A stretch of 64,000 nt of DNA from Bacillus sp. FSL K6-3431 (lineage in GTDB: Bacteria > Bacillota > Bacilli > Bacillales > Bacillaceae_C): assembly GCF_038002605.1 (NCBI RefSeq), contig NZ_JBBOCT010000001.1:2542001-2606000 (forward strand), written 5' to 3'. Of this stretch, positions 1 to 64,000 are shown piece after piece. The notes below the pieces were generated by a model. That model did no database searches. It was given only the letters and a program-made list of their open reading frames with translations, and was not told where the DNA came from. Position 1 is the first letter of the stretch. Each line of letters opens with the position of its first letter. Both the position numbers and the translations under genes were made by a program.

Positions 1-238
1 TTTTTTCATCTTGAAAAACAACCCCTCGGACATCGACTTTAGGCGTTTGATAGCCTGTTTCATTAGCAAATAACTCAGTAAGCTTGTTCATTTCAACATC
101 TGTATGCTCCATCATAATTTCCAAGCTAATTTCTCTTAATTCTTCAAAGCGTTCAATATCATATACATCTTTTGAAAACGCAATTCCCGCCTGGGCAATA
201 GACTGAATTCTCTTCGACCAATCTAACCATTTTTGCAT
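1..238 (-). CDS. NUDIX hydrolase, N-terminal part (cut by window edge)
   Basis: The gene reads leftward off the window, so only about 79 N-terminal residues are visible. They begin MQKWLDWSKRIQSIAQAG and continue into a helical region with FANETGYQTPKVDVRGVVF. This matches the N-terminal helical extension found before the catalytic domain in one group of Bacillus NUDIX hydrolases, which cleave nucleoside diphosphates linked to another moiety. The NUDIX box lies outside the window, so substrate cannot be judged. The ATG at 238 is preceded by a GGAG-type ribosome binding site at about 248-252. The family assignment is from recognition of the N-terminal domain only. Confidence 0.75.
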   Translation of the reverse strand, partial: MQKWLDWSKRIQSIAQAGIAFSKDVYDIERFEELREISLEIMMEHTDVEMNKLTELFANETGYQTPKVDVRGVVFQDEK

Positions 239-437
239 TTTGCTCACACTCCATTTCACCTAATAAACCGTTCTCAATAATCGTATTTACTTAAGAGTCT
301 ATCATTTTAATCGATAAGTGACTAAAAAAACTTCATACAGGATTACTTTAAAACTAAAATACTACTTCTCTTCCAACAGATATCTAAGAACAAATATGGT
401 AGACTAAAGTCATCATATGTAAAAAAGGAGTAATATT

Positions 438-1103
438 TTGATTAAAGCAGTTATTTTTGATTTCGATGGTACGATTATTGATACAGAATCCGCATGGTTT
501 GATATCTATCGAACAGTTTTAATGAGAGACCACCACTTTGAGCTTCCTCTCAATGAATTTGTAAAAATTGTTGGCACTACGGACGGAGACTTATTTGACT
601 TTATCGATCAATCAGTCACTCACCCACTTGACCGGAATCTTTTCAAGGAAAAGGTAAAAGCTGAATTTTTAAAAATAAAAAATGACCTTCTTCCTAGAGC
701 AGGATTTTTGGATATACTGCAATGTCTCCATAACAGTGATATCCAACTTGCTTTAGCTAGTAGTTCCACACGCGATTGGGTTGTCGGATTCCTTGATCAG
801 CATAGCCTCACAGAATATTTCCCGATCATTTTCACCGCCGAAGATGTCGATGAAGTCAAACCAAATCCTGCACTCTACATAAAAACATTGGATGCACTTG
901 GCGTCGAACCTGATGAGGCAATTGCAGTAGAGGATTCCGCTAATGGATCATTAGCCGCAATTCGGGCTGGAATCAATTGCCTGATTATCCCGAATGATAT
1001 TACTAAATCCCTATCATTCCATAAAAAATCCAAATTAATTGAATCCTATGCAGATTTTAATCTCGTACAATACTTAAAAAAAGCAACATGGAAACAAATT
1101 TAA
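438..1103 (+). CDS. HAD-superfamily phosphatase, YhcW/beta-phosphoglucomutase-like
   Basis: 221-residue HAD subfamily IA hydrolase. The nucleophile motif DFDGT is at residues 8-12, motif II is the SSST segment near residue 108, the motif III lysine is in KPNPALY near 143, and the metal-binding motif IV is EDSANG near 165. A helical cap sits between motifs I and II. It should dephosphorylate a small phosphorylated metabolite or isomerise a sugar phosphate in the cytoplasm; the substrate cannot be read from sequence. The start is TTG at 438, supported by AAGGAG at 425-430 with 7-nt spacing. A terminator follows directly, so it is probably monocistronic. It resembles B. subtilis YhcW in length and motifs. 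Confidence 0.85.
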   Translation: MIKAVIFDFDGTIIDTESAWFDIYRTVLMRDHHFELPLNEFVKIVGTTDGDLFDFIDQSVTHPLDRNLFKEKVKAEFLKIKNDLLPRAGFLDILQCLHNSDIQLALASSSTRDWVVGFLDQHSLTEYFPIIFTAEDVDEVKPNPALYIKTLDALGVEPDEAIAVEDSANGSLAAIRAGINCLIIPNDITKSLSFHKKSKLIESYADFNLVQYLKKATWKQI

Positions 1104-1111
1104 AAAGAGAG

Positions 1112-1140
1112 CAGGCCGAACAATGAACGGTCTGTTTTTT
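1112..1140 (+). terminator. Rho-independent terminator after the HAD gene
   Basis: CAGGCCG at 1112-1118 pairs with CGGTCTG at 1128-1134 (one G-T pair) and is followed by a run of six T. It lies 9 nt after the HAD stop codon. Confidence 0.85.
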
Positions 1141-1371
1141 GATAGATTTTTGTGTCATGCCCAATAAACTAGAATACATCTGGATTACCAATTATTTATT
1201 TTGCGTGAATAATATCAAGTGAAAACATAAATATCCCATATAAATAGCAAATAAACACAACCAAGGAACCAGATATGAACCATTGACAGAAAAGTGCAAA
1301 TTAACTATACTTATGCACAAGTCGATAGATGACTTTTAATTGTGTAACATTATTCAGTTTTAAACCAAAAC

Positions 1372-1387
1372 ATGATAGCGATTACAT
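1372..1387 (+). promoter_or_regulatory. Candidate CcpA cre site before the beta-propeller gene
   Basis: ATGATAGCGATTACAT matches the cre consensus WTGNAANCGNWWNCAW at all but one constrained position. It ends 24 nt before the start codon at 1412, overlapping the expected promoter, a position typical of catabolite repression. The rest of the interval 1141-1371 shows nothing else recognisable. The protein binding is inferred. Confidence 0.45.
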
Positions 1388-1411
1388 TCACGATGGGAGG
1401 GAAATCATTAA

Positions 1412-3658
1412 ATGAAATTTAGTTTTAACATGTTGAATGCCGCAATTATTGCCTGTCTTTTGGTAGTTAGCACTTTTTTACTTCATACAGAGACAGCATC
1501 CGCAAAAGTCGATAAAAGATTTAGTAAGCCTATTAATCTAGGCTCGCCAATCGAGAGTGTGGCTATTTATGATTTTACCTATGGAAAAGAAGATGGCAGA
1601 GATGTGATGTATACGACGGTAACTGGGAATCCTGCTATTTTCCAAGTAATTGACCTTGTCAGCCATGAAGTACTAAAAACTTTTCCACTGGATGGATCGG
1701 AAAGCTCTTGGACACATATTACAACTCCAGATGGCTCTGTCTATATTGGTGGAAACGGAACATTGTACGAATACTCACCTAAAACGAAACAGGTAAAAAA
1801 CCTCGGTGGAATTGGCGAAAGTGTCGTATATGGATTATCATATGATGAAGAAGGAAGAGTTTATTTCGGATCATATCCACATGCTAAGGCTGGACGTTAC
1901 GACCCTAACAGTGGAGAAATGAAAGATTATGGTAGTGTTGCACCTGATCAAAGCTACTCCCGTTCTACAGCTTACCATAATGGATTTTTGTATTTGGGTA
2001 TTGGCGTTGATGGGTATTTAGTAAAATTGAATGTTGAAACTGGTGAGTCAGAGAAAATTGAATTACCAATTGACGCCATCCAAGGAAGCGGTAATGTTTG
2101 GCAACTCGATACGACTGGAAAGTATATCGTCGCTGGAATTGGTGGCGGCAATAACGCACTGTTATTTTACGATACAGAAACAGGTAAATGGAATGATAAA
2201 TACTATTTAAATAATAAAGGCTTGAGATTGGTGCAAGGTAAGCCTAACAGCGATAACGCATATTTTTTACAAAATAATCGCCTGCAAGAAATCGATCTGG
2301 AAACCTTGGAAGCTACTGATACAGGTGTCGTGTTCGGTACTTTCCTACGCAATACATCATGGATCGAAGTGCCGAATGACCCAGAACTGCCAGGATTATC
2401 TTTGGTCACGGTACAATTTGGTGGTGGCGTTACCTTTATGAATCTGGATACAAAAAAAGTGAAAACTACTCAATATCCCGTAGTTGGAAACCCAATTCCA
2501 ATTCAAACGCTGGAAAAAGGTCCGGGTGGCAAGCTTTATGTAAGTGGGTACCCTGGCGGAAAGGCAGCGGTTTACGACCCTAACACAGGTGAGTCTGAGT
2601 CATTTGCATTAGGACAAGCAGAAGGTATGGCCACATTAGGGGATAAAATGTATTTTGGAGTTTATCCCGGTGCTACCATCTTTGAATTTGATGTGGCGAA
2701 ACCGCTTGTAGACAAAAATAATCCAAAACAAATTTTTGATATACCAAATCAAGATCGGCCATTTGTTATCACCCCAGTAAATGAGAAACTATTTATCGGT
2801 ACTATCCCTGACTATGGTAAACTGGGTGGCTCTTTAACAGTGCTTGATCCTGCTTCAGTAGATGAAACAGTAATTTACGAGAATATCATCCACAACCAAT
2901 CGATAGCGGGGCTTGCAGCGAAAGATGGTAAACTTTATGGATCGACAACTGTTGCCGGCGGATTAGGTATTGCCCCAACAGAATCGGAAGCAAAAATATT
3001 TGTTTTGGATCTGGCTAATGGGAAAAAAGCAGATGAATTTGTTCCGAAAATCCCAGGTGTAACTGTCCAGCCAAAAATGATCAGCGGAATGAGCCTTGGT
3101 CCCGATGGGCTACTCTGGTCTGCAGCTGATGGAACAATCTTTGCAATGGATCCAGAAACATTAGAAATCATAAAAAGCGCGAACATCTATCCAGATGTAA
3201 AAAACTATGGTACGTGGCGTCCTGTTCATATTCGCTGGAGTGAAGATGGTCTAATGTATACAACTTTGGCAGGAAAACTAACCGTCATTAACCCTGAATC
3301 ATTTGAATTTGAGACATTGGCTTCAACTCAGCTCATGACTCTTGGTGATAATGGAAATATTTACTATACTGCAGGGCCATATGTGACAAAAATTGAAGTA
3401 GCTGAAAACATAACACTTGAAACTATACTTGACGTAACCCAACAGCAAACGGAAGATGGAAACATCAAACATCCTTTAAGCAAAAGACTAATCAATTCTA
3501 TCAATCAAGCTATTCACCATCGTGAGATAGGCAACTCTAAACAAGCGGAAAAACATCTTCAAGATGCATTAAAACACTTAAAGAAGGCCAAATCATCTGA
3601 GATTACACCAGATGCCTACTCTGCATTAGAAAAGTTACTTACATCCGTTGATTATTAA
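1412..3658 (+). CDS. Secreted beta-propeller protein with C-terminal FIMAH-like domain
   Basis: 748 residues. An N-terminal signal peptide (hydrophobic residues 10-24, likely cleavage after ASA at 29-31) predicts export. Residues about 45-680 are a repetitive all-beta sequence with recurring units such as GGKLYVSGYPGGK, DGSVYIGG and YDPNTGE, typical of YVTN/SMP-30-like multi-bladed propellers. The last 60 residues are helical and charged and look like the FIMAH domain found at the C-terminus of secreted carbohydrate-active enzymes of Bacillus relatives. No catalytic motif was recognised, so it may bind glycan or be a lyase-like propeller. It resembles the tail of the secreted GH76 at 48000-49421. 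The RBS GGGAGG precedes the ATG. A cre-like site lies upstream. Confidence 0.7.
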   Translation: MKFSFNMLNAAIIACLLVVSTFLLHTETASAKVDKRFSKPINLGSPIESVAIYDFTYGKEDGRDVMYTTVTGNPAIFQVIDLVSHEVLKTFPLDGSESSWTHITTPDGSVYIGGNGTLYEYSPKTKQVKNLGGIGESVVYGLSYDEEGRVYFGSYPHAKAGRYDPNSGEMKDYGSVAPDQSYSRSTAYHNGFLYLGIGVDGYLVKLNVETGESEKIELPIDAIQGSGNVWQLDTTGKYIVAGIGGGNNALLFYDTETGKWNDKYYLNNKGLRLVQGKPNSDNAYFLQNNRLQEIDLETLEATDTGVVFGTFLRNTSWIEVPNDPELPGLSLVTVQFGGGVTFMNLDTKKVKTTQYPVVGNPIPIQTLEKGPGGKLYVSGYPGGKAAVYDPNTGESESFALGQAEGMATLGDKMYFGVYPGATIFEFDVAKPLVDKNNPKQIFDIPNQDRPFVITPVNEKLFIGTIPDYGKLGGSLTVLDPASVDETVIYENIIHNQSIAGLAAKDGKLYGSTTVAGGLGIAPTESEAKIFVLDLANGKKADEFVPKIPGVTVQPKMISGMSLGPDGLLWSAADGTIFAMDPETLEIIKSANIYPDVKNYGTWRPVHIRWSEDGLMYTTLAGKLTVINPESFEFETLASTQLMTLGDNGNIYYTAGPYVTKIEVAENITLETILDVTQQQTEDGNIKHPLSKRLINSINQAIHHREIGNSKQAEKHLQDALKHLKKAKSSEITPDAYSALEKLLTSVDY

Positions 3659-3851
3659 ATAGAATCGGATGGTGCTTTAGCGCCACCCTTGTAAAAAGGC
3701 TTAGTTACATTTCTAAATTTTAGCGTCCCATGGTCCCCTTCCTTCCCACATAAGAGAGAACTGTAGCCATGCTGGCCTCTAGGCTTAGTTGAGTAATCAT
3801 AATCAACATTTACGACGCTAACGGCTCAATTTTTTAATACCCTCCAGCAAC

Positions 3852-3882
3852 AAAAAAAACGGTACCATTTAGGCACCGTTTT
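3852..3882 (-). terminator. Terminator of the decayed sugar-porter gene
   Basis: On the minus strand, AAAACGGTGCC pairs with GGTACCGTTTT around a short loop (3856-3882), followed by a run of T (complement of the A tract 3852-3859). It overlaps the end of the MFS remnant. Confidence 0.75.
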
Positions 3883-4391
3883 GTAATGTTTGCTCGTCTT
3901 TCTTCCAAAACTGTTCAATTTCTTCAAGTGATTTATTTTTTGTTTCAGGTACAATCTTCATGACGAATATAAAGCAGACAACAATGATTCCAGCAAATAA
4001 CCAGAACGTATAAGCGCCTCCGAGACCATGTAATAACATAGGAGTGAACTGTCCTATTGCCCAGTTAGCCCCCCATAAAAACATCGTTGTGAATCCGACC
4101 GCTCGCGCTCTAATGATTCGGAAAAATTTCCGGAATCATAATCCAAGGAATTGGCCCCATGGATACACAGAATGCAGCAGTGAAACCCATGATTAACACG
4201 ATTAGCAAAGGCCCACTTGTAATGTCAAAGAAGAAAACTCCACCAATTAATAGCATAAATAGGGCCATTAAACTAGAACCAATTGCGATTAACTTTTTTC
4301 GTCCTGCTCTATTAATTAAAAATACAGCTACAATTGTAAATACTACTTGAACAACACCAACAAGGCTTGGTAATTCTTCTATCGAAGTCGG
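3869..4391 (-). pseudogene. Sugar-porter MFS transporter remnant, truncated and frameshifted
   Basis: Reading leftward, about 90 codons from 4391 encode ELPSLVGVVQVVF, FLINRAGRKKLIAIGS and GPIPWIMIPEIFP, the diagnostic C-terminal half of sugar-porter MFS proteins (YwtG/CsbC/XylE type). The frame then breaks. One extra base at about 4118 separates PEIFP from IIRARAVGFTTMFLWG, which continues in another frame to PETKNKSLEEIEQFW and a stop at 3869. The N-terminal half, including the first six membrane helices, is absent. The gene is therefore dead twice over. A substrate cannot be assigned; intact relatives move hexoses, pentoses or inositol with protons. Confidence 0.85.
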
Positions 4392-4394
4392 AAC

Positions 4395-4541
4395 TCAGAC
4401 TTGACTCAAAATCTTTGTACCGTTGTCTTTTTGTTTTTCCACTTTATCTACCTTCTCTTTTTCCACTGGCTTTGGTGTGGACTCTTGCGACCAACCAGCC
4501 ACCATCAGTGCTAAAAAGATCACACTAAACACTTTTTTCAC
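4395..4541 (-). pseudogene. Truncated lipoprotein-like ORF with degraded lipobox
   Basis: 48 codons from a GTG at 4541, with GGGGGGAG just upstream. The product starts MKKVFSVIFLALMVAGWSQE and continues as a charged linker rich in K, E and P. It has the shape of a lipoprotein signal peptide, but the lipobox cysteine position (AGxS) is tryptophan, TGG instead of TGC or TGT. The reading frame ends at TGA 4397-4395 and is in frame with the MFS remnant that follows, so a deletion seems to have joined the 5' end of a lipoprotein gene to the 3' half of a transporter gene. Confidence 0.5.
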
Positions 4542-4733
4542 ACGATCTCCCCCCTATGCTACCTTTAATATTGTGTCCGTCAGAGGTTTCATAGAGAACG
4601 TCGCTTTTTTATTTGTATATCTTGTCTCACTATTTAGCTATTCTTTCGCGCAAAAAATGTCACGAAATCAACACATGCATTTCATTCGTATAATTACGAC
4701 CTAAATTCCTCATTTTCGCTTACGCTTTTGTTT

Positions 4734-6656
4734 TTAAGAAAAGGACTGCAGTTTTAACAATTCTTCTGGTCGCATTGCTTTAAATTGTTTTTCGTAGAGA
4801 TTTCGGTATAACCCGTTTTGTGTTAATAGTTCGTCATGTGAACCGTGTTCAACAATTCGCCCATTGTCCATTACCAATATTTGATCAGCGCGGACAACTG
4901 TTGCTAACCGATGGGCGATAATAAATGTTGTACGGTTTTTCATAAGCTCATCCAAAGCGGCAGTTACATAATCTTCTGAGTCTGCATCCAAAGCAGACGT
5001 CGCCTCGTCCAGGATGAGAATTCGCGGGTCTTTTAATAATGCCCTAGCAATAGAAATACGCTGTTTTTGTCCACCTGAGAGTCGTACGCCGCGCTCGCCA
5101 AGCAGGGTCTCATATCCTTTCGGCCACCCCGTAACAAAGTCGTGGGCATAGGCTGCTTTGGCAGCAGCTATTACTTGTTCATGTGTTGCATCCGGCTGTG
5201 CGTATGCGATATTATCAAATACTGTACCTGAGAACAGAATATTATCTTGCAAAACGAGTGCAATTTGCTTTCGTAATGTTGCTACATCATACTCTTTGAG
5301 ATCGACGTTATCTAAGAGAACACGACCTTCATCTGGATCATAAAAGCGTGGAATCAAATTAATCATTGTTGATTTTCCCGAACCACTTGGACCTACAAGT
5401 GCAATTATATCTCCTGCCTTAGCGTGAAAGGAGATATCATGCAATGCCGCCGTTTCCTCAACTTTAACAGGTGGAAGTGGTGGTTTTGTCCGCGGTGGAA
5501 TCCAATAAAATCTTTTCTCAGGCTTGAATTTTTCAATTACATCTGGATCTCCATCTTTGTCTCGGCTTATCGGGAGCTCCTCCCGTTCGATCACATAAGT
5601 AAATGACACAGATTCGAACTCAATTTCCCCTTTAGATTGTTTAGGAGAAATGGCATCCTTTTTGCTTTTAATCTCCGGTTCAATATCGAATACTTCGAAG
5701 ATTCGCTCAATATTAGCCATTGAGTTTTGAATCGTGACATTCACATTAGCAAATTGTTGAATTGGGCCATAAAGTTGCATCAAATATTGCTGAAATGCAA
5801 TAAGGGCACCGATCGTGAAGTTACCATTGATAACGAACATTCCTCCGACAAACCAGCTTATTAGATTACCAGTGTGATTAAATGTCTGTGTAATGCTCCC
5901 CAATGTATTTGATAAAATATGAGCGGACATCGCATAGTCATAATGATGCTTTATTTGTTTTTGAAAACGTGACATTTCTTCTGGTTCACGATTGAATGAT
6001 TGGACAATTTTCATACCAGAAATTCGCTCGAACAGTACGCCTGATATCCGAGCCATCTGTCTGTGGACAGAACGCCAGGCAAACCGAATACGCACGTTTA
6101 AGTTAGCAAATGTCAAATAATATAACGGTAAAATCCAAAGTGATAATAGAGCAAGTTTCCAATTCAAGCTAAACAACATAATACTAGCAAAAATGATCAT
6201 GAACATGTCAATAATGAGATTGATCACACCACTTCTTACCAAGTTTTGTGCCCCATTTACATCATTTTGAACTCGAGAGACAATTGTTCCAATTTGGCGA
6301 TTATCATAATACTGCGGTGACAATTTTTGCAAATGTTCATACAATTGCTGTTTAAGATCAAGTGCCATTTTATTACCTAAACGAGCAGTAATATAATCGC
6401 GAATAAAATTGATGATCACACCAAAAACAAATACGCCCCCCATAACAGCAACCACTTTACGTAAGCTCCAAAATCCCTCTTTTCCTGGTAAGACATCGTC
6501 AATCAAGATCTTGGTCATCCATGGGATTGCTAGTGGAACAACAAAACTCATGATTCCCAATACAATAATAAGTAAAATGACAAATTTATACGGCTTTACA
6601 AATTCCCAATATCGTTGCGCCAATTCCTTATTTTGATTTTTTTTGTCCTTTTCCAT
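4734..6656 (-). CDS. ABC exporter half-transporter (fused membrane and ATPase domains)
   Basis: Residues about 10-320 (from the start used here) form six membrane helices of the type I exporter fold. The ATPase domain follows, with Walker A GPSGSGKST, signature RLSGGQKQR, Walker B ILILDEATSALD and switch AHRLATV. It should export a lipid, drug or peptide as a homo- or heterodimer. A charged, proline-containing insertion of about 50 residues (EREELPISRDKDGDPD ... PPRTKPPLPP) lies between the FTYV and ALHDISF strands at the front of the ATPase domain, where most homologues have only a few residues. The start is uncertain: ATG 6656 (MEKDKKNQ) sits close behind GGTGGGG, while ATG 6668 and a longer frame to 6746 are also open. 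It stands alone. Confidence 0.85.
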   Translation of the reverse strand: MEKDKKNQNKELAQRYWEFVKPYKFVILLIIVLGIMSFVVPLAIPWMTKILIDDVLPGKEGFWSLRKVVAVMGGVFVFGVIINFIRDYITARLGNKMALDLKQQLYEHLQKLSPQYYDNRQIGTIVSRVQNDVNGAQNLVRSGVINLIIDMFMIIFASIMLFSLNWKLALLSLWILPLYYLTFANLNVRIRFAWRSVHRQMARISGVLFERISGMKIVQSFNREPEEMSRFQKQIKHHYDYAMSAHILSNTLGSITQTFNHTGNLISWFVGGMFVINGNFTIGALIAFQQYLMQLYGPIQQFANVNVTIQNSMANIERIFEVFDIEPEIKSKKDAISPKQSKGEIEFESVSFTYVIEREELPISRDKDGDPDVIEKFKPEKRFYWIPPRTKPPLPPVKVEETAALHDISFHAKAGDIIALVGPSGSGKSTMINLIPRFYDPDEGRVLLDNVDLKEYDVATLRKQIALVLQDNILFSGTVFDNIAYAQPDATHEQVIAAAKAAYAHDFVTGWPKGYETLLGERGVRLSGGQKQRISIARALLKDPRILILDEATSALDADSEDYVTAALDELMKNRTTFIIAHRLATVVRADQILVMDNGRIVEHGSHDELLTQNGLYRNLYEKQFKAMRPEELLKLQSFS

Positions 6657-6865
6657 ATACCCCACCATTCCATTATCAAAATTTTTTAAATAATAGTTTT
6701 CATACAAAGAATAGCGTATCGAAATATAAAAAACAGTAATATGCACTTATTTAAGTTAATCTTCATATCAAATTCACATGAGAAGCGAAAGATACTTTTA
6801 TGATAAATTAACCGATTCACTCCCTAGTCTCCGACTAACCCAATAAGATAAAGTGAAATTCAATC

Positions 6866-6892
6866 AGTGGGGGTTTTCTATCATCCCCCACT
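6866..6892. terminator. GC-rich hairpin between the exporter and GH85 genes
   Basis: AGTGGGGG at 6866-6873 pairs perfectly with CCCCCACT at 6885-6892 around an 11-nt loop. There is no strong T run on either side, so it may be a structural or insulating hairpin rather than a full terminator. It lies in the 397-bp gap between divergent genes. Confidence 0.4.
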
Positions 6893-6994
6893 TACTCTTC
6901 ATTGTTTTTGAATCCTTGAAGCGGGGTTTTACTGCCCGTTAATCTGCGATAAAGCCGCATCTTACTTGACTAGATGTAATTTCACACCATTTTC

Positions 6995-7008
6995 ACACAA
7001 ATTTGTGT
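6995..7008. promoter_or_regulatory. Perfect 14-bp palindrome before cytosolic GH85, candidate operator
   Basis: ACACAAATTTGTGT is a perfect inverted repeat 45 nt before the GH85 start codon at 7054, within the likely promoter. Such palindromes are typical of dimeric repressor sites. The regulator is unknown; the nearest regulator in the island is the AraC-type protein encoded at 13090-15327. Confidence 0.45.
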
Positions 7009-7053
7009 AAATTAATAATAACGATTGTTTTATAGTTAGATAGGAGTAGAGTA

Positions 7054-9102
7054 ATGACTAAACAGGATAAAGCACATCAACCGTTTATGCATGGATATAA
7101 TGCAAATGATATGAAGAACTGGAGTCCGGAAACTGATAAGTATGCGAAATACTTCCGGTCCAGAGTTCCATTAGCAGAGCGAATTCCACCGTTTTCAGCA
7201 ACTCAAGCAAACCCGAATTTAAACGCTGGGCCACAGGTGATGAATCTATCTGCCGATTATGATAAGAAGGACACCGTTTTCAAATATAACGATACTTTTT
7301 GTTGCAACCTACTTAAGTTTTGGCAGTACACCGATCTATATGGATCTTGGCATGGTTTACCCCTTGAAGGATCTCGAACAGACGAGCCTATATATGGCGT
7401 CATTAATTTGCCAAACCCTGCCTACACCGATGCGGCCCATCGAAATGGAGTGCTAAGTCTAGGGTGTTGGTTCTGGCCAAGAGAAGAAGAAACTTTCGCT
7501 GATTTGCTGGTGCAGAAATTAGATGGCTCATTCCCTGTAGCCGACAAAATGATTGAGATGGCATTATATTTTGGATTTGATGGTTACTTTATTAACCAGG
7601 AAGCTACTATTTCAGCAGAAGATTCTCAAAAGCTATTAGAAATGATGAAATACTTCAGTAAAAAGGCACCCGCATATTTTCATTTACAATGGTATGATAC
7701 TTTAATTCTTAACGGGGAATTACGATATCAAAATCAATTTAATGACAAAAATGCTCCTTGGCTCATAGATGATAACAAGGAACCGATTATTGACAGCATG
7801 TTTATTAATTATGCTTTTAACGAGGACAGAATGGTTCATTCGCATCAATTTGCTAAAGAAATCGGTTTGGATCCGTACAAATCACTATTCCCAGGTACTG
7901 AGAACGATAAATATGGGTATAATCCACCCTATGACACTCGGTTGATCTTCCCAGAAAACAAGTCTCCGCGAGCTGGATGGGGCTTATTTGGAACTGATTT
8001 CGTATGGAACAGGTACGAGAACAAATTTGACCCTGATGATCAAGAGGAAGTATATAAAAGGGAAAGACGTTACTGGTCTGGTCCTATAGAAGATCCGACT
8101 GACCGAGTTGGACGCACATTGTACAAACCATATAAAGATCCTTTCCATGAAGTTGATCGTGAAAATTATAAAAAATGGGATGGTGTCGCACACTATATCC
8201 CTGAAAGATCAGTCATCGGCTCATACCCATTTGTCACCCGCTTTAATACAGGACATGGTAAAGCTTTCTTCTTAAATGGAGAAATGGTAAGTAATAAAGA
8301 ATGGAATAATGCGAGCATTCAAGATATTTTACCAAGTTGGCAATGGTGGACACAACGGTTCGATGCAATGAACAATCCCGTAAGTGAGACAAAATCAGTT
8401 TCTGAACGTCCTCTCAAGCCAAGTTATGATTACAGCACCGCATATGATGGTGGATCATCACTTAAAGTTTCGGGAAAGCTTGAACCGGCAGTAAAGACTG
8501 AGTTGAGATTGTTTAAAACAAAGCTTCCAATTACCAATGACGTAAGATTGTCACTCACTTATAAAATAGCTTATGCAAATGCTCCGAACAATATGGAATT
8601 AGGTCTCATTTTCGAAGATGCCCCAGATCAATTTGTTTGGTTAGATATGGAGAATAGTGTGGACAACAACTGGAACACGCAAACCTTCGCCCTCGAAGCA
8701 TACGCAAACAGAACAATTGCGACAATTGGATTAAGATTTTCGTCTGCTACTGAATCAGAGTATGAAGTCTATATCGGGGAACTAGCATTAACGAATGAAT
8801 TGGAAAAAATACCGCCTGTACCGACAGGATTTACAATTGATAAGGAATATTTTGAATCAGATACAGCTGAGTTATTTCTTTCATGGGATTTTAACAAAGA
8901 TGACGTTTGGTATTATGATATGTATCAAATCAAATCTAACAGAGAAAAAGAAATGCTTGGACGAATATACGATGAGGTATATTATATAAAATCACTCCAC
9001 CGTCTGAATAACGAGACTACCTCTACACTTGAACTCGTAGCGGTTGGTTTTGATGGTGCCACCAGCACTCCAACCAAGACAAATCTAACTTGGCCAATCT
9101 AA
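7054..9102 (+). CDS. Cytosolic GH85 endo-beta-N-acetylglucosaminidase
   Basis: 682 residues with no signal peptide. The GH85 catalytic domain spans roughly residues 20-440. The diagnostic motif FDGYFINQEA carries the catalytic pair N181 (orients the substrate acetamido group) and E183 (acid/base). Other family landmarks are SATQANPN, FWQYTDLYGSWHG, INLPNPAYTDAAHRNGV and LPSWQWW. C-terminal beta-sandwich modules follow (about 460-680). GH85 enzymes cut the GlcNAc-beta-1,4-GlcNAc core of N-glycans with retention. Lack of a signal implies action on imported glycans or glycopeptides, in keeping with the importer genes that follow on the other strand. It is a paralogue of the secreted enzyme at 28106-30964. 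TAGGAG at about 7042 supports this ATG. Confidence 0.92.
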   Translation: MTKQDKAHQPFMHGYNANDMKNWSPETDKYAKYFRSRVPLAERIPPFSATQANPNLNAGPQVMNLSADYDKKDTVFKYNDTFCCNLLKFWQYTDLYGSWHGLPLEGSRTDEPIYGVINLPNPAYTDAAHRNGVLSLGCWFWPREEETFADLLVQKLDGSFPVADKMIEMALYFGFDGYFINQEATISAEDSQKLLEMMKYFSKKAPAYFHLQWYDTLILNGELRYQNQFNDKNAPWLIDDNKEPIIDSMFINYAFNEDRMVHSHQFAKEIGLDPYKSLFPGTENDKYGYNPPYDTRLIFPENKSPRAGWGLFGTDFVWNRYENKFDPDDQEEVYKRERRYWSGPIEDPTDRVGRTLYKPYKDPFHEVDRENYKKWDGVAHYIPERSVIGSYPFVTRFNTGHGKAFFLNGEMVSNKEWNNASIQDILPSWQWWTQRFDAMNNPVSETKSVSERPLKPSYDYSTAYDGGSSLKVSGKLEPAVKTELRLFKTKLPITNDVRLSLTYKIAYANAPNNMELGLIFEDAPDQFVWLDMENSVDNNWNTQTFALEAYANRTIATIGLRFSSATESEYEVYIGELALTNELEKIPPVPTGFTIDKEYFESDTAELFLSWDFNKDDVWYYDMYQIKSNREKEMLGRIYDEVYYIKSLHRLNNETTSTLELVAVGFDGATSTPTKTNLTWPI

Positions 9103-9108
9103 ACATTT

Positions 9109-9147
9109 AAAATGCTCCCGGCATCTCTTTGATGTCAGGAGCATTTT
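9109..9147 (+). terminator. Strong terminator after cytosolic GH85
   Basis: AAAATGCTCC (9109-9118) pairs with GGAGCATTTT (9138-9147). The inner bases GGCATC and GATGTC extend the stem. It lies 7 nt after the stop codon and can work in both directions. Confidence 0.85.
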
Positions 9148-9332
9148 AGTCATTTCTTATTCATTATTCTAATTCGCCATATAAGCGTCATTTATCTACT
9201 AGATAGGCAGTAGATCGAACCTTGTGAGTATCGCCCACTAATTATAAAAGAATCTTGTTGTATCCCTACCAAAATTTCACGCGTTTATCTAATTAGAAAC
9301 AACTTTTCATCCCACTCCCCATATAATTTTAT

Positions 9333-10925
9333 TTATTCCGACATGAATTCATCGTAATTTCTTTGATATATCTCAACGAATTCATCCAATTTCATATCAT
9401 CTAATTTTTTCAAGTATTCATCCCACTCTGCATCAATATTTCCATTGATGATCCATTGGGCCTGTTTTTTATCAACAAATTCTATGATATCCGTTGTCAA
9501 TGTGTTTAATTTCTGAGTATCTTCCAATGTGAAGAATACATCAGGAAAAACAGTTTTTTTCATGTAGGGTTCGTAAATTTTAAAATATTCCAATCTAGTA
9601 GAATCCTTTTCATTCGGATGTATTTTCTGCATCGTTTCTGGTAAAAGAGATCTGGCCGAGGAGTAGCACGGCGATTCAGTACATCTGAATTCATCAAAAG
9701 ATAATCCATCTGTCGGTTCAATATAGTCATAAGTTCCATCATCATTTTTATTCATATTCGTGCCAATAGGCCCAAATGTCCATTGAATTGAATTTTCTTC
9801 AGTATATAATTCATCAATCCACCGCATCGTAATTGTAGGATTCTCATTTGCCGAAGTAATCGAGAAACTTCCCTTTGCCATCGCTATTTCTTCATCTTCT
9901 CTCCATTGCTTAACACCATCAGGTCCTTCTAATGGTGGGATCGGAATGTATTGATCAGCAAATTCCGGTCCAATAACATTACTTGCAATAAATCCTGAGA
10001 AAGCCCCATATAAAGGGGTATCTGCCCCTCGGCCTTTTGCAAAATATACTGTTCTATCATGAGTGAATGCCTCTGGATCAATTAATCCTTGGCTATTTAG
10101 GCGATTAAAGTAGGCAGTTGCTTCTTTAAACTCAGGGGTGATAGCTGTAAATGAAACTTCTTCATCTTCAACACTAATGTGATTTGGCTGATCTAACACC
10201 CCAAAAGCTCCATAGAAGGAAAAAATGCCATTGAGGCTATTACCATAAAGGAAACTGAATGGAATTTCATCACTTTTACCATTACCATTCGGATCCTTTT
10301 CTTTAAATGCTTGCAAAACTTTTTCAAATTCATCCGTTGTTTTAGGAACTTCAAGTCCAAGCTCATCCAACCAAACCTTATTAATGAATATGACTTCAGG
10401 CAGTGCATTACCAGGTTCAGCATGCACCATTGGAATGGAATAAATATTCCCATCTGGTGCGGTAATTTTCTTTTTTATGTCAGGATTACTATCCAAGATG
10501 TTTTTGATATTTGGTGCATATTTATTAATCAAGTCTTGAAGCGGGATTAACATTCCCTGGTTTCCGTATTCAATCAAATCTGAGGAACTTAAACTGCCGC
10601 TCCCGAAAAATGCATCTGGCAAATCACCGCTGGCAAACATTAAATTTTTCTTTTCGGCGTATCCTTGTGAAGAAGCATCCCAATTAATATGGATATTCGT
10701 TTTTTTCTCCAAGTTTTTCACAACTTGTAAATCTTCTGTTGATTTCTGCTGTTGCGGTGGTTTTGACGTGACAAAGTTTAACGTGATTTTATCATTCACT
10801 ATAGGCAAACCTGTTTTGTTAAAATTGTCTGTAGTTGCATCAGCATCATTACCAACTTCATTATTCTTACAACCCGCTATCATTAAAATAACAATCATTG
10901 CAAAAATCAAAGATATCTTTTTCAT
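9333..10925 (-). CDS. Carbohydrate ABC transporter substrate-binding lipoprotein (cassette 1)
   Basis: 530 residues. It starts MKKISLIFAMIVILMIAGC, a lipoprotein signal with lipid-attachment Cys19. The rest is an extracellular solute-binding protein of the large LplA/YtcQ type used by CUT1 oligosaccharide importers, with landmarks such as NKVWLDELGLEVPKTTDEF, DPNGNGKSDEIPFSF and a terminal EWDEYLKKLDDMKLDE segment. ATG 10925 is chosen over an upstream in-frame start because GGGGGT precedes it and the signal peptide then begins properly. It is the last gene of an operon with the two permeases at 10942-12817, with a 16-nt gap. It should capture oligosaccharides released by GH85 or sulfatases; the ligand is not known. 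Its paralogue is at 21758-23305. Confidence 0.9.
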   Translation of the reverse strand: MKKISLIFAMIVILMIAGCKNNEVGNDADATTDNFNKTGLPIVNDKITLNFVTSKPPQQQKSTEDLQVVKNLEKKTNIHINWDASSQGYAEKKNLMFASGDLPDAFFGSGSLSSSDLIEYGNQGMLIPLQDLINKYAPNIKNILDSNPDIKKKITAPDGNIYSIPMVHAEPGNALPEVIFINKVWLDELGLEVPKTTDEFEKVLQAFKEKDPNGNGKSDEIPFSFLYGNSLNGIFSFYGAFGVLDQPNHISVEDEEVSFTAITPEFKEATAYFNRLNSQGLIDPEAFTHDRTVYFAKGRGADTPLYGAFSGFIASNVIGPEFADQYIPIPPLEGPDGVKQWREDEEIAMAKGSFSITSANENPTITMRWIDELYTEENSIQWTFGPIGTNMNKNDDGTYDYIEPTDGLSFDEFRCTESPCYSSARSLLPETMQKIHPNEKDSTRLEYFKIYEPYMKKTVFPDVFFTLEDTQKLNTLTTDIIEFVDKKQAQWIINGNIDAEWDEYLKKLDDMKLDEFVEIYQRNYDEFMSE

Positions 10926-10941
10926 TTCCTGACCCCCTTTT

Positions 10942-11829
10942 TTACTCTTTGATCGAACCAATCATAACTCCTTTCACAAAGTATTTTTGTACGAAAGGAT
11001 ATAAGATTAATACTGGTAAACTAGTAATAATAATCGCACCGTATTTCATAATCTCTGAGACATCCTGTAGTTCAGAATCAGGAGAAATAACCATTGTATC
11101 TCCTTGCGATTCATTCACTATCAATATTTCCCTCAAAATAATTTGTAATGGATATAAACTTTCATTCCTCAAATAAATAAGCGCCTGGAAATAGGAATTC
11201 CAATGAGCGACAGCACTAAATAATGCAATGACTGCGATAATAGGCACCGATAAAGGAAGAACGATTTTAAAGAAAAACTTCGTAGTTGAACATCCATCCA
11301 CCTGGGCTGCTTCTAGCAGGCCTTTCGGAATAGTCGTTTGAAAAAATGTTCTGGCAATAATAATGTTAAACGCGGAAACCGCATTTGGAATTACTTGTGA
11401 CCAAATTGTATTAACCATTCCCAATTCCTTAACCAGTAAATATGTTGGTATAATTCCACCGCCAAAAAACATTGTAAATGCAATAACAAACATAAAGAAA
11501 TTTCGTCCGACCAGATCATGTCTAGAAAGTGCATAACCCGCTGTAAGGGTTAAACTTAGATTAAGGACTGTACCAAGCGCAGCATAGAATAAAGAATTCC
11601 GATACCCTAGCCAAACCTTTCCAAATTCAAATAATTTTTTATATCCTTCCATTGTAAAGCCTTCGGGAATAAGCCAAACCGTGCCGCTATTTACTGCATA
11701 AGGATTACTGACAGATGAAATAACGATTAAATAAAGTGGGTAGAGAACTATCAAGATCAAGATCGTCATAAAGGTATAATTAAAAGTATCAAATATTCGA
11801 TCCGCTTTGTTTTTATTAATTACATTCAA
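10942..11829 (-). CDS. Sugar ABC permease, LplC/YtcP type (cassette 1)
   Basis: 295 residues with six predicted membrane helices, the first near residues 15-38. The cytoplasmic EAA loop is EAAQVDGCSTTKFFFKIVLP, which docks the ATPase. C-terminal ending ILYPFVQKYFVKGVMIGSIKE is characteristic of this subfamily. The start is TTG 11829 behind GAGGGTGAG. It pairs with the permease at 11843-12817 to form the channel of a CUT1 oligosaccharide importer. No ATPase gene lies nearby, so a shared MsmX/MsmK-type ATPase encoded elsewhere must power it (inference from how such importers work in Bacillus). Confidence 0.92.
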   Translation of the reverse strand: MNVINKNKADRIFDTFNYTFMTILILIVLYPLYLIVISSVSNPYAVNSGTVWLIPEGFTMEGYKKLFEFGKVWLGYRNSLFYAALGTVLNLSLTLTAGYALSRHDLVGRNFFMFVIAFTMFFGGGIIPTYLLVKELGMVNTIWSQVIPNAVSAFNIIIARTFFQTTIPKGLLEAAQVDGCSTTKFFFKIVLPLSVPIIAVIALFSAVAHWNSYFQALIYLRNESLYPLQIILREILIVNESQGDTMVISPDSELQDVSEIMKYGAIIITSLPVLILYPFVQKYFVKGVMIGSIKE

Positions 11830-11842
11830 GTGCTCACCCTCT

Positions 11843-12817
11843 TTAAAATAAGCTTGTTTGTTTCATTTTCTTGGCAAATTGATTCATTGCGATTAAAAGC
11901 GCAAAGTTAATTAGTGCATTAAACAGCCCCACTGCAGTTGCATAACTAAATTGGGCACTTAGAAGACCCGTTTTGTACACATATGTTTGGATAACCTCCG
12001 ATGAATCAATATTTAATGCATTTTGCATCAAATAGACTTTTTCAAACCCCACAGCCATAAAGTTCCCGACATCTAAGATTAGTAGGATCATGATGGTAGG
12101 CATGATTGAAGGAAAATCTATATGCAAAATTCGCTGAAATTTTGTTGCCCCATCCATGATCGCAGCTTCATGAAGTTCTACACTGACAGATGCCAAGGCT
12201 GCCAAATAAATAATCATCGACCAGCCAGCGTTTTGCCAAATCCCCGAAAATACAAAAATAGACTTAAACCAACTTGCTTCTCCCATGAAGTAGATGGGTT
12301 CCATTCCTAATAAAGTCAAAAAGTTATTAAATAAACCATTGACCGGTGATAAAAATAAGTACATCATACCAACGATAATCACAACAGAAATAAAATGAGG
12401 GGCATAAGTGATGGTTTGTACCAATCTTCGAAAACGCATGCTACCAATTTGATTTAATAAAAGCGCCAAAATGATTGGAATCGGAAACGCTAGCAACAAC
12501 TGGTACAAACTAATAAATAATGTATTTTTAAGGACCGTAAGAAATTGATATGATGAAAAAAAACGTTCAAAATGTTCGAAGGCAACCCATGGGCTCCCAT
12601 GAATGCCTTTTATTGCAATATAATTTTTAAATGCAATTTGCATTCCATACATAGGCACATAATGGAAAAGAATAAAATATAACAAGGTTGGAAGCAAAAA
12701 TATGTATAGCTCATAGTTTTTTCGGATCTTTTTCCACATTGTCAGAGAGCTATTCATTTTTGTAGTTTGCTTCAAATTTGGAAGCGTTGTCATTTTATTC
12801 GCTTTTTCTATCGCCAA
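11843..12817 (-). CDS. Sugar ABC permease, LplB/YteP type (cassette 1)
   Basis: 324 residues with an N-terminal cytoplasmic segment of about 35 residues, then six membrane helices. The EAA loop is ELHEAAIMDGATKFQRILHI, and motif YELYIFLLPTLLYFILFHYV marks the first helix. The start is TTG 12817, decided by AGGAGG seven nt upstream; there is no equivalent ATG. It is the first gene of the three-gene operon and partners the permease at 10942-11829. The closest relative in the window is the cassette 2 gene at 24262-25227, which has nearly the same motif spacing, so the two cassettes are paralogous. Confidence 0.92.
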   Translation of the reverse strand: MAIEKANKMTTLPNLKQTTKMNSSLTMWKKIRKNYELYIFLLPTLLYFILFHYVPMYGMQIAFKNYIAIKGIHGSPWVAFEHFERFFSSYQFLTVLKNTLFISLYQLLLAFPIPIILALLLNQIGSMRFRRLVQTITYAPHFISVVIIVGMMYLFLSPVNGLFNNFLTLLGMEPIYFMGEASWFKSIFVFSGIWQNAGWSMIIYLAALASVSVELHEAAIMDGATKFQRILHIDFPSIMPTIMILLILDVGNFMAVGFEKVYLMQNALNIDSSEVIQTYVYKTGLLSAQFSYATAVGLFNALINFALLIAMNQFAKKMKQTSLF

Positions 12818-13021
12818 TTGCTCACCTCCTTATCAGTTTGAATACATTTACTATAGCCATTGGGGGTACTTTCAGTAAATATGCTATATGTGCAGCAACT
12901 ATGCGAAAAATCCATACTTCTCAAAAGCCAGTAATAGTGCAGTTTCTTCACTATAACGAAAGCATAAAGGATACAATTAGCATACTCCAACATTCCTAAA
13001 ATCCGGATATTACAAAAATCA

Positions 13022-13064
13022 CAAAAAGCAAAGCATCACCTCCACGACTTTGGAAATGCCTTGC
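13022..13064 (-). terminator. Terminator of AraC-type regulator 1
   Basis: On the minus strand GCAAGGCAT pairs with ATGCTTTGC (13064-13028), followed by TTTTTGT. It lies 26 nt after the regulator stop at 13090. The remaining gap 12818-13021 should hold the promoter of the transporter operon, but no convincing sigma-A boxes were seen. Confidence 0.8.
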
Positions 13065-13089
13065 ATTAGGAAATCATTAAACTAATATA

Positions 13090-15327
13090 CTAATTAACCT
13101 TTTTTCGGTCTATATTAATCTTTCGGTATTCTCCCGGTGTAATCTTCATTTCATTTTTAAATTTACGGATAAAACTGGAGACATCATGATAGCCGATTTC
13201 CTTAACTAATTCTTTCAGAGAGATATTACTATTCTTCAGCAATTGCTTAGCATGTTCTATCCGGTAAAAGCTCAAATAATCAGTGATAGTCTGACCTGTC
13301 TGTTGTTTAAAGTATCGTTTTAAATATGTTTGTGCTACAGATAAAGAATCTGCCATTTTCTGAACTGAAAATTGATTATCCCGATAATTTTCACGTATGA
13401 ATGCGATGGCCCGTTCCCGTAAATCAGATTCTACATTTTGTTCTTGAACCACCTCTTGTAACCGCATACAAATTTCATTAGCTAATTGTTCAAAATCCTG
13501 CAATGTTTCAAAATTGGATAGCTTTTCAATATCAAGATACGTTATATCTTCAAGATAGCTATTTTCTTTGTTATAGGAATTTTTAATAATACAATTAATG
13601 ATGTCATAGCAGATACAACGTACCATATGCAATGGTGGTTTGTTCTTTTCTACATCCCGATGAATATTCTTTATCATCTCAATAATTTTAGCGGTATCCC
13701 TTTCATTCACTAATAATTGAAGCGTTTCAATTTCTTGTTTAGGATACCAATAATCTAGCTGATTTTCAGAATTAATTTCATCAAAGAATATCACCTGATT
13801 CTGACCTTTAATTAGTTTATAGTCAAGTGCCGTTGACGCTTCCATATAAGATTTTCCGATCTTATTCATATCTTCATAGATGCAACCAACACCAATCGTG
13901 ATACTTCCCTGACATTGTTCCTTAAGGATTTTATGAAGAAAGAGAATAAATTCTTTCAGTTGTTGATCTTCTTTTCCAAGGGTACATATATAGGTAATCA
14001 CATTTTGATTAGCCCATTTCACTTCATAACCTTCATATCTTGTGTAGATTTCGTTATTAATTCTTTCCGATATTATTGCTTTATTGTCAATATCTTCATC
14101 TTTAATCTCACAACGAAGGACAAACATTCGCTTTTTTCTAAAGTTTAATCCAACTTCTTCCCCTCGATCATAAAATTCTTTCATGTCCGTTATTTGTCCG
14201 TGCAATAATTCAATTAACAAATACTTTCTAATAGCATACTGATTATCTTTCCATTTATTTTCTATGTCTTTACTTTTTTTACTCATATTAGAAAGCATAT
14301 TCAATACATCATTGGAATTTTGAACAGATTTACCTAGTTGAAGCGTTGTATATGAAAATATTTTTTGTAATGGACTGTAATTGATTCTCATTAAAAAATA
14401 TATAACGATACTTCCCATAAATAAATTGGCAATTAGAACAATCATTGCACGATATTGTACTTGGCCAACTTTTTTCAATAAATGTTCCTGTGGCATCATA
14501 GTTAAATAAGTCCAACCAGTATATTTAGATTTAGCGGTTGAAAGGATGTATTGTTCCTTTTTTATTTTAATCGACTTAGAACCTGGTGATAATGCTTTAA
14601 TAGACTGTAAAAATGACTGATCCTGAAGATAATCAGTATCATATAACGAAGTAATTACTTCTCCTTTTTCATTTAAAATTAATGTATTTCCTACTCTTTC
14701 TTCAATGCCTCCCCTTTGTAATCCTTTCACCGTATCTTCATCAATAATAAAGATTGCTGCTCCATATGGTTCAACTCCACTTGGCGGAAGTGGCACTATA
14801 TATGTTATTGCACGGTTACTCTTTAATAAGGATGAATCAACCTCTTCGGCAGGACGAAATACAGGAGTCTCTAAACGGTTAAGATCATTACGGAATTGTG
14901 AAGGACTCCAATTTCTATATTGATAAATTTTATCCGTAAATAACGGGATTGAATAAGTACTTTCGGCAGAATAAATATAATCTCCCTCTTTAATATATAG
15001 AAAAACATTTTGAAAAAAGTTATTTGCAACAGTAAAATTCAATAGTCTCTTTGCAGCATAAGCATGATACATATTTTGTTCCAAATAATAGGGAGTCAAT
15101 TCCGGGTTAGAAGATATTTCATAAGAAATTGTGTTCATTTCCCTAATTTTTGTATCAAATGTATCTCTCATTTGTTCTAGCATTTGTTCATGACCAAGCA
15201 TAATTTCTTCTTTTAAAATAGATACATAATGTTTATACGAAAACAAAGATGTAACAATGAGCGGAATGATTAACAGTATAGAATAGGAAAGCAGATACTT
15301 ATAAAATAATGGAATTCTCTTTAACAT
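13090..15327 (-). CDS. Membrane-anchored AraC-family regulator with extracytoplasmic sensor (cassette 1)
   Basis: 745 residues. The first membrane helix is near residues 10-33 (YLLSYSILLIIPLIVTSLFS). An extracellular Cache-like sensor region runs to a second helix near 290-315 (AMIVLIANLFMGSIVIYFLM), then cytoplasmic linker regions, and an AraC-type double helix-turn-helix occupies about 640-740 (FSVQKMADSLSVAQTYLKRYFKQ is its first half). Such one-component regulators sense extracellular sugar or its binding protein and activate the adjacent import genes. ATG 15327 follows a G-rich RBS. A terminator separates it from the sulfatase gene upstream, so it has its own promoter. Its paralogue of the same length is at 25543-27780. 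Confidence 0.9.
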   Translation of the reverse strand: MLKRIPLFYKYLLSYSILLIIPLIVTSLFSYKHYVSILKEEIMLGHEQMLEQMRDTFDTKIREMNTISYEISSNPELTPYYLEQNMYHAYAAKRLLNFTVANNFFQNVFLYIKEGDYIYSAESTYSIPLFTDKIYQYRNWSPSQFRNDLNRLETPVFRPAEEVDSSLLKSNRAITYIVPLPPSGVEPYGAAIFIIDEDTVKGLQRGGIEERVGNTLILNEKGEVITSLYDTDYLQDQSFLQSIKALSPGSKSIKIKKEQYILSTAKSKYTGWTYLTMMPQEHLLKKVGQVQYRAMIVLIANLFMGSIVIYFLMRINYSPLQKIFSYTTLQLGKSVQNSNDVLNMLSNMSKKSKDIENKWKDNQYAIRKYLLIELLHGQITDMKEFYDRGEEVGLNFRKKRMFVLRCEIKDEDIDNKAIISERINNEIYTRYEGYEVKWANQNVITYICTLGKEDQQLKEFILFLHKILKEQCQGSITIGVGCIYEDMNKIGKSYMEASTALDYKLIKGQNQVIFFDEINSENQLDYWYPKQEIETLQLLVNERDTAKIIEMIKNIHRDVEKNKPPLHMVRCICYDIINCIIKNSYNKENSYLEDITYLDIEKLSNFETLQDFEQLANEICMRLQEVVQEQNVESDLRERAIAFIRENYRDNQFSVQKMADSLSVAQTYLKRYFKQQTGQTITDYLSFYRIEHAKQLLKNSNISLKELVKEIGYHDVSSFIRKFKNEMKITPGEYRKINIDRKKVN

Positions 15328-15417
15328 CGAACTAACTCCCCCCCTGGCAAGTTCAAATCGAAAATTCAGTACTAATCGAATTTTTTAGTGATCTACTACA
15401 CGATCATTATCAAAAGA

Positions 15418-15441
15418 GACAACTCCCACCGTAGAGTTGTC
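15418..15441 (-). terminator. Terminator downstream of sulfatase 1
   Basis: GACAACTC (15418-15425) and GAGTTGTC (15434-15441) form a perfect 8-bp stem. On the minus strand it is followed by TCTTTT. It ends sulfatase 1 transcription before the regulator gene. Confidence 0.7.
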
Positions 15442-15558
15442 CCTTAAAAAGTCATTAGTACTGATCTGCTACTTTTTCCTTCAATCTATTTATTTCCTTT
15501 TTTCATGCAACAACAGTTGAAATTACAGTTCCATATCACATCTGTTATTTCTATGCAT

Positions 15559-17130
15559 CTATCGTTTTAATACTTCCTCTCTAGGTATCACTCCACAGCG
15601 TTCTGCCCATTCATCATATTGTTTAGACATATCCACTACTTTTTCCGAATATTGTTGTGCAATATTATTAATCTCCGTTCTGTCGTTTTGCACATCATAG
15701 AGCTCCCAATCGTCTGGGTATTTTTTAACAAGTTTCCATTTTCCAATTCGTATAGCTGAATTTCCTTCGTGTTCCCAATACAATGGCCTCTCTTCATCTG
15801 TATCTTCCTCAAAAATAGGGACTAAACTTTGGCCTTCTAAAGGTAATATATTATTGCCATTGTATAATGCTGGATAAGAGGCTCCAGTCACATCTAAAAC
15901 TGTAGCCATTATATCTGTTAGCTGGGCAGGTGTATGTCTAATGGCACCCTTTGTTTCTATCCCCTTGGGCCAATGGACGATAAGTGGTGTCGCTATTCCT
16001 CCCTCATGAACCCAATGCTTGTATAATTTAAAAGGTGTGTTTGATAAGTTAGCCCATGCTGTTCCATAACTTTGATACGTATTTTCCGGTCCAGGCATAT
16101 ATTCAGGCCGATTTCCAAAAATCACTTCATCATCAGATCTAGTTTTCTCACGAGCACTATTTTTTACAAGGTTTGGTCCCCAGTCAGGTCCTATTTCTTC
16201 TGCACAACCTCCGTTGTCAGATAGAAATATAATAATTGTATTTTCTAATTGATTTGTTTCTTTTAATACGTCTATTATTCTTCCGATTCCTTGGTCCATT
16301 CTATCAATTTGTGCCGCATATACTTCCATACTCCGTTGTCGCCACTCTTTATCTTCTACGTCTCCCCATAATGGTTGAGAAGCATCACGTTCAGACAAGT
16401 ACCAATGTGGTTTTATGATGCCCATTTCAACCATACGTTTTAGACGTTGCTCCCTTAATTCATCCCACCCAGAACTAAATCGGCCTTTATATTTATCTAC
16501 CTCTTCTTTTGGAGCATGTAAGGGCCAATGAGGTGCTGTATATGCAACGTATTGGAAAAATGGTTGCTCCTTGCCATTGTTAACATGTTCTCTAATAAAC
16601 TGGACAGCGTTGTCACTGATAGCATCTGTATAATAAAAGTTTTCATTTGTTTGCGCTTCATGTTCAATATTTTCATTGTCTCTAGTAAGTGTTTTAGGGT
16701 CGTAATAACTAGCAGCACCCGCGATAGAACCATAGAAACGATCAAATCCCCGCTGCCTAGGCCAAGTGTCCGATACATTTATAAAGTCATTTGCCACATG
16801 CCATTTGCCACTCATGAATGTACTGTAACTGCATCCTTTTAAAACTTCAGGAATGGTTACACACTGCTTGTTTAAATTGCCAGCATATCCTTCGGGACCG
16901 TCATCATCCGTTAAAATACCAATTCCTGTTTGATGTGGATGGAGACCTGTTAGTAATGATGCTCTTGACGGACTACATCTTGCAGTATTATAAAATTGCG
17001 TAAAGCGAATCCCTTGTTCAGCAAGTGCATCTAAGTTTGGCGTATCTACTTCTCCCCCATAACACCCAATATCTGAAAAACCCATATCATCATTCAAAAT
17101 TAACAATATATTTGGCGATTTACCCATCAT
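15559..17130 (-). CDS. Type I sulfatase 1 (arylsulfatase family)
   Basis: 523 residues. The formylglycine motif is CSPSRASLLTG, with C52 the residue converted to formylglycine and R56 its partner. Metal ligands are D14-D15 (LNDDMGFSD) and the DNGG segment near residue 306. HPHQTGIG and SGKWHV supply active-site His and Lys. The family (SulfAtlas S1) hydrolyses sulfate esters of sugars or aryl compounds. No signal peptide is present, so it should work in the cytoplasm on imported substrate. GAGGAGC precedes the ATG. A gap of 348 nt containing a terminator and a repeat element separates it from sulfatase 2, and a 24-bp palindrome lies 45 nt upstream, so it is probably transcribed separately. 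The maturing formylglycine enzyme is not in the window. Confidence 0.9.
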   Translation of the reverse strand: MMGKSPNILLILNDDMGFSDIGCYGGEVDTPNLDALAEQGIRFTQFYNTARCSPSRASLLTGLHPHQTGIGILTDDDGPEGYAGNLNKQCVTIPEVLKGCSYSTFMSGKWHVANDFINVSDTWPRQRGFDRFYGSIAGAASYYDPKTLTRDNENIEHEAQTNENFYYTDAISDNAVQFIREHVNNGKEQPFFQYVAYTAPHWPLHAPKEEVDKYKGRFSSGWDELREQRLKRMVEMGIIKPHWYLSERDASQPLWGDVEDKEWRQRSMEVYAAQIDRMDQGIGRIIDVLKETNQLENTIIIFLSDNGGCAEEIGPDWGPNLVKNSAREKTRSDDEVIFGNRPEYMPGPENTYQSYGTAWANLSNTPFKLYKHWVHEGGIATPLIVHWPKGIETKGAIRHTPAQLTDIMATVLDVTGASYPALYNGNNILPLEGQSLVPIFEEDTDEERPLYWEHEGNSAIRIGKWKLVKKYPDDWELYDVQNDRTEINNIAQQYSEKVVDMSKQYDEWAERCGVIPREEVLKR

Positions 17131-17174
17131 TTATGCTCCTCGATATTTAATAAATTCAAGCACTCGCTACAGTG

Positions 17175-17198
17175 AACGAGACAAATATTTGTCTCGTT
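17175..17198. promoter_or_regulatory. Perfect 24-bp palindrome before sulfatase 1
   Basis: AACGAGACAAAT and its exact inverted copy abut without spacer at 17175-17198, 45 nt upstream of the sulfatase 1 start. It could be a repressor operator. It could instead be a terminator on the plus strand, where a T-rich tail follows, although no plus-strand gene precedes it. Confidence 0.45.
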
Positions 17199-17244
17199 TA
17201 TCTTTTAAATCTTCAGTTTAATTTGAGGAAGATTTTTTAATGTA

Positions 17245-17277
17245 TAAAAAAGGCAACTCCATAACGAAGCTGCCTCT
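17245..17277 (-). terminator. Terminator downstream of sulfatase 2
   Basis: On the minus strand AGGCAGCT pairs with AGTTGCCT, followed by six T. It ends the sulfatase 3 - sulfatase 2 operon after the inserted repeat element. Confidence 0.7.
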
Positions 17278-17368
17278 TTATCCATTACGCCTCTGCGGAA
17301 TGGCGTCCAGATTTTATCGAGCTTGCTCGATAAACTTCCTCTGAAGATCTGTGACATCCGCCGGAGGC

Positions 17369-17473
17369 TTTAACTTCATTCAGTCGGAGTGTGAGACCTC
17401 CCACTGAATTGGGTCAATCAGCGTTCATCATCCCACATATAGAAGTGGGAGACTTCTGCTGAATGAAGTTAAA
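17369..17473. repeat. 105-bp nested inverted-repeat element, MITE-like
   Basis: TTTAACTTCATTCAG (17369-17383) is repeated exactly in inverse as CTGAATGAAGTTAAA (17459-17473). A second inverted pair, CTCCCACT and AGTGGGAG, is nested inside. The element abuts the sulfatase 2 stop codon (6 nt away). The preceding stretch 17281-17368, with its own ATCGAGCTTGCTCGAT hairpin, may belong to it. No transposase is encoded, so it resembles a miniature element or an IS-end remnant. Confidence 0.55.
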
Positions 17474-17478
17474 AATCA

Positions 17479-18882
17479 TCAATCATGATCTCCTACTTGT
17501 TCTTTCAATCTATATAATTCTTTTTTCAATTCTGCAACTACATCCTGATAATCGACATGCCCATATACATTATTCATTTCATATGGATCCTTTTCTAAAT
17601 CGAATAATTCCCATTGTGGTTCAAATGAAACATCACGGGCGCCCGGCACTCCCAATCCTTCCCCATAATAATAAATCAATTTATATTGATGTGTCCGTAC
17701 TCCATAATGTGCAGCGACATTGTGCTCGCTCATATGCTCCCAATAGCGATAGTACATGGAATCCTGCCAATTATCAGGTGTTTCCACTTTTAAAATTGGT
17801 CGTAAGCTTGTTCCTTGCATATCTTCAGGAGCTTGAATGCCGGCATAGTCAAGGAATGTTTGAGCAAAGTCAACATTCAATCCGAAAGCATTCGTTGCAT
17901 TTCCGGGTGGAATTTCCCGCGGATAACGGACAAGAAACGGCATTCTCAATGATTCTTCATACATAAATCGTTTATCGTACCAACCATGGTCACCAAGGAA
18001 AAACCCTTGGTCGGAGGTATACATGATGATTGTGTCATCTGTCAGACCTTTTTCATCCAGATAATCGAGCAAACGCCCTACATTATCATCAATCGAGGCG
18101 ATACACCGAAGATAATCTTTAATATATCTTTGATAATACCAACTTTTCAATTCAGATGACGAAAGGTCAGCTGGCGGGTCTTCCTTCACATCTCTCTTTC
18201 TTAAATCTCGATCTATTCGCATTTCTGCCTCTGCAGCTGCATATGTACGATTTTCATAATTGTCATGGAAAGTCTCTGGTTCCGGAATATCAATATCTTC
18301 ATATAAATGCATATGTTTTTCATCAGGATCCCACGGGCGATGTGGCGCTTTATGATGACACATCATAAAGAATGGCTGATCTTCCTTTCTTTTTTCCATC
18401 CAGTCAATACATAAATCTGTCGTAATATCTGTGGCATACCCAGGAAACTTTTTCTTCTCACCCATTTCAAACATGTCAGGATCATGGTATTCTCCTTGTC
18501 CAGGGAAAATATTCCAATAATCAAATCCAGTCGGATTGCTATTTTCACCATGGCCAAGATGCCATTTGCCAATCATGGCCGTTTGATATCCATTAGCCTG
18601 CAATATTTTCGCGACATTCTGTTGGCTTGAATCAATATCCTCATAAAGCGTTCTCACGCCATTTACATGATTGTATTTCCCAGTTAAAATTGCCGCCCGA
18701 CTTGGGGCACAAATTGAATTTGTGCAGAAACAATTATCCAACCGAATCCCTTCATTGGAGATGCGATCAAGATTCGGTGTTTCATTAATCTTGCTACCAT
18801 AAGCACTAATTGCATGTGCCGCATGATCATCACTCATAATAAAAATAATATTCGGCTGCTTCTGGTTCTTTTTTATGCTCAT
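17479..18882 (-). CDS. Type I sulfatase 2, GlcNAc-6-sulfatase-like
   Basis: 467 residues from ATG 18882, chosen over an ATG nine nt upstream because AAAGGA then has 8-nt spacing. The formylglycine motif is CAPSRAAILTG (C58, R62). Metal ligands are D18-D19 and the segment TSDQGFFLGDHGWYDKRFMY. That last segment resembles the group (SulfAtlas S1_11-like) that removes 6-sulfate from N-acetylglucosamine in mucins, sulfated N-glycans and heparan. The specificity is inferred from the motif, not proven. No signal peptide is seen, so action is cytosolic. It lies about 73 nt after sulfatase 3 and is probably cotranscribed with it. Its stop is next to the 105-bp repeat element. Confidence 0.85.
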   Translation of the reverse strand: MSIKKNQKQPNIIFIMSDDHAAHAISAYGSKINETPNLDRISNEGIRLDNCFCTNSICAPSRAAILTGKYNHVNGVRTLYEDIDSSQQNVAKILQANGYQTAMIGKWHLGHGENSNPTGFDYWNIFPGQGEYHDPDMFEMGEKKKFPGYATDITTDLCIDWMEKRKEDQPFFMMCHHKAPHRPWDPDEKHMHLYEDIDIPEPETFHDNYENRTYAAAEAEMRIDRDLRKRDVKEDPPADLSSSELKSWYYQRYIKDYLRCIASIDDNVGRLLDYLDEKGLTDDTIIMYTSDQGFFLGDHGWYDKRFMYEESLRMPFLVRYPREIPPGNATNAFGLNVDFAQTFLDYAGIQAPEDMQGTSLRPILKVETPDNWQDSMYYRYWEHMSEHNVAAHYGVRTHQYKLIYYYGEGLGVPGARDVSFEPQWELFDLEKDPYEMNNVYGHVDYQDVVAELKKELYRLKEQVGDHD

Positions 18883-18955
18883 TTCCAACATCCTTTCTTT
18901 TCAATATTAGTAACTTTATTCTAAAACAATGACAAACTTCGATCAGTGCACGTGG

Positions 18956-20467
18956 TCAAGCTCCAGATATGCGTGGCATTGGCATTGGTTCTTTCCCTAA
19001 TTCTGCCCAGATATATTTTAAAAGCAAGTCTGCCTTCAACTGGCGAGACGCTGGATCATCCCATAAATTATTTATTTCCTCTGGGTCTACCTGCAAATCA
19101 AATATCTCTCCATAAGATCGGTTATAATAGATTGTTATTTTGTACCGTTCATCGACAAATGTTTTCTGATGGACTGCCGTCGGTTGTGTTCGATATTCAC
19201 AAATGATGTGATCCCTTGCCCGCTCTGCTTCCCCTAACCAGACTGCTTTTTGGTCACACCCAGTCATCGTCGTTGGAATAGGGATCCCTGCAAAACTTAA
19301 AAAAGTTGGGGCTAAATCAACGAGAGACTGCATGGCTGGTGACACTTTCCCTGCCTGTACATTCGCTGGATATCGAACAATAAAAGGTAATTTCATCACA
19401 TCTTCATAATGGAACCCGCCTTTATCATGAAGTCCATGTTGACCGAAAAAGTGACCATGATCCGTTGTAAAGACCACAATTGTTTCCTCTGCTAGTCCAA
19501 GTTCATCCAATTGGTCTAAAATTCTACCAATATATTTATCCATCATGGAAATCATGCCATAATACACTGCCATATTTTTTCTTGCTTCAGACTCTGTTAT
19601 ATCAGCATAGGAACGAAAACCAATATTACCAATACTCGTCTCTTGATAAGGAGAAAAGTCTGGATGCTCTATTTGTGTTAATTGAAAATGTGGCGGATTT
19701 TTTTCATGCTCTCCTTGAACGACCTTCGGCAATGTAAGCTGTTCTGGATCATACATCGTATCCCAAGGTTCCGGCACGATATATGGTGGATGTGGATCAA
19801 AAAAGCTCGCCCATAAGAAAAATGATTCATCATCTTTTTTATATTTTGTTAATTTTTCATTTGTTTTTTCCGCAATCCAATTATTATAATGATATTTTTC
19901 AGGTATTTCCCATTTGTATTTTTCTGATGGATCCATCTTACCTGTCGGAGAACGGAAATAATCGCGCCAATTTTGGCAGCCATTTTCTTCTAGCCAAATC
20001 GCATAATGCTGCCCAACATGTGCTTCATTCGTATGATTACGAGCTAAATCGACATCTTCAAAACCATAAAAGTCCTCGTCAAAACGCTTCCAAAATTCAA
20101 GATCTTGTAAAAGCGGATAAGCTTCCAGTGATGGATACTCTTCCGTTGATGTGAGCGGTTGAAAATGCGCTTTTCCAACTAAAGCCGTTCGATAATCATC
20201 CTTTTGAAGAACGTCCCCGATTGTCAGCTTCTCTTCAGACAATTTCGTCCCAATACTCCAAGCTCCATGCTGGCTCGGATATTGTCCAGTAATAATCGAA
20301 GCGCGCGTTGGTGTGCATGTTGGGTTAGGACAATAAGCACGGCTAAAAGTAGTCCCCTCCCTTACCAATCTATCTAAATTTGGCGTAGAGATTTCACTAT
20401 TAAAAGCCCCAATCGTATCCCAATGTTGCTGATCACTTGTAATCAGAAGAATGTTTGGTTTTTTCAT
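18956..20467 (-). CDS. Type I sulfatase 3
   Basis: 503 residues from ATG 20467, which has AAGGA at 8-nt spacing; a GTG six nt upstream overlaps the RBS. The formylglycine motif is CTPTRASIITG (C51, R55). The metal site is D12-Q13 (TSDQQHWD) plus FTTDHGHFFGQHG. VGKAHFQPL is the usual Lys/His segment. The DQQ form of the first metal motif separates it from sulfatases 1 and 2. It should hydrolyse a sugar sulfate ester; the exact position is unknown. No signal peptide. It is the first gene of the sulfatase operon. The 52-bp repeat element lies upstream. Confidence 0.87.
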   Translation of the reverse strand: MKKPNILLITSDQQHWDTIGAFNSEISTPNLDRLVREGTTFSRAYCPNPTCTPTRASIITGQYPSQHGAWSIGTKLSEEKLTIGDVLQKDDYRTALVGKAHFQPLTSTEEYPSLEAYPLLQDLEFWKRFDEDFYGFEDVDLARNHTNEAHVGQHYAIWLEENGCQNWRDYFRSPTGKMDPSEKYKWEIPEKYHYNNWIAEKTNEKLTKYKKDDESFFLWASFFDPHPPYIVPEPWDTMYDPEQLTLPKVVQGEHEKNPPHFQLTQIEHPDFSPYQETSIGNIGFRSYADITESEARKNMAVYYGMISMMDKYIGRILDQLDELGLAEETIVVFTTDHGHFFGQHGLHDKGGFHYEDVMKLPFIVRYPANVQAGKVSPAMQSLVDLAPTFLSFAGIPIPTTMTGCDQKAVWLGEAERARDHIICEYRTQPTAVHQKTFVDERYKITIYYNRSYGEIFDLQVDPEEINNLWDDPASRQLKADLLLKYIWAELGKEPMPMPRISGA

Positions 20468-20777
20468 AGACACTTTCCTTCCGTATATGATGATTGCGCT
20501 TTCGCAAACAACAAGATTTTTATTATGTAATATTAGCTATCTTCCTATCGATGATAAGCTTCAACACCACCCTTCTACCTAAGTATTCGATAGATTACTC
20601 GACATTTCCTCCCACAATCCAATCTTGTACACCATGTTGAGTAGGAATAATAAAGAAACGCGAGCAGGGAACAAACAAGTGAAGGTGGCGTACAGAAAAA
20701 TTCATTAAATCGCATTCCCGTTTTTGATAGACGATCGAGGTTTGGTGTCCTATTTCTTTATTTCCATAGCGGCATAA
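20468..20777. other. Non-coding stretch before sulfatase 3
   Basis: 310 bp without a convincing gene. It must contain the sulfatase operon promoter. A 67-codon frame on the minus strand at 20595-20798 runs into the repeat element, has no RBS and matches nothing recognised. Confidence 0.5.
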
Positions 20778-21532
20778 AGTGGGTGTCCAAAAAGTCATAT
20801 AATTGGATTTTTAGGAGCCCCTCTCCATTTTATCCTCATCGCGAAAAAGACACGTCTTGGTCATTGGACGCACTTCGATATCCCCTCCCTACGAAAAAAG
20901 CAGGACTAAGGTAAATCGAACGTTTACCGATTACCCCTCACTGCGAGAAAAGCAGGACTATGGTAAATCGAACGTCTACCGATTGCCCCTCCCTGCGAAA
21001 AAAGCAGGACTATGGTAAATCGAACGTCTACCGATTGCCCCTCCCTGCGAAAAAATCAGGACTAAGGTAAATCGAACGCCTACCGATATCCCCTCACTGC
21101 GAAAAGAGCAGGACTATGGTAAATCGAACGCCTACCGATTGCCCCTTCCTGCGAAAAAAGCAGGACTATGGTAAATCGAACGCCTACCGATATCCCCTCA
21201 CTGCGAAAAGAGCAGGACTATGGTAAATCGAACGCCTACCGATTGCCCCTCACTGCGAAAAAAGCAGGACTATGGTAAATCGAACGCCTACCGATTGCCC
21301 CCTCACTGCGAAAAAAGCAGGACTATGGTAAATCGAACGCCTACCGATTGCCCCTCACTGCGAAAAAATCAGGACTAAGGTAAATCGAACGCCTACAGAT
21401 ATCCCCTCACTGCGAAAAGAGCAGGACTATGGTCAATTGAATGCCCCCACTCCAATCAACAATCAACTTACATATTAAAAAATCAGCAAAAAACCGTTTT
21501 AACGATTTTCCTACTTATCGGACAGCTCCATC
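20778..21532. repeat. 52-bp tandem-repeat element A (about 11 units) with terminal inverted repeats
   Basis: Units with the core GGTAAATCGAACG..TACCGAT, then CCCCTCACTGCGAAAA and GCAGGACTA, recur head to tail. GGTAAATCGAAC begins at 20910, 20962, 21014, 21066, 21118, 21170, 21222, 21274, 21327 and 21379, with a degenerate last copy at 21431: period 52 with one step of 53. A leader (TTAGGAGCCCCTC at about 20811) and a trailer ending TATCGGACAGCTCCATC (21516-21532) are shared with element B at 33920-35040. The left edge GTGGGTGTCC resembles the inverse of the right edge. The period is not a multiple of three, so the units are not coding. Confidence 0.85.
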
Positions 21533-21602
21533 AGATATTTGTTTGCTTTTGATGTGATTTCTATGAGTATGCTCTCCTATCTCTTAAAAATCACAGTGTT
21601 AC

Positions 21603-21642
21603 AATAGAAACAGAGTGCGGATAACCGTACCCTGTTTCTATT
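21603..21642. terminator. Hairpin downstream of binding protein 2
   Basis: AATAGAAACAG (21603-21613) pairs with CTGTTTCTATT (21632-21642). It lies about 115 nt after the stop codon at 21758. The T-rich tail is better on the plus strand, so it may be bidirectional. Confidence 0.6.
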
Positions 21643-21757
21643 TTCATTTAAATATGAGACTTTAATAATCATTTCAGCCTTTGGCATTGTATGTTTAGTT
21701 TCACCATACCAAGTTACCAAAACTACAGGATGCTACGCATTTGTGATTCCATTTTTC

Positions 21758-23305
21758 TTATTTGAATTCATCATAGTACTTCTGATAGATTTCCAATAAT
21801 TCAGCTAAACCCATTTTTTCCAATTGCTTGACGTACCCATCCCATTGCGCATCTATATCCCCATTAATTATAAACTTAGGAATTGTTTCATTCATATAAT
21901 TGTTGATATCTGTTGACAGGATTGACAAACGATCCCCGTCTTCCACACTGTATAATACATTTGGATAGATTTCCTCCGGTTGGAAAGGAGCATACATTTC
22001 AGCATATTCTTCTTTCTCAATTTGGCCGGGGCTTTTATTCACTTTATCATTCGTTTCCTCTAGATTAGCATACACACCATATGAACCAGGAGTTGTTTTA
22101 TGTCTAAATTCTTCATAACTCATGCCTTCAGGTGCTTCAAGAATAGTGATTGTTCCATCGTCTTCCTTTTTAATATTTTCGCCAAGTGGTCCTAATGATA
22201 CTTGTATACCTATTTCTTCATCAAACATTTGGTCGACCCATTGAATGGAACGGACTGGATTTTTATTAGCTGAAGTTATCGAAAAGCCTGACATACTTAA
22301 CCCTCCAGCGTTAGCATTCCACATTTGATCCCCTTCTGGTCCTTTTAGCGGAGGAATCGCCACATAATCTGTCTCTACCTTCCCAAAAGATGAAAAGTTG
22401 GACCAACTAAAAAGCGCACCTAAGATTGGTGTACTGCTTTTAATCTTAGAATCATACACTTGAACATCATGTGTAAAAGACTCTGGATCAATTAAGCCAT
22501 CTTTATACAATTCATTCATATACTTCACATATTCACGATATTCTGGTTGCGTTGGCGCATAATAAACCTTACTATCTTTTACGCCTATATGACGACCAAC
22601 CACGCCAAATGCACCACTCATAGAGTGTGGCCCTCGTATTTGATTTTCAAATGTAAAGCTAAATGGAATTTCATCTTTTTTACCGTTTTCATTCAAATCA
22701 TTTTCCTTAAAAGCTTTTAGTGTTTCATGAAATTCTTCTGTCGTTGTTGGTATTGGTAGATCTAATTGGTCCAACCACTTTTTATTTATAAAGAAAGCAT
22801 CGTTGGACTTACTGGCTTTCGATTCATCATACTGAGGTAAAGCATAGATATGTCCATCAGGCGCAGTGATCATTTTTTTCAGTTCAGGTCGCTTTTCAAA
22901 TAATTTTTTTATATTAGGAGCATGTTCTTCAATCAAATCATCGAGTGCAACTAATTGACCTGTTGATCCGTATTTAACAATATCACTACCTCCTAAGGAC
23001 CATGCCGAATAGAAGACATCCGGTAAATCATCACTGGCGAACATTAAATTGATTTGTTCCGTAGACGTTTGCGTTGTAGCTGTAGTCCACTTTATATCGG
23101 CATTGACATTATCGGCCAATTCCTTTAAAAAAGGCATATCATCGTAATCAGTCGTCGCGGCTGGCGCTTTTATCCCGAATGCATTGATTGTTACTTTCTC
23201 ATCTGAATTTACATCCTCTTTTGCCCCTGCCTCCTCCTTTTTAGAGCTACAAGCGCCAAGCACAAGTAATAAAACAGCAAATAAAGCAATAATTCTTTTT
23301 TTCAT
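21758..23305 (-). CDS. Carbohydrate ABC transporter substrate-binding lipoprotein (cassette 2)
   Basis: 515 residues. Signal MKKRIIALFAVLLLVLGAC gives lipid-attachment Cys19. The mature part is the same large LplA/YtcQ-type solute-binding fold as the protein at 9333-10925. The two share NKKWLDQLDLPIPTTTEEF-like and NGKKDEIPFSF segments, and a C-terminal INGDIDAQWDGYVKQL block that matches INGNIDAEWDEYLKKL in cassette 1. The ligand is presumably an N-glycan-derived or sulfated oligosaccharide, since the secreted GH85 at 28106-30964 and the sulfatases flank it. It is the last gene of a three-gene operon, 43 nt after the permease. GGGGGAAG precedes the ATG. Confidence 0.92.
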   Translation of the reverse strand: MKKRIIALFAVLLLVLGACSSKKEEAGAKEDVNSDEKVTINAFGIKAPAATTDYDDMPFLKELADNVNADIKWTTATTQTSTEQINLMFASDDLPDVFYSAWSLGGSDIVKYGSTGQLVALDDLIEEHAPNIKKLFEKRPELKKMITAPDGHIYALPQYDESKASKSNDAFFINKKWLDQLDLPIPTTTEEFHETLKAFKENDLNENGKKDEIPFSFTFENQIRGPHSMSGAFGVVGRHIGVKDSKVYYAPTQPEYREYVKYMNELYKDGLIDPESFTHDVQVYDSKIKSSTPILGALFSWSNFSSFGKVETDYVAIPPLKGPEGDQMWNANAGGLSMSGFSITSANKNPVRSIQWVDQMFDEEIGIQVSLGPLGENIKKEDDGTITILEAPEGMSYEEFRHKTTPGSYGVYANLEETNDKVNKSPGQIEKEEYAEMYAPFQPEEIYPNVLYSVEDGDRLSILSTDINNYMNETIPKFIINGDIDAQWDGYVKQLEKMGLAELLEIYQKYYDEFK

Positions 23306-23348
23306 TTTCTCTTCCCCCTTCTAATGCTTTTTATAATAAACAGATCGA

Positions 23349-24245
23349 TCAACCTTTAATCGATCCGATCATCACACCTTTTACAAAATGCCTTTGTACA
23401 AATGGATAAAGAATCAGCACCGGCAGGCTTGCAATAATGACAACGCCGTACTTAATCAATTCCGAAATATTTTGTAATTCGGCATTACTATCCATCAAAG
23501 CTCCTGAGTCCACGACTTCCTGTGCTTGAGTTAGTATCAAAACCTCTCTAAGCACCAGTTGGAGCGGAAATAAATCAGCATCCCGTAAATAAATCAACGC
23601 TGAAAAATAAGTATTCCAATGTCCGACGGCACTGAAAAGCACCATAACGGCAATAATTGGTGTGGAGATTGGAAGAACAATTTTTAAAAAGAACTTCCAA
23701 TCACTACATCCATCAACCTTTGCGGCCTCTAACAATTCATCAGGAATCGTACTTTGGAAAAACGTGCGGACGATGATTAAATTAAATACAGAAATAGCAT
23801 TAGGAATAACCATTGCCCATAGCGTATTAACCATTCCTAAGTCTTTTACGAGTAAATAGTTGGGAATCATCCCACCGCTGAAAAACATCGTAAATACGAT
23901 AAAAAACATAAACACATTCCGTCCAATTAAATCTTTTCGCGATAAAGCGTAACCACCTGTAATCGTTAAAACAACATTTACTAACGTACCAATAATCGTA
24001 TAAATTATTGAATTTTTATACCCTGTCCAGATTTTCTCATGTTCAAATATCATCTTGTATCCTTCAAACGTAATTTCTTTCGGCCAAAACCAAATCTCTC
24101 CATTATTCACACTTTCAGGACTGCTGAATGAAGCAATAAACATGAAGTAAAGTGGATATATCGTTACAAACAGAATAACGAGAAAAAACATTACATTCGC
24201 ATAGTCAAAAATTTTATCTCCTCTAGTGCGACTTCCAATATTCAA
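23349..24245 (-). CDS. Sugar ABC permease, LplC/YtcP type (cassette 2)
   Basis: 298 residues from TTG 24245. This start is preferred over longer frames because AGGAGGG lies nine nt upstream, the product then aligns end to end with the cassette 1 permease (which also uses TTG), and overlap with the preceding gene becomes a 16-nt gap. Six membrane helices are predicted; the EAA loop is LLEAAKVDGCSDWKFFLKIV and the C-terminus is ILYPFVQRHFVKGVMIGSIKG. It forms the membrane channel together with the permease at 24262-25227. Energy must come from an ATPase encoded outside the window. Confidence 0.9.
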   Translation of the reverse strand: MNIGSRTRGDKIFDYANVMFFLVILFVTIYPLYFMFIASFSSPESVNNGEIWFWPKEITFEGYKMIFEHEKIWTGYKNSIIYTIIGTLVNVVLTITGGYALSRKDLIGRNVFMFFIVFTMFFSGGMIPNYLLVKDLGMVNTLWAMVIPNAISVFNLIIVRTFFQSTIPDELLEAAKVDGCSDWKFFLKIVLPISTPIIAVMVLFSAVGHWNTYFSALIYLRDADLFPLQLVLREVLILTQAQEVVDSGALMDSNAELQNISELIKYGVVIIASLPVLILYPFVQRHFVKGVMIGSIKG

Positions 24246-24261
24246 TAGACTTCTCCCTCCT

Positions 24262-25227
24262 TTACCATAGACTCGACTGACCAGCTTTTTTAGCTGTCTG
24301 ATTGATGACAATTAGCAAAATAAAGTTAATAACTGAATTGAATAACCCCACAGCGGAAGCGTAGCTATATTGCGCTCCTAGCAACCCCGTTTTGTACACA
24401 TGAGTTTGAATGACTTCTGATGAGGACATATTCAGTGAATTTTGCATCAAATAAACTTTTTCAAAGCCAATACTTAGCAGACTTCCTACATTTAGAATGA
24501 GCAATATAATTACAGTTGGCATAATACCAGGAACATCAATATGCCAAATTCTGCGTAATTTACTTGCTCCATCCATCACAGCTGCTTCGTGTAAATCAGG
24601 ACTAATAGCAGTTAAAGCCGCTAAGTAAATAATCATTCCCCAGCCAAGATTTTGCCAGACGCCAGAAAAGACAAATAGTGGCTTAAACCATTCAGCAATC
24701 CCAAAAAAGAAGATAGGATCACCACCAACCAACACAATTAGTTGGTTAATAATTCCGCTTCGTGGAGATAAGAATAAATACAACATTCCAACCAAAACTA
24801 CTACTGAAATAAAATGCGGTGCGTAGGTAACCGTTTGGACAACTCGCTTAAAACGTGAGCTTACCAATTGGTTTAATAAAAGTGCCATAATAATGGGTAT
24901 TGGAAACATTGCTAATTCAAATACCGCTAAGCCCATCGTATTTTTTAAGACAGTCCAAAACTGATAAGAATTAAAAAAGCGTTCGAAATGTTCTAAACCA
25001 ATCCATGGGCTACCATTGATCCCGAGGACTGGGTTGAAGTTCTTAAAAGCAATTTGTACCCCATACATAGGAAAATAGTGAAATACTAAAAAATAAATCA
25101 ATGTTGGTAGAAGTAAAAGATATAATTGGTAACTTCTCACTATTTTTTTCATTGTACTTGAACGTTTCTTCTGCCTAAGGATCACAGCTTGTTCTTTTTG
25201 AAGTGCCATACTTCCTTGTTCATCCAT
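24262..25227 (-). CDS. Sugar ABC permease, LplB/YteP type (cassette 2)
   Basis: 321 residues from ATG 25227 (MDEQGSMALQ), chosen because GGGGGAG precedes it at 5-nt spacing; an ATG 21 nt upstream lacks an RBS. Six membrane helices are predicted, with the EAA loop DLHEAAVMDGASKLRRIWHI. First gene of the cassette 2 transporter operon. It is strongly similar to the gene at 11843-12817, including YLLLLPTLIYFLVFHYFPMY against YIFLLPTLLYFILFHYVPMY. Its promoter should lie in the gap 25228-25511, where no other gene is convincing. Confidence 0.92.
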   Translation of the reverse strand: MDEQGSMALQKEQAVILRQKKRSSTMKKIVRSYQLYLLLLPTLIYFLVFHYFPMYGVQIAFKNFNPVLGINGSPWIGLEHFERFFNSYQFWTVLKNTMGLAVFELAMFPIPIIMALLLNQLVSSRFKRVVQTVTYAPHFISVVVLVGMLYLFLSPRSGIINQLIVLVGGDPIFFFGIAEWFKPLFVFSGVWQNLGWGMIIYLAALTAISPDLHEAAVMDGASKLRRIWHIDVPGIMPTVIILLILNVGSLLSIGFEKVYLMQNSLNMSSSEVIQTHVYKTGLLGAQYSYASAVGLFNSVINFILLIVINQTAKKAGQSSLW

Positions 25228-25511
25228 ATCGTCTCCCCCATTCCTCATCTGAAAACGGATACATTATATCCATGTAGCTAACGCCGCCCTCTCATTGCTA
25301 GTATCATAAAGGAGTTTTTTGAGGCAACGCAACCGGTAAATTCCACATACATATGCGAGAACAAACTTTATTTGAAAAACGCTTCGTTTCACACAATCGG
25401 CTAAAAGCAAACCAATATGCCAAATACGCACACATACTAAATCATTGATATACTGCATTCTTTCGAGATATTTCAATATTATCCATGAAATGTCACTGCT
25501 GCTAGACAATG

Positions 25512-25538
25512 AAAAAAAAGCCTAGCTAAGCTAAGCTT
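25512..25538 (-). terminator. Terminator of AraC-type regulator 2
   Basis: On the minus strand an AAGCTTAGCT/AGCTAGGCTT hairpin is followed by eight T (complement of the A run 25512-25519). It lies 5 nt after the stop codon at 25543. Confidence 0.8.
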
Positions 25539-25542
25539 CCCA

Positions 25543-27780
25543 TTACTTGTTATTTGCATATTTTTTTCTGTATTCGCCTGGTGTTAGTTGTGTCGATTGC
25601 TTAAACCTTCTAATAAAACTAGAAACATCACTATAACCTACCTGCGTAACAATTTCTTTTATTGGGATATCCGTTGTTTCTAGCAGATGTTTCGTCTGAT
25701 CCATCCGTAAACGATTCAAATGTTGCAAAATAGTATCCCCTGTTTGCTTTTTAAAATAACGCATAATATATGTTTCAGATAAGGAAAAGTGGCTCGCAAG
25801 CGATTGGATAGAAAATGTATAATCTCGATAGTTCTCTTTCATATATACCAAAATGTCATCCAACAATTTTTGATTGGAGGTAGTCCTGTCATCATGTCGA
25901 AAGGCAGCCTGGATCATCTTTGTTACTGTATCTTCTATTTCTTCCACAGAATGAAAATCATTAATAAGAAAAACATCTGGCAAAGTACCACCGACCTCTT
26001 TTTGAAAACGTCGCATATCATGAACTATTCTCATGATAGTGCTCGATACATCGAAACTGAGGCATTTCGCCATAAATAAATTCGTATCTTCTGCCTTAAT
26101 AATACGCACAATCTGATCAATGATCTTATCTACCTGTTCCTTATCTTTTTGCCTTAAAAACAATTCCAACTGTTCTACAATTCGCTTATCATACCATTGA
26201 ACGCTTGGATTTTGCGCAGAAGTTTCTGTAAAAAAAATGATTTGATCCACACCTTTAATTAATTTATAATGAAGCGCTGTAGATGCCTCTAAATGGGACT
26301 TTCCTATTTGCGTGATATCATGATAACTCTGTCCAACACCAATCGTTATCGTAGAAGATTGACTCCTGATATAGTCCTGATACCAGCTCATCAATAAGGA
26401 TACATCCACCTCACCAGACAAAATAATTGCTATTTTAGATGTTTCGAATAAATCAATTTGATACTTTTCTTTATTCGGTAAGTGGGATAACGACTCTTCA
26501 ACTATATTATTTTTCATTTTAAATGGAGGGAAATCTTGTTTATGGAAGTCTACTAACATGACGAAGTATGACGAGTCTTTTAAAATCAAATCAACTTCCT
26601 TCCCCAATGCATTAAAGTCTGTATAATCGGTCATTTCTCCTCTTAATAAACGAGTCAACAGATGCTGTTGGAGAACAGGACGACTGCTCTCCACACGCTT
26701 ACTTAACATTTGATTCACCGAATCCGTATAATCTATTGCTCCCCATACTTTATCTAGCTCGTGACGATGATCCCCAGCAAGTGCCCACTTTTCGTCCGCA
26801 CGCCGGATTAACCTGCGCAATGGTCTATAGTTCATGTACATACCTAAATAAATGAGCAATCCCCCCGTACCGAATATGACGATATAAGAGAATAATACCT
26901 TATTTCTAACACTATGGATTTCCTTCATCAGTTCTTTTTCTGGCGTTATCGTAATGTATGTCCAATCAAGAAATTCAGAATTCACGTAGGAAATAAAATA
27001 TGTTTGATCCCCTAATGTCAGATTTCGAACCCCTTGAACTCCCTCTTTTTTTATCTCTTTGTTAATAAGGGATAAATCGGTATCCTTATGATAAAGACTT
27101 GCCACTATCTGCTCATTTTCATCTAATATAAAAGCATTTCCTTCCTCCGTATGGACAACATTTTTCAACATATCCTTCATCACTTTTTCCTTAATTAAAA
27201 AAAGTAGTGTCCCATAGGGCTTGTTATTATTTAAAGGTATAGGCACCCCATAAGTAATCATCCGGGATTGAACCCCATTGAATAACTTAATATCTTCAGC
27301 GTTCCGCAAAAACTGGTCTTCACTTTCATTGATATCTTGATAGAACTCATCATATGGCCAATGCATGTACTGATAGTGCGACTGGAGGAAAAGTGGAACA
27401 GAATAACTAGAATCTCCAGAATATATATAATCTCCATCTCTAATATAATAAAAAAGATCATAAATAAAATCATTTCCCACTTTATAGTTTAATAACTTCT
27501 TTGCCTTAAACACATCATAGAAGTTATTAATACTATATGGCGTTAACTCAGGTTGAGTCGAGATCTGCATAGAAATATTATGCAATTCAAGTAACTTCGT
27601 ATCCATAATATCTTTCATCTGTGTCAACTTTTGCTTATTTGATGCAGTTACCTGTTCTTTTAAACTCGTCATTAACTGGAAATGAATAATATACCCCATG
27701 ATAAAGATAGGGATAATGAGTAGAATAATATAAAATAATAAATGCTGATAAATGAGTGGAATTCTTAAGTTCTTCACCAA
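25543..27780 (-). CDS. Membrane-anchored AraC-family regulator with extracytoplasmic sensor (cassette 2)
   Basis: 745 residues, the same length and architecture as the regulator at 13090-15327. Membrane helix 1 is near 12-32 (LLFYIILLIIPIFIMGYIIH), an extracellular sensor region follows, helix 2 is near 290-310 (FSYIVIFGTGGLLIYLGMYM), and the AraC-type HTH pair is near 645-740 (FSIQSLASHFSLSETYIMRY, then IVTQVGYSDVSSFIRRFKQ). It should respond to an external glycan signal and activate cassette 2 and perhaps the secreted GH85 next to it. TTG 27780 follows GAGGGGGCCA; a GTG one codon later is an alternative start. Confidence 0.9.
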   Translation of the reverse strand: MVKNLRIPLIYQHLLFYIILLIIPIFIMGYIIHFQLMTSLKEQVTASNKQKLTQMKDIMDTKLLELHNISMQISTQPELTPYSINNFYDVFKAKKLLNYKVGNDFIYDLFYYIRDGDYIYSGDSSYSVPLFLQSHYQYMHWPYDEFYQDINESEDQFLRNAEDIKLFNGVQSRMITYGVPIPLNNNKPYGTLLFLIKEKVMKDMLKNVVHTEEGNAFILDENEQIVASLYHKDTDLSLINKEIKKEGVQGVRNLTLGDQTYFISYVNSEFLDWTYITITPEKELMKEIHSVRNKVLFSYIVIFGTGGLLIYLGMYMNYRPLRRLIRRADEKWALAGDHRHELDKVWGAIDYTDSVNQMLSKRVESSRPVLQQHLLTRLLRGEMTDYTDFNALGKEVDLILKDSSYFVMLVDFHKQDFPPFKMKNNIVEESLSHLPNKEKYQIDLFETSKIAIILSGEVDVSLLMSWYQDYIRSQSSTITIGVGQSYHDITQIGKSHLEASTALHYKLIKGVDQIIFFTETSAQNPSVQWYDKRIVEQLELFLRQKDKEQVDKIIDQIVRIIKAEDTNLFMAKCLSFDVSSTIMRIVHDMRRFQKEVGGTLPDVFLINDFHSVEEIEDTVTKMIQAAFRHDDRTTSNQKLLDDILVYMKENYRDYTFSIQSLASHFSLSETYIMRYFKKQTGDTILQHLNRLRMDQTKHLLETTDIPIKEIVTQVGYSDVSSFIRRFKQSTQLTPGEYRKKYANNK

Positions 27781-28003
27781 TGGCCCCCTCGTTTATTTAA
27801 AAACAGCAGATGCATAAAACCATTATTTTCATTGAATTTCCTTATCTAAAAGTAAGCGATACCATATTTATTGTCAATCAGTCTATAGAAATTACGCTAA
27901 AATTCAATAGTTACAAATTGTTAGACATAGATTGTCTAATTAACAATATATCTCAGCTCTTCAGTCAAATGTAGATATTTCTACAAACCAAGTTTTCACC
28001 AAC
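27781..28003. other. Gap upstream of regulator 2
   Basis: AT-rich, without a recognisable gene or clear sigma-A boxes. It contains imperfect inverted bases around TTACAAATTGTTAGACATAGATTGTC (about 27908) but no defined site. Confidence 0.4.
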
Positions 28004-28054
28004 AAAAAAAGCTATCGCCCCCCTCCACATAGAGAGGGATCGATAGCTTTTTTG
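28004..28054 (-). terminator. Strong bidirectional terminator after secreted GH85
   Basis: AAAAAGCTATCG (28006-28017) and CGATAGCTTTTT (28041-28052) form a 12-bp stem, extended inward by CCCTC/GAGGG. It sits about 50 nt after the GH85 stop at 28106. Confidence 0.9.
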
Positions 28055-28105
28055 TTTACTTTAATAATAACTTACTTCTGAAGCGAATTATTATCGACGG
28101 TCATA

Positions 28106-30964
28106 TTAATTTTCTTCATTACCATACGTGTATGTTACGGGCTCTGACATATTACCACTGTAGTCTTCCATAACGATTGTGACTACACCGCTCTCTGACG
28201 GAACTTTAATATTCCTTGAGGCTGTGCTTGAATTTAAATAGCTTTTCCCTCTTGTTCCGTATGGGGTAGAAGTTGTATATTCATTCTGGAAAGTTAATGG
28301 CTTTCCATCCACATAAGCATACATTCTCCACCAATCTTCTTGTCTTGGAGCGTCAAGACTAATGTAGGAAGATGCACCACTCTTAGCAACTTTAATCTCG
28401 CCGCTGTATGGTTCAATGTTTACATCCTTTAGTTTACCTGTATAGAGAATAGGTTCACCTTGTTTGTTATTAGGTCCTACTACGGACAGAGCTAATGAAT
28501 ATTCCGAGCCATCTGCTATAGGGATAGCGATCTGAGTTGAGGTAGTTCGCATATCTACAGTCTTTTTAAAAGTCTCCTTTTTGGTACTGTTAATAAATGA
28601 AACTTCCAGGTTGATGCTAGAATATTTCATTTTTGGTTTTTTCCAACTTATATCTAAAGTTTCTACATTTGCAGATTGCATAAGGTTTCCACTTGGAGTC
28701 AAAGCTTCCTCTACAGTTATATCTCTTACCTTTGTCGAAAAATCATAACTAGTTGTTGCAGGTGTGCTCTCCGTTTTGTCTGCACCAACTGCTCTTAGCT
28801 CTAAGCTTACTATTTTCTTTTCACCATATAACGATTTGATATAGAATGTATCCCCATATGTTCCACCTAAGTATACTCTTTTACCGTTAGACAGGTTTGC
28901 ATATAAGTTATATTGTTTTACTTTGCTATAATCTTCTATATCCCAGGCTACTATCATTTCATTTGTATCGTGAGCTTTTTTCACTGTAAATCCTGTTGGT
29001 GTATCAGGGGTTACATCTGAGCCATTAGTAATTTTGATTTCCCCTATGTTCATTTGGTATTTTTCAATTACAGAACCTTCCTGTAGTCCAAATGATAATC
29101 CTATTGCTGAAATTTCTTTACCTGTAAACTTGCTTAAATCAAGCTCTTTAGTAACCCATTTTTTAGACTTTTTATTAGCCTCAGGAACGTTAATATATTC
29201 AATCTTATTGGGCTCATCTTTGAATATTAAACCGACTTTCATATTAGATTTATCTGTTTTCGATGATTTGTTGTACGCAATTGATAACTTGCTGTTTGCC
29301 TCTACGTCTAAATTAGTTTTATATAGGCGCAAGAAGTTTTCAGCATTAAGCTTACCTGTTACTACAAGTGAACTTCCACCATCATAAGCGCCAATTTTTT
29401 TATAGTCGTATGCTTCTGTATTATATTTTTTACCATAATCAAAGTCTACCGCAAGCTTGTTTTCACTTGTTGTGTCAATCCACCATTGCCATGTTGGAAG
29501 AATATCTTGAAGGTTAATATTTGACCATTGATTATCATTAATAACTTTACCCTTCTGATAATACTCCATACCGTGTCCTGTGTTAAAGTTTGTCGCAAAT
29601 GTTGAGTCGCTAATTACTGAACGCTCGCTTGCAAAATGTGCAACTCCGGCCCATCCACCAGCATTATCCGCGTCAACATCGGGTCTAGAATGCCCTGGTT
29701 TTTTCCCTGTATTAGTCGGATCCATTAAAACGCCTGAATAATACATTCTTTCCCGTTCTGCTACCATCCATTGATTTTCAGCCTCTTCTGCTTTCCGTTC
29801 TAAATTAAGTTGAATAAAATCACTAGGAGTGAACAACGCTACACTACCCATTAGATTACCAGTTTCATCAAGTAAGTTTTCAACATCACTCGCGGAACCA
29901 TGTGAACCGCTTAACTTTCCTTGGGCTGCTTCAACTCCGAAAAAAACTTGTTTAAAAGGGTCTATTCCTCTATCAGCAGCATGCTGTAAAGAAGTCTCAA
30001 TCCTGTTAGATCTAAACCAGTCATAATTTATAAAGAGGGAATCATTTACATTTCCATATTTATCATCTTTAATCCAGTGGCTGTTTTTTTCATTCAGCTG
30101 ATTTTGATATTGTAATCTACCGTCTGGAAGAATTGAGTCGTACGATTGAATATAAAGACCATTTTCCATTAGATATTTTGTAAACTGCTTATAGATAGGA
30201 ACATCAGCAGCAGGGACAGTTTCTTCTAAATTAATGAAAAAACCATCAAAACCATAATAATTTGCAAATTCAATTAGTTTTTTTCCAATTGGAAATTCGC
30301 CATTCTCATCTTGTGCAATCATCTGTTTAGGAGCTTGACCTGCACGTGGTAAAAATATAGCCCCTAGAGATTTAACCCCATTTTTATGTGCTGCATTGGT
30401 ATATGCAGGGTTAGGTACATTTATAATACCAAATTCGAAGAATCTATTTTGCCAAGGGCCTTCTGGTTCATAAAGACTCATGGGTACTCCTTTAGTTACT
30501 ACCCCATGCCATGAAGCATAGTAGTCTGTGTATTGCCAAAAGTTATATTGGTATTGGCTAAAATCATTATTATACGGCAGTCCTTCAAAAAAAGAGTTCC
30601 CGTAGTCACCTCCCATAACTAAAATTTCCGCTTCTGATTTAAGGTTTTGATTTGCCTGTGTTGCTGCTAATGGTTCTATACGCTCCTGAATAGGAACATT
30701 TGCACGCATTAATTCTGCATATGGGTCTGTTTCAGGTGACCACTTTTCGATATCATATATACGATGCCCAACCATACGGGGTTGATTGTCGCCTGTTGCA
30801 GCATCTCCTGTATATGGCCAAGTATCGGCTAACACAGCTCCTACACCTAGAATTCCAGCACTACTTAAAACTTGTACCAACATGAGGACTGCTACAAACA
30901 ATACTGTTATTCTTTTCATCTTGCTATTTTTATATAGTTTGTGACCTTTATACACCTTTTCCAC
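28106..30964 (-). CDS. Secreted GH85 endo-beta-N-acetylglucosaminidase
   Basis: 952 residues starting at GTG 30964 behind GAGGAAGG. The N-terminus carries a signal peptide (hydrophobic 19-44, likely cleavage after VLA at 44-46). The GH85 domain spans about 65-530, with catalytic N245 and E247 in FDGFFINLEE, and landmarks LAATQANQN, NFWQYTDYYASWHG, INVPNPAYTNAAHKNGV and LPTWQWW. A beta-sandwich module (about 540-655) and fibronectin-III-like modules (about 655-850 and beyond) follow. No LPXTG or S-layer anchor is visible, so it should be released. It would cleave the chitobiose core of N-glycans on external glycoproteins. It shares order and motifs with the cytosolic paralogue at 7054-9102. 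The cassette 2 regulator and importer lie downstream. Confidence 0.93.
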   Translation of the reverse strand: MEKVYKGHKLYKNSKMKRITVLFVAVLMLVQVLSSAGILGVGAVLADTWPYTGDAATGDNQPRMVGHRIYDIEKWSPETDPYAELMRANVPIQERIEPLAATQANQNLKSEAEILVMGGDYGNSFFEGLPYNNDFSQYQYNFWQYTDYYASWHGVVTKGVPMSLYEPEGPWQNRFFEFGIINVPNPAYTNAAHKNGVKSLGAIFLPRAGQAPKQMIAQDENGEFPIGKKLIEFANYYGFDGFFINLEETVPAADVPIYKQFTKYLMENGLYIQSYDSILPDGRLQYQNQLNEKNSHWIKDDKYGNVNDSLFINYDWFRSNRIETSLQHAADRGIDPFKQVFFGVEAAQGKLSGSHGSASDVENLLDETGNLMGSVALFTPSDFIQLNLERKAEEAENQWMVAERERMYYSGVLMDPTNTGKKPGHSRPDVDADNAGGWAGVAHFASERSVISDSTFATNFNTGHGMEYYQKGKVINDNQWSNINLQDILPTWQWWIDTTSENKLAVDFDYGKKYNTEAYDYKKIGAYDGGSSLVVTGKLNAENFLRLYKTNLDVEANSKLSIAYNKSSKTDKSNMKVGLIFKDEPNKIEYINVPEANKKSKKWVTKELDLSKFTGKEISAIGLSFGLQEGSVIEKYQMNIGEIKITNGSDVTPDTPTGFTVKKAHDTNEMIVAWDIEDYSKVKQYNLYANLSNGKRVYLGGTYGDTFYIKSLYGEKKIVSLELRAVGADKTESTPATTSYDFSTKVRDITVEEALTPSGNLMQSANVETLDISWKKPKMKYSSINLEVSFINSTKKETFKKTVDMRTTSTQIAIPIADGSEYSLALSVVGPNNKQGEPILYTGKLKDVNIEPYSGEIKVAKSGASSYISLDAPRQEDWWRMYAYVDGKPLTFQNEYTTSTPYGTRGKSYLNSSTASRNIKVPSESGVVTIVMEDYSGNMSEPVTYTYGNEEN

Positions 30965-31302
30965 TTTCCTTCCTCATATATATTTTTAAATGAAGATACA
31001 ATTACAAACGTTAGTATCAAGACATGAGTGAGTCCCTTTAATGGTTTTTCATAAGATACTCCTCCATTTCATAAAAATATACCACCGGTATAAGACACTC
31101 ATTTTGCCAATTTCTCCAAAAAACTTAGCCCTCACCTCCTTTGTTTCATTTCATAAGTCTTTCGAAAATAATCTCCGCTTCACATGTATTAGGTAGTAAT
31201 AGTTTATTGCGAAGGGAAAATATTTAAATATCACCAAACTCCAAACCCGTCATGAAACTCTTCGTTTAAAATCGACACCAAGTTATCTCTTCATTCTAAA
31301 AG
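30965..31302. other. Upstream region of secreted GH85
   Basis: AT-rich DNA with no gene. It should contain the GH85 promoter. A short hairpin ATACCACCGGTAT sits near 31079. Nothing else is recognised. Confidence 0.4.
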
Positions 31303-31318
31303 TTTACAATTTTGTAAA
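31303..31318. promoter_or_regulatory. Palindrome TTTACAA-TT-TTGTAAA
   Basis: Two 7-bp arms separated by two bases, lying between the divergent GH85 and nhaC genes, about 340 nt from the GH85 start. It is loosely similar to the palindrome before the other GH85 gene. Function is only inferred. Confidence 0.3.
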
Positions 31319-31345
31319 TTTATATTTCTTATACTATCAGCTGCA

Positions 31346-31361
31346 TTGTAAGCGCTATACT
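31346..31361. promoter_or_regulatory. Weak cre-like sequence
   Basis: TTGTAAGCGCTATACT has a perfect left half of the CcpA consensus but fails at two constrained right-half positions. It could serve either divergent gene. Confidence 0.25.
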
Positions 31362-31511
31362 TGATAAATCATATTTTAATTGGACTAATCATAGCAAACT
31401 TCCATCTTCTTGCTATACTGCAATATTCATTATCTGTAACTCCCTCTCAAATCCACTTATTATTAACGATAGCCGGGAACACTTCCCCATCGGCATAACT
31501 GTAAAAAAATC

Positions 31512-31633
31512 CATTAGTGCCTAGCACCGCAAAACATGTTATACTATGTTACATGTCCGCGTTGATACATTAAAGTAATATGTTGTTCCCTCTATTCTGA
31601 TGGGAATTTTTATTACAAAGGGAGTTTACATAA
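31512..31633 (+). promoter_or_regulatory. nhaC leader 1: promoter, conserved block and attenuator-like hairpin
   Basis: A -10 box TATACT lies at 31540-31545. A 44-nt block (31532-31575), starting AAACATGTTATACTATG and ending GATACATTAAAG, is identical in leader 2 at 35232-35275. It includes inverted CATGT/ACATG. Then TTCCCTC (31586-31592) pairs with GATGGGAA (31599-31606), leaving one bulged T, and is followed by TTTTTATT: a terminator shape placed before the RBS (AAAGGGAG) of nhaC 1. This suggests control by premature termination; the ligand or factor is unknown. Confidence 0.6.
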
Positions 31634-33037
31634 ATGAAAAAAGAAATGTCAATATGGTTGGCATTAATTCCGATAGTTGGATTAATTGGTTCTGCCACTG
31701 CTTCCATTTTCATATGGAAAGCTGGGATGCACGTCCCTTTATTGATCGGTGTTATCGCCGCGGCAATTGTTGCAGTTGTATGTGGATGGAGTTGGATGGA
31801 TGTTGAAAAAATGATGGTGAACGGTGTTGCTAGAGCATTACCCGCCGTTTTCATCTTACTCATCATTGGTATTATTGTAGGAACTTGGATCGCAAGTGGT
31901 GTCATCCCAACGATGATTTATTATGGGCTTTCCATTATTCACCCTGCATTTTTCGTTCCAATCGTCGCACTTGTGACAGGCATTGTTTCTATTACATTAG
32001 GAAGCTCTTTCACTTCGATTGCCACAATTGGACTTGCCTTTATGGTCATCGGAGAAGGGCTGGGCTTTTCTGCTGGACTCGTTGCAGGTGCAGTAATTTC
32101 TGGTGCTTATTTCGGTGATAAATTATCGCCATTATCCGACACAACTAACATTGCCCCTGTAATGGCCGATACAGACTTATTTAGCCACATAAAACATATG
32201 CTTTGGGACACCATTCCTGCATTTGTAATCGCCATTATCATGTATGGGATTGTTGGTTTTACTGTAGCGTCTAATAATACAGTAAATACAAGTACTATTG
32301 ACATTATTAATGGTGGTTTAAAAGACGTGTTTGTCATTCACCCACTATTATTACTTATGCCATTGCTCACAATCTTTTTAATGATGAAAAGAATTCCAGC
32401 CATTCCCGCTTTGATTGGAGTAGGTTTCCTTGGCGGGGTACTTGCGATCATTATTCAAGGAATACCAATATCAGAAGTAATTCAAATCATGACAAATGGA
32501 TTTTCAGTTACAACTGATGTTGATGCCGTTGACTCCTTATTAAATCGCGGTGGCTTAATGTCCATGTTAGGGACTGTCGCATTATTAACCATTGCGACCG
32601 CTTATGGAGGAATTTTAGAAGAAACCGGAGCTTTTGATGTGTTGACTGGAAAGATAATGGACAAGGTGCACTCCACTGGAATGCTTATTAGCTCAACGAT
32701 TCTGTCCACATTCATTGTTGCCTTCGCTAGCGGCGCTCAATTTCTAGCAATTATTTTACCTGCAAGAACATTTGCGAAAAAGTATAAAGAAATGGGTATC
32801 GATACGAAGAACCTGTCACGCAGTGTAGAAGCTGCAGGCACAGTCGGAATAAACCTCGTTCCCTGGGGTGTCCCTGCCGTATTTGCCATGGGTATCCTCG
32901 GTGCCAGTCCAGGAGAATTCATTCCTTATAGCTTCTTTGTATTCCTTGTACCATTGATCAATATTATTTTCGGCTTCACTGGTTGGACAATTACAAAAAA
33001 GCAATATGCTGAAACGAAAGGAAATACATCACTATGA
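31634..33037 (+). CDS. NhaC-family Na+/H+ antiporter 1
   Basis: 467 residues, almost entirely hydrophobic, with about 11-12 predicted membrane helices. Family landmarks are the ITLGSSFTSIATIG segment, GAYFGDKLSPLSDTTNIAP (the polar, conserved core of NhaC) and a C-terminal SVEAAGTVGINLVPWGVPAV segment. It should exchange sodium for protons, although some NhaC-type proteins move amino or organic acids. The ATG follows AAAGGGAG. Its stop overlaps the ATG of the PqqB-like gene by 4 nt (ATGA), indicating translational coupling. It is regulated through the conserved leader just upstream. A closely similar copy lies at 35351-36751. Confidence 0.88.
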   Translation: MKKEMSIWLALIPIVGLIGSATASIFIWKAGMHVPLLIGVIAAAIVAVVCGWSWMDVEKMMVNGVARALPAVFILLIIGIIVGTWIASGVIPTMIYYGLSIIHPAFFVPIVALVTGIVSITLGSSFTSIATIGLAFMVIGEGLGFSAGLVAGAVISGAYFGDKLSPLSDTTNIAPVMADTDLFSHIKHMLWDTIPAFVIAIIMYGIVGFTVASNNTVNTSTIDIINGGLKDVFVIHPLLLLMPLLTIFLMMKRIPAIPALIGVGFLGGVLAIIIQGIPISEVIQIMTNGFSVTTDVDAVDSLLNRGGLMSMLGTVALLTIATAYGGILEETGAFDVLTGKIMDKVHSTGMLISSTILSTFIVAFASGAQFLAIILPARTFAKKYKEMGIDTKNLSRSVEAAGTVGINLVPWGVPAVFAMGILGASPGEFIPYSFFVFLVPLINIIFGFTGWTITKKQYAETKGNTSL

Positions 33038-33903
33038 GTGAAGTTATTGTAAATGTTTTAGGGACAGCGCAAGATGCTGGCGTACCACATCCAAACTGTT
33101 TTTGTGAAAATTGCAGCCGTGCGCTCGAAGACCCAAGTTTTAAACGATTAGCCGCCTCTTTAGCTATTATTCTACCAGCTGAACGAAAATGGCATTTGCT
33201 AGATGCTACACCTGATTTAAAAGAACAAATGGCTAGATTACAATTAAAATATCAGCTACAAACACAGTTAATGGATAGTATCTTTCTATCCCACGCACAT
33301 ATGGGGCATTATCCAGGATTATTATTTCTAGGTCGTGAAGCAATTGGAGCGAAAGAAGTCCCAGTAATGGCAGGAAAACAGATGAAACGGCTATTAGAAA
33401 GTCACGCACCATGGAGTCAATTAACAAAACTTAGAAATATCGATGTGAATGGAATGGAAAATGGCCAAGTCGTACGGATTGATCCGCAAGTAACTGTCAC
33501 ATTTATAGAGGTTCCACATAGAAACGAATTCTCTGAGACTTTTGCCTTTTTGATCGAAGGACCGAAAAAGAAATTACTCTACGTTCCAGATATTGACCGC
33601 TGGGAACAATGGGATCAAGACCTCGACAAGATTTGCGAAGAGGTGGATATTTGCTTACTTGACGGCACCTTTTACTCCTCTAAAGACCTTGAGAAAATAG
33701 GCCGCGATTATCGAGAGATACCACATCCCGTGATGACAGAAACAATGGACAGACTTCAAGATTTAGCTGAACAAAAGGAAATATATTTTACCCATGTCAA
33801 CCATTCCAATCCAGCTATTCATAGAAATAATGAAGTGAGAAACATAATTGAATCAAGGGGCTTTCACATCGCTGAAGAAGATATGGAGTTCAAGTTGTCT
33901 TAA
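33034..33903 (+). CDS. PqqB-like metallo-beta-lactamase-fold hydrolase
   Basis: 289 residues. It begins with VNVLGTAQDAGVPHPNCFCENC, including Cys22, Cys24 and Cys27, as in PqqB-type proteins. The MBL metal motif appears as LSHAHMGHYPG (H87, H89, H92), with further ligands likely at D197 (VPDIDRW region) and H273 (THVNHSNP). PqqB takes part in pyrroloquinoline quinone formation in Gram-negatives, but no other pqq gene is here, so a hydrolase or oxygenase role on a small molecule is more likely. Translation is coupled to nhaC 1 by a 4-nt overlap. The product may act on a molecule the transporter handles (inference). Cytosolic. Confidence 0.78.
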   Translation: MSEVIVNVLGTAQDAGVPHPNCFCENCSRALEDPSFKRLAASLAIILPAERKWHLLDATPDLKEQMARLQLKYQLQTQLMDSIFLSHAHMGHYPGLLFLGREAIGAKEVPVMAGKQMKRLLESHAPWSQLTKLRNIDVNGMENGQVVRIDPQVTVTFIEVPHRNEFSETFAFLIEGPKKKLLYVPDIDRWEQWDQDLDKICEEVDICLLDGTFYSSKDLEKIGRDYREIPHPVMTETMDRLQDLAEQKEIYFTHVNHSNPAIHRNNEVRNIIESRGFHIAEEDMEFKLS

Positions 33904-33919
33904 TGCATTGGATTCACTA

Positions 33920-35040
33920 GATGGGGGTGTCGGCTTTTTAGGAGCCCCTCCCGATTTTATCATATCATCCTCATCGCGAAAAAGGCACGACCTGGTCATC
34001 GGACGCACTTCGATTTCCCTCCCTGCAAAAAAGCAGGACTATGGTAAATCGAACGTCTATCGATTGCCCCTCCCTGCGAAAAAAGCAGGACTATGGTAAA
34101 TCGAACGTCTACCGATATCCCCTCACTGCAAAAAAGTAGAACTAAGGTAAATCGAACGCCTACCGATATCCCCTCCCTGCGAAAAAAGCAGGAACAAGGT
34201 AAATCGAACGTCTACCGATATCCCCTCACTGCAAAAAAAGTAGAACTAAGGTAAATCGAACGTCTGCCGATATCCCCTCCCTGCGAAAAAAGCAGGAATA
34301 AGGTAAATCGAACGCCTACCGATTGCCCCTCCCTGCGAAAAAGTCAGGAATAAGGTAAATCGAACGCCTACCGATTGCCCCTCCCTCCGAAAAAAACAGG
34401 ACTAAGGTAAATCGAACGTCTACCGATATCCCCTCACTGCAAAAAAGTAGAACTAAGGTAAATCGAACGCCTACCGATATCCCCTCCCTGCGAAAAAAGC
34501 AGGAATAAGGTAAATCGAGCGCCTACCGATTGCCCCTCCCTCCGAAAAAAGCAGGAACAAGGTAAATCGAACGTCTGCCGATATCCCCTCCCTGCGAAAA
34601 AAGCAGGAATAAGGTAAATCGAACGCCTACCGATTGCCCCTCCCTGCGAAAAAAGCAAGAACAAGATAAATCGAACGTCTATCGATTGCCCCTCCCTCCG
34701 AAAAAAGCAGGAATAAGGTAAATCGAACGCCTATCGATTGCCCCTCCCTGCGAAAAAAGCAGGACTATGGTAAATCGAACGTCTATCGATTGCCCCTCCC
34801 TGCGAAAAAAGCAGGACTATGGTAAATCGAACGTCTATTGATTGCCCCTCCCTGCGAAAAAAGCAGGAATAAGGTAAATCGAACGCCTACCGATTGCCCC
34901 TCCCTGCGAAAAAGACACTCCCAAGGTCAATTGAGCGCACCCCACTCCAATCAATTGACATTTTTTTTAAATGAGAGCAAGATGAAAAATCAGCTAAAAG
35001 CCGTTTTACCAATTTTCCCTGCTTATCGGACAGCTCCATC
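33920..35040. repeat. 52-bp tandem-repeat element B (about 17 units) with terminal inverted repeats
   Basis: GGTAAATCGAAC-type cores recur from 34043 to 34873 (34043, 34095, 34146, 34198, 34250, 34302 and so on) with steps of 52 and two of 51. A degenerate final copy is at 34925. Units differ by point changes, for example AGGACTATGG against AGGAATAAGG. The leader at 33936-34010 and trailer at 34920-35040 match element A. The left end GATGGGGGTGTCGG and the inverse of the right end, GATGGAGCTGTCCG, form imperfect terminal inverted repeats. The element fills the gap between the PqqB-like gene and nhaC 2. No spacers, so it is not a CRISPR array. Confidence 0.87.
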
Positions 35041-35214
35041 TTTTTGTGATTCATGAGCATGTACTTGATAAATTAGAATCTTGTTTGAAGCACTTTTTTA
35101 ATAAAAGCGGTACTATTAAAGCACCAAATCATCATTAAATACGAGATAATATGTATAAACATCCCATTAGGTTAATTCCCTTTCTAGTATGAATAGTATG
35201 CAAATTAATCCTAT

Positions 35215-35350
35215 TAGTGCCTACCAGATCGAAACATGTTATACTATGTTACATGTCCGCGTTGATACATTAAAGCGCGCAGTTATTACGCATGCCATTC
35301 CCTCCTTTCGGATGGGGGTTTTTATTTTTTTATAAAGGGAGTTTATATAA
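35215..35350 (+). promoter_or_regulatory. nhaC leader 2: promoter, conserved block and attenuator-like hairpin
   Basis: TATACT is at 35240-35245, and the 44-nt block 35232-35275 is identical to leader 1. CCCTCC (35300-35305) pairs with GGATGGG (35310-35316), keeping the bulged T of leader 1 while the stem bases differ. A T-rich tract (TTTTTATTTTTTTAT) follows before the RBS AAAGGGAG. A conserved stem with changed bases supports an RNA or termination function. Confidence 0.6.
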
Positions 35351-36751
35351 ATGAAAAAAGAAATATCAATCGGGATAGCACTAATTCCGATACTTGGATT
35401 AATTGGTTCTGCCATCGCTTCTATTTTCATCTGGAATGCTGGCATGCATATCCCATTATTGATCGGCGTTATAGCAGCAGCTATAGTTGCTGTGATATGT
35501 GGATGGAGCTGGATTGACGTAGAGAAAATGATGGTGAATGGTGTTGCTCGAGCTTTACCTGCTGTGTTCATCTTATTTATAATCGGCATCATTGTAGGTA
35601 CTTGGATTGCTAGTGGTGTTATCCCAACGATGATTTATTATGGTCTTTCGATCATTCACCCAGCGTTTTTCGTCCCAATCGTTGCACTTGTTACTGGCAT
35701 TGTTTCCATTACACTAGGTAGCTCTTTTATTTCCATTGCTACAATTGGCATTGCCTTCATGGTCATTGGAGATGGATTAGGTTTCTCCGCGGGTCTTGTT
35801 GCCGGAGCGGTGATTTCAGGTGCTTACTTCGGAGATAAATTATCGCCATTGTCCGATACAACCAATATCGCACCTGTCATGGCAGACACAGACTTATTTA
35901 GCCATATAAAGCATATGCTTTGGGATACGATCCCAGCATTTGTCATTGCCATTATCATGTACTGGGGTGTTGGATCTTTTGTAGCATCTAATAATACGGT
36001 AAATACTGATGCAATTGACATCATTAAAACTGGCTTACAGGATCTATTTATTATTCATCCATTGTTATTACTTATGCCGCTATTTACAATCTTTTTAATG
36101 ATCAAGCGCATTCCCGCCATCCCTGCATTAATTAGTGTAGGTTTTCTTGGCGGTATCATTGCGATCATTGTTCAAGGTATATCTGTGTCGGAAGTCATTC
36201 AAACGATGACAAGTGGATTTTCTGTTTCTACCGGTGTCGATGCAGTTGATTCCTTATTAAATCGAGGTGGCTTAATGTCTATGCTAGGCACTGTTGCAAT
36301 ACTAATTATTGCGACTGCTTTTGGAGGCATATTAGAAGAGACGGGCGTTTTTGTTACATTGACAGGAAAAATAATGGACAAGGTGCGTTCCACCGGATCA
36401 CTTATTAGCTCAACAATTTTGTCCACATTCGTTATTGCTTTTGCAAGCGGCGAACAATTTTTATCGATTATTCTACCAGCAAGAACATTTACAGAAAAGT
36501 ATAAAGAGATGGGGATCGATACGAAAAACCTATCACGAAGTGTAGAGGCCGCTGGAACAGTCGGAATCAACCTTGTTCCATGGGGGGTAACTGCTGTATT
36601 TGCCACAAATATGCTTGGTGCTAGTCCAGGCGAATTTATCCCATTTAGCTTCTTTGTTTTTCTTGTGCCACTTCTTAATGTGATCTTTGGCTTTACAGGT
36701 TGGACCATTGCCAAAAAAGAATATGATGAAACCAAGGAGATATATCGCTAG
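35351..36751 (+). CDS. NhaC-family Na+/H+ antiporter 2
   Basis: 466 residues, a close paralogue of the protein at 31634-33037: same length, same helices, same GAYFGDKLSPLSDTTNIAP core and the SVEAAGTVGINLVPWGV segment. Differences are scattered, including SSFISIATIGIAFM against SSFTSIATIGLAFM and GEQFLSIILP against GAQFLAIILP. It should also be a cation/proton antiporter at the cytoplasmic membrane. Unlike copy 1 it has no coupled PqqB-like partner: the next gene is on the other strand. The duplicated segment includes the leader. A terminator follows at 36836. Confidence 0.88.
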   Translation: MKKEISIGIALIPILGLIGSAIASIFIWNAGMHIPLLIGVIAAAIVAVICGWSWIDVEKMMVNGVARALPAVFILFIIGIIVGTWIASGVIPTMIYYGLSIIHPAFFVPIVALVTGIVSITLGSSFISIATIGIAFMVIGDGLGFSAGLVAGAVISGAYFGDKLSPLSDTTNIAPVMADTDLFSHIKHMLWDTIPAFVIAIIMYWGVGSFVASNNTVNTDAIDIIKTGLQDLFIIHPLLLLMPLFTIFLMIKRIPAIPALISVGFLGGIIAIIVQGISVSEVIQTMTSGFSVSTGVDAVDSLLNRGGLMSMLGTVAILIIATAFGGILEETGVFVTLTGKIMDKVRSTGSLISSTILSTFVIAFASGEQFLSIILPARTFTEKYKEMGIDTKNLSRSVEAAGTVGINLVPWGVTAVFATNMLGASPGEFIPFSFFVFLVPLLNVIFGFTGWTIAKKEYDETKEIYR

Positions 36752-36835
36752 GAATATATTTGATTACTGAAGTACCACGCCAAACGCGTGGCTGTTTAGC
36801 AAAAGGAATTTTGACACATACTACAACTGATTAAA

Positions 36836-36869
36836 AAAACACGATGCGAATGAAATGCATCGTGTTTCT
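36836..36869. terminator. Bidirectional terminator between nhaC 2 and the chemoreceptor
   Basis: AAACACGATGC pairs with GCATCGTGTTT (ending 36867) around GAATGAAAT. A- and T-rich flanks serve convergent nhaC 2 and the chemoreceptor gene. Confidence 0.85.
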
Positions 36870-36883
36870 ATTTAATTATTCTT

Positions 36884-38869
36884 TTACAATTTAAATTGCT
36901 GAACTAGACCTTGTAGCTCCTCTGCGATTTCTGATAATGACATCGCTGAACTGCGGATCTCTTCCATCGAAGCTAATTGCTCCTGTGTCGATGCTGAAAC
37001 ATTTTGTGCCCCGCCTGATGTAGAATCTGCTACTTTAGCTACTTCCTCGAAAGTTTGAACAAACTGTTCTGTTCCAGAAGAAATTCCTTCGATTTCTGAT
37101 GTAACTTGTTCAATCTGTTCCGTTATCGTATTAACAAAACCTGTAATAGCCGTAAATGACTCACCTGCATGGCTTACTACCTCTATACCTCTGTCTACTT
37201 CTGTTGTTCCTGACTCCATTGATTTCACTGCAATGGAAGTCTCTTTCTGGATAGCCCCAATCATTTGTCTAATCTGTTCAGTCGATTGTGCCGATTGCTC
37301 TGCAAGCTTGCGCACTTCATCAGCCACAACAGCAAAACCTTTTCCAGACTCTCCCGCCCTGGCTGCTTCAATAGCCGCATTAAGTGCAAGTAAATTTGTT
37401 TGATCGGCTATGCCTGTAATGACATCAACTATTTTACTAATTTCCTGTGATTGACTGTCTAAAACCTGGATACTACCTGATAGTTCATGGACAGTATCCT
37501 TAATGTATTCCATTTGTCCAACCGTTGTTTCAATTGCTTTGTTTCCTTCTTCTACAGCGGATGTTGCATTTACTGCCGTTTGTGAAACTTCATTTGAACT
37601 TGAAACAATATATTGGATTGATTTTGACATTTCTTCTGCCATTATCGTGCTTTGTTCAATCCGATTCGATTGAATCTCCATTCCAGCAGCAACTTCCTGA
37701 ATCGATGAAGAAATTTGTTCTGTTGCAGATGTGTTTTCCTCTGTGCTCGCGTTTAATTGCTCCGAAGATGCTGCAAGGGTACTAGACTTTTCACGAACAT
37801 TCAAAATGACCTCGCTGAGACTTGTTCGCATATGGTTAAACGCCTGGGCCAACCGACCCAACTCATCCTTATTTTTTAGATTAATATGAACACCTAGATC
37901 ACCTTGACTCATCTTATCCGCAGCACCTACCAACTCATTTATTGGTTTAATGATGGAACGAATAATGAACAGGATTAAAAGTCCTCCTATAATCAATGAA
38001 ACAATGATAACGATTAAAGTTGTGTTCAAAATTGGTTTAACTGCTTTGTCTATTTCATCTTGAAACATCGTTCCAACAATCTTCCAGCCAGTAAGTTCAT
38101 TTGTCGTAAAGGCTAATTTTTTCTGTTCTCCATCTAATGTATAATCGATCTTGCCAGAAATTGATTCTTTTATTTTTTCAAAAAAGCCTTCTGTTGCTTC
38201 TTCACCAGCTTTGTTGGTTGGATGGCTAATATAATTATTATTTTTATCTAATAAAAACAAATAACCTTCTTTACCGATACTTACTTTACTAATCATGTCC
38301 GTAAGACTTTCTAGCTTAAGATTTACAGCCACGACACCCTTACCATCAGCAGTTGCTTTAGCAAGTGTTACTACTACTTTCTGAGAAGATTGCGATACAT
38401 ATGGATCCGTAATAATTACATTTTTACTATTTTTCATTGCTTCTTGGTACCATGGCCGTTGACGTGGATCGTACTCTGGTGGGTTTTTAAAAGATGTCGG
38501 CGAATTCATAAATTGACCTGTCTCTGTTCCGATATAGGTCTGTTCAACAGTCGCTTTAGAATCTTGAATGGCATCTAATAGTTTTCTTGTTTCGGTATCG
38601 GTATTCTTAGTAATAGCACCAGCACCAATCGTACTAGATAGATAATCAATATTCTCCATTTGTGCGGCAATAAATTGATCCACTGTTTGACTAACGATTT
38701 CTACATCTTTCTGGGCAGCGCCAAGCATCTGACTATCTATATTCTTTTCCGAGCTCATATACGAAGTAATAGCAATCGTAATGCTTGGAATTAACAAGAT
38801 AATTAAAAAAGAAAGAATTAGTTTATTCCTTAAGCTTAACTTAAATGTATAACCTCTACTTTTTCCCAT
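36884..38869 (-). CDS. Methyl-accepting chemotaxis protein with dCache sensor
   Basis: 661 residues from ATG 38869 ([10 protein letters not shown]), decided by GGGAGG upstream; longer in-frame starts lack an RBS. Membrane helix 1 is near 17-38. A periplasmic-side dCache-type sensor covers about 40-280, with the typical [13 protein letters not shown] and [10 protein letters not shown] segments. Membrane helix 2 is near 283-305, a HAMP domain near 305-360, and the cytoplasmic four-helix signalling domain reaches the end, with the invariant tip [19 protein letters not shown]. It transmits ligand binding to CheA/CheW and is adapted by methylation. dCache sensors usually bind amino acids, organic acids or amines; the ligand here is unknown. 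Single gene. Confidence 0.95.
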
Positions 38870-39125
38870 ATATATTCCTCCCGCTTTCATTGTTGCAATT
38901 TTAAACACATAAAAACCCGAATAATGTCGACTATTTATATATCGTCTAAATCGGCAATACCTTTAGGAAAAATTAACAATAAAACAGGAATGTTATACTA
39001 CGTCTAAAATAGCAATTTAATTTTAATCTTCATTAGGAATTCATGATTTAACGCACTTAATATAGACAATCAAACATTTGATTAGTCGTATGTTCGTGAA
39101 TAATCATCATAATCAGGCATATAAA
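38870..39125. other. Gap upstream of the chemoreceptor
   Basis: AT-rich, no gene seen. A motility-type sigma-D promoter was looked for and not found with confidence. Confidence 0.35.
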
Positions 39126-39158
39126 CAAAAAAAAACAGTGAGCAAAAAGACTCACTGT
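39126..39158 (-). terminator. Strong terminator of the CAP-domain gene
   Basis: ACAGTGAG and CTCACTGT form an 8-bp stem (39135-39158). On the minus strand nine T follow. It lies about 30 nt after the stop codon. Confidence 0.9.
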
Positions 39159-39186
39159 CCCACCATTTTCTTCTTCACTTCACTTC

Positions 39187-40314
39187 TTAATTACTATAGA
39201 AATTCTCTGTATAATATGGCTGTGATTCAGCGTTAAAAGCAACGCCAACACCTAAATATCTATAGTCTGCTTTTAATATATTTTCCCTATGTCCCATTGA
39301 ATTCATTAAACCTTCGTGAGCAAAAATGCTACTAAATTGACCATAAGCCAAATTTTCCCCCGCAACAATAAAGGCAATATTATCTTCATGCATCCTATCA
39401 AAGGGAGACTGCCCTTGTAAATTCTCATGATTAAAATACTCATTTTCTGCCATATCCACGCTATGTTTACGAGCTGTCTCTTTTACATGATCATCCCAGG
39501 TTAATACGCCTAAATTATGATTCACTCTCGTTGCATTCGTTAAATCAAACAGCTGATACTCAAAACCTTCCATAAGCTTATCAGTTGGCTTCGTGTACAT
39601 ATCCTTTCTATTTCCTTCTAGATCTGAATTGATTATTTGAATCGCTGTGACAGTATTATTTTCATGTTTATCATAAAAAATAGTAATATAACTATTGTCT
39701 ACCTGAAAAATTTGATATTCTCCATTATCTTGAACTTGATAAAATACCAGACCTTTGCGAATTTTTGTTAACGGCTCACCTAGATACCCTTCGATCGATT
39801 CCTTGGTGCCTCCTAGCGCAATCCCATCAGTGGATGAGATTAAATCTTGATTTGTATAAAGTCCACTAACTATATTATTTTCGTCATACGAAACCATCAT
39901 AAAATTTTGGTAGTTTTCATGATAACTGTACCAGTCGACTCCATATTCATTTTTTGACATGCGTTTCGGAGTACCAACCATTTGTTCAACCTCATCCTTT
40001 GAATCTCCTAGTTCGATATTATGAACGGAAAACTTTTGATGGGCTGGAGTAGTTAAAGTTGGATTTTCCACCTTAGAAGAATCCGATTTCTTATCATCAA
40101 TAGAATCCTCTAACCGTCCAACTAGCCCTTGGAACGTGTCCGTTATTGTATTGATCCCTGAAGCTATATCAGGATTATTTTTAACGGACTCTATTTTTGC
40201 GCTAATGGAATCTATCGCGGACTGGCTTGTCTCCCGATTTACATATTCCGTCCAAGCCGGTTTTGAAATATAGGCAATACATATAATTAATATTAAAAAT
40301 AGAAATCGTTTCAA
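39187..40314 (-). CDS. CAP (SCP/PR1)-domain protein with CAP-associated N-terminal domain
   Basis: 375 residues from TTG 40314, where TAGGTG precedes at 7-nt spacing and the product starts directly with a hydrophobic segment (KRFLFLILIICIAYIS), an uncleaved anchor or signal. Residues about 92-230 form the two-repeat CAP-associated domain, with IELGDSKDEVEQMVGTPKR and its second copy IALGGTKESIEGYLGEPLT. Residues about 250-375 are the CAP domain, with the conserved HSVDMAENEYFNHENLQG and NLAYGQ. It resembles Bacillus YlbC-type proteins, which are extracytoplasmic and of unclear molecular function. Single gene with its own terminator. Confidence 0.87.
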   Translation of the reverse strand: MKRFLFLILIICIAYISKPAWTEYVNRETSQSAIDSISAKIESVKNNPDIASGINTITDTFQGLVGRLEDSIDDKKSDSSKVENPTLTTPAHQKFSVHNIELGDSKDEVEQMVGTPKRMSKNEYGVDWYSYHENYQNFMMVSYDENNIVSGLYTNQDLISSTDGIALGGTKESIEGYLGEPLTKIRKGLVFYQVQDNGEYQIFQVDNSYITIFYDKHENNTVTAIQIINSDLEGNRKDMYTKPTDKLMEGFEYQLFDLTNATRVNHNLGVLTWDDHVKETARKHSVDMAENEYFNHENLQGQSPFDRMHEDNIAFIVAGENLAYGQFSSIFAHEGLMNSMGHRENILKADYRYLGVGVAFNAESQPYYTENFYSN

Positions 40315-40507
40315 AATATAACACCTAACCTTGTTATTTGAGTGCAGGCACAAGCCTGATCCTTATATTATATCACGTAATGGTATGCAGACTTGGGGAC
40401 CAAATAGTTCCAATTTGTAGTTTCTCCCTCTTATTTATCTTGCACAATCGGACGTAGCATTCACAATATACTCTTAATAGATTTTCATGGACATTTCCTT
40501 AAACAGA

Positions 40508-41080
40508 TTATTCCCATAAAAAAACAAGCCTAATATAACATTGGGCTTGCTCGTTTAAGTTAGCTTGAAGTATAATCTTATTTCTTTCATTAATATAGCT
40601 TACATTAAAGTAAGATGGTTCCTTCAAATAAGAGCGAATAAAGTTTTCATCGATACCTAATATGTTTGCAATTAACACTTCATTATAGTGAGTTATATCC
40701 ATAAGTTGTTCCAATGAGATAATACCTTTTTCAAATAAAAATTGTAAAGAACTCTTAACCTTCCCGGGTCTAATAATTTTTATTTTTTCATCTAGCGGTT
40801 CAATTTCAGTATACTTTTTGCGATTTAACGAGGCATAAAAATATCTTTGCTGCTCATATGTTATATATTCCAATTTACGTGCATAGTAAACCATTGCAGC
40901 TATAGAAACAGACCATTTTTCTTTTAAATCGATATATGAGTTTGGATTCGAAAGTCTTTTTATTTGTTTAATATCTTCCGTAAACTCTTTCATAGGCATT
41001 AGAAAAATAGGATGCATAGTGTGCGCCTCTGCTTCAACTTCTTTATATTTTGCTTTAAGAGTTATTGTTGATAAATGCAA
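40508..41080 (-). pseudogene. C-terminal fragment of an ImmA/IrrE-family metallopeptidase
   Basis: About 190 codons. EVEAEAHTMHPIFLMPMKEF corresponds to the E-x-EA-x-x-F-LMP segment that follows the HExxH zinc site in ImmA/IrrE proteins. LKEKWSVSIAAMVYYARKLEYI and EQQRYFYASLNRKKYTEIEP match the family C-terminal domain. The HExxH motif and any Xre-type HTH are absent, and the frame opens at a TTG with no RBS right beside a terminator. Intact members cleave phage-type repressors. This is a 5'-truncated remnant, possibly of a mobile element or an Xre-ImmA pair. Confidence 0.7.
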
Positions 41081-41110
41081 TTTTCTTGATTAGGAAAACT
41101 AACTCAAAAT

Positions 41111-41155
41111 AAAACAACGCCCAGAACCAATTTATGGCTCAGAGCGTTGTTTTTC
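41111..41155 (-). terminator. Terminator of GH76 A, copy of the one at 46331
   Basis: AACAACGC and GCGTTGTT form the stem, with CCAGAACC...GGCTCAGA within. The sequence is nearly the same as the terminator at 46331-46373, which points to duplication. Confidence 0.85.
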
Positions 41156-41162
41156 TTCATTA

Positions 41163-41215
41163 CATTTGTAGCGAAAGATATTGTAGTATTCTTTTACCAG
41201 CTTAAACAACCGTTT
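41163..41215 (-). pseudogene. Remnant of the 3' end of a Gfo/Idh-type gene
   Basis: On the minus strand, bases here read LVKEYYNIF just ahead of the copied terminator, matching DELVKEYYAKIE at the end of the intact gene at 46408-47406. Only about 50 bp survives, after the stop of GH76 A. Confidence 0.5.
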
Positions 41216-41224
41216 TATTTCTTT

Positions 41225-42247
41225 TTATTTAATTGACGCAAATGCCTCTACTAGCATTATTCCACTTAGGTACGTTGCTAGTTGCGAATGCTCTTGGGGC
41301 ATTTCCCATGATGTTCCAATGATCTTATTTGGTTGATCATCCAAGTGTTTTTTCATCACTTCTGCATTTTTTATCAGCGTATCTTTTATTTTTTCATCGC
41401 CATAACGGCTATAGTATAAGGCTAAATAACGTACTAAAATCCCTTTGAATAATCCGCAGTCATCTCCACCTTCATCTGGTAACATTCCTGTTTTACCATC
41501 CACAAGTTGATCAAACGTTGCATTAATTGTCTTTTGGGCATCCAATAAGTATATATCCTCATTCGTAATTTCATAAAGCTCCGTTGCCGCTCCAATAAAA
41601 ACTCCTTGGCAATATGTGAACTTCCAATCCGAATCAATTTTCCCATCACCCAATCTATTTATTCCATCTTCCACAAATCCTGTTTCGTTAACTAATACCG
41701 CCTTATTAAATTCATATATTTTTTTGGACCATTGTAAGTCCTCTACATTTCCAAAACTTTTATACATGCGTGCTCCCAGTATGGATGCCGGCGCATTAGC
41801 GGGTGTATTTTTATAATCTAATTGATCTTTTTTCCAGGCCATTCCACCGCCCATATGATCATTCCAAGCAGTTTTAATATCTTCCCATAACTCTATTACA
41901 TAGTTTTTGTAATAATCATCTTTTGTTATTTCATACATGCGTAACTGTGCTAAAGCCATCCATTCCATATCATCATAATAATTGTTTATTAATGTTTGAC
42001 CGTTATATTTTTTTGTACTTTCTATTAATGTAGTTAACCGCTCTTTGTATTCCTCTTTACCTGTTCTGTCAAAAGCATCAACCCAATTATCAACAGCATG
42101 TGCGTACCACCAGTACATGAGTGTTTGTGATTCCTCGTAGGGTTTATTATCCCAAGCGTTCAATATAGCTTTTTCATCATTCCAAAACTTAAATATTAAT
42201 TCTTTCTGTAACTCATCAGCATACTTTTCCCAATATTCTTTAGTCAC
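41225..42247 (-). CDS. GH76 alpha-1,6-mannanase A (cytosolic)
   Basis: 340 residues from GTG 42247, supported by AGAGGGG at 8-nt spacing; the ATG 21 nt upstream has none. GH76 (alpha/alpha)6-barrel landmarks: the catalytic aspartate pair D92-D93 in NNYYDDMEWMAL, GGGMAWKKDQLDYKNTPANA, CQGVFIGAATELY and DCGLFKGILVRYLALYY. These enzymes hydrolyse alpha-1,6-mannosidic bonds of yeast-type mannan backbones with retention. No signal peptide, so it should act on imported oligomannosides. It lies 130 nt after the GntR-type regulator gene, in the same direction, with an operator-like motif between them. Its secreted paralogue is at 48000-49421. Confidence 0.9.
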   Translation of the reverse strand: MTKEYWEKYADELQKELIFKFWNDEKAILNAWDNKPYEESQTLMYWWYAHAVDNWVDAFDRTGKEEYKERLTTLIESTKKYNGQTLINNYYDDMEWMALAQLRMYEITKDDYYKNYVIELWEDIKTAWNDHMGGGMAWKKDQLDYKNTPANAPASILGARMYKSFGNVEDLQWSKKIYEFNKAVLVNETGFVEDGINRLGDGKIDSDWKFTYCQGVFIGAATELYEITNEDIYLLDAQKTINATFDQLVDGKTGMLPDEGGDDCGLFKGILVRYLALYYSRYGDEKIKDTLIKNAEVMKKHLDDQPNKIIGTSWEMPQEHSQLATYLSGIMLVEAFASIK

Positions 42248-42338
42248 TTTCTCAACCCCTCTATTCATTTTAAATATGATACATTCTAGCTATTAAAAAA
42301 AGTTAAGCGCATTCATTTATTATATCATTAAGTATTAT

Positions 42339-42354
42339 ATATCAATCAATATAC
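42339..42354 (-). promoter_or_regulatory. Operator-like motif before GH76 A
   Basis: On the minus strand GTATATTGATTGATAT, about 92 nt before the GH76 A start. It matches GTATATTAATAGATAT at 49674-49689 in 14 of 16 positions. Confidence 0.5.
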
Positions 42355-42396
42355 TATTCATATATATATTAATCTAAAAAACGCAAAAAGGTCTCA

Positions 42397-43551
42397 TCAC
42401 TTCTTTGCGTTTTTAGTAGATTCACCGATAATAAGTTCAGCATCTAAAAGTTGTCTATTTGAAATATCCAAACCCTCTTTGAGTTTTAATATATTCTCTA
42501 TCGCCATTCTCCCCATCTCTTTTTCCTTTTGTTTTAGATGAGTAAACTTAAATACATTTTCAAAATCTAACTCAGGGCTATCGAAACTAATAATAGAAAT
42601 ATCCTCTGGTACTTTCAGTTGCAGTTCTTGAACTGCTCTTTTTGCCAGTAAAGCAATATTGTATTCGACCGCAAATAACGCAGTAATCTCTGGATATTTC
42701 ACTATATGTTTTTTTATCCTATCCACATCTGCCTCTATATTTTCTTTCCTAAATGCATTCGGTAGAGTGCTAGTAATATCTGTAATCCAAAAATCTCTGT
42801 TAACTACGACCCCTTGTGCCGCATGTGCTTCTATGAACCCCTCAATTCTTCCTTCTATCGCCGTTGTGTCCCTCGGGGGAGGAGTTAATATACCAATATT
42901 TCGATGTTCTAGCTCAAATAGATGTTGTGTTCCTTGCAGTGCCGCTTTTACATTATCAGTACTAATTGAGGCTGCTGCTACCCCTTTTAAATGGCGGTCA
43001 ATTAATACAAGTGGAAATTTATCAATAATTAATTTTAATAATTCTTCGTTAAAAAATTCACCATGGGCGGGAAAAACTATTAGGCCGTCCACCCCGAGTT
43101 CCTGTAATTCTTTGATGGCATCTACTTCATTTTCAAAAACACCTAAGGTTCTTCTTAAAACAAGAAAGCAATTATTTTCACGCGAGGCTTCTTCCGCACC
43201 ATGGACGATACGAGTACCATAGCTATAATCAAAATCTGTTATTACTAGACCCAGTAAAGATGGAGCGCCCTTCTGTTGACGCGATTGTTCTAAGGCTTCC
43301 TTTTCTGCAGTATCTTCTTTCCCTTTTACAAACGAGCCTTTTCCCGGCAACCTAATGATAAGACCAGCGGCCGCAAGCAGTTCCAATGCTTTCTTACTAG
43401 TTATTCGGCTTACATTATATGACTCGGCCAACTCTTTTTCAGAAGGAACCCTATCTCCCTCACCGTAATGACCAGAAATAATTTGGTTATTCAATACATC
43501 ATATATTTGTTCATACATCGGTTTCGATGTTTTTTTGTCTTCTTCTCCCAC
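42397..43551 (-). CDS. GntR/LacI-hybrid sugar-responsive repressor (AraR-like)
   Basis: 384 residues. Residues 10-78 are a GntR winged helix (YEQIYDVLNNQIISGHYGEG, then PSEKELAESYNVSRITSKKA). Residues about 95-380 are a LacI-type periplasmic-binding fold (GLVITDFDYSYGTRIVHGAE, GVDGLIVFPA, DISIISFDSPELDF). This hybrid layout is that of B. subtilis AraR. It should repress in the absence of a sugar ligand, here probably a mannose oligosaccharide (inference from neighbours). GTG 43551 follows AAGGAGG. The motif TAATGGTATATTAATA lies 43 nt upstream and recurs before the GH76 genes and the binding-protein gene, suggesting autoregulation and local control. A remnant of a second copy is at 47917-47985. 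Confidence 0.9.
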   Translation of the reverse strand: MGEEDKKTSKPMYEQIYDVLNNQIISGHYGEGDRVPSEKELAESYNVSRITSKKALELLAAAGLIIRLPGKGSFVKGKEDTAEKEALEQSRQQKGAPSLLGLVITDFDYSYGTRIVHGAEEASRENNCFLVLRRTLGVFENEVDAIKELQELGVDGLIVFPAHGEFFNEELLKLIIDKFPLVLIDRHLKGVAAASISTDNVKAALQGTQHLFELEHRNIGILTPPPRDTTAIEGRIEGFIEAHAAQGVVVNRDFWITDITSTLPNAFRKENIEADVDRIKKHIVKYPEITALFAVEYNIALLAKRAVQELQLKVPEDISIISFDSPELDFENVFKFTHLKQKEKEMGRMAIENILKLKEGLDISNRQLLDAELIIGESTKNAKK

Positions 43552-43593
43552 TATGCAACCTCCTTATTTGATTCATTAAAAACCTAATTTACA

Positions 43594-43609
43594 TATTAAT
43601 ATACCATTA
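43594..43609 (-). promoter_or_regulatory. Operator-like motif before the GntR-type gene
   Basis: On the minus strand TAATGGTATATTAATA, identical over 16 nt to plus-strand 49669-49684 upstream of GH76 B. It lies 43 nt before the regulator start, suited to autorepression. Confidence 0.55.
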
Positions 43610-43850
43610 CCCGACAATAAAATATACTTCACATATACTTCATCATGCGTTATTTGAGATCATTCCTACTAGTAAAGTGCTATTGAATGGGCATGAAGCA
43701 ATAAAGTGCTCATGAAACCAAGGTTTATACTCTATCAGCTACCATTATCAATCGAACCAACTGATGGTTCAAACAGAAGTCATAAAATCACTATTTACCA
43801 GCATCTCTGATACAAAAATCACTTTAATAGCTATCGTTTCTTTAACGAAT

Positions 43851-43890
43851 AAAGCCCTCCCTTGGATGTTTCAAGGGAGACGGCTTTTTT
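43851..43890. terminator. Terminator of the orphan binding-protein gene
   Basis: AAAGCCCTCCCTTG pairs with CAAGGGAGACGGCTTT, followed by T on the plus strand and TTTATT on the minus. It lies 15 nt after the stop codon at 43905. The remaining gap 43610-43850 shows no gene. Confidence 0.75.
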
Positions 43891-43904
43891 CTTGTATTCC
43901 TCGT

Positions 43905-45224
43905 TCACTTCGATCCTTTTGCTTCTTGGATCTCGGTCTCTGCTTCTTCCATGATTACACGAAGGAATTCATTTGGATCCATATTCGATTCATAATACTT
44001 TTGAAAATCAATGTTTACATACTTATCCCATAAACTAATTCTTTCCGGGGGTGAAGCAGCTTCATTCTTAAAGATTGCTGCAATATTTTTATCATGCGTA
44101 CTTTCATATTCTTGGAAAAATTCATCCTGTGATTCCTTTTGATTAGAGACAATCCCAATTCCATTACGTGACATCCAGTTTTGATAATCCTCTGAGGCAA
44201 AGTAGTTGAAAATATTGAGAATATCTTCTTGATTTTCACTCAATGGGTTCATTGTCAATGTGTGCAAAAATCCTCTTGGAGCTACACCAGGGTGATCTGA
44301 CCACGTAGGAACAGTAGCAATGTCGTAATTGATTCCATTATCTTGCCACCAATTTAATGCCTGTGCATTGGTTATCAACATCGCGGTTGTCTGCTCTGTA
44401 CTAAACCGAGCCTCATCGCGCAATTCCCCTTCGTAACTGTCAGGAATTGTATCATAATAATGACTAAACAAACCTAGTAGATTTGAAAACTCATCCTTTT
44501 GAAGGATTTCAACCTCTCCTGTTTCAGGATTAGTAGCATTCACGGAAAGCTGTGACAACATTACTTCTGTATCTCTAAATTCCAATCCCCTGTATTGCAC
44601 GCCGTCCCTCTCTTGTGTTAGCTTTCTGGCTAAATCAAAGGTTTCCTCCCAAGTCAGTTCATCGGATGGATATGCTATACCAAATTTATCAAATATATCT
44701 TTGTTATAAAGCATTGCATAGTAGGTATTTTCGTAAGGCCAGGCAACAAGTCGCCCTTCCGCATCTCTTCCCCTGATCGTATCAACCAGACTTTGATTTA
44801 AATGGCTTGTATCCATCTCCATTTTGTTCGCTTCAAATAATTCTCCTAAATCCTGATCTAGTTCAAAGTACTCCATATCTTCTTGGTTCATTGTAAAAAA
44901 TAAATCTGGAACTTCCCCACTGGCAAATAATTCTTCAAGACTTTCTCTATTCCCAGTATCAATATGAATATGTTCCATCGTAATATGCGGAAATTTCGTT
45001 TCAATAGGCTCCTTGAATCGCTCATTAAACATGGTTTCATCCCATATAACGGCGGCCTTTATTGTGATCGGCTCGCGCTCTCCAGATTCAACTTCCTCTT
45101 TATTAGCTTTCTCCGGACTTTTCGAATCACTCGATCCTCCAGATTCTTGATTGGTACAAGAAATAAGTAGTAATGCTAAGCACGCCATAAGTGTCATAAA
45201 AATAATTTTCTTCATTTCTTTCAT
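43905..45224 (-). CDS. Orphan sugar-binding lipoprotein of an ABC importer
   Basis: 439 residues. The signal peptide ends LALLLISC with lipid-attachment Cys23, followed by a low-complexity linker (SGGSSDSKSPEKANKEEVES). The mature part is a family 1 solute-binding protein of normal CUT1 size, with WPYENTYYAMLYNKDIFDKF and EEAETEIQEAKGSK near the end. It is unlike the two larger binding proteins of cassettes 1 and 2. No permease or ATPase gene is adjacent, so it must work with permeases encoded elsewhere or be a relic. Operator-like motifs and a cre-like site lie upstream, linking it to the GH76 mannan genes. The ligand may be an oligomannoside (inference). Start ATG 45224 follows GGGGGGAG. 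Confidence 0.88.
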   Translation of the reverse strand: MKEMKKIIFMTLMACLALLLISCTNQESGGSSDSKSPEKANKEEVESGEREPITIKAAVIWDETMFNERFKEPIETKFPHITMEHIHIDTGNRESLEELFASGEVPDLFFTMNQEDMEYFELDQDLGELFEANKMEMDTSHLNQSLVDTIRGRDAEGRLVAWPYENTYYAMLYNKDIFDKFGIAYPSDELTWEETFDLARKLTQERDGVQYRGLEFRDTEVMLSQLSVNATNPETGEVEILQKDEFSNLLGLFSHYYDTIPDSYEGELRDEARFSTEQTTAMLITNAQALNWWQDNGINYDIATVPTWSDHPGVAPRGFLHTLTMNPLSENQEDILNIFNYFASEDYQNWMSRNGIGIVSNQKESQDEFFQEYESTHDKNIAAIFKNEAASPPERISLWDKYVNIDFQKYYESNMDPNEFLRVIMEEAETEIQEAKGSK

Positions 45225-45468
45225 CTTCTCTTCTCCCCCCTGGGTTAAATTAGTTGATTACAAAAAAGCGGAAGATAACATCTCTAGATTCTTCCGATGA
45301 CTTTATGGTTATTTTACTGCGACACCTCCCACTTTCACCTTTTTTGGTTGAAACTTATACAAAATGAGCCAATAATGCTAAAGTTCTAATGTTGGAGCAT
45401 GATCATCTGCATTTTAATCTTCCTTTCTTCCGCCAAAAATCAGGCAGAAGAAATTTTCCCCTCTTCTC

Positions 45469-45484
45469 TCGGAAGCGTTTACAG
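45469..45484 (-). promoter_or_regulatory. Weak cre-like site upstream of the orphan binding protein
   Basis: TCGGAAGCGTTTACAG keeps the central AAGCGTTTACA of the cre consensus and deviates at two outer positions. It is about 245 nt before the gene. Confidence 0.35.
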
Positions 45485-45503
45485 GTACACTATTAATATA
45501 TTA
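45485..45503 (-). promoter_or_regulatory. Operator-like motif D1
   Basis: On the minus strand TAATATATTAATAGTGTAC, sharing TATATTAATAG with the motif at 49675-49685. Confidence 0.4.
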
Positions 45504-45536
45504 CACGCTAAATGATATGTCAATTGAATTTACAAT

Positions 45537-45553
45537 TATATTAATGATATATC
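45537..45553 (+). promoter_or_regulatory. Operator-like motif D2
   Basis: TATATTAATGATATATC resembles TATATTAATAGATATC at 49675-49690. It is the second such site in the region upstream of the binding-protein gene, in the 525-bp gap shared with the divergent VOC gene. Confidence 0.4.
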
Positions 45554-45749
45554 AGTATGCATATCCATTTATTAAAAATATTTGCTGCTGGAGTTGAATA
45601 AATCAGAATTTCTTTAAGTAAAGATTAAATCACTATCATCTAAGCATTATCCGTTTTAAAATAGCTATATGAACAGCAACTAGGAAATTACACAGCGACC
45701 CAAATAATAGATTATAGGTATTTACTCAACATTGAGGAGGAAATTGATT

Positions 45750-46187
45750 ATGAGTGACACACGGACTTTACGAGGATTATCCACCATCAGTTACTGGGCA
45801 GATGATCTTCAGGCAGCAAAGGAATGGTATATTGAGTTGTTAGGTATTGAGCCTTATTTTGAGCGCTCGGGACCGGACGGACGACTCGCTTATGTCGAGT
45901 TTCGCATTGGGGACTATCAGCATGAGTTTGGCTTGATCGATCGCAGCTTCGAGCCCGATGGTGCAACGCTTAGTCCGGGAGGTGTCATCATGTACTGGCA
46001 TGTCGACGATGTGACATCAACTCTCGAAAAACTACTGTCTATGGGTGCGAAAGAGTATGAGGAAATCACACACCGTGGTGACGAGGGGTTCATAACCGCT
46101 TCTGTGGTCGACCCCTTTGGAAACATTCTAGGCATCATGTACAACCCGCACTATCTGAAAATTTTGAGCTCAACCAAAAAGACATAA
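45750..46187 (+). CDS. VOC-family (glyoxalase/dioxygenase fold) protein 1
   Basis: 145 residues from ATG 45750, chosen because GAGGAGG lies 9 nt upstream. A single VOC domain has the betaalphabetabetabeta pattern twice: LRGLSTISYWADDLQAAKEW at the start and MYWHVDDVTSTLEKLLSMGA in the second half, then FGNILGIMYNP at the end. Such proteins are metal-dependent isomerases, lyases or resistance proteins; no specific reaction can be assigned. Base composition looks clearly more GC-rich than its neighbours (for example GACCGGACGGACGACTCG), which suggests transfer from elsewhere. It is a single gene, divergent from the binding-protein gene. Confidence 0.83.
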   Translation: MSDTRTLRGLSTISYWADDLQAAKEWYIELLGIEPYFERSGPDGRLAYVEFRIGDYQHEFGLIDRSFEPDGATLSPGGVIMYWHVDDVTSTLEKLLSMGAKEYEEITHRGDEGFITASVVDPFGNILGIMYNPHYLKILSSTKKT

Positions 46188-46330
46188 ACAGCATATTGAC
46201 GAGGTCATTATAATGCTTGTAACGTCCCACATGGGCTTTAATTAGAAAAATGTTAACAAGCAAAAATAGTGAGATAATGCACATAATATTTGGGATATGA
46301 GCCATAAACCGTTTGTATCCCGATAATAAT

Positions 46331-46373
46331 AAAACAACGCTCAGAACCTCTTACGGCTCTAAGCGTTGTTTTA
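46331..46373 (-). terminator. Terminator of the Gfo/Idh/MocA gene
   Basis: AACAACGC and GCGTTGTT stems with a TCAGAACC...GGCTCT loop; T-rich on both strands. Nearly duplicates 41111-41155. Confidence 0.85.
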
Positions 46374-46407
46374 TTCATTAAAATACTAAATTAGAAAGAT
46401 AGTATAG

Positions 46408-47406
46408 TTACTCTATTTTTGCGTAATATTCTTTTACCAACTCATCCATTACCCAATTCGTTCGTGCTGCAGTTTTACCTACACTCTGACATTCTCCAGT
46501 TCCAAGTAGGTCGCCAACAATTGTTTCTATCAATGGCTGTTGAATATGAACTGGATTCTCAATTGCCCATTGTTCATTACCTTGGGCGGATATCATTTGA
46601 ATAGGCCCATCACCAAAAGTAGAAAAGGTGACTTTTCCTTTACTTCCCACGATTTCATTTACATCCACATTTTCGCAGGCTGAAAAGCACCATGTTCCGG
46701 TACCATGCGCGCCTGATTCAAATAGATACGTTGCCGTGACAATATCCTCCACCTTGTAATTTCCACTGTGATTAGATGCAAAACCTTTTGCTTCCTTGAT
46801 TGGTCCAAGTAGAAAATCAAGAATATCGAGTGTATGGCTAGCAACATCAAAAAATAATCCTCCACCTGATAGATCAGGCTGAAATCTCCACGGAATATTA
46901 AATGGGTCTACATCCTCTCCCGATGCCCTAAAGTGCCTAGTAGTTACGAAGCGGATATCGCCTAATACCCCACTATCAATAATTTCCTTCAATTTTAAAA
47001 ACCTTGGTAATGCACGACGATAATAAGCGACATAAAGTGGCACTTCTGCCATTTCACATGCTTGGATCATTTCACGGCATTCTTCATGGTTTAATGCCAT
47101 CGGTTTCTCCACATAGACTGGTTTTCCCGCTGCTGCAGCTTTTATTGTATATTCCTTATGAAAGGCAGGCGGAGTTGCAATGTATATCGCATCCACCTCA
47201 GAATCACGAATTAGCTTTTCCGCGTCATCATACCATTTCGGTACATCATGGCGCTCGGCATAATCTCGCGCAAGCTCTCCATTCCTCCGCATGACAGCAA
47301 CTAACTCTGAATTGGCTATCTTGTTAAAAGCAGGTCCACTTTTCACTTCTGTGACATTACCACAGCCAATAATTCCCCATCTAACTTTTTTTAATAACGA
47401 CTTCAT
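46408..47406 (-). CDS. Gfo/Idh/MocA-family NAD(P)-dependent sugar oxidoreductase
   Basis: 332 residues. The N-terminal Rossmann fold has the nucleotide motif GIIGCGNVTEVKSGP (residues 11-25). EKPMALNHEECREM contains the conserved EKP of the family. The C-terminal alpha/beta domain has the substrate segment GGGLFFDVASHTLDILDFLL, with the conserved D-x-x-x-H. Members oxidise or epimerise sugars, inositols or their phosphates. In this context it may modify a mannose derivative (inference). The RBS AGAGGTGA precedes the ATG. It follows the VOC 2 gene by 29 nt and is likely cotranscribed with it. A remnant of its 3' end is found after GH76 A. Confidence 0.92.
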   Translation of the reverse strand: MKSLLKKVRWGIIGCGNVTEVKSGPAFNKIANSELVAVMRRNGELARDYAERHDVPKWYDDAEKLIRDSEVDAIYIATPPAFHKEYTIKAAAAGKPVYVEKPMALNHEECREMIQACEMAEVPLYVAYYRRALPRFLKLKEIIDSGVLGDIRFVTTRHFRASGEDVDPFNIPWRFQPDLSGGGLFFDVASHTLDILDFLLGPIKEAKGFASNHSGNYKVEDIVTATYLFESGAHGTGTWCFSACENVDVNEIVGSKGKVTFSTFGDGPIQMISAQGNEQWAIENPVHIQQPLIETIVGDLLGTGECQSVGKTAARTNWVMDELVKEYYAKIE

Positions 47407-47435
47407 TTGATCACCTCTGTCATTATTATATAGTA

Positions 47436-47843
47436 TTAGCTTTTCATTTGAGGTGAATCAGGGTGCATTTGCATGAATTCAATTCGATTACCGTCAGGGT
47501 CTTTTACCCAGCATTGATGGTTAAAGTCCAACCCTTGCTTTGGTTCAACATCTAAAATTAACCCATGACTTTTAATATGATTAGCAATCTCATTAATATC
47601 AATAACTTCTAAACATAAATGTGAATATCCTATAGTAGTATCATCCATCGTTACGTTCTCACTTCCACCATAAAATAATTCAATAAATTGGCCTTCGCAC
47701 ACTTTCAGATAAACAATCCAAGGTTCATTATCCGCAGTGTTTAATTCGAATAACTTTTTAAAACCAAGAATTTCGCAATAGAAATGTAATGATTTATCCA
47801 TGTCATCCACGGTAAAGGCCAAATGTCCAATTCCTTTAATCAT
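47436..47843 (-). CDS. VOC-family protein 2, glyoxalase I-like
   Basis: 135 residues from ATG 47843 (MIKGIGHLAFTVDDMDKSLH), the position where the VOC fold normally begins; an in-frame ATG ten codons upstream has no RBS. Likely metal ligands are H7 (GHLAFTV), E57 (FIELFYGG), H73 (GYSHLCLEV) and E120 (RIEFMQMHP). This is the usual H/E arrangement of glyoxalase I and related isomerases. Substrate unknown. It is upstream of, and close to, the Gfo/Idh/MocA gene, suggesting a shared sugar-modifying pathway. It is unlike VOC 1 in composition and matches the local AT-rich style. Confidence 0.83.
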   Translation of the reverse strand: MIKGIGHLAFTVDDMDKSLHFYCEILGFKKLFELNTADNEPWIVYLKVCEGQFIELFYGGSENVTMDDTTIGYSHLCLEVIDINEIANHIKSHGLILDVEPKQGLDFNHQCWVKDPDGNRIEFMQMHPDSPQMKS

Positions 47844-47916
47844 AGTAAAACCCCATTTCATAATATATAACATACCGCTTTGCTACAAGGTGACGCTTAC
47901 ATATTAAATTATTACT

Positions 47917-47985
47917 TTTTGTATATATAGATTCACTAATAATTAGTTCAGTATCTCATAGTTGTCTATTTAGAATCTTTATACC
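47917..47985 (-). pseudogene. 3' remnant of a GntR-type regulator gene
   Basis: On the minus strand the bases read ILNRQL, stop, DTELIISES. This matches SNRQLLDAELIIGEST, the C-terminus of the intact regulator at 42397-43551. An in-frame TGA and the loss of the rest show that it is dead. It sits directly downstream of GH76 B. Confidence 0.7.
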
Positions 47986-47999
47986 TTTTATACCCTATT

Positions 48000-49421
48000 T
48001 TATTTAGTCCAATCTTCTATTAGAAGATCCGCACCTTTTATTAACTTTTCCTTCGCTTGATCAGAGATGTGTTTATCGTGTGCATCATTAGCCAAATGTT
48101 TACGGAATTTTTCTAAGTGTTTTTTTGCTTGATTTACTTTTCCTTTGTTTAGATGATGTTCAACCTGCTTAAGACTATTATTTAATATGGACACGAGCGG
48201 CCCTTTAACATCACCCACATTTACGTATTCATTCAATTGCTGATGTAATAATGAAAAAGATGGTACCGCAATATTATTCTCTACTTTCGCTGCTTGCTCC
48301 ATTAACATAACACCACTTAAATTAGTACTCAAATCATTGTTAAGCGTCGGAGTCCTTTCCCATGAAGAACCAAACAGAATCTCATCCTCGGACTTTGTAT
48401 GTTCCCAAGCACTATCCGCATTATTCAAAATAAAGTTTACTAACTTCTCTTGTGTTGGATCTTCTTCAACCAATCCCCCAAGATAGCGAATAAATACACC
48501 TTTAAAGAGTCCGCCATCTCCGCTGCCTTCATCTTTTAAAATATTGGTAGTGTGATTTCCTACTAATCTATTAACCCCGGTATCCGCTGTCTGTAACGCA
48601 GCTTCGAAATACTCCGGCTTTTTTGTAGCCCGGTATAATTCTATGGATGCACCAATATACACCCCTTGGTTATAGGTAAATTCCCAATTTTTATCTATAC
48701 TTCCATCGCCGGTTCGATTAATGCCATCCCATACAAAACCGGTTTGTGAATCAACGAGTGTAGATTTTTGCCATTCATAGATTTTTTTAGCCCATTCCAA
48801 ATCATTTGAATTTCCAAATTGTTGATATAAACGTGCAGCAAGAATCACAGCTGGAGCATTGGACGGTGTGTTCTTGTAATCCAACTGGGATTTATTCCAA
48901 GCTATACCCCCACCAAATTCTTCACTCCAACCATGTTTAATATCTTCCCATAATGTAAATACCGCATTGGCGTGTTCTTGGTCATTTGTGTGCTCATAAA
49001 GACGAAGCAAAGCCATTCCCATCCATAACATATCATCATAAAAGTTATTCGTTATACCATTATTTTTTTGTATTATACTGTCATACAACGCTGTTGCCCT
49101 GTTGATGTGCACATCCTCTCCAGTACGCTCGTAGGCATCGATGAGTGTATCGATCGCATGCGCTTGCCACCAATAATGGAATTGACCATTACAGTTAACA
49201 CATTTGTAAGCATTGTTGAACATGTTTGTTTCTTCATTCCAATAATTATCGTACAAGGAAGCTTGTGCTTGCTCAGCTTTCGCTCCCCACTCCGTAGAAT
49301 TGGAATTTAATACACTCTCCTCTGTATCAGAATGTTGCCCATTTATCGCTCCTTCTGCAAACGTAGAGCCTCCAAGCAGGAATAAAATAATGATTGAAAA
49401 TGAAATTACCTTTTTCTTCAT
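48000..49421 (-). CDS. Secreted GH76 alpha-1,6-mannanase B with FIMAH-like tail
   Basis: 473 residues. A signal peptide (MKKKVISFSIIILFLLGGST, likely cleaved after FAEGA) predicts export. The GH76 domain covers about 45-385, with catalytic D129-D130 in NNFYDDMLWMGMALLRLY, GGGIAWNKSQLDYKNTPSNA, YNQGVYIGASIELY and GDGGLFKGVFIRYLGG. A CVNC pair near residue 74 may form a disulfide or bind metal. Residues about 390-473 form a helical FIMAH-like domain, like the tail of the propeller protein at 1412-3658. It would cut external alpha-1,6-mannan, giving oligosaccharides for import. AGGAGG precedes the ATG. An operator-like motif lies about 250 nt upstream. Confidence 0.92.
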   Translation of the reverse strand: MKKKVISFSIIILFLLGGSTFAEGAINGQHSDTEESVLNSNSTEWGAKAEQAQASLYDNYWNEETNMFNNAYKCVNCNGQFHYWWQAHAIDTLIDAYERTGEDVHINRATALYDSIIQKNNGITNNFYDDMLWMGMALLRLYEHTNDQEHANAVFTLWEDIKHGWSEEFGGGIAWNKSQLDYKNTPSNAPAVILAARLYQQFGNSNDLEWAKKIYEWQKSTLVDSQTGFVWDGINRTGDGSIDKNWEFTYNQGVYIGASIELYRATKKPEYFEAALQTADTGVNRLVGNHTTNILKDEGSGDGGLFKGVFIRYLGGLVEEDPTQEKLVNFILNNADSAWEHTKSEDEILFGSSWERTPTLNNDLSTNLSGVMLMEQAAKVENNIAVPSFSLLHQQLNEYVNVGDVKGPLVSILNNSLKQVEHHLNKGKVNQAKKHLEKFRKHLANDAHDKHISDQAKEKLIKGADLLIEDWTK

Positions 49422-49668
49422 TTTTAATAACCTCCTAATTTTTTTTAAAAATTACCTTCTTCACAGGGAACCAAAACGCTACCACCCCACCTCCCTATAG
49501 TAAGCGCATACATAATAGAGTAACCTTTATGAGCTGAGCCATACAATATCTCTACTACTACATATAGAAGAGCTGTAAACCCCTCAATGATCGATTACCC
49601 CATTCGTTAGTGCTTCTACTACATTGATATAAGCGTACAATACGCCATCGGATATATCCGATATAGCA

Positions 49669-49690
49669 TAATGGTATATTAATAGATATC
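49669..49690 (+). promoter_or_regulatory. Operator-like motif upstream of GH76 B
   Basis: TAATGGTATATTAATAGATA (49669-49688, extended by TC). The first 16 nt are identical to the site before the GntR-type gene on the other strand. The centre is near-palindromic. Confidence 0.5.
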
Positions 49691-49835
49691 AATATGTCAA
49701 TAATATTCAGAATGTTTCTTATTCCTGATATTCATATATTTTTTCGAACGAAAAGAGTACCCAAAAATATGTTTTAGGGTACTCACATTCCAATTCTATT
49801 AAATACTATTCTCTTTTACTGTATAATCAGTAAAT

Positions 49836-49997
49836 TTTTCTGCGAGCAGCTTGCTAACTTACTTGAGTGGACAGTATTTTCTGTGAGCGGCTTGTAAACT
49901 CTCTTGAGTGGACAGTATTTCCGTGAGTGGCTTGCAAACTCACTCGAGTGGACAGTATTTTCTGTGAGTGGCTCGTAAACTTACTTGAGTGGACAGC
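49836..49997. repeat. Four 41-bp tandem repeats
   Basis: GAGTGGACAG starts at 49865, 49906, 49946 and 49987, giving steps of 41, 40 and 41. Each unit reads CTGTGAGYGGCTTGTAAAC then TTACTTGAGTGGACAG with small changes. It lies in the 890-bp gap between GH76 B and the end of the Lsr importer operon. Nothing else is recognised in 49998-50311 or 49422-49668. Confidence 0.8.
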
Positions 49998-50311
49998 AAA
50001 CAATATCGAACAGTAAATTTCTGTTCATCGCTTAGGGTGATGGGCTATAAAACCTGCCTTTTTTGCGGAAACATCAATCCACAATGCCATTCCTTCATTA
50101 CATCAGATACTAGGTTTCCTCAAAAGACTAATTTGGAAGTTTAACGAGACTCCAAAACTATCCTCACTACTTGTGATTTTTATGAAATGAACAGATCACT
50201 ATGGGACTTGCAAAACTATACTCAAAAACAGGCATAAAACTTGTTATAAGTTTCATGCCTAATTACTGCCATTCCAAACACCTAATAAATGAAGGTACTT
50301 ATTAAATAAGA

Positions 50312-51397
50312 TTAAAAATCATACTCATCTATATTATCTTTTGTAAATACGACTCGTTCTGGTAAAAGGATGATTCCGCTATCTTCGGCTTCATATTCAT
50401 ATCCTTGGATGGAGTTTGGTTCAATTTTGACTTTCCCAATATCTGGCACATCAAATTCATCTCCGACTTTTAATTCTTTTCCTTCCACTGTCATGAGATA
50501 AGCTACATATGCAGCAAGGGCTCCTTGTTTTTTTACATCCCATAATCCAAATTGTTCAACAGTATCACGTTTGACATAATCTCTCATAACGTTTGGAGTT
50601 GAGAATCCAGTAATCACCACATCGCCGGCTTTGTCTAGATTTTCCGTAGCTTGAGCCATTGCAGGTAAGGCTGTTGCATCTGGACAAATAATCGCATCGA
50701 TATCAGGATATGTTTTCAATATACTTTCACCAACAGAAAGGGATTTTTGCGCATCATTTTCGCCATATTGCGTTGTAACAATTTCCCATCCTGGATATTT
50801 TTCAGCAATGATTTCTTTTGCTACTGTTACCCATTGATTTTGATCTGTTACGGTAGGGCTTGAGTAGAAAAAGGCAATCTTACCAGTATCACCGATTTGA
50901 TCAGAAGTCATCTTTATTAATAGTTCCGCTAATTGTTCTGGTGTTCCTTGATTGATATAAAATGAACGGTCTTCAGGATTCACATCTGAGTCCCATGTCA
51001 AAATTTTAACACCACGGTCTTTCGCTCTTTTCAAAGATTGACTTAAACCATCAACAGATACAGAGGAAATCATCAAGGCATCGTAGCCTTGGTTAACGAA
51101 ATTATTGATAAATTGAACTTGCCCTGCAACAGAAGCTTCTGTTGGACCATCATATTTAAATTCAACATCAAGCGAGTCAGCCATTTCTTTCGCGCCTTGA
51201 CCACCAGAGGTAAAGAATCCTACACCAACTAGTTTTGGAATAAATGCTAATTTAGCATTCTCTTTTTTGGCATCTGCACTAGAACCCTTCTCTTTAGAAC
51301 CTGCTTTCTCCGACTTTTCCCCATTTGTACAACCTAGCATCGCACCCGCCATGACGACAACTAACAAAAATAGAAAAACGAGTCTTATCTTACTCAT
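50312..51397 (-). CDS. lsrB: Autoinducer-2 binding lipoprotein (LsrB-like)
   Basis: 361 residues. Lipobox MLGC gives lipid-attachment Cys23, followed by a charged linker. The mature domain is a type I periplasmic-binding fold ([60 protein letters not shown]) matching the LsrB/RhaS group. It should bind AI-2 or a rhamnose-like sugar outside the membrane and deliver it to the two permeases. Assignment to AI-2 rests on the divergent lsrR-lsrK-lsrF genes. It is the last gene of the four-gene importer operon, 14 nt after the second permease. The protein is slightly longer than E. coli LsrB because of the lipoprotein linker. Confidence 0.87.
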
Positions 51398-51411
51398 GAT
51401 TGGCTCCCCCT

Positions 51412-52425
51412 TTATTTTCTAAAAGTAGACGGACTAGCGCTTTTCTTCTTTAGGTAGACACTTAGGTGATGAGATAACTTAGTCCAATTGGTACTTCTCA
51501 ATAAAACAGCCACAATTAGCAAGGCCCCAATAACTACACTTGTTTGTTGACTCGACATGCCAGCCATTTGTAAACCATACTGCATCATGCCAATGACAAT
51601 ACTCGCAATCGCGGTTCCTACTACACTTCCTTTACCTCCAAATATACTCGTTCCTCCAAGTACAACTGCTGTAATTACTGGCAATACAGCCTCTGTCCCT
51701 AAATCAGAACGTGCGGAACTGAAGTAGGAAGTAAGTATTACACCACTCAAACCACCTCCAAATCCCGATAACATATACGTACTCATAACCGTCCATTTAG
51801 TACGGACTCCTGTGTAACGGGCAGCTTTTATATTAATCCCCACTAAGAACACGTTACGACCATAACGGGTCAAGTGAAGTAAACCCCCAAACAACAAAAT
51901 ACAACCTACTAATATCCAAATCGGATTTGGAATCCCAAGTAATTGTCCGTTTGCTAGTTCTACGAACGAAGCAGGAAAGCCACTTATCCCTTCATACCCA
52001 GATGAACCACCAGATATAACTAAAGCAATCCCGGAAAATAAAAACATTCCCCCTAAAGTTACAACTAACGGTTGAACATTCGTTAGCGCGATCAATAATC
52101 CATTTACCATTCCAGCTAAAGCAGCAACCATCAGGGTAATGACTAGCGCCAACCAAATATTCATTCCATTCATCCAGAGTACGCCAATAGTAATAGAAGA
52201 AAGCCCCATGACCGATCCAGTCGAAACATCAATGCCTCCGGTTATAATTACAAAAGTCATCGGAATAGCAGCTAGTGCGATATAGATAAAATCATTCATA
52301 CTATATAGAAGATTATTGACGTCAAGGAAACTAGGAGAAATTTGACCAAACAAAATGATTTGAATGAATAGAAACACGAATAGCGCAAACTCCCATTTAA
52401 GTAGCAGCTTTATTTTGTTGGTCAT
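51412..52425 (-). CDS. lsrD: Autoinducer-2 ABC permease (LsrD-like)
   Basis: 337 residues with about ten membrane helices and the RbsC/LsrC/LsrD-type core [19 protein letters not shown], then [20 protein letters not shown]. This is the ribose/AI-2 permease superfamily. It overlaps the end of the lsrC-like gene by 29 nt, indicating translational coupling. With its partner it forms the heterodimeric channel. The C versus D label follows gene order and is not certain. Confidence 0.85.
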
Positions 52426-53440
52426 TATCTACATCTCCTTTCACGCCCACATCCAAGACCTCCACTTTGGTAGATTTCTTTTTACGAAATGAATGATTGA
52501 GTAAATAATATTGAAACTTTGAATCGCCCACTACAATCAAAAGTAACAATAAGCCTGAAATAGCATTATTCCAATAGGCAGGAATCTTCAGGTAAACTAA
52601 GGAATTATTTATTACTGTAAAGAAAACAGCCCCCACCCCTGCACCTAAAACACTTCCAAGTCCACCGGTTAAACTAACACCACCAAGGACCGCTGCAGCA
52701 ATTACTTGTAATTCAAGACCACTCCCTGTTTGATTTGGTACAAACCCTATATTCATCACAAAGACAAGTCCGGCGATAGATGCTGAAACACCTGAAAATA
52801 TAAACGCTAACACTTTTACTTTTTCTACCGGTAAACCTACTAATCTAGCTCCATCTTCATTGTCCCCAACAGCATAAAAGTATCTCCCAAATTTTGTTCT
52901 TGTTAAATAAAGGTGCGCACTGATGAGAATAACAACTGTCACCCATACTGTTAAAGAAACGCCCATTAATTTAAATGTAGATAGTTTCTTATAATAGTTC
53001 GGAATATCCTCAATCCACATTCCTTCCGTATAAATCAACATAACTCCCCGAATGATGCCCAACATCCCAAGCGTCATAATAATGGAAGGCACCTTTAAAT
53101 AGGAAACACCAATTCCATTTACCAAACCTACAATCGCACCAACGAGCAAGACGGCAATAATAACGAAACCTACATGTATATTGCTTGTAAGCAGTACGCC
53201 ACAAACAGCTGCTGATAAACCCATGATCGATCCTACAGAAACATCTATATTCGATGTAAAAAGTACAAACGATTGTCCAACCGCCATAATAAGCAGAATG
53301 ACACTGGCCTTTACTAATAATGAAATAGTATCGCCTGCGATAAATTCGTGGTTAATGGAACCTACGAAAAAGAAAAATAAGATCATAAAAATGAGAATAG
53401 AAAGCTCACGAACTTTGAGAAGGCGGATAAATAATGGCAT
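52397..53440 (-). CDS. lsrC: Autoinducer-2 ABC permease (LsrC-like)
   Basis: 347 residues with about ten membrane helices. The permease signature is SNIDVSVGSIMGLSAAVCGV and VLGGVSLTGGLGSVLGAGVG. The start ATG 53440 overlaps the last base of the ATPase gene stop (TAATG), so translation is coupled. The C-terminal extension of about 30 charged residues (SFRKKKSTKVEVLDVGVKGD) is cytoplasmic and overlaps the next gene. Pairs with the LsrD-like permease. Confidence 0.87.
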   Translation of the reverse strand: MPLFIRLLKVRELSILIFMILFFFFVGSINHEFIAGDTISLLVKASVILLIMAVGQSFVLFTSNIDVSVGSIMGLSAAVCGVLLTSNIHVGFVIIAVLLVGAIVGLVNGIGVSYLKVPSIIMTLGMLGIIRGVMLIYTEGMWIEDIPNYYKKLSTFKLMGVSLTVWVTVVILISAHLYLTRTKFGRYFYAVGDNEDGARLVGLPVEKVKVLAFIFSGVSASIAGLVFVMNIGFVPNQTGSGLELQVIAAAVLGGVSLTGGLGSVLGAGVGAVFFTVINNSLVYLKIPAYWNNAISGLLLLLIVVGDSKFQYYLLNHSFRKKKSTKVEVLDVGVKGDVDNDQQNKAAT

Positions 53441-54954
53441 TACACGCTCACCTCTTCTTTCACTCCAAAAGCAAATGTAGTGATTTCATCTATCGTGATC
53501 TCACTTTTCTCTAATGTCTTCACAACGTTTCCTTCATGCATAACAATGACTTTATCACTAAGTTGTTGTATTTCTTCAATATCGGAAGAAATAAGTAATA
53601 CAGCGATTCCCTTTGACTTTAACCTTTGGATGATTTTGTATATATCTTTACGTGCATTCGCATCAATACCACGAGTAGGTTCATCTAACATAATCACGTT
53701 TGGCCTGGCTGCTAAACATTTGGATAAGACAACCTTTTGTTGATTTCCACCTGATAAATTTTTTAATTCTTGATCGATACTTGTTGTTTTTATTTTCAAA
53801 TCTGCAACATACTGTAATGAAATTTCTTTTTCTTCTCGGAAAGGTAAAAATAGACCTTGAAGCCTGTGCAGGATGGTTGAAGTGATATTCTTTTTAATAG
53901 AAGTAATGGAAAAAATCCCATGTGTGTGACGGTCTTCAGGAACATATACAAGTCCATTGGCAATACGCTCTCGAACAGAAAGTTTATTTATCTTTTTTTC
54001 TCCTAAATATACTGCCCCTTCTTCAATAGACGCTAATCCAAAAACTGTTTCTGCTAATTCGGTCCTTCCCGCACCTACCACTCCAGCAATGCCAAGGATT
54101 TCACCAGGGTAGATCTGAAAGGATATATTGGTAAAGCGCCTTCCACTTAATTTTGAAACTTCCAGTGCAGGACGAATGGAATCATTACGTATAAAAGCTG
54201 ATTTCTCTTCCTCTATGAATGAATGATCTACAGAACTATTTTCAGGAACCAGTCCTTCAATTAACCTTTCATATGAAAATTCCGCAATCGGGCCTTGCGC
54301 TGAAATGACACCATCTCTTAAAACAGCAACATGATCTGCTAACGTAAAAATTTCCGGGAAACGATGGGTTATATAAAATACACCAATCCCTTCTGAGGTT
54401 AACTGCCTAATGGTTTTAAACAAAGATTCAATTTCCCCAAAAGTCAAGGTAGATGTTGGTTCATCGAGAATGAGTATACCTGCCTCTCTCACCAATCCTC
54501 TAATAATTTCAACAAGTTGTTGTTCAGCAATCGCGAGGGAATGTGCATTTTTTTGAAGATTTAACTTCCAGCCTAATCGTTTTATAATGGCGTCCATTTT
54601 CTTTCGTAATGTTGCACTGTCTTCTAAAAGTCCAATTGTAATATTTTCTTCTACTGTCATATTGGGAAAGATGAGCGGTTCCTGTGGAACAAGATAAATC
54701 CCGTGAATATGCGCGTCGTTTGTATTTGAGAAAGAAGCTTGTTGTCCCCTAATTTTCATTACACCACTATCAGGTTTATATAAACCGGTAATAATCTTCA
54801 TTAAAGTTGATTTACCTGCTCCATTCCCCCCAACAACTGCATATACCTCCCCTGCCTTAAGACTGATATCTACCCCTTTTAAAACTGGATTTCCCGAAAA
54901 CTGTTTATACATCTGCTGAATTTCCAATAAATAAATATCTGCCGCACTGCTCAA
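53440..54954 (-). CDS. lsrA: Autoinducer-2 ABC ATPase, tandem domains (LsrA-like)
   Basis: 504 residues with two ABC domains, as in RbsA/LsrA. The first has Walker A GGNGAGKSTLMK (residues about 37-48), Q-loop VPQEP and Walker B ILILDEPTSTL. The second, from about 265, has a degenerate Walker A GVVGAGRTEL, signature LSGGNQQKVVLSKCL and Walker B VIMLDEPTRGID. It powers uptake of AI-2 through the following permeases. The start is TTG 54954 behind GGTGGTGA. First gene of the importer operon, divergent from lsrR. Length is close to that of E. coli LsrA. Confidence 0.9.
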   Translation of the reverse strand: MSSAADIYLLEIQQMYKQFSGNPVLKGVDISLKAGEVYAVVGGNGAGKSTLMKIITGLYKPDSGVMKIRGQQASFSNTNDAHIHGIYLVPQEPLIFPNMTVEENITIGLLEDSATLRKKMDAIIKRLGWKLNLQKNAHSLAIAEQQLVEIIRGLVREAGILILDEPTSTLTFGEIESLFKTIRQLTSEGIGVFYITHRFPEIFTLADHVAVLRDGVISAQGPIAEFSYERLIEGLVPENSSVDHSFIEEEKSAFIRNDSIRPALEVSKLSGRRFTNISFQIYPGEILGIAGVVGAGRTELAETVFGLASIEEGAVYLGEKKINKLSVRERIANGLVYVPEDRHTHGIFSITSIKKNITSTILHRLQGLFLPFREEKEISLQYVADLKIKTTSIDQELKNLSGGNQQKVVLSKCLAARPNVIMLDEPTRGIDANARKDIYKIIQRLKSKGIAVLLISSDIEEIQQLSDKVIVMHEGNVVKTLEKSEITIDEITTFAFGVKEEVSV

Positions 54955-54985
54955 TTATTTCACCACCTAATATAAATGAGTTTAA

Positions 54986-55001
54986 ATTAAAACGCTTACA
55001 T
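54986..55001 (-). promoter_or_regulatory. Candidate CcpA cre site in the lsr divergent region
   Basis: ATTAAAACGCTTACAT fits the cre consensus except for T in place of G at position 3. It lies between the importer promoter and its start codon, a position for catabolite repression. In enteric bacteria lsr is also under catabolite control; the link here is inferred. Confidence 0.5.
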
Positions 55002-55014
55002 TGGTAAATAGGTG

Positions 55015-55022
55015 AACATTTG
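55015..55022. promoter_or_regulatory. Candidate LsrR half-site (importer side)
   Basis: AACATTTG, the reverse complement of CAAATGTT at 55191-55198, downstream of the importer promoter. Shared only over 8 bp, so support is modest. Confidence 0.3.
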
Positions 55023-55078
55023 ACCACTAGTTATTTTTTTGTTCGTTTCCTTTTTTTATCTGTAATTGAATTACATAA

Positions 55079-55107
55079 AGCATAAAACATATGCAATCAA
55101 TAGTCAA
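55079..55107 (-). promoter_or_regulatory. Putative sigma-A promoter of the lsr importer operon
   Basis: On the minus strand TTGACT (55107-55102), 17-nt spacer, TATGCT (55084-55079). It is about 125 nt upstream of the ATPase start. Confidence 0.5.
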
Positions 55108-55147
55108 TAACCTATTTATCAGAATGTTTATTGTTTTAAAAAAATAG

Positions 55148-55176
55148 TTGATTTGTAAAAAAACGGGTGCTATAAT
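55148..55176 (+). promoter_or_regulatory. Putative sigma-A promoter of lsrR-lsrK operon
   Basis: TTGATT (55148-55153), 17-nt spacer, TATAAT (55171-55176). It is 57 nt before the lsrR start, and the palindrome at 55191 lies just downstream of the expected transcription start. Confidence 0.7.
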
Positions 55177-55190
55177 CGCCTTAGGTTAAA

Positions 55191-55200
55191 CAAATGTTTG
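55191..55200. promoter_or_regulatory. Candidate LsrR operator (regulator side)
   Basis: CAAATGTTTG, arms CAAA/TTTG, placed about 15 nt after the -10 box where a repressor would block transcription. Its CAAATGTT recurs inverted at 55015-55022. Confidence 0.4.
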
Positions 55201-55232
55201 CAACGTAGATAAATGTCGAAAGGTGGCCCGTT

Positions 55233-56201
55233 ATGAGCGAGGATATTTTTACAGAAAATTTGTTAATAAAAGTAGCTTGGTATTACTATAAAGAAAATTT
55301 AACTCAAAATGAAATAACTGAAATTTTGGGCTTGTCCCGAAACAAAGTTGTTCGCCTCTTAGAAAAAGCTCGTGCAGAAGGTATTGTTCAATTTCATATA
55401 AAAGGTCATGGAGCAAATTGTTTAGGTATTGAAAAAGATCTAAAATCCACTTTCTCACTTCCTAATGCATTTGTTGTACCATCCCCTGTAAACAAGAATG
55501 CGATAAGCGTCACTTTAGCAAAGGCGGCAGCACAATACTTACAAAATAATCTACAAAAATTCGATCTAGTCGGTTTCGGATGGGGAAAAGCAGTTTCAGA
55601 TACGATTGAACATCTTTCTATAGAAACTGATAGCGATTTATCGGCAGTTACGTTGACCGGAGGTGTAAATTACTATTTTCCCAATAGCAATTCAGGTAAC
55701 AGTGGAATTGGGAAATTTCAAAAAATCCATGTCATTCCCACTCCTTTTTTAGCATCAACCGAGGAAATGGCAAATAAGTTTTTAAATGAACCTTCCGTTA
55801 GAGAAATTCTGGATCTTGCAATGCTATCTAAATTTATCGTAATAGGAATCGGTGGAATAACTCCAGATGCAACGATCGTTCTTGAAGAAAAGATGACTAT
55901 AAACGAACTTACTTCTATTAAACAAAAAAACGCAGTCGGAGATATTTTAGGGCAGTTCTTTAATAAGGATGGAGAAATACTGAATTTACCTCACCACTCA
56001 AGATTAATAGGTACAAAGCTCTCTACTTTAAAGCATTTGGAGAATGTAATTGCTGTAGCCGGAGGTGAAAAAAAGATAGAAGCTATTTATGGAGCATTAA
56101 AAGGAAACTATTTACACACATTGATAACAGACGAACTGACAGCTGCTTCATTACTAAAAATGGAGGTGGGACATAATAATGAATTATATCCTAGCATTTG
56201 A
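55233..56201 (+). CDS. lsrR: SorC/DeoR-family regulator of AI-2 genes (LsrR)
   Basis: 322 residues, close to E. coli LsrR (317). The N-terminal HTH has YYKENLTQNEITEILGLSRN and KVVRLLEKARAEGIVQF (residues 16-57). The C-terminal sugar-phosphate-binding domain has GFGWGKAVSDTIEHL and VGDILGQFFNKDGEIL, plus VIGIGGITPDATI. LsrR represses the lsr genes until phospho-AI-2 binds. AAAGGTGG precedes the ATG. The end overlaps lsrK by 23 nt. Divergent from the importer genes, as expected for a regulator acting in both directions. Confidence 0.92.
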   Translation: MSEDIFTENLLIKVAWYYYKENLTQNEITEILGLSRNKVVRLLEKARAEGIVQFHIKGHGANCLGIEKDLKSTFSLPNAFVVPSPVNKNAISVTLAKAAAQYLQNNLQKFDLVGFGWGKAVSDTIEHLSIETDSDLSAVTLTGGVNYYFPNSNSGNSGIGKFQKIHVIPTPFLASTEEMANKFLNEPSVREILDLAMLSKFIVIGIGGITPDATIVLEEKMTINELTSIKQKNAVGDILGQFFNKDGEILNLPHHSRLIGTKLSTLKHLENVIAVAGGEKKIEAIYGALKGNYLHTLITDELTAASLLKMEVGHNNELYPSI

Positions 56202-57738
56202 TGCAGGTACCGGTAGTGTTAGAGCAGTACTTTTTGACACCACCGGTAACCAAGTTGGCGTCAAACAAGTTGAATGGAGTCATTTGGCGGATAAAAATTA
56301 CGCAGGATCCATGGATTTTGACTACAATAAAAACTGGGATATCATCGTAAACTGCATAACATCCCTTTTATTTGAAACCAAAGTCGATCCTAATAATATT
56401 AAAGCAGTTAGTGCTACAAGCATGCGCGAAGGATTCGTTTTATATGATACAGATGGAAATGAGATATGGGCATGTGCAAATGTGGATGCCAGGGCTTCTG
56501 CTGAAGTCAAATATCTTAAATCTTTAAATGCAGATCTCGAACAACAAATATATAATATCTCTGGGCAAACATTCGCACTTGGCGCTCTGCCTCGACTTTT
56601 ATGGTTAAAAAATTTTAAACCAGACTTGTATAAAAAAGCAGCATCAATATCGATGATTAACGATTGGATTTTGTATAAATTATCAGGTCAACTAAAGGTT
56701 GATCCATCAAACGGATGTACGACTGGTATTTTTGATTTAAAGAAAAGAAACTGGACTTCAGCTACAACGGACTTATGCGGAATTAAGAGTGGTCTTTTTC
56801 CTAAAGTACAGGAAGCTGGAACAATCATTGGCTCCATCACAATTGACAGCGCTATCATAACTGGACTTTCACCGAATACAGTTGTTGTTTCTGGAGGTGG
56901 AGATGCTCAAATGGCTTCCGTTGGAGTCGGAGCTGTGGAAAATCATCAAACTGTTATTTCAGGTGGTTCATTCTGGCAACAGGAAGTAAATATCAACTCA
57001 CCCATCACAGACCCAAAGGGCCGGATTCGTGTTAACTGCCATGCTGTCCCAAATCTTTGGCAAATAGAAACGATTGCCTTTTTCCCTGGTCTTGTCATGA
57101 GATGGTTTCGCGATGCTTTCTGCGAAAGCGAAAAAGAAGAAGCCATTTTAACCGGACGAGATGCCTATGAAATTCTAGAAGAAAAAGCTGTAGATGTCCC
57201 TATTGGTTCCAACGGAATTATGCCTATATTTTCAGACGTTATGAATTATATTTCATGGCGACACGCTTCCCCATCCTTTATCAACCTTAGTCTAGACCCT
57301 CAGCTATCAGGCAAGAAGCAAATGTTCAAATCACTCCAAGAAAATGCAGCATTGATCACCTTAGGTAATTTACAACTCATTCAAGAAGCCATAGACTTTT
57401 TTCCAACAGAGGTCATTTTTGCGGGCGGCGCCTCTAAAGGAAAACTTTGGTGTCAGACATTGGCAGATGTGCTCGGCGTACCTGTGAAAGTACCCGTGGT
57501 GAAAGAGGCTGCCGCCTTAGGCACAGCATTATTCGCTGGAATCGGGGCAGGTTTGTATTCCAATATACATGAGGCCGTACATTCAGTCGTTCAATGGGAG
57601 CACACTTATTTCCCAAACATAGCCAATCACGAGCAGTACCTTCATATTTATAAGAACTGGCGAAAATTATACAACGAGCAATTGCGCTTAGCGGATAATG
57701 GCATGACAACCCATATGTGGAAGGCTCCAGGCTTATAA
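56179..57738 (+). CDS. lsrK: Autoinducer-2 kinase (LsrK)
   Basis: 519 residues, an FGGY carbohydrate kinase. The N-terminal phosphate-binding segment is LAFDAGTGSVRAVLFDTTGN. Landmarks include SATSMREGFVLYD, VSGGGDAQMASVGVGAVE and the C-terminal FAGGASKGKLWCQTLADVLG adenosine-binding segment. It phosphorylates imported AI-2 (DPD), trapping it and producing the inducer of LsrR. Length and order after lsrR fit LsrK. The start lies inside lsrR behind GGAGGTGGG. The cupin gene starts 23 nt after its stop. Confidence 0.93.
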   Translation: MNYILAFDAGTGSVRAVLFDTTGNQVGVKQVEWSHLADKNYAGSMDFDYNKNWDIIVNCITSLLFETKVDPNNIKAVSATSMREGFVLYDTDGNEIWACANVDARASAEVKYLKSLNADLEQQIYNISGQTFALGALPRLLWLKNFKPDLYKKAASISMINDWILYKLSGQLKVDPSNGCTTGIFDLKKRNWTSATTDLCGIKSGLFPKVQEAGTIIGSITIDSAIITGLSPNTVVVSGGGDAQMASVGVGAVENHQTVISGGSFWQQEVNINSPITDPKGRIRVNCHAVPNLWQIETIAFFPGLVMRWFRDAFCESEKEEAILTGRDAYEILEEKAVDVPIGSNGIMPIFSDVMNYISWRHASPSFINLSLDPQLSGKKQMFKSLQENAALITLGNLQLIQEAIDFFPTEVIFAGGASKGKLWCQTLADVLGVPVKVPVVKEAAALGTALFAGIGAGLYSNIHEAVHSVVQWEHTYFPNIANHEQYLHIYKNWRKLYNEQLRLADNGMTTHMWKAPGL

Positions 57739-57761
57739 AAAATTTGAAGGGAGGTGAATGT

Positions 57762-58136
57762 ATGAAGAAAGTGAATGAACTGGACTTCGAATATCGTTTT
57801 GGTGATAACGGACCTAAATATTTAACAAAAGGACCAAATGTCGATATTGGTGTTGTTGTGCTAAAGCCTGGTCAAGACTTCCCAAACCACTATCATACAA
57901 CATGCGAAGAAGCTTTTTATATTTTAGAAGGTTCGATAGATTTCTATATTAATAAGAAGAGATATCCCGCTAAACAAGGTGATATGATTCAATGCAGTCC
58001 TGGTGATACGCACTATCTTATCAATAATTCGACCGAGAACTTTAAAGCTGTTTTCATTAAATCACCACATATCTCTGAAAATGACTCTGTTGTTATTGAT
58101 AAACCTATTATTGAAAAAGGGGTGGACGCACAATGA
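57762..58136 (+). CDS. Single-domain cupin protein in the lsr operon
   Basis: 124 residues from ATG 57762, decided by GGGAGGTGA upstream; a longer frame overlapping lsrK is unlikely. The cupin motif 1 is PNHYHTTCEEAFYILEGSID (a G-x5-HxH-x3,4-E-x6-G type), and motif 2 is GDMIQCSPGDTHYLINNS. Histidines and glutamate form a metal site. Such small cupins isomerise, bind or oxidise sugars and their phosphates. Classical lsr operons carry LsrG, a small isomerase of phospho-DPD, at this step. No LsrG-like gene is here, so this cupin may take that role (inference). It overlaps lsrF by 4 nt. Confidence 0.85.
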   Translation: MKKVNELDFEYRFGDNGPKYLTKGPNVDIGVVVLKPGQDFPNHYHTTCEEAFYILEGSIDFYINKKRYPAKQGDMIQCSPGDTHYLINNSTENFKAVFIKSPHISENDSVVIDKPIIEKGVDAQ

Positions 58137-58924
58137 GTTGGGGATTTAAAAATCGTCTGAATAAAATTTTGCCAAACGGCAGAGCCGTCATGCTAGCTAT
58201 TGATCATGGTTACTTCTTAGGACCTATTACTGGACTAGAAAAACCAGGTGAAACAGTAAAAGAATTATTGCCATATACGGATTCACTCTATTTAACAAGA
58301 GGAACATTGGCTGCTGCTATTCCTGAAGACACTGAACTTCCAATGGTACTTCGCGTATCAGGAGGACCCACAGTTGTCGGAAACGATTTAGCGAATGAGA
58401 CAATTGTAACTTCCGTTAAAGAGGCCATCAAACATAATGTCGTAGGTGTAGGTGTTTCAGTTTTCGTTGGCTCTGCATATGAAACCCAAACGATCACAAA
58501 TTTAGCCCATGTTGTCACTGAAGCACACGACTATGGCCTTCCTGTTTTAGGTATTACAGCCGTTGGTAAGGAACTCGATAAACGAGATGCACGTTTTTTG
58601 GCTCTCGCTTCACGAGTGGTCGCTGAAATGGGGGCAGATATCGTCAAAACTTATTATTGCGATGACTTTGAAAAAGTAACGAGTACATGTCCAGTTCCTA
58701 TTGTCATTGCAGGCGGGCCAAAATTTGATACCATTCGCGAAGCATTGGAAATCACTCATCATGCGATGGAACAAGGCGCAGCAGGCGTTGACATGGGACG
58801 AAATATTTGGCAATCTTCCCAACCTACAGCAATGATTAAAGCCATACATTCCATCGTTAAAAAAAATTACTCAGTAAATGAAGCAGTTGAATTATACGAA
58901 TCTACGGCACAGGTGAAAGCTTAA
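58133..58924 (+). CDS. lsrF: 3-hydroxy-5-phosphonooxypentane-2,4-dione thiolase (LsrF)
   Basis: 263 residues of the DeoC/LsrF class I aldolase family. Landmarks are MLAIDHGYFLGPITGLEKPG, the Schiff-base lysine in ADIVKTYYCDDFEKV, and the phosphate-binding IVIAGGPKFDT and GAAGVDMGRNIWQS. In E. coli LsrF transfers an acetyl group of the phospho-AI-2 product to CoA, ending the pathway. The ATG overlaps the cupin stop by 4 nt (ATGA). It is somewhat shorter than E. coli LsrF (291), lacking part of the N-terminal extension. Confidence 0.92.
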   Translation: MSWGFKNRLNKILPNGRAVMLAIDHGYFLGPITGLEKPGETVKELLPYTDSLYLTRGTLAAAIPEDTELPMVLRVSGGPTVVGNDLANETIVTSVKEAIKHNVVGVGVSVFVGSAYETQTITNLAHVVTEAHDYGLPVLGITAVGKELDKRDARFLALASRVVAEMGADIVKTYYCDDFEKVTSTCPVPIVIAGGPKFDTIREALEITHHAMEQGAAGVDMGRNIWQSSQPTAMIKAIHSIVKKNYSVNEAVELYESTAQVKA

Positions 58925-58948
58925 ATCAACAAATTAGGGAGGTAATAA

Positions 58949-59459
58949 ATGGGCAAAAGTAGCATTTCTATTAGCTAATGTCTTTGAAGACTCTGAAATG
59001 AAAAACCCTTATGTAGAAATAAAAAAAGCAGGACATGAAACCTTTATTATCGGTGTTGAAAAAGGCATGCAATGCACAGGGAAACAAGAAACCGTCTCCT
59101 ATCAAACCGACATTTCCGCATCAGAAGCGAATGCTAATGATTTTGACGCCATCATTATTCCAGGTGGTAGCGCTCCAGAAACATTACGCGTTAACGAAGA
59201 GATAATTAGATTAGTAAAGGATATTCATAATCAATCTAAGCTCATTGCAGGAATATGCCATGGACCTCAAGTCATGATTAGCGCGGACATTCTAAAAGAA
59301 CAAACCGTTACTAGCTATATCGGTATCCGTGATGATGTTAAAAATGCAGGTGCCACATTTGTTGATGAAGAAGTAGTCGTTAGCAACAATATCATTACAT
59401 CAAGAACGCCAAAAGATGAACCAGTATTTATTAGAGAAATACTAGCAAATTTAAAATAA
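58949..59459 (+). pseudogene. DJ-1/PfpI-family protein with 5' frameshift
   Basis: GGGAGGT (58938-58944) precedes ATG 58949, whose frame reads MGK and then, after one surplus A in the AAAA run 58955-58958, would continue VAFLLANVFEDSEMKNPYVE. Without correction the ATG frame stops at codon 10. The body from 58998 is intact: IIIPGGSAPETLRV, the nucleophile elbow AGICHGPQVMI (reactive Cys), then SRTPKDEPVF at the end. The family includes deglycases, glyoxalases and peptidases. An intact protein would have about 169 residues. It may be a real loss, a recoded gene, restart at ATG 58998, or a sequencing error. It is the last gene of the lsrRK operon. Confidence 0.75.
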
Positions 59460-59477
59460 ACTTTTAAATCTAAATAG

Positions 59478-59526
59478 AAAAAGCCGTGTAGAAGTCAATC
59501 CGCATTGAATTCTACACGGCTTTTTT
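59478..59526 (+). terminator. Terminator of the lsrRK-cupin-lsrF operon
   Basis: AAAAAGCCGTGTAGAA (from 59478) pairs with TTCTACACGGCTTTTTT (to 59526): a 16-bp stem with a T run. Confidence 0.93.
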
Positions 59527-59684
59527 CAGTTATCCATACATTACCTTTTTTTACTCACTTCTCAGTATAACTCAATTCCTTCGAAACGCTTTGAATCGTA
59601 GCCAAAAGAGCTTTTTCATTATATTGGTACAGGGATACCGACAAAAAAGTAATTGAGAAAAGTCGAACCTTTCTATGAACAATT

Positions 59685-59732
59685 AAAAAGCTCAGTAATA
59701 TCAAGGGGAATCCTGATATTACTAAGCCTTTT
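59685..59732 (-). terminator. Strong terminator after tRNA-Gln
   Basis: On the minus strand AAAAGGCTTAGTAATATCA pairs with TGATATTACTGAGCTTTTT, leaving a T-rich end. It is about 38 nt downstream of the tRNA 3' end, with nothing else between. Confidence 0.88.
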
Positions 59733-59769
59733 GCAGTCTTAATAAAAAGTGACGAAAAATGAAATTAAA

Positions 59770-59840
59770 CTGGACTAGCTGGATTCGAACCAACGATAAA
59801 GGAGTCAAAGTCCATTGCCTTACCACTTGGCTATAGTCCA
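59770..59840 (-). tRNA. tRNA-Gln (anticodon UUG), slightly irregular
   Basis: 71 nt. Acceptor stem TGGACTA/TAGTCCA is perfect, discriminator G, D arm GCCAAGTGGTAAGGC, anticodon loop CTTTGAC with TTG, T arm GTTGGTTCGAATCCAGC. No encoded CCA. The anticodon stem ATGGA/TCCTT has a T-T mismatch at its second pair, and the variable loop is only 4 nt (TATC); both differ from the usual Bacillus tRNA-Gln. It may be an extra, specialised or decaying copy. It lies 30 nt downstream of the glutamine-rich gene on the same strand. Confidence 0.9.
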
Positions 59841-59847
59841 ATAAAGA

Positions 59848-59864
59848 TCCCCTTTAACAGGGGA
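59848..59864 (-). terminator. Weak hairpin between the Q-rich gene and tRNA-Gln
   Basis: TCCCC/GGGGA, 5-bp stem and 7-nt loop, followed on the minus strand by TCTTTATT. A weak terminator at best, so readthrough into the tRNA is plausible. It might also be a processing signal. Confidence 0.4.
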
Positions 59865-59870
59865 AATATA

Positions 59871-60164
59871 TTACTGTAAACGATTCTGTTGATTTTGTTG
59901 TTGGTTTGAAGCCTGTTGGCTTTGCTGTAAAGATTGTTGTGCTTGTTGTAATTGCTGTTGGGCTTGTTGTAACTCTTGATTCTGTTGAGCTGTAGCTTGT
60001 CCTTGACCTTGAATTGCTTGTAGTTGTTGTTGGGCTTGTTGTAATTGTTGTTGTGCTTGTTGCAGTTGTTGTGGATTAGCATTTGATTGGGCCTGCTGTA
60101 CAGCCTGTTGTGCAGCGGCAATTGCTTGCTGATATTGTTGTTGATTCTGATTACCTTGTGTCAT
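59871..60164 (-). CDS. Glutamine-rich repetitive small protein (50 of 97 residues Gln)
   Basis: 97 residues. It starts MTQGNQNQQQYQQAIAAAQQ, and the body repeats QQAQQQLQQAQQ-type heptad-like units, ending QQNRLQ. It contains 50 Gln, 39 as CAA and 11 as CAG, plus Ala, Leu and Asn and almost no charge. The pattern predicts a long amphipathic helix or low-complexity filament. AGGGGTGA precedes the ATG. No family is recognised beyond low complexity. Gln-rich small proteins of spore formers include gamma-type small acid-soluble proteins and transglutaminase substrates, so a spore-coat or storage role is possible (speculation). The tRNA for CAA codons follows 30 nt downstream. Confidence 0.8.
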   Translation of the reverse strand: MTQGNQNQQQYQQAIAAAQQAVQQAQSNANPQQLQQAQQQLQQAQQQLQAIQGQGQATAQQNQELQQAQQQLQQAQQSLQQSQQASNQQQNQQNRLQ

Positions 60165-60843
60165 TATAAATCACCCCTGAACGAATTTTTGTCGAATGTA
60201 AATATCAACACAGCTTATTATGTATGAAACTTTCAATAATATTCATATCCTAATACAAATTTTTAAAAGGGGCATTTCAAGGATCAAAGACAAAAAAACG
60301 GTTCAGCAATAAGAATACGACCGATTGAATAGATAAACTCTAGAATCGCAAATTAAGAATAAGTATTTAACAATAACCAAGTTATTCTTATTAAAAACCT
60401 TTGAATCTAACCAAAGAATTTACCGCTCTACTTGCGATAAATTTTTATCCTTTCTCACTGAACATTTATAGACAGCAAGTGCTGCTACTTCTAAGTTAAT
60501 TTTAAATATTAATGTCAATATACTTTTTATACATACAAATAAACAATGGATCATCTTTTATCCGATCCATTCTATGATCTACAGTTTCGTTGGGATATAA
60601 TAAAATGTATGATTTTCAGGATATCAATTACTGGGTTCTTTAGAATAATCCCCCTTCCTCCTAGATTTTTTCGCCACACAAAATGAATGCCCAAAAACTT
60701 AGCTATTGGTCACCCTCATTCTCAATTTGATTATCTTTAAATATCCTACCTATTAGCCCCTCAATCCTCAACCATTAATTGTGATACTTAATCTATATTC
60801 TAATGTTTTTTAAAAAACTATAATTTACTCATTAAAAAAATAG
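60165..60843. other. Long non-coding gap
   Basis: 679 bp, very AT-rich. It includes the Q-rich gene promoter region (CATACATAATA at about 60215-60225 on the minus strand loosely recalls a sporulation sigma -10) and a hairpin ATGGATC/GATCCAT near 60548-60570 that may end mgtC transcription. No gene or RNA is recognised. Confidence 0.4.
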
Positions 60844-61350
60844 CTAACAATCAATATCTATGTCATAATCTTTGTTAACATCAGGTATTTTATTTTTCTC
60901 AAGCAATCTTCCCATGCTCGCTGTAAATAAAGATACTATGACAGCGCATGCAACTATAGCGTAAAATCCTGCTCCAATACCTATTCCTACCCCTCCCGCA
61001 AATAAAATCATTGCAGCTGATGTAAGTCCTTTTACTTTCAACCCGTCTTTTAAGATCATACCCGCTCCCAAAAAGCCTAAGCCAGAAACTATTTGTGCAG
61101 CCAATCTCATTGGATCCATCATTTTACCACTGTTAGCTGCACTAAATACTTCTGCACTTTCTATAGAGATTAGCGTGATAAGTGTACAAGCAACGCAAAC
61201 ATACGTATACGTTTTTATTCCCGCGGGTTTACTTTTAAATGACCTATCCATTCCTATTAAAAAACCAAGTAGTGCACTAATTGAAATACGTAAAAACATT
61301 TCACCGTAACCAGCAATATGATTTTCATATAGTGATAAAAAGATTTGCAA
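60844..61350 (-). CDS. MgtC/SapB-family membrane protein
   Basis: 168 residues from TTG 61350, decided by AAAGGAG at 8-nt spacing; a TTG nine codons upstream lacks an RBS. Four to five membrane helices are predicted. Family landmarks are ALLGFLIGMDRSFKSKPAG, AQIVSGLGFLGAGMILKDG, VKGLTSAAMILFAGGVGIGI and GAGFYAIV. MgtC-type proteins modulate membrane potential, ATP synthase or phosphate/magnesium homeostasis. The protein ends after the membrane domain with a short acidic tail (NKDYDIDIDC), lacking the ACT-like domain of Salmonella MgtC. Single gene. Confidence 0.88.
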   Translation of the reverse strand: MQIFLSLYENHIAGYGEMFLRISISALLGFLIGMDRSFKSKPAGIKTYTYVCVACTLITLISIESAEVFSAANSGKMMDPMRLAAQIVSGLGFLGAGMILKDGLKVKGLTSAAMILFAGGVGIGIGAGFYAIVACAVIVSLFTASMGRLLEKNKIPDVNKDYDIDIDC

Positions 61351-61488
61351 ATTAAAGACTCCTTTCCTCGCTTTCAAAACCTAGCTTTTTTCTAACTAAT
61401 AATTGTGATAAAATGTTAATTATAGTTTTATGAATCATCTGAATAATGATATTAAAAATAACTTATAGCTAACGAGGGAGTACAAACA

Positions 61489-62055
61489 ATGGTAAATATT
61501 GTAGATATGGTAGATTCTCTTATTATCCCTTCTGTACAAAATGAAACTGATCTTGAAAAAGCTATTCAAAGTAAAAGTAGTATTGTTTTTATTCTGACTG
61601 GAAATTTAATTAATATGGAAAGTTATTTAAATCAACTCAAAAAGGCGAATAAATATACATACATTCATATGGATTTCATTGAGGGTCTGTCCAATACGAA
61701 AAGTGCTATTAAATATATTGCTAATGTCTGGAAACCTACTGGTATTATTACTACCAAAGCATCTATGATTAAGTATGCTAAAGCAGAAAAACTGAAAACA
61801 ATCCAAAGGATCTTTCTAATCGATCATAGTGCTGTGTTAAAAGGTATTGAGTCCTCAAAAGCATGCAGCCCAGATGCTGTCGAAGTTCTCCCAGGATTAA
61901 TGCCTACTGTCATTGATCAACTATCTCAAAAATTGGAGTTACCAATTATTGTAGGCGGTCTCATTAGTAATAAACAAGATATATTATCTGCAATCCAGGC
62001 AGGTGCTTTAGCAGTTTCCTCAGGAAGTCCTGAATTGTGGAGTTTAGAACTATGA
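61489..62055 (+). CDS. glpP: Glycerol-3-phosphate-responsive antiterminator (GlpP)
   Basis: 188 residues, the normal GlpP length. Landmarks: SLIIPSVQNETDLEKAIQSK at the start, VFILTGNLINMESYLNQLKK, YIHMDFIEGLSNTKSAIKYI, GIITTKASMIKYAK, and the C-terminal LPIIVGGLISNKQDILSAIQ and GALAVSSGSPELWSL, which bind glycerol 3-phosphate in a TIM-barrel fold. In B. subtilis GlpP binds leader mRNA of glp genes and prevents termination. The glycerophosphodiesterase gene at the window end makes the same ligand. AACGAGGGAG precedes the ATG. No glpFK gene follows within the window. Confidence 0.93.
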   Translation: MVNIVDMVDSLIIPSVQNETDLEKAIQSKSSIVFILTGNLINMESYLNQLKKANKYTYIHMDFIEGLSNTKSAIKYIANVWKPTGIITTKASMIKYAKAEKLKTIQRIFLIDHSAVLKGIESSKACSPDAVEVLPGLMPTVIDQLSQKLELPIIVGGLISNKQDILSAIQAGALAVSSGSPELWSLEL

Positions 62056-62447
62056 CTAATCCCTATTAAACCTATTTTTCCACTATCGATATTTCAAATA
62101 ACGATGAGGATTAGTTTTGGAGTAATTAATATGTCTTGTCCATTAATTGCTCTTTCTACATTTCGTTATAATAGACTCTCAAAACCCTTTATTCTATATT
62201 ATATTAGTGTTATTCCTCTCTTATGTTCCAGTTATTAACTCTTTCTCGAGATTGATGTGCATCCTCTATCGAATTCATTTCATAATTAATATAATAAGAG
62301 TTTTCCTTCCATTTCGAAATAACAAAGTCTAAGGGTATGGTGCCCCTACAACCTTATTTCCCGTCTCTCTTAATCGTTTATTGTTTCAACTGCCCCTTCA
62401 ATTAGTTCATCATCTAATAACCGTACCATCTAGATAAAATATGAGTC
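62056..62447. other. Non-coding gap after glpP
   Basis: 392 bp, AT-rich. A frame at 62147-62332 has no RBS and no family match. No antiterminator-type leader was recognised. Confidence 0.4.
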
Positions 62448-63203
62448 TTATCGTTCTCTGTACTCCTCTTCGAAAATATAGCGGCAAATTGCTTTTGCTA
62501 CACCATCTTGCTCGTTCGTATCTGTCATACAATTCGCTCTTCCTTTAAGCTCTACTTCCGCGTTTCCCATTGCCACGCCAAGTCCAACCGCTTCAATTAA
62601 CTTTAAATCATTGTAACTATCTCCAATAGCAATCACTTGATCCATATCAATTCCTAGGAAGTCACATATTTGTCTAACTCCGTAAGCTTTGGTCATTCCT
62701 TCAAATGTAATCTCTACGTTTGAAGGACTAGATTGAGTTACTTCGATCTTTTCCCACTTTTCTATTATTCCTTTTATATCAGAAATGACGGCTATACTAT
62801 CATTTCTGATACCAAACTTGATCCACTTTTTTTCAAACATTTCCTCTGTCCAATCAGATTTCCTTATTAAAGATTCGATATTATAACCCCAAAACCACGA
62901 GTTTGTTTCGTACGCGATTTGATGTAATAGCTCAATACTTTTACGATCCATTATATGTCTTTCCATTAATAATCCAGGTGATTGCCAAATTTCTGCACCA
63001 TTAAGCAATACAAGCGGAGTTGTTAAACCTAATTCCAAACGAAAATTCTCTATATTTTGATGTCCTCTTCCTGTCGCAAAAGTTACAATAATACCTTTTT
63101 GCATGGCTCTTTTTATCCAAAGTTTTGTCGCTTCTGATATTTTCTTATTATCCAACAGAGTTGTACCATCTAAATCAAGTGCCAATAAACGATATTTAGA
63201 CAA
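62448..63203 (-). CDS. Cof-type HAD-IIB sugar phosphatase
   Basis: 251 residues from TTG 63203, with AAGGGG upstream at 8-nt spacing. The nucleophile motif is LDLDGTTLLD, motif II ATGRG, a C2B cap covers about 85-185, motif III is the Lys in MTKAYGVRQIC, and motif IV is GDSYNDLKLIEAVGLGVAMG. Cof-type enzymes dephosphorylate sugar phosphates, flavin or pyridoxal phosphates. Substrate unknown. It is the gene after the glycerophosphodiesterase, from which a terminator separates it. Confidence 0.9.
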   Translation of the reverse strand: MSKYRLLALDLDGTTLLDNKKISEATKLWIKRAMQKGIIVTFATGRGHQNIENFRLELGLTTPLVLLNGAEIWQSPGLLMERHIMDRKSIELLHQIAYETNSWFWGYNIESLIRKSDWTEEMFEKKWIKFGIRNDSIAVISDIKGIIEKWEKIEVTQSSPSNVEITFEGMTKAYGVRQICDFLGIDMDQVIAIGDSYNDLKLIEAVGLGVAMGNAEVELKGRANCMTDTNEQDGVAKAICRYIFEEEYRER

Positions 63204-63244
63204 ACAATCCACCCCTTAATAAATATTACCTTACATAATATTAA

Positions 63245-63293
63245 AAATCCCAGCTATGAATAAACCTTTAAAGGTTACTCTTAGCTGGGATTT
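63245..63293. terminator. Terminator after the glycerophosphodiesterase gene
   Basis: AAATCCCAGCTA (63245-63256) pairs with TAGCTGGGATTT (63282-63293), with an inner AACCTTTAAAGGTT palindrome. T-rich on both sides. Confidence 0.88.
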
Positions 63294-63325
63294 CTCTTCT
63301 TCTCTTTCCCTTGCCTAGTTTACTT

Positions 63326-64000
63326 TTATTTAAATATTGATGGCATATCGGTAATAATGCCATCAGCCATCATCTTTTCAAATTTTTCTCCCTCAGCTAA
63401 GCTATTAATCGTATATGGATATACTTTCATTCCCTTCAGATGTATTTCCTTTATTAATTCCTCTGATAAATGCAGAAAATCCGGGTGTATGCTATAAGGA
63501 TTGATGGAATTACTTTCAATAAAGGAATATACATTTATTACATTGGTGTTTGTGATAAACCCGATTTTAATTGTACTATCTAGATTACTTAATCTTTGTA
63601 AAACAATATGATCAAACGATGATACTAATACCTTATCCGCAAATTTATATTTATATATTAGCTGGAGGATTTCCTCCTCTATATTTTTTATCATGTCCGG
63701 ACCCTTTTTTATTTCTATATTTAACATTATTTCGGAATCCTGTAATAATTTCAGAACCTCCTCAAGTGTTGGAATTTGCTCATTTTTAAATTTTGGTGAG
63801 TACCATGAGCCAAAGTCATACGCTTGCATTTCCGCTAATGTTAACTCATGAACATATCCTTTCCCATCACCGGTTCTATTAATAGACCCATCATGAATGA
63901 CTACTGGAATACCATCTTTGGTTAAGCGAACGTCTAATTCGATCCCATCTGCTCCTTGTTCGATAGCTAATTTAAAAGCTGCCATGGTATTTTCAGGTGC
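63326..64000 (-). CDS. Glycerophosphodiester phosphodiesterase, N-terminus beyond the window
   Basis: The frame is open to the window edge and begins APENTMAAFKLAIEQGADGI, the standard start of GDPD domains after the missing HRG motif, so the real start is outside the window. ELDVRLTKDGIPVVIHDGSI has the catalytic ELD-x-H-D arrangement. LNIEIKKGPD and VLVSSFDHIVLQRL follow, and the end is ADGIITDMPSIFK. The enzyme hydrolyses glycerophosphodiesters to glycerol 3-phosphate and an alcohol. No signal can be assessed. The product is the GlpP ligand, which fits the neighbourhood. Confidence 0.92.
   Translation of the reverse strand, partial: APENTMAAFKLAIEQGADGIELDVRLTKDGIPVVIHDGSINRTGDGKGYVHELTLAEMQAYDFGSWYSPKFKNEQIPTLEEVLKLLQDSEIMLNIEIKKGPDMIKNIEEEILQLIYKYKFADKVLVSSFDHIVLQRLSNLDSTIKIGFITNTNVINVYSFIESNSINPYSIHPDFLHLSEELIKEIHLKGMKVYPYTINSLAEGEKFEKMMADGIITDMPSIFK

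What the first reader, a model, noticed from the sequence alone, without database searches (positions are those of the whole stretch)
20778..35040. Two copies of a 52-bp tandem-repeat element with shared ends
Elements at 20778-21532 (about 11 units) and 33920-35040 (about 17 units) are built from contiguous 52-bp units. Both have the same leader, including TTAGGAGCCCCTC and TCATCGCGAAAAA, and the same trailer, including CCACTCCAATCAA and TATCGGACAGCTCCATC. Ends of element B form imperfect inverted repeats, GATGGGGGTGTCGG against GATGGAGCTGTCCG. Each unit holds small inverted pairs such as CTGC...GCAG and ATCG...CGAT. No open frame persists (52 is not a multiple of 3). The pattern fits a mobile or amplifying non-coding element, or a protein-binding array, rather than chance satellite growth.
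Basis: seen in the sequence. Interest (0 to 1): 0.78.

Follow-up and report, generated by a model that had tools for sequence, protein, structure and literature searches.

The report
Terminator-lodged repeat element, 52-bp units
A Bacillus-type genome carries 18 copies of a non-coding element made of a fixed start, a variable number of 52-base repeats and a fixed end, often lodged inside the hairpins at gene ends; it is a new, somewhat unusual example of a kind of repeat element already known from two other bacteria.

Summary
Both arrays are real (about 11 and 17 contiguous 52-bp units) and are 2 of 18 dispersed copies in this 5.5-Mb genome. Copies share one leader and one trailer (both ends kept at 15 of 18), with 1 to 17 core units. 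A diverged family (at least 11 copies) exists in one other genus member, Bacillus sp. FJAT-50079. An exact unit pattern found nothing else in 84,980 species genomes or the other 14 genus genomes held.

I read it as a non-autonomous composite element (MITE-like) with an internal minisatellite, built like BrickBuilt of Porphyromonas gingivalis and pneumococcal BOX. What differs: flanks of one element pair with each other better than with flanks of other elements, as if it sat inside an older hairpin, and no target-site duplication was seen. In the sister species, 4 of 5 sites readable on both sides hold a plain hairpin; at the fifth, element A lies in the remnant of a gene that is intact there.

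Between arrays of the second species, and between species, a 27-bp dyad of the unit is conserved while the other 25 bp are array-specific. The mobilising enzyme and any host role are unknown. New variant of a known kind.

The parts
20781..21529 (+). Element A, complete: leader, degenerate first unit, about 11 units, trailer
20781..20821 (+). Leader hairpin of A (5' terminal arm GGGTGTCC, hairpin closing at GGAGCCCC)
20835..20881 (+). Degenerate first unit of A (CTCATCGCGAAAAAG...)
20882..21445 (+). 52-bp array of A, 10.8 copies by TRF
21446..21529 (+). Trailer of A (CCACTCCAATCAA ... GGACAGCTCC), ends in the 3' terminal arm 21520-21529
33923..35037 (+). Element B, about 17 units; 3' of the MBL-fold gene 33034-33903
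33923..33948 (+). Leader of B; the inner left arm (AAAAAGTCATATAATTGG of other copies) is missing
34017..34913 (+). 52-bp array of B, 17.3 copies by TRF
34914..35037 (+). Last specialised unit (GGTCAATTGAGCGCACC) and trailer of B, 3' arm 35028-35037
33906..33922 (+). Left flank of B, complementary in part to the right flank 35038-35054 (outer stem, not part of the element)
   Evidence: -12.5 kcal/mol for 16 nt a side, beyond the clamp

Best explanation
It is a family of non-autonomous composite interspersed elements (MITE-like, with an internal minisatellite). A complete copy has a fixed 5' leader that starts with a terminal inverted-repeat arm and forms a hairpin, a degenerate first unit, n tandem 52-bp units, a specialised last unit and a fixed 3' trailer ending in the opposite arm. 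Shown: dispersal, shared ends, absence from the sister species and plain sites there, no target-site duplication detected, flanks that pair as if the element lay inside an older hairpin, homogenisation within arrays, and bipartite conservation of the unit in G011 and between species. Inferred: copies were spread in trans by an enzyme not found here, which preferred or required hairpins (mostly terminators); insertion was tolerated because the element's own arms and leader hairpin rebuild a hairpin there; afterwards each array gained and lost units by slippage or unequal recombination, which homogenises it. The 27-bp dyad is the part kept by selection or by the spreading mechanism.
For: 18 places in the own genome (19 rows; L018 and L019 are one place). 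Leader hits at 16 of 18 loci plus a 3' part at a 17th, trailer hits at 17 of 18, and no well-supported orphan elsewhere. Sister genome G008 (91% and 90% protein identity in two neighbours) has no detected copy. Of 5 sites where both sides are recognisable it has a plain hairpin at L008, L009, L014 and L018, and an intact sulfatase-family gene at the element A site. At L014 the hairpin GGGGCTGTC...GACAGCCCC of G008, and a like one in G011, occupy the place of the element. Flank pairing: matched mean dG -7.9 against -5.1 mismatched, 3 of 20,000 permutations as low (16 nt; 1 and 6 of 20,000 at 12 and 20 nt); TSD-like matches 0.27 against 0.30; 15 of 18 elements, limits set by hand. Nearest unit lies in the same array for 76.5 of 92 units (5.5 expected) in G000 and 119.2 of 123 (13.2) in G011.
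Against: No transposase or autonomous copy was found, but only one family (PF05598) was searched; the ends of the copies it found differ from the element's. No recent copies: the closest leader or trailer pair differs by about 5%, so mobility is historical. Ungapped flank pairing is not significant (1390 of 20,000), and only about 6 of 15 copies pair strongly. At L006 and L016 (G008) and L001 (G015) the relative's terminator shares no evident stem with the G000 flanks. The outer stems at L008 and L018 were matched by eye; the alignments are gappy. Absence in the sister but presence in the more distant G011 needs loss or lateral transfer. G011 has an element at 2 of 6 examined sites, in opposite orientation both times. 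Elements are GC-richer (47%) than the window (37%), unlike typical MITEs. The terminator scan does not find clearly more terminators than shuffles do (1 against 1.6, 4 against 2.6).
Confidence: 0.7

Rival explanations
1. Phased protein-binding array kept by the host: each unit carries one dyad (GGTAAATCGA ... YCGAWTGCC), and the 52-bp period (about five helical turns) puts all dyads on one face of the DNA, so the arrays act as binding platforms for a nucleoid or regulatory protein at gene ends.
For: Between array consensuses, positions 1-27 agree at 0.81 against 0.54 for 28-52 in G011 (10 arrays), and 0.80 against 0.48 between species (26 arrays); 3 and 2 of 20,000 position permutations as extreme. 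Period exactly 52 in 192 of 199 steps between well-matched cores (103 of 103 in G011, 89 of 96 in G000), and in 215 of 229 steps with a looser core limited to 47-56 bp (123 of 129 and 92 of 100). TCG/CGA of the dyad is nearly invariant in 26 array consensuses.
Against: Within G000 the two halves do not differ (0.86 against 0.82, 4309 of 20,000). Arrays were found by similarity to one query, which favours arrays with the conserved half. A loose core with a wide step limit (30-75 bp) gives many other steps (207 of 263 are 52), mostly matches inside units. Some copies have shortened units (L003, L004, L017). Unit number runs from 1 to 17 and the sister lacks the family, so a general host role is unlikely. 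No protein identified.
Confidence: 0.15
2. RNA element: transcribed as the 3' end of the upstream gene, the hairpins terminate transcription or stabilise the message; array length tunes this.
For: By a mechanical pick of the longest ORF within 700 bp on each side, 18 of 18 G000 and 10 of 10 G011 elements have at least one gene 3' end facing them; no chance expectation was computed. The leader folds as a hairpin. The one-unit copy L018 with its flanks folds better than shuffles (z -2.5, 4 of 200). Unit alignments fold better than column shuffles in G011 (z -3.5 on the + strand) and, on the reverse strand, for both species together (z -4.5).
Against: No compensatory pair in 10 leaders (0 of 14 pairs). 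Units do not fold better than column shuffles in G000 (z +0.4 and +0.5). The terminator scan calls no terminator inside element A and one weak reverse-strand site in the trailer of B.
Confidence: 0.25
3. Plain minisatellites that arose independently at several places, with no mobile element.
For: Arrays behave as minisatellites: strong within-array homogenisation and visible higher-order repeats. The sister G008 has an unrelated 42-bp array at one of these sites.
Against: The same leader and trailer at 15 of 18 loci, with a degenerate first unit and a specialised last unit in most.
Confidence: 0.03
4. CRISPR, TIGR or another guide array, or a repetitive coding gene.
For: Tandem units with a conserved and a variable half. 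Three of ten G011 arrays have stop-free runs of 186, 225 and 294 codons, reached by fractions 0.01, 0 and 0 of 200 column permutations.
Against: The variable half is alike within an array, so there are no spacers. The window's arrays have no long open frame; 52 is not a multiple of 3.
Confidence: 0.03

Closest known systems
BrickBuilt MITE with minisatellite, Porphyromonas gingivalis (PMC4596501; abstract and 12 passages seen)
   Same: Leader - tandem units without spacers - tail; small inverted-repeat ends; 19 copies in one genome, intergenic, narrow host range.
   Different: 23-nt unit; TIRs most like resident ISs of the IS5 family; putative TSDs at 3 of the 4 copies with both ends. Here 52 bp, no TSD detected, no matching IS found (one family searched), flanks that pair.
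BOX of Streptococcus pneumoniae (boxA-(boxB)n-boxC) (PMC3049150; abstract and sections 3, 5, 6 read)
   Same: Three-module design with variable middle, TIR, over-represented between convergent genes, array length varies.
   Different: BOX makes TSDs; 125 BOX in ATCC 700669, 67-637 bp. Here fewer copies, 243 bp (L018) to 1115 bp (B), no TSD detected.
SPRITE of S. pneumoniae (PMC3049150)
   Same: Terminator-like repeat near gene 3' ends.
   Different: A single hairpin repeat without tandem units.
Group IIC introns and IS200/IS605 elements (recalled, not looked up)
   Same: Insertion at hairpins or terminators, without TSD (recalled).
   Different: No such sequence was looked for by profile; the copies read here hold only leader, units and trailer, with inverted-repeat ends.

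Membership tests
MITE (general) | Terminal inverted repeats | tested here: met
   GGGGGTGTCC / GGACAGCTCC, imperfect
MITE (general) | Target-site duplication | tested here: not met
   15 of 18 elements; matched mean 0.27, mismatched 0.30
MITE (general) | No coding capacity, many dispersed copies | tested here: met
   18 copies; no long ORF in the window's copies
MITE (general) | AT-rich | tested here: not met
   47% GC in A and B against 37% in the window
MITE (general) | Resident IS with matching ends | tested here: inconclusive
   One IS family searched; ends AGAGGCTGGGACAAAAC differ; others not searched
BOX | boxA-(boxB)n-boxC modular order | tested here: met
   Analogous order only: leader, n units, trailer
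BOX | BOX sequence | not tested
   No BOX sequence was aligned
BOX | TSD on insertion | tested here: not met
BrickBuilt | Leader and tail with TIR around a spacerless minisatellite | tested here: met
BrickBuilt | 23-nt unit | tested here: not met
   Period is 52
CRISPR array | Unique spacers between repeats | tested here: not met
   Units contiguous and alike within an array
Known Rfam RNA family | Match above gathering score | tested here: not met
   Only a tRNA in the window

The most novel reading that the evidence does not exclude
A mobile element that homes to DNA hairpins: it enters terminator (and other) stem-loops without duplicating target bases, its ends and leader hairpin rebuild the terminator, and its array is a five-turn-phased row of binding sites for the protein that moves or maintains it.
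Probability: 0.2. Interest if true: 0.7.

Novelty: new variant of a known kind. Interest (0 to 1): 0.45.

Why it matters
If right, it extends composite minisatellite elements (BOX, BrickBuilt) to Bacillaceae. It also gives filled and plain sites suggesting that such elements can live inside terminator hairpins without great cost. That offers a testable model for how repeats at gene ends spread, and a natural series of 1 to 17 units behind different genes for measuring the effect of array length.

Tried and rejected
Coding repeat: rejected for the window's arrays; three G011 arrays are left open. Independent minisatellites: rejected by shared ends. CRISPR/TIGR: no spacers. Carriage by plasmids, phages or viral contigs: no match (near relatives of the window's record may be left out there). 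A resident transposase of family PF05598 (IS1182-type is my recall) as source of the ends: its ends differ. RNA structure: mixed. The 42-bp array of G008: one place in 16 genomes, not a dispersed family. Solo hairpins of the terminal type: a strict pattern gives 7 places in 4 of 16 genus genomes and none in the own genome (the G008 place is the L009 site); in the window, leader-like and end-like motifs are about at chance level apart from the elements themselves. Flanks shared between the two species' elements: of 18 G000 loci against 13 G011 loci only L001 and L025 share a true neighbour. A period count with a loose core and steps of 30-75 bp is unusable because it matches inside units. Papers: searches gave no description of this element in their listings; the strain-name search gave an unrelated paper. 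Seen of papers: PMC3049150 abstract/outline and sections 3, 5, 6; PMC4596501 abstract/outline and 12 passages; the others as search listings only.

Dropped from counts: flank tests used 15 of 18 elements (L010, L012, L015 lack an end), and I set the element limits by hand. The unit identity test used only steps of exactly 52 bp (92 and 123 units). One search used cores with at least 19 of 27 matches; in it the long G011 array L026 gives 9 cores, and the odd steps of L024, L026 and L027 seen fall away. Divergence used 12 of 17 leader hits and 15 of 17 trailer hits. The leader fold used 10 leaders. Open-frame tests covered the 21 arrays of at least 260 bp.

Full report
Observation. The window holds two arrays of contiguous 52-bp units, 20882-21445 (10.8 copies) and 34017-34913 (17.3 copies) by Tandem Repeats Finder. 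With their ends they span 20781-21529 (A) and 33923-35037 (B). Every exact 20-mer of the window that recurs 45-60 bp further on (214 of 214) lies in these two elements. There is no Rfam match other than one tRNA.

Copies in the genome. A search of the window's own genome (5.5 Mb, 2 contigs) with element B gives 18 places (19 rows, two of them one place). Printed side by side they share one anatomy. The leader, as a consensus read by eye, is GGGGGTGTCCAAAAAGTCATATAATTGGCTTTTTAGGAGCCCCTCTCCATTTTATC. Then come a degenerate first unit CTCATCGCGAAAAAGGCACGACCTGGTCATTGGACGCACTTCGATTTCCC, the units, a last unit with GGTCAATTGAACGCAC, and a trailer CCACTCCAATCAACTGACATTTTTTTAAATCAGAGCAAGATGAAAAATCAGCAGAAAGCCGTTTTAACGATTTTCCTACTTATCGGACAGCTCC. 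Leader and trailer were searched alone: both are complete or nearly so at 15 of 18 loci, one end is lost or cut at 3 (L010, L012, L015), and no orphan end stands out elsewhere (the next trailer match is a 28-bp piece, E 0.002). Core units per locus run from 1 to 17. Leaders (12 compared) and trailers (15 compared) differ pairwise by about 5 to 17%, so no copy among them is recent.

Other genomes. Of 41 genomes (own, 15 of the genus, 25 further out) only the own and G011 match element B. An exact unit pattern finds the same two of 16 genus genomes. In 84,980 named species genomes it finds only Bacillus sp. FJAT-50079 (7 stretches), with the caution that near relatives of the window's own record may be left out. 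For 6 of 10 G011 elements a 300-base stretch is identical in a fetched FJAT-50079 locus, so G011 is that strain or one nearly identical. There is no match in 72,556 plasmids or 50,697 phages, nor of the pattern in viral contigs. G011 holds 10 copies with arrays and at least one with a single unit (read).

Place. A mechanical pick of the longest ORF within 700 bp on each side puts at least one gene 3' end facing the element at 18 of 18 G000 and 10 of 10 G011 loci; distances reach 587 bp and no chance expectation was computed. For element A the 3' end is on its right; its left flank is a gene remnant (below).

Inside hairpins. For the 15 copies with both ends, I set the limits by hand and let the left flank pair with the right flank beyond a fixed clamp. 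Flanks of the same copy pair better than flanks of different copies: -7.1, -7.9 and -8.6 kcal/mol against -4.5, -5.1 and -5.8 for 12, 16 and 20 nt, with 1, 3 and 6 of 20,000 permutations as low. A rigid ungapped count does not reach significance (1390 of 20,000). Strong cases are L001, L004, L006, L011, L013 and L018. TSD-like matches are at chance (0.27 against 0.30).

Plain sites. A neighbour gene was looked for in relatives for 17 of 18 elements (L012 was not tried). G008 gave a likely orthologous neighbour for 15 of 17, not for L001 and L007. G008 has no detected copy anywhere. In five cases both sides can be read. L014: G008 has ...AGTAGGGGCTGTCTCACAATAATTGGGACAGCCCC... and G011 a similar hairpin, where G000 has the element, and the arms resemble the element's own. 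L009: G008 has a hairpin GGAGTATCCAAAGTCA...TGACATCTGGACAGCTCC, again like the element's arms. L018: G008 has AAATAAAAGGTGA...TCACCTTTTATTT; G000 has ATATAAAAGG[element]CCTTTTACTTT. L008: G008 has AAATGATGACTTTGGC...GCCAAGGTCATTATTT; G000 has AAATGATG[element]ATTTAG. Element A: in G008 a sulfatase-family gene is intact there (499 codons open to the locus end, PF00884 E 1.5e-50). In G000 the element lies in a remnant of that gene, beside a complete sulfatase gene (18956-20473), and about 35 bp of the G008 gene, with a small hairpin, have no counterpart. So at least element A most likely arrived after the split from G008. Against the hairpin reading: at L006 and L016 (G008) and at L001 (G015) the relative's terminator has no evident stem in common with the G000 flanks, and the L008 and L018 stems were matched by eye in gappy alignments.

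Shared sites. Of 6 G000 sites with a likely orthologous neighbour in G011 (L001, L004, L006, L010, L014, L016), 2 carry an element there too (L001 with L025; L016 with the one-unit copy in L175), both in the opposite orientation. This may be repeated use of the same hairpin or old insertions that flipped; I cannot tell.

The unit. Nearest relatives of a unit are nearly always in the same array (76.5 of 92 and 119.2 of 123), and higher-order repeats are visible by eye (L002, L007, L026), as expected from slippage or unequal recombination. In G011, and between species, the first 27 bp (GGTAAATCGAACNNCNNYCGAWTGCCC) are far better conserved between arrays than the other 25 (0.81 against 0.54; 0.80 against 0.48), but not within G000 (0.86 against 0.82). 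Arrays were found by similarity, which favours the conserved half. The period is exactly 52 in 192 of 199 steps between well-matched cores and in 215 of 229 with a looser core limited to 47-56 bp; the loose core with steps of 30-75 bp gives 207 of 263, mostly because it matches inside units. The dyad TCG...CGA is nearly invariant in 26 array consensuses. Folding of unit alignments is no better than column shuffles in G000 (z +0.4), better in G011 (z -3.5) and, on the reverse strand, for both together (z -4.5). The leader hairpin has no compensatory change in 10 leaders.

Reading. The best account is a MITE-like composite element with a minisatellite, spread in the past by an unknown enzyme into hairpins, mostly terminators, where its own ends keep a hairpin in place. 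Dispersal, absence in the sister, lack of detected TSD and flank pairing are shown. The enzyme, the hairpin preference as a mechanism and any effect on transcription are inferred. Only one transposase family was checked, and its ends differ.

Comparison. BrickBuilt (PMC4596501, abstract and passages) has the same leader-units-tail plan, 19 copies, and putative TSDs at 3 of the 4 copies with both ends. BOX (PMC3049150, sections 3, 5, 6) has A-(B)n-C, TIR and TSD. The present family is built like these but fails the TSD criterion and is not AT-rich, so I do not file it as a member of either; it is a new variant of this kind.

Noticed in passing
window 49836-49996: A 41-bp unit repeated 4 times (TTTTCTGTGAGTGGCTTGCAAACTCACTTGAGTGGACAGTA), intergenic, unrelated to the 52-bp unit; two exact pieces of it are in none of the held loci, and the genome was not searched for it.
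   Followed up: partly
L188 (G008) 1271-1473: At the orthologous place of element L004 the sister species has an unrelated 42-bp array (4.9 copies) before a terminator-like hairpin; a pattern of it is found at this one place only in 16 genomes.
   Followed up: partly
window 20560-20780 and 21530-21600: Remnant of the 5' part of a sulfatase-family gene around element A; the gene is intact in G008, and a complete sulfatase gene stands beside it at 18956-20473.
   Followed up: partly
L027, L030, L026 (G011): Arrays with stop-free runs of 294, 225 and 186 codons, more than nearly all of 200 column permutations; possibly by-products of unit composition, not tested further.
   Followed up: partly
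L003, near 1063-1130, and L182 (G008): A hairpin GGGCTGTTCCAAAAGTCATAAAATGGCTACGGGACAGCC after a gene in both species closely resembles the element's leader hairpin; the leader may descend from such a terminator (by eye).
   Followed up: no
window 31634-33037 and 35351-36751: Two Na+/H+ antiporter-family genes flank the MBL-fold gene and element B.
   Followed up: no
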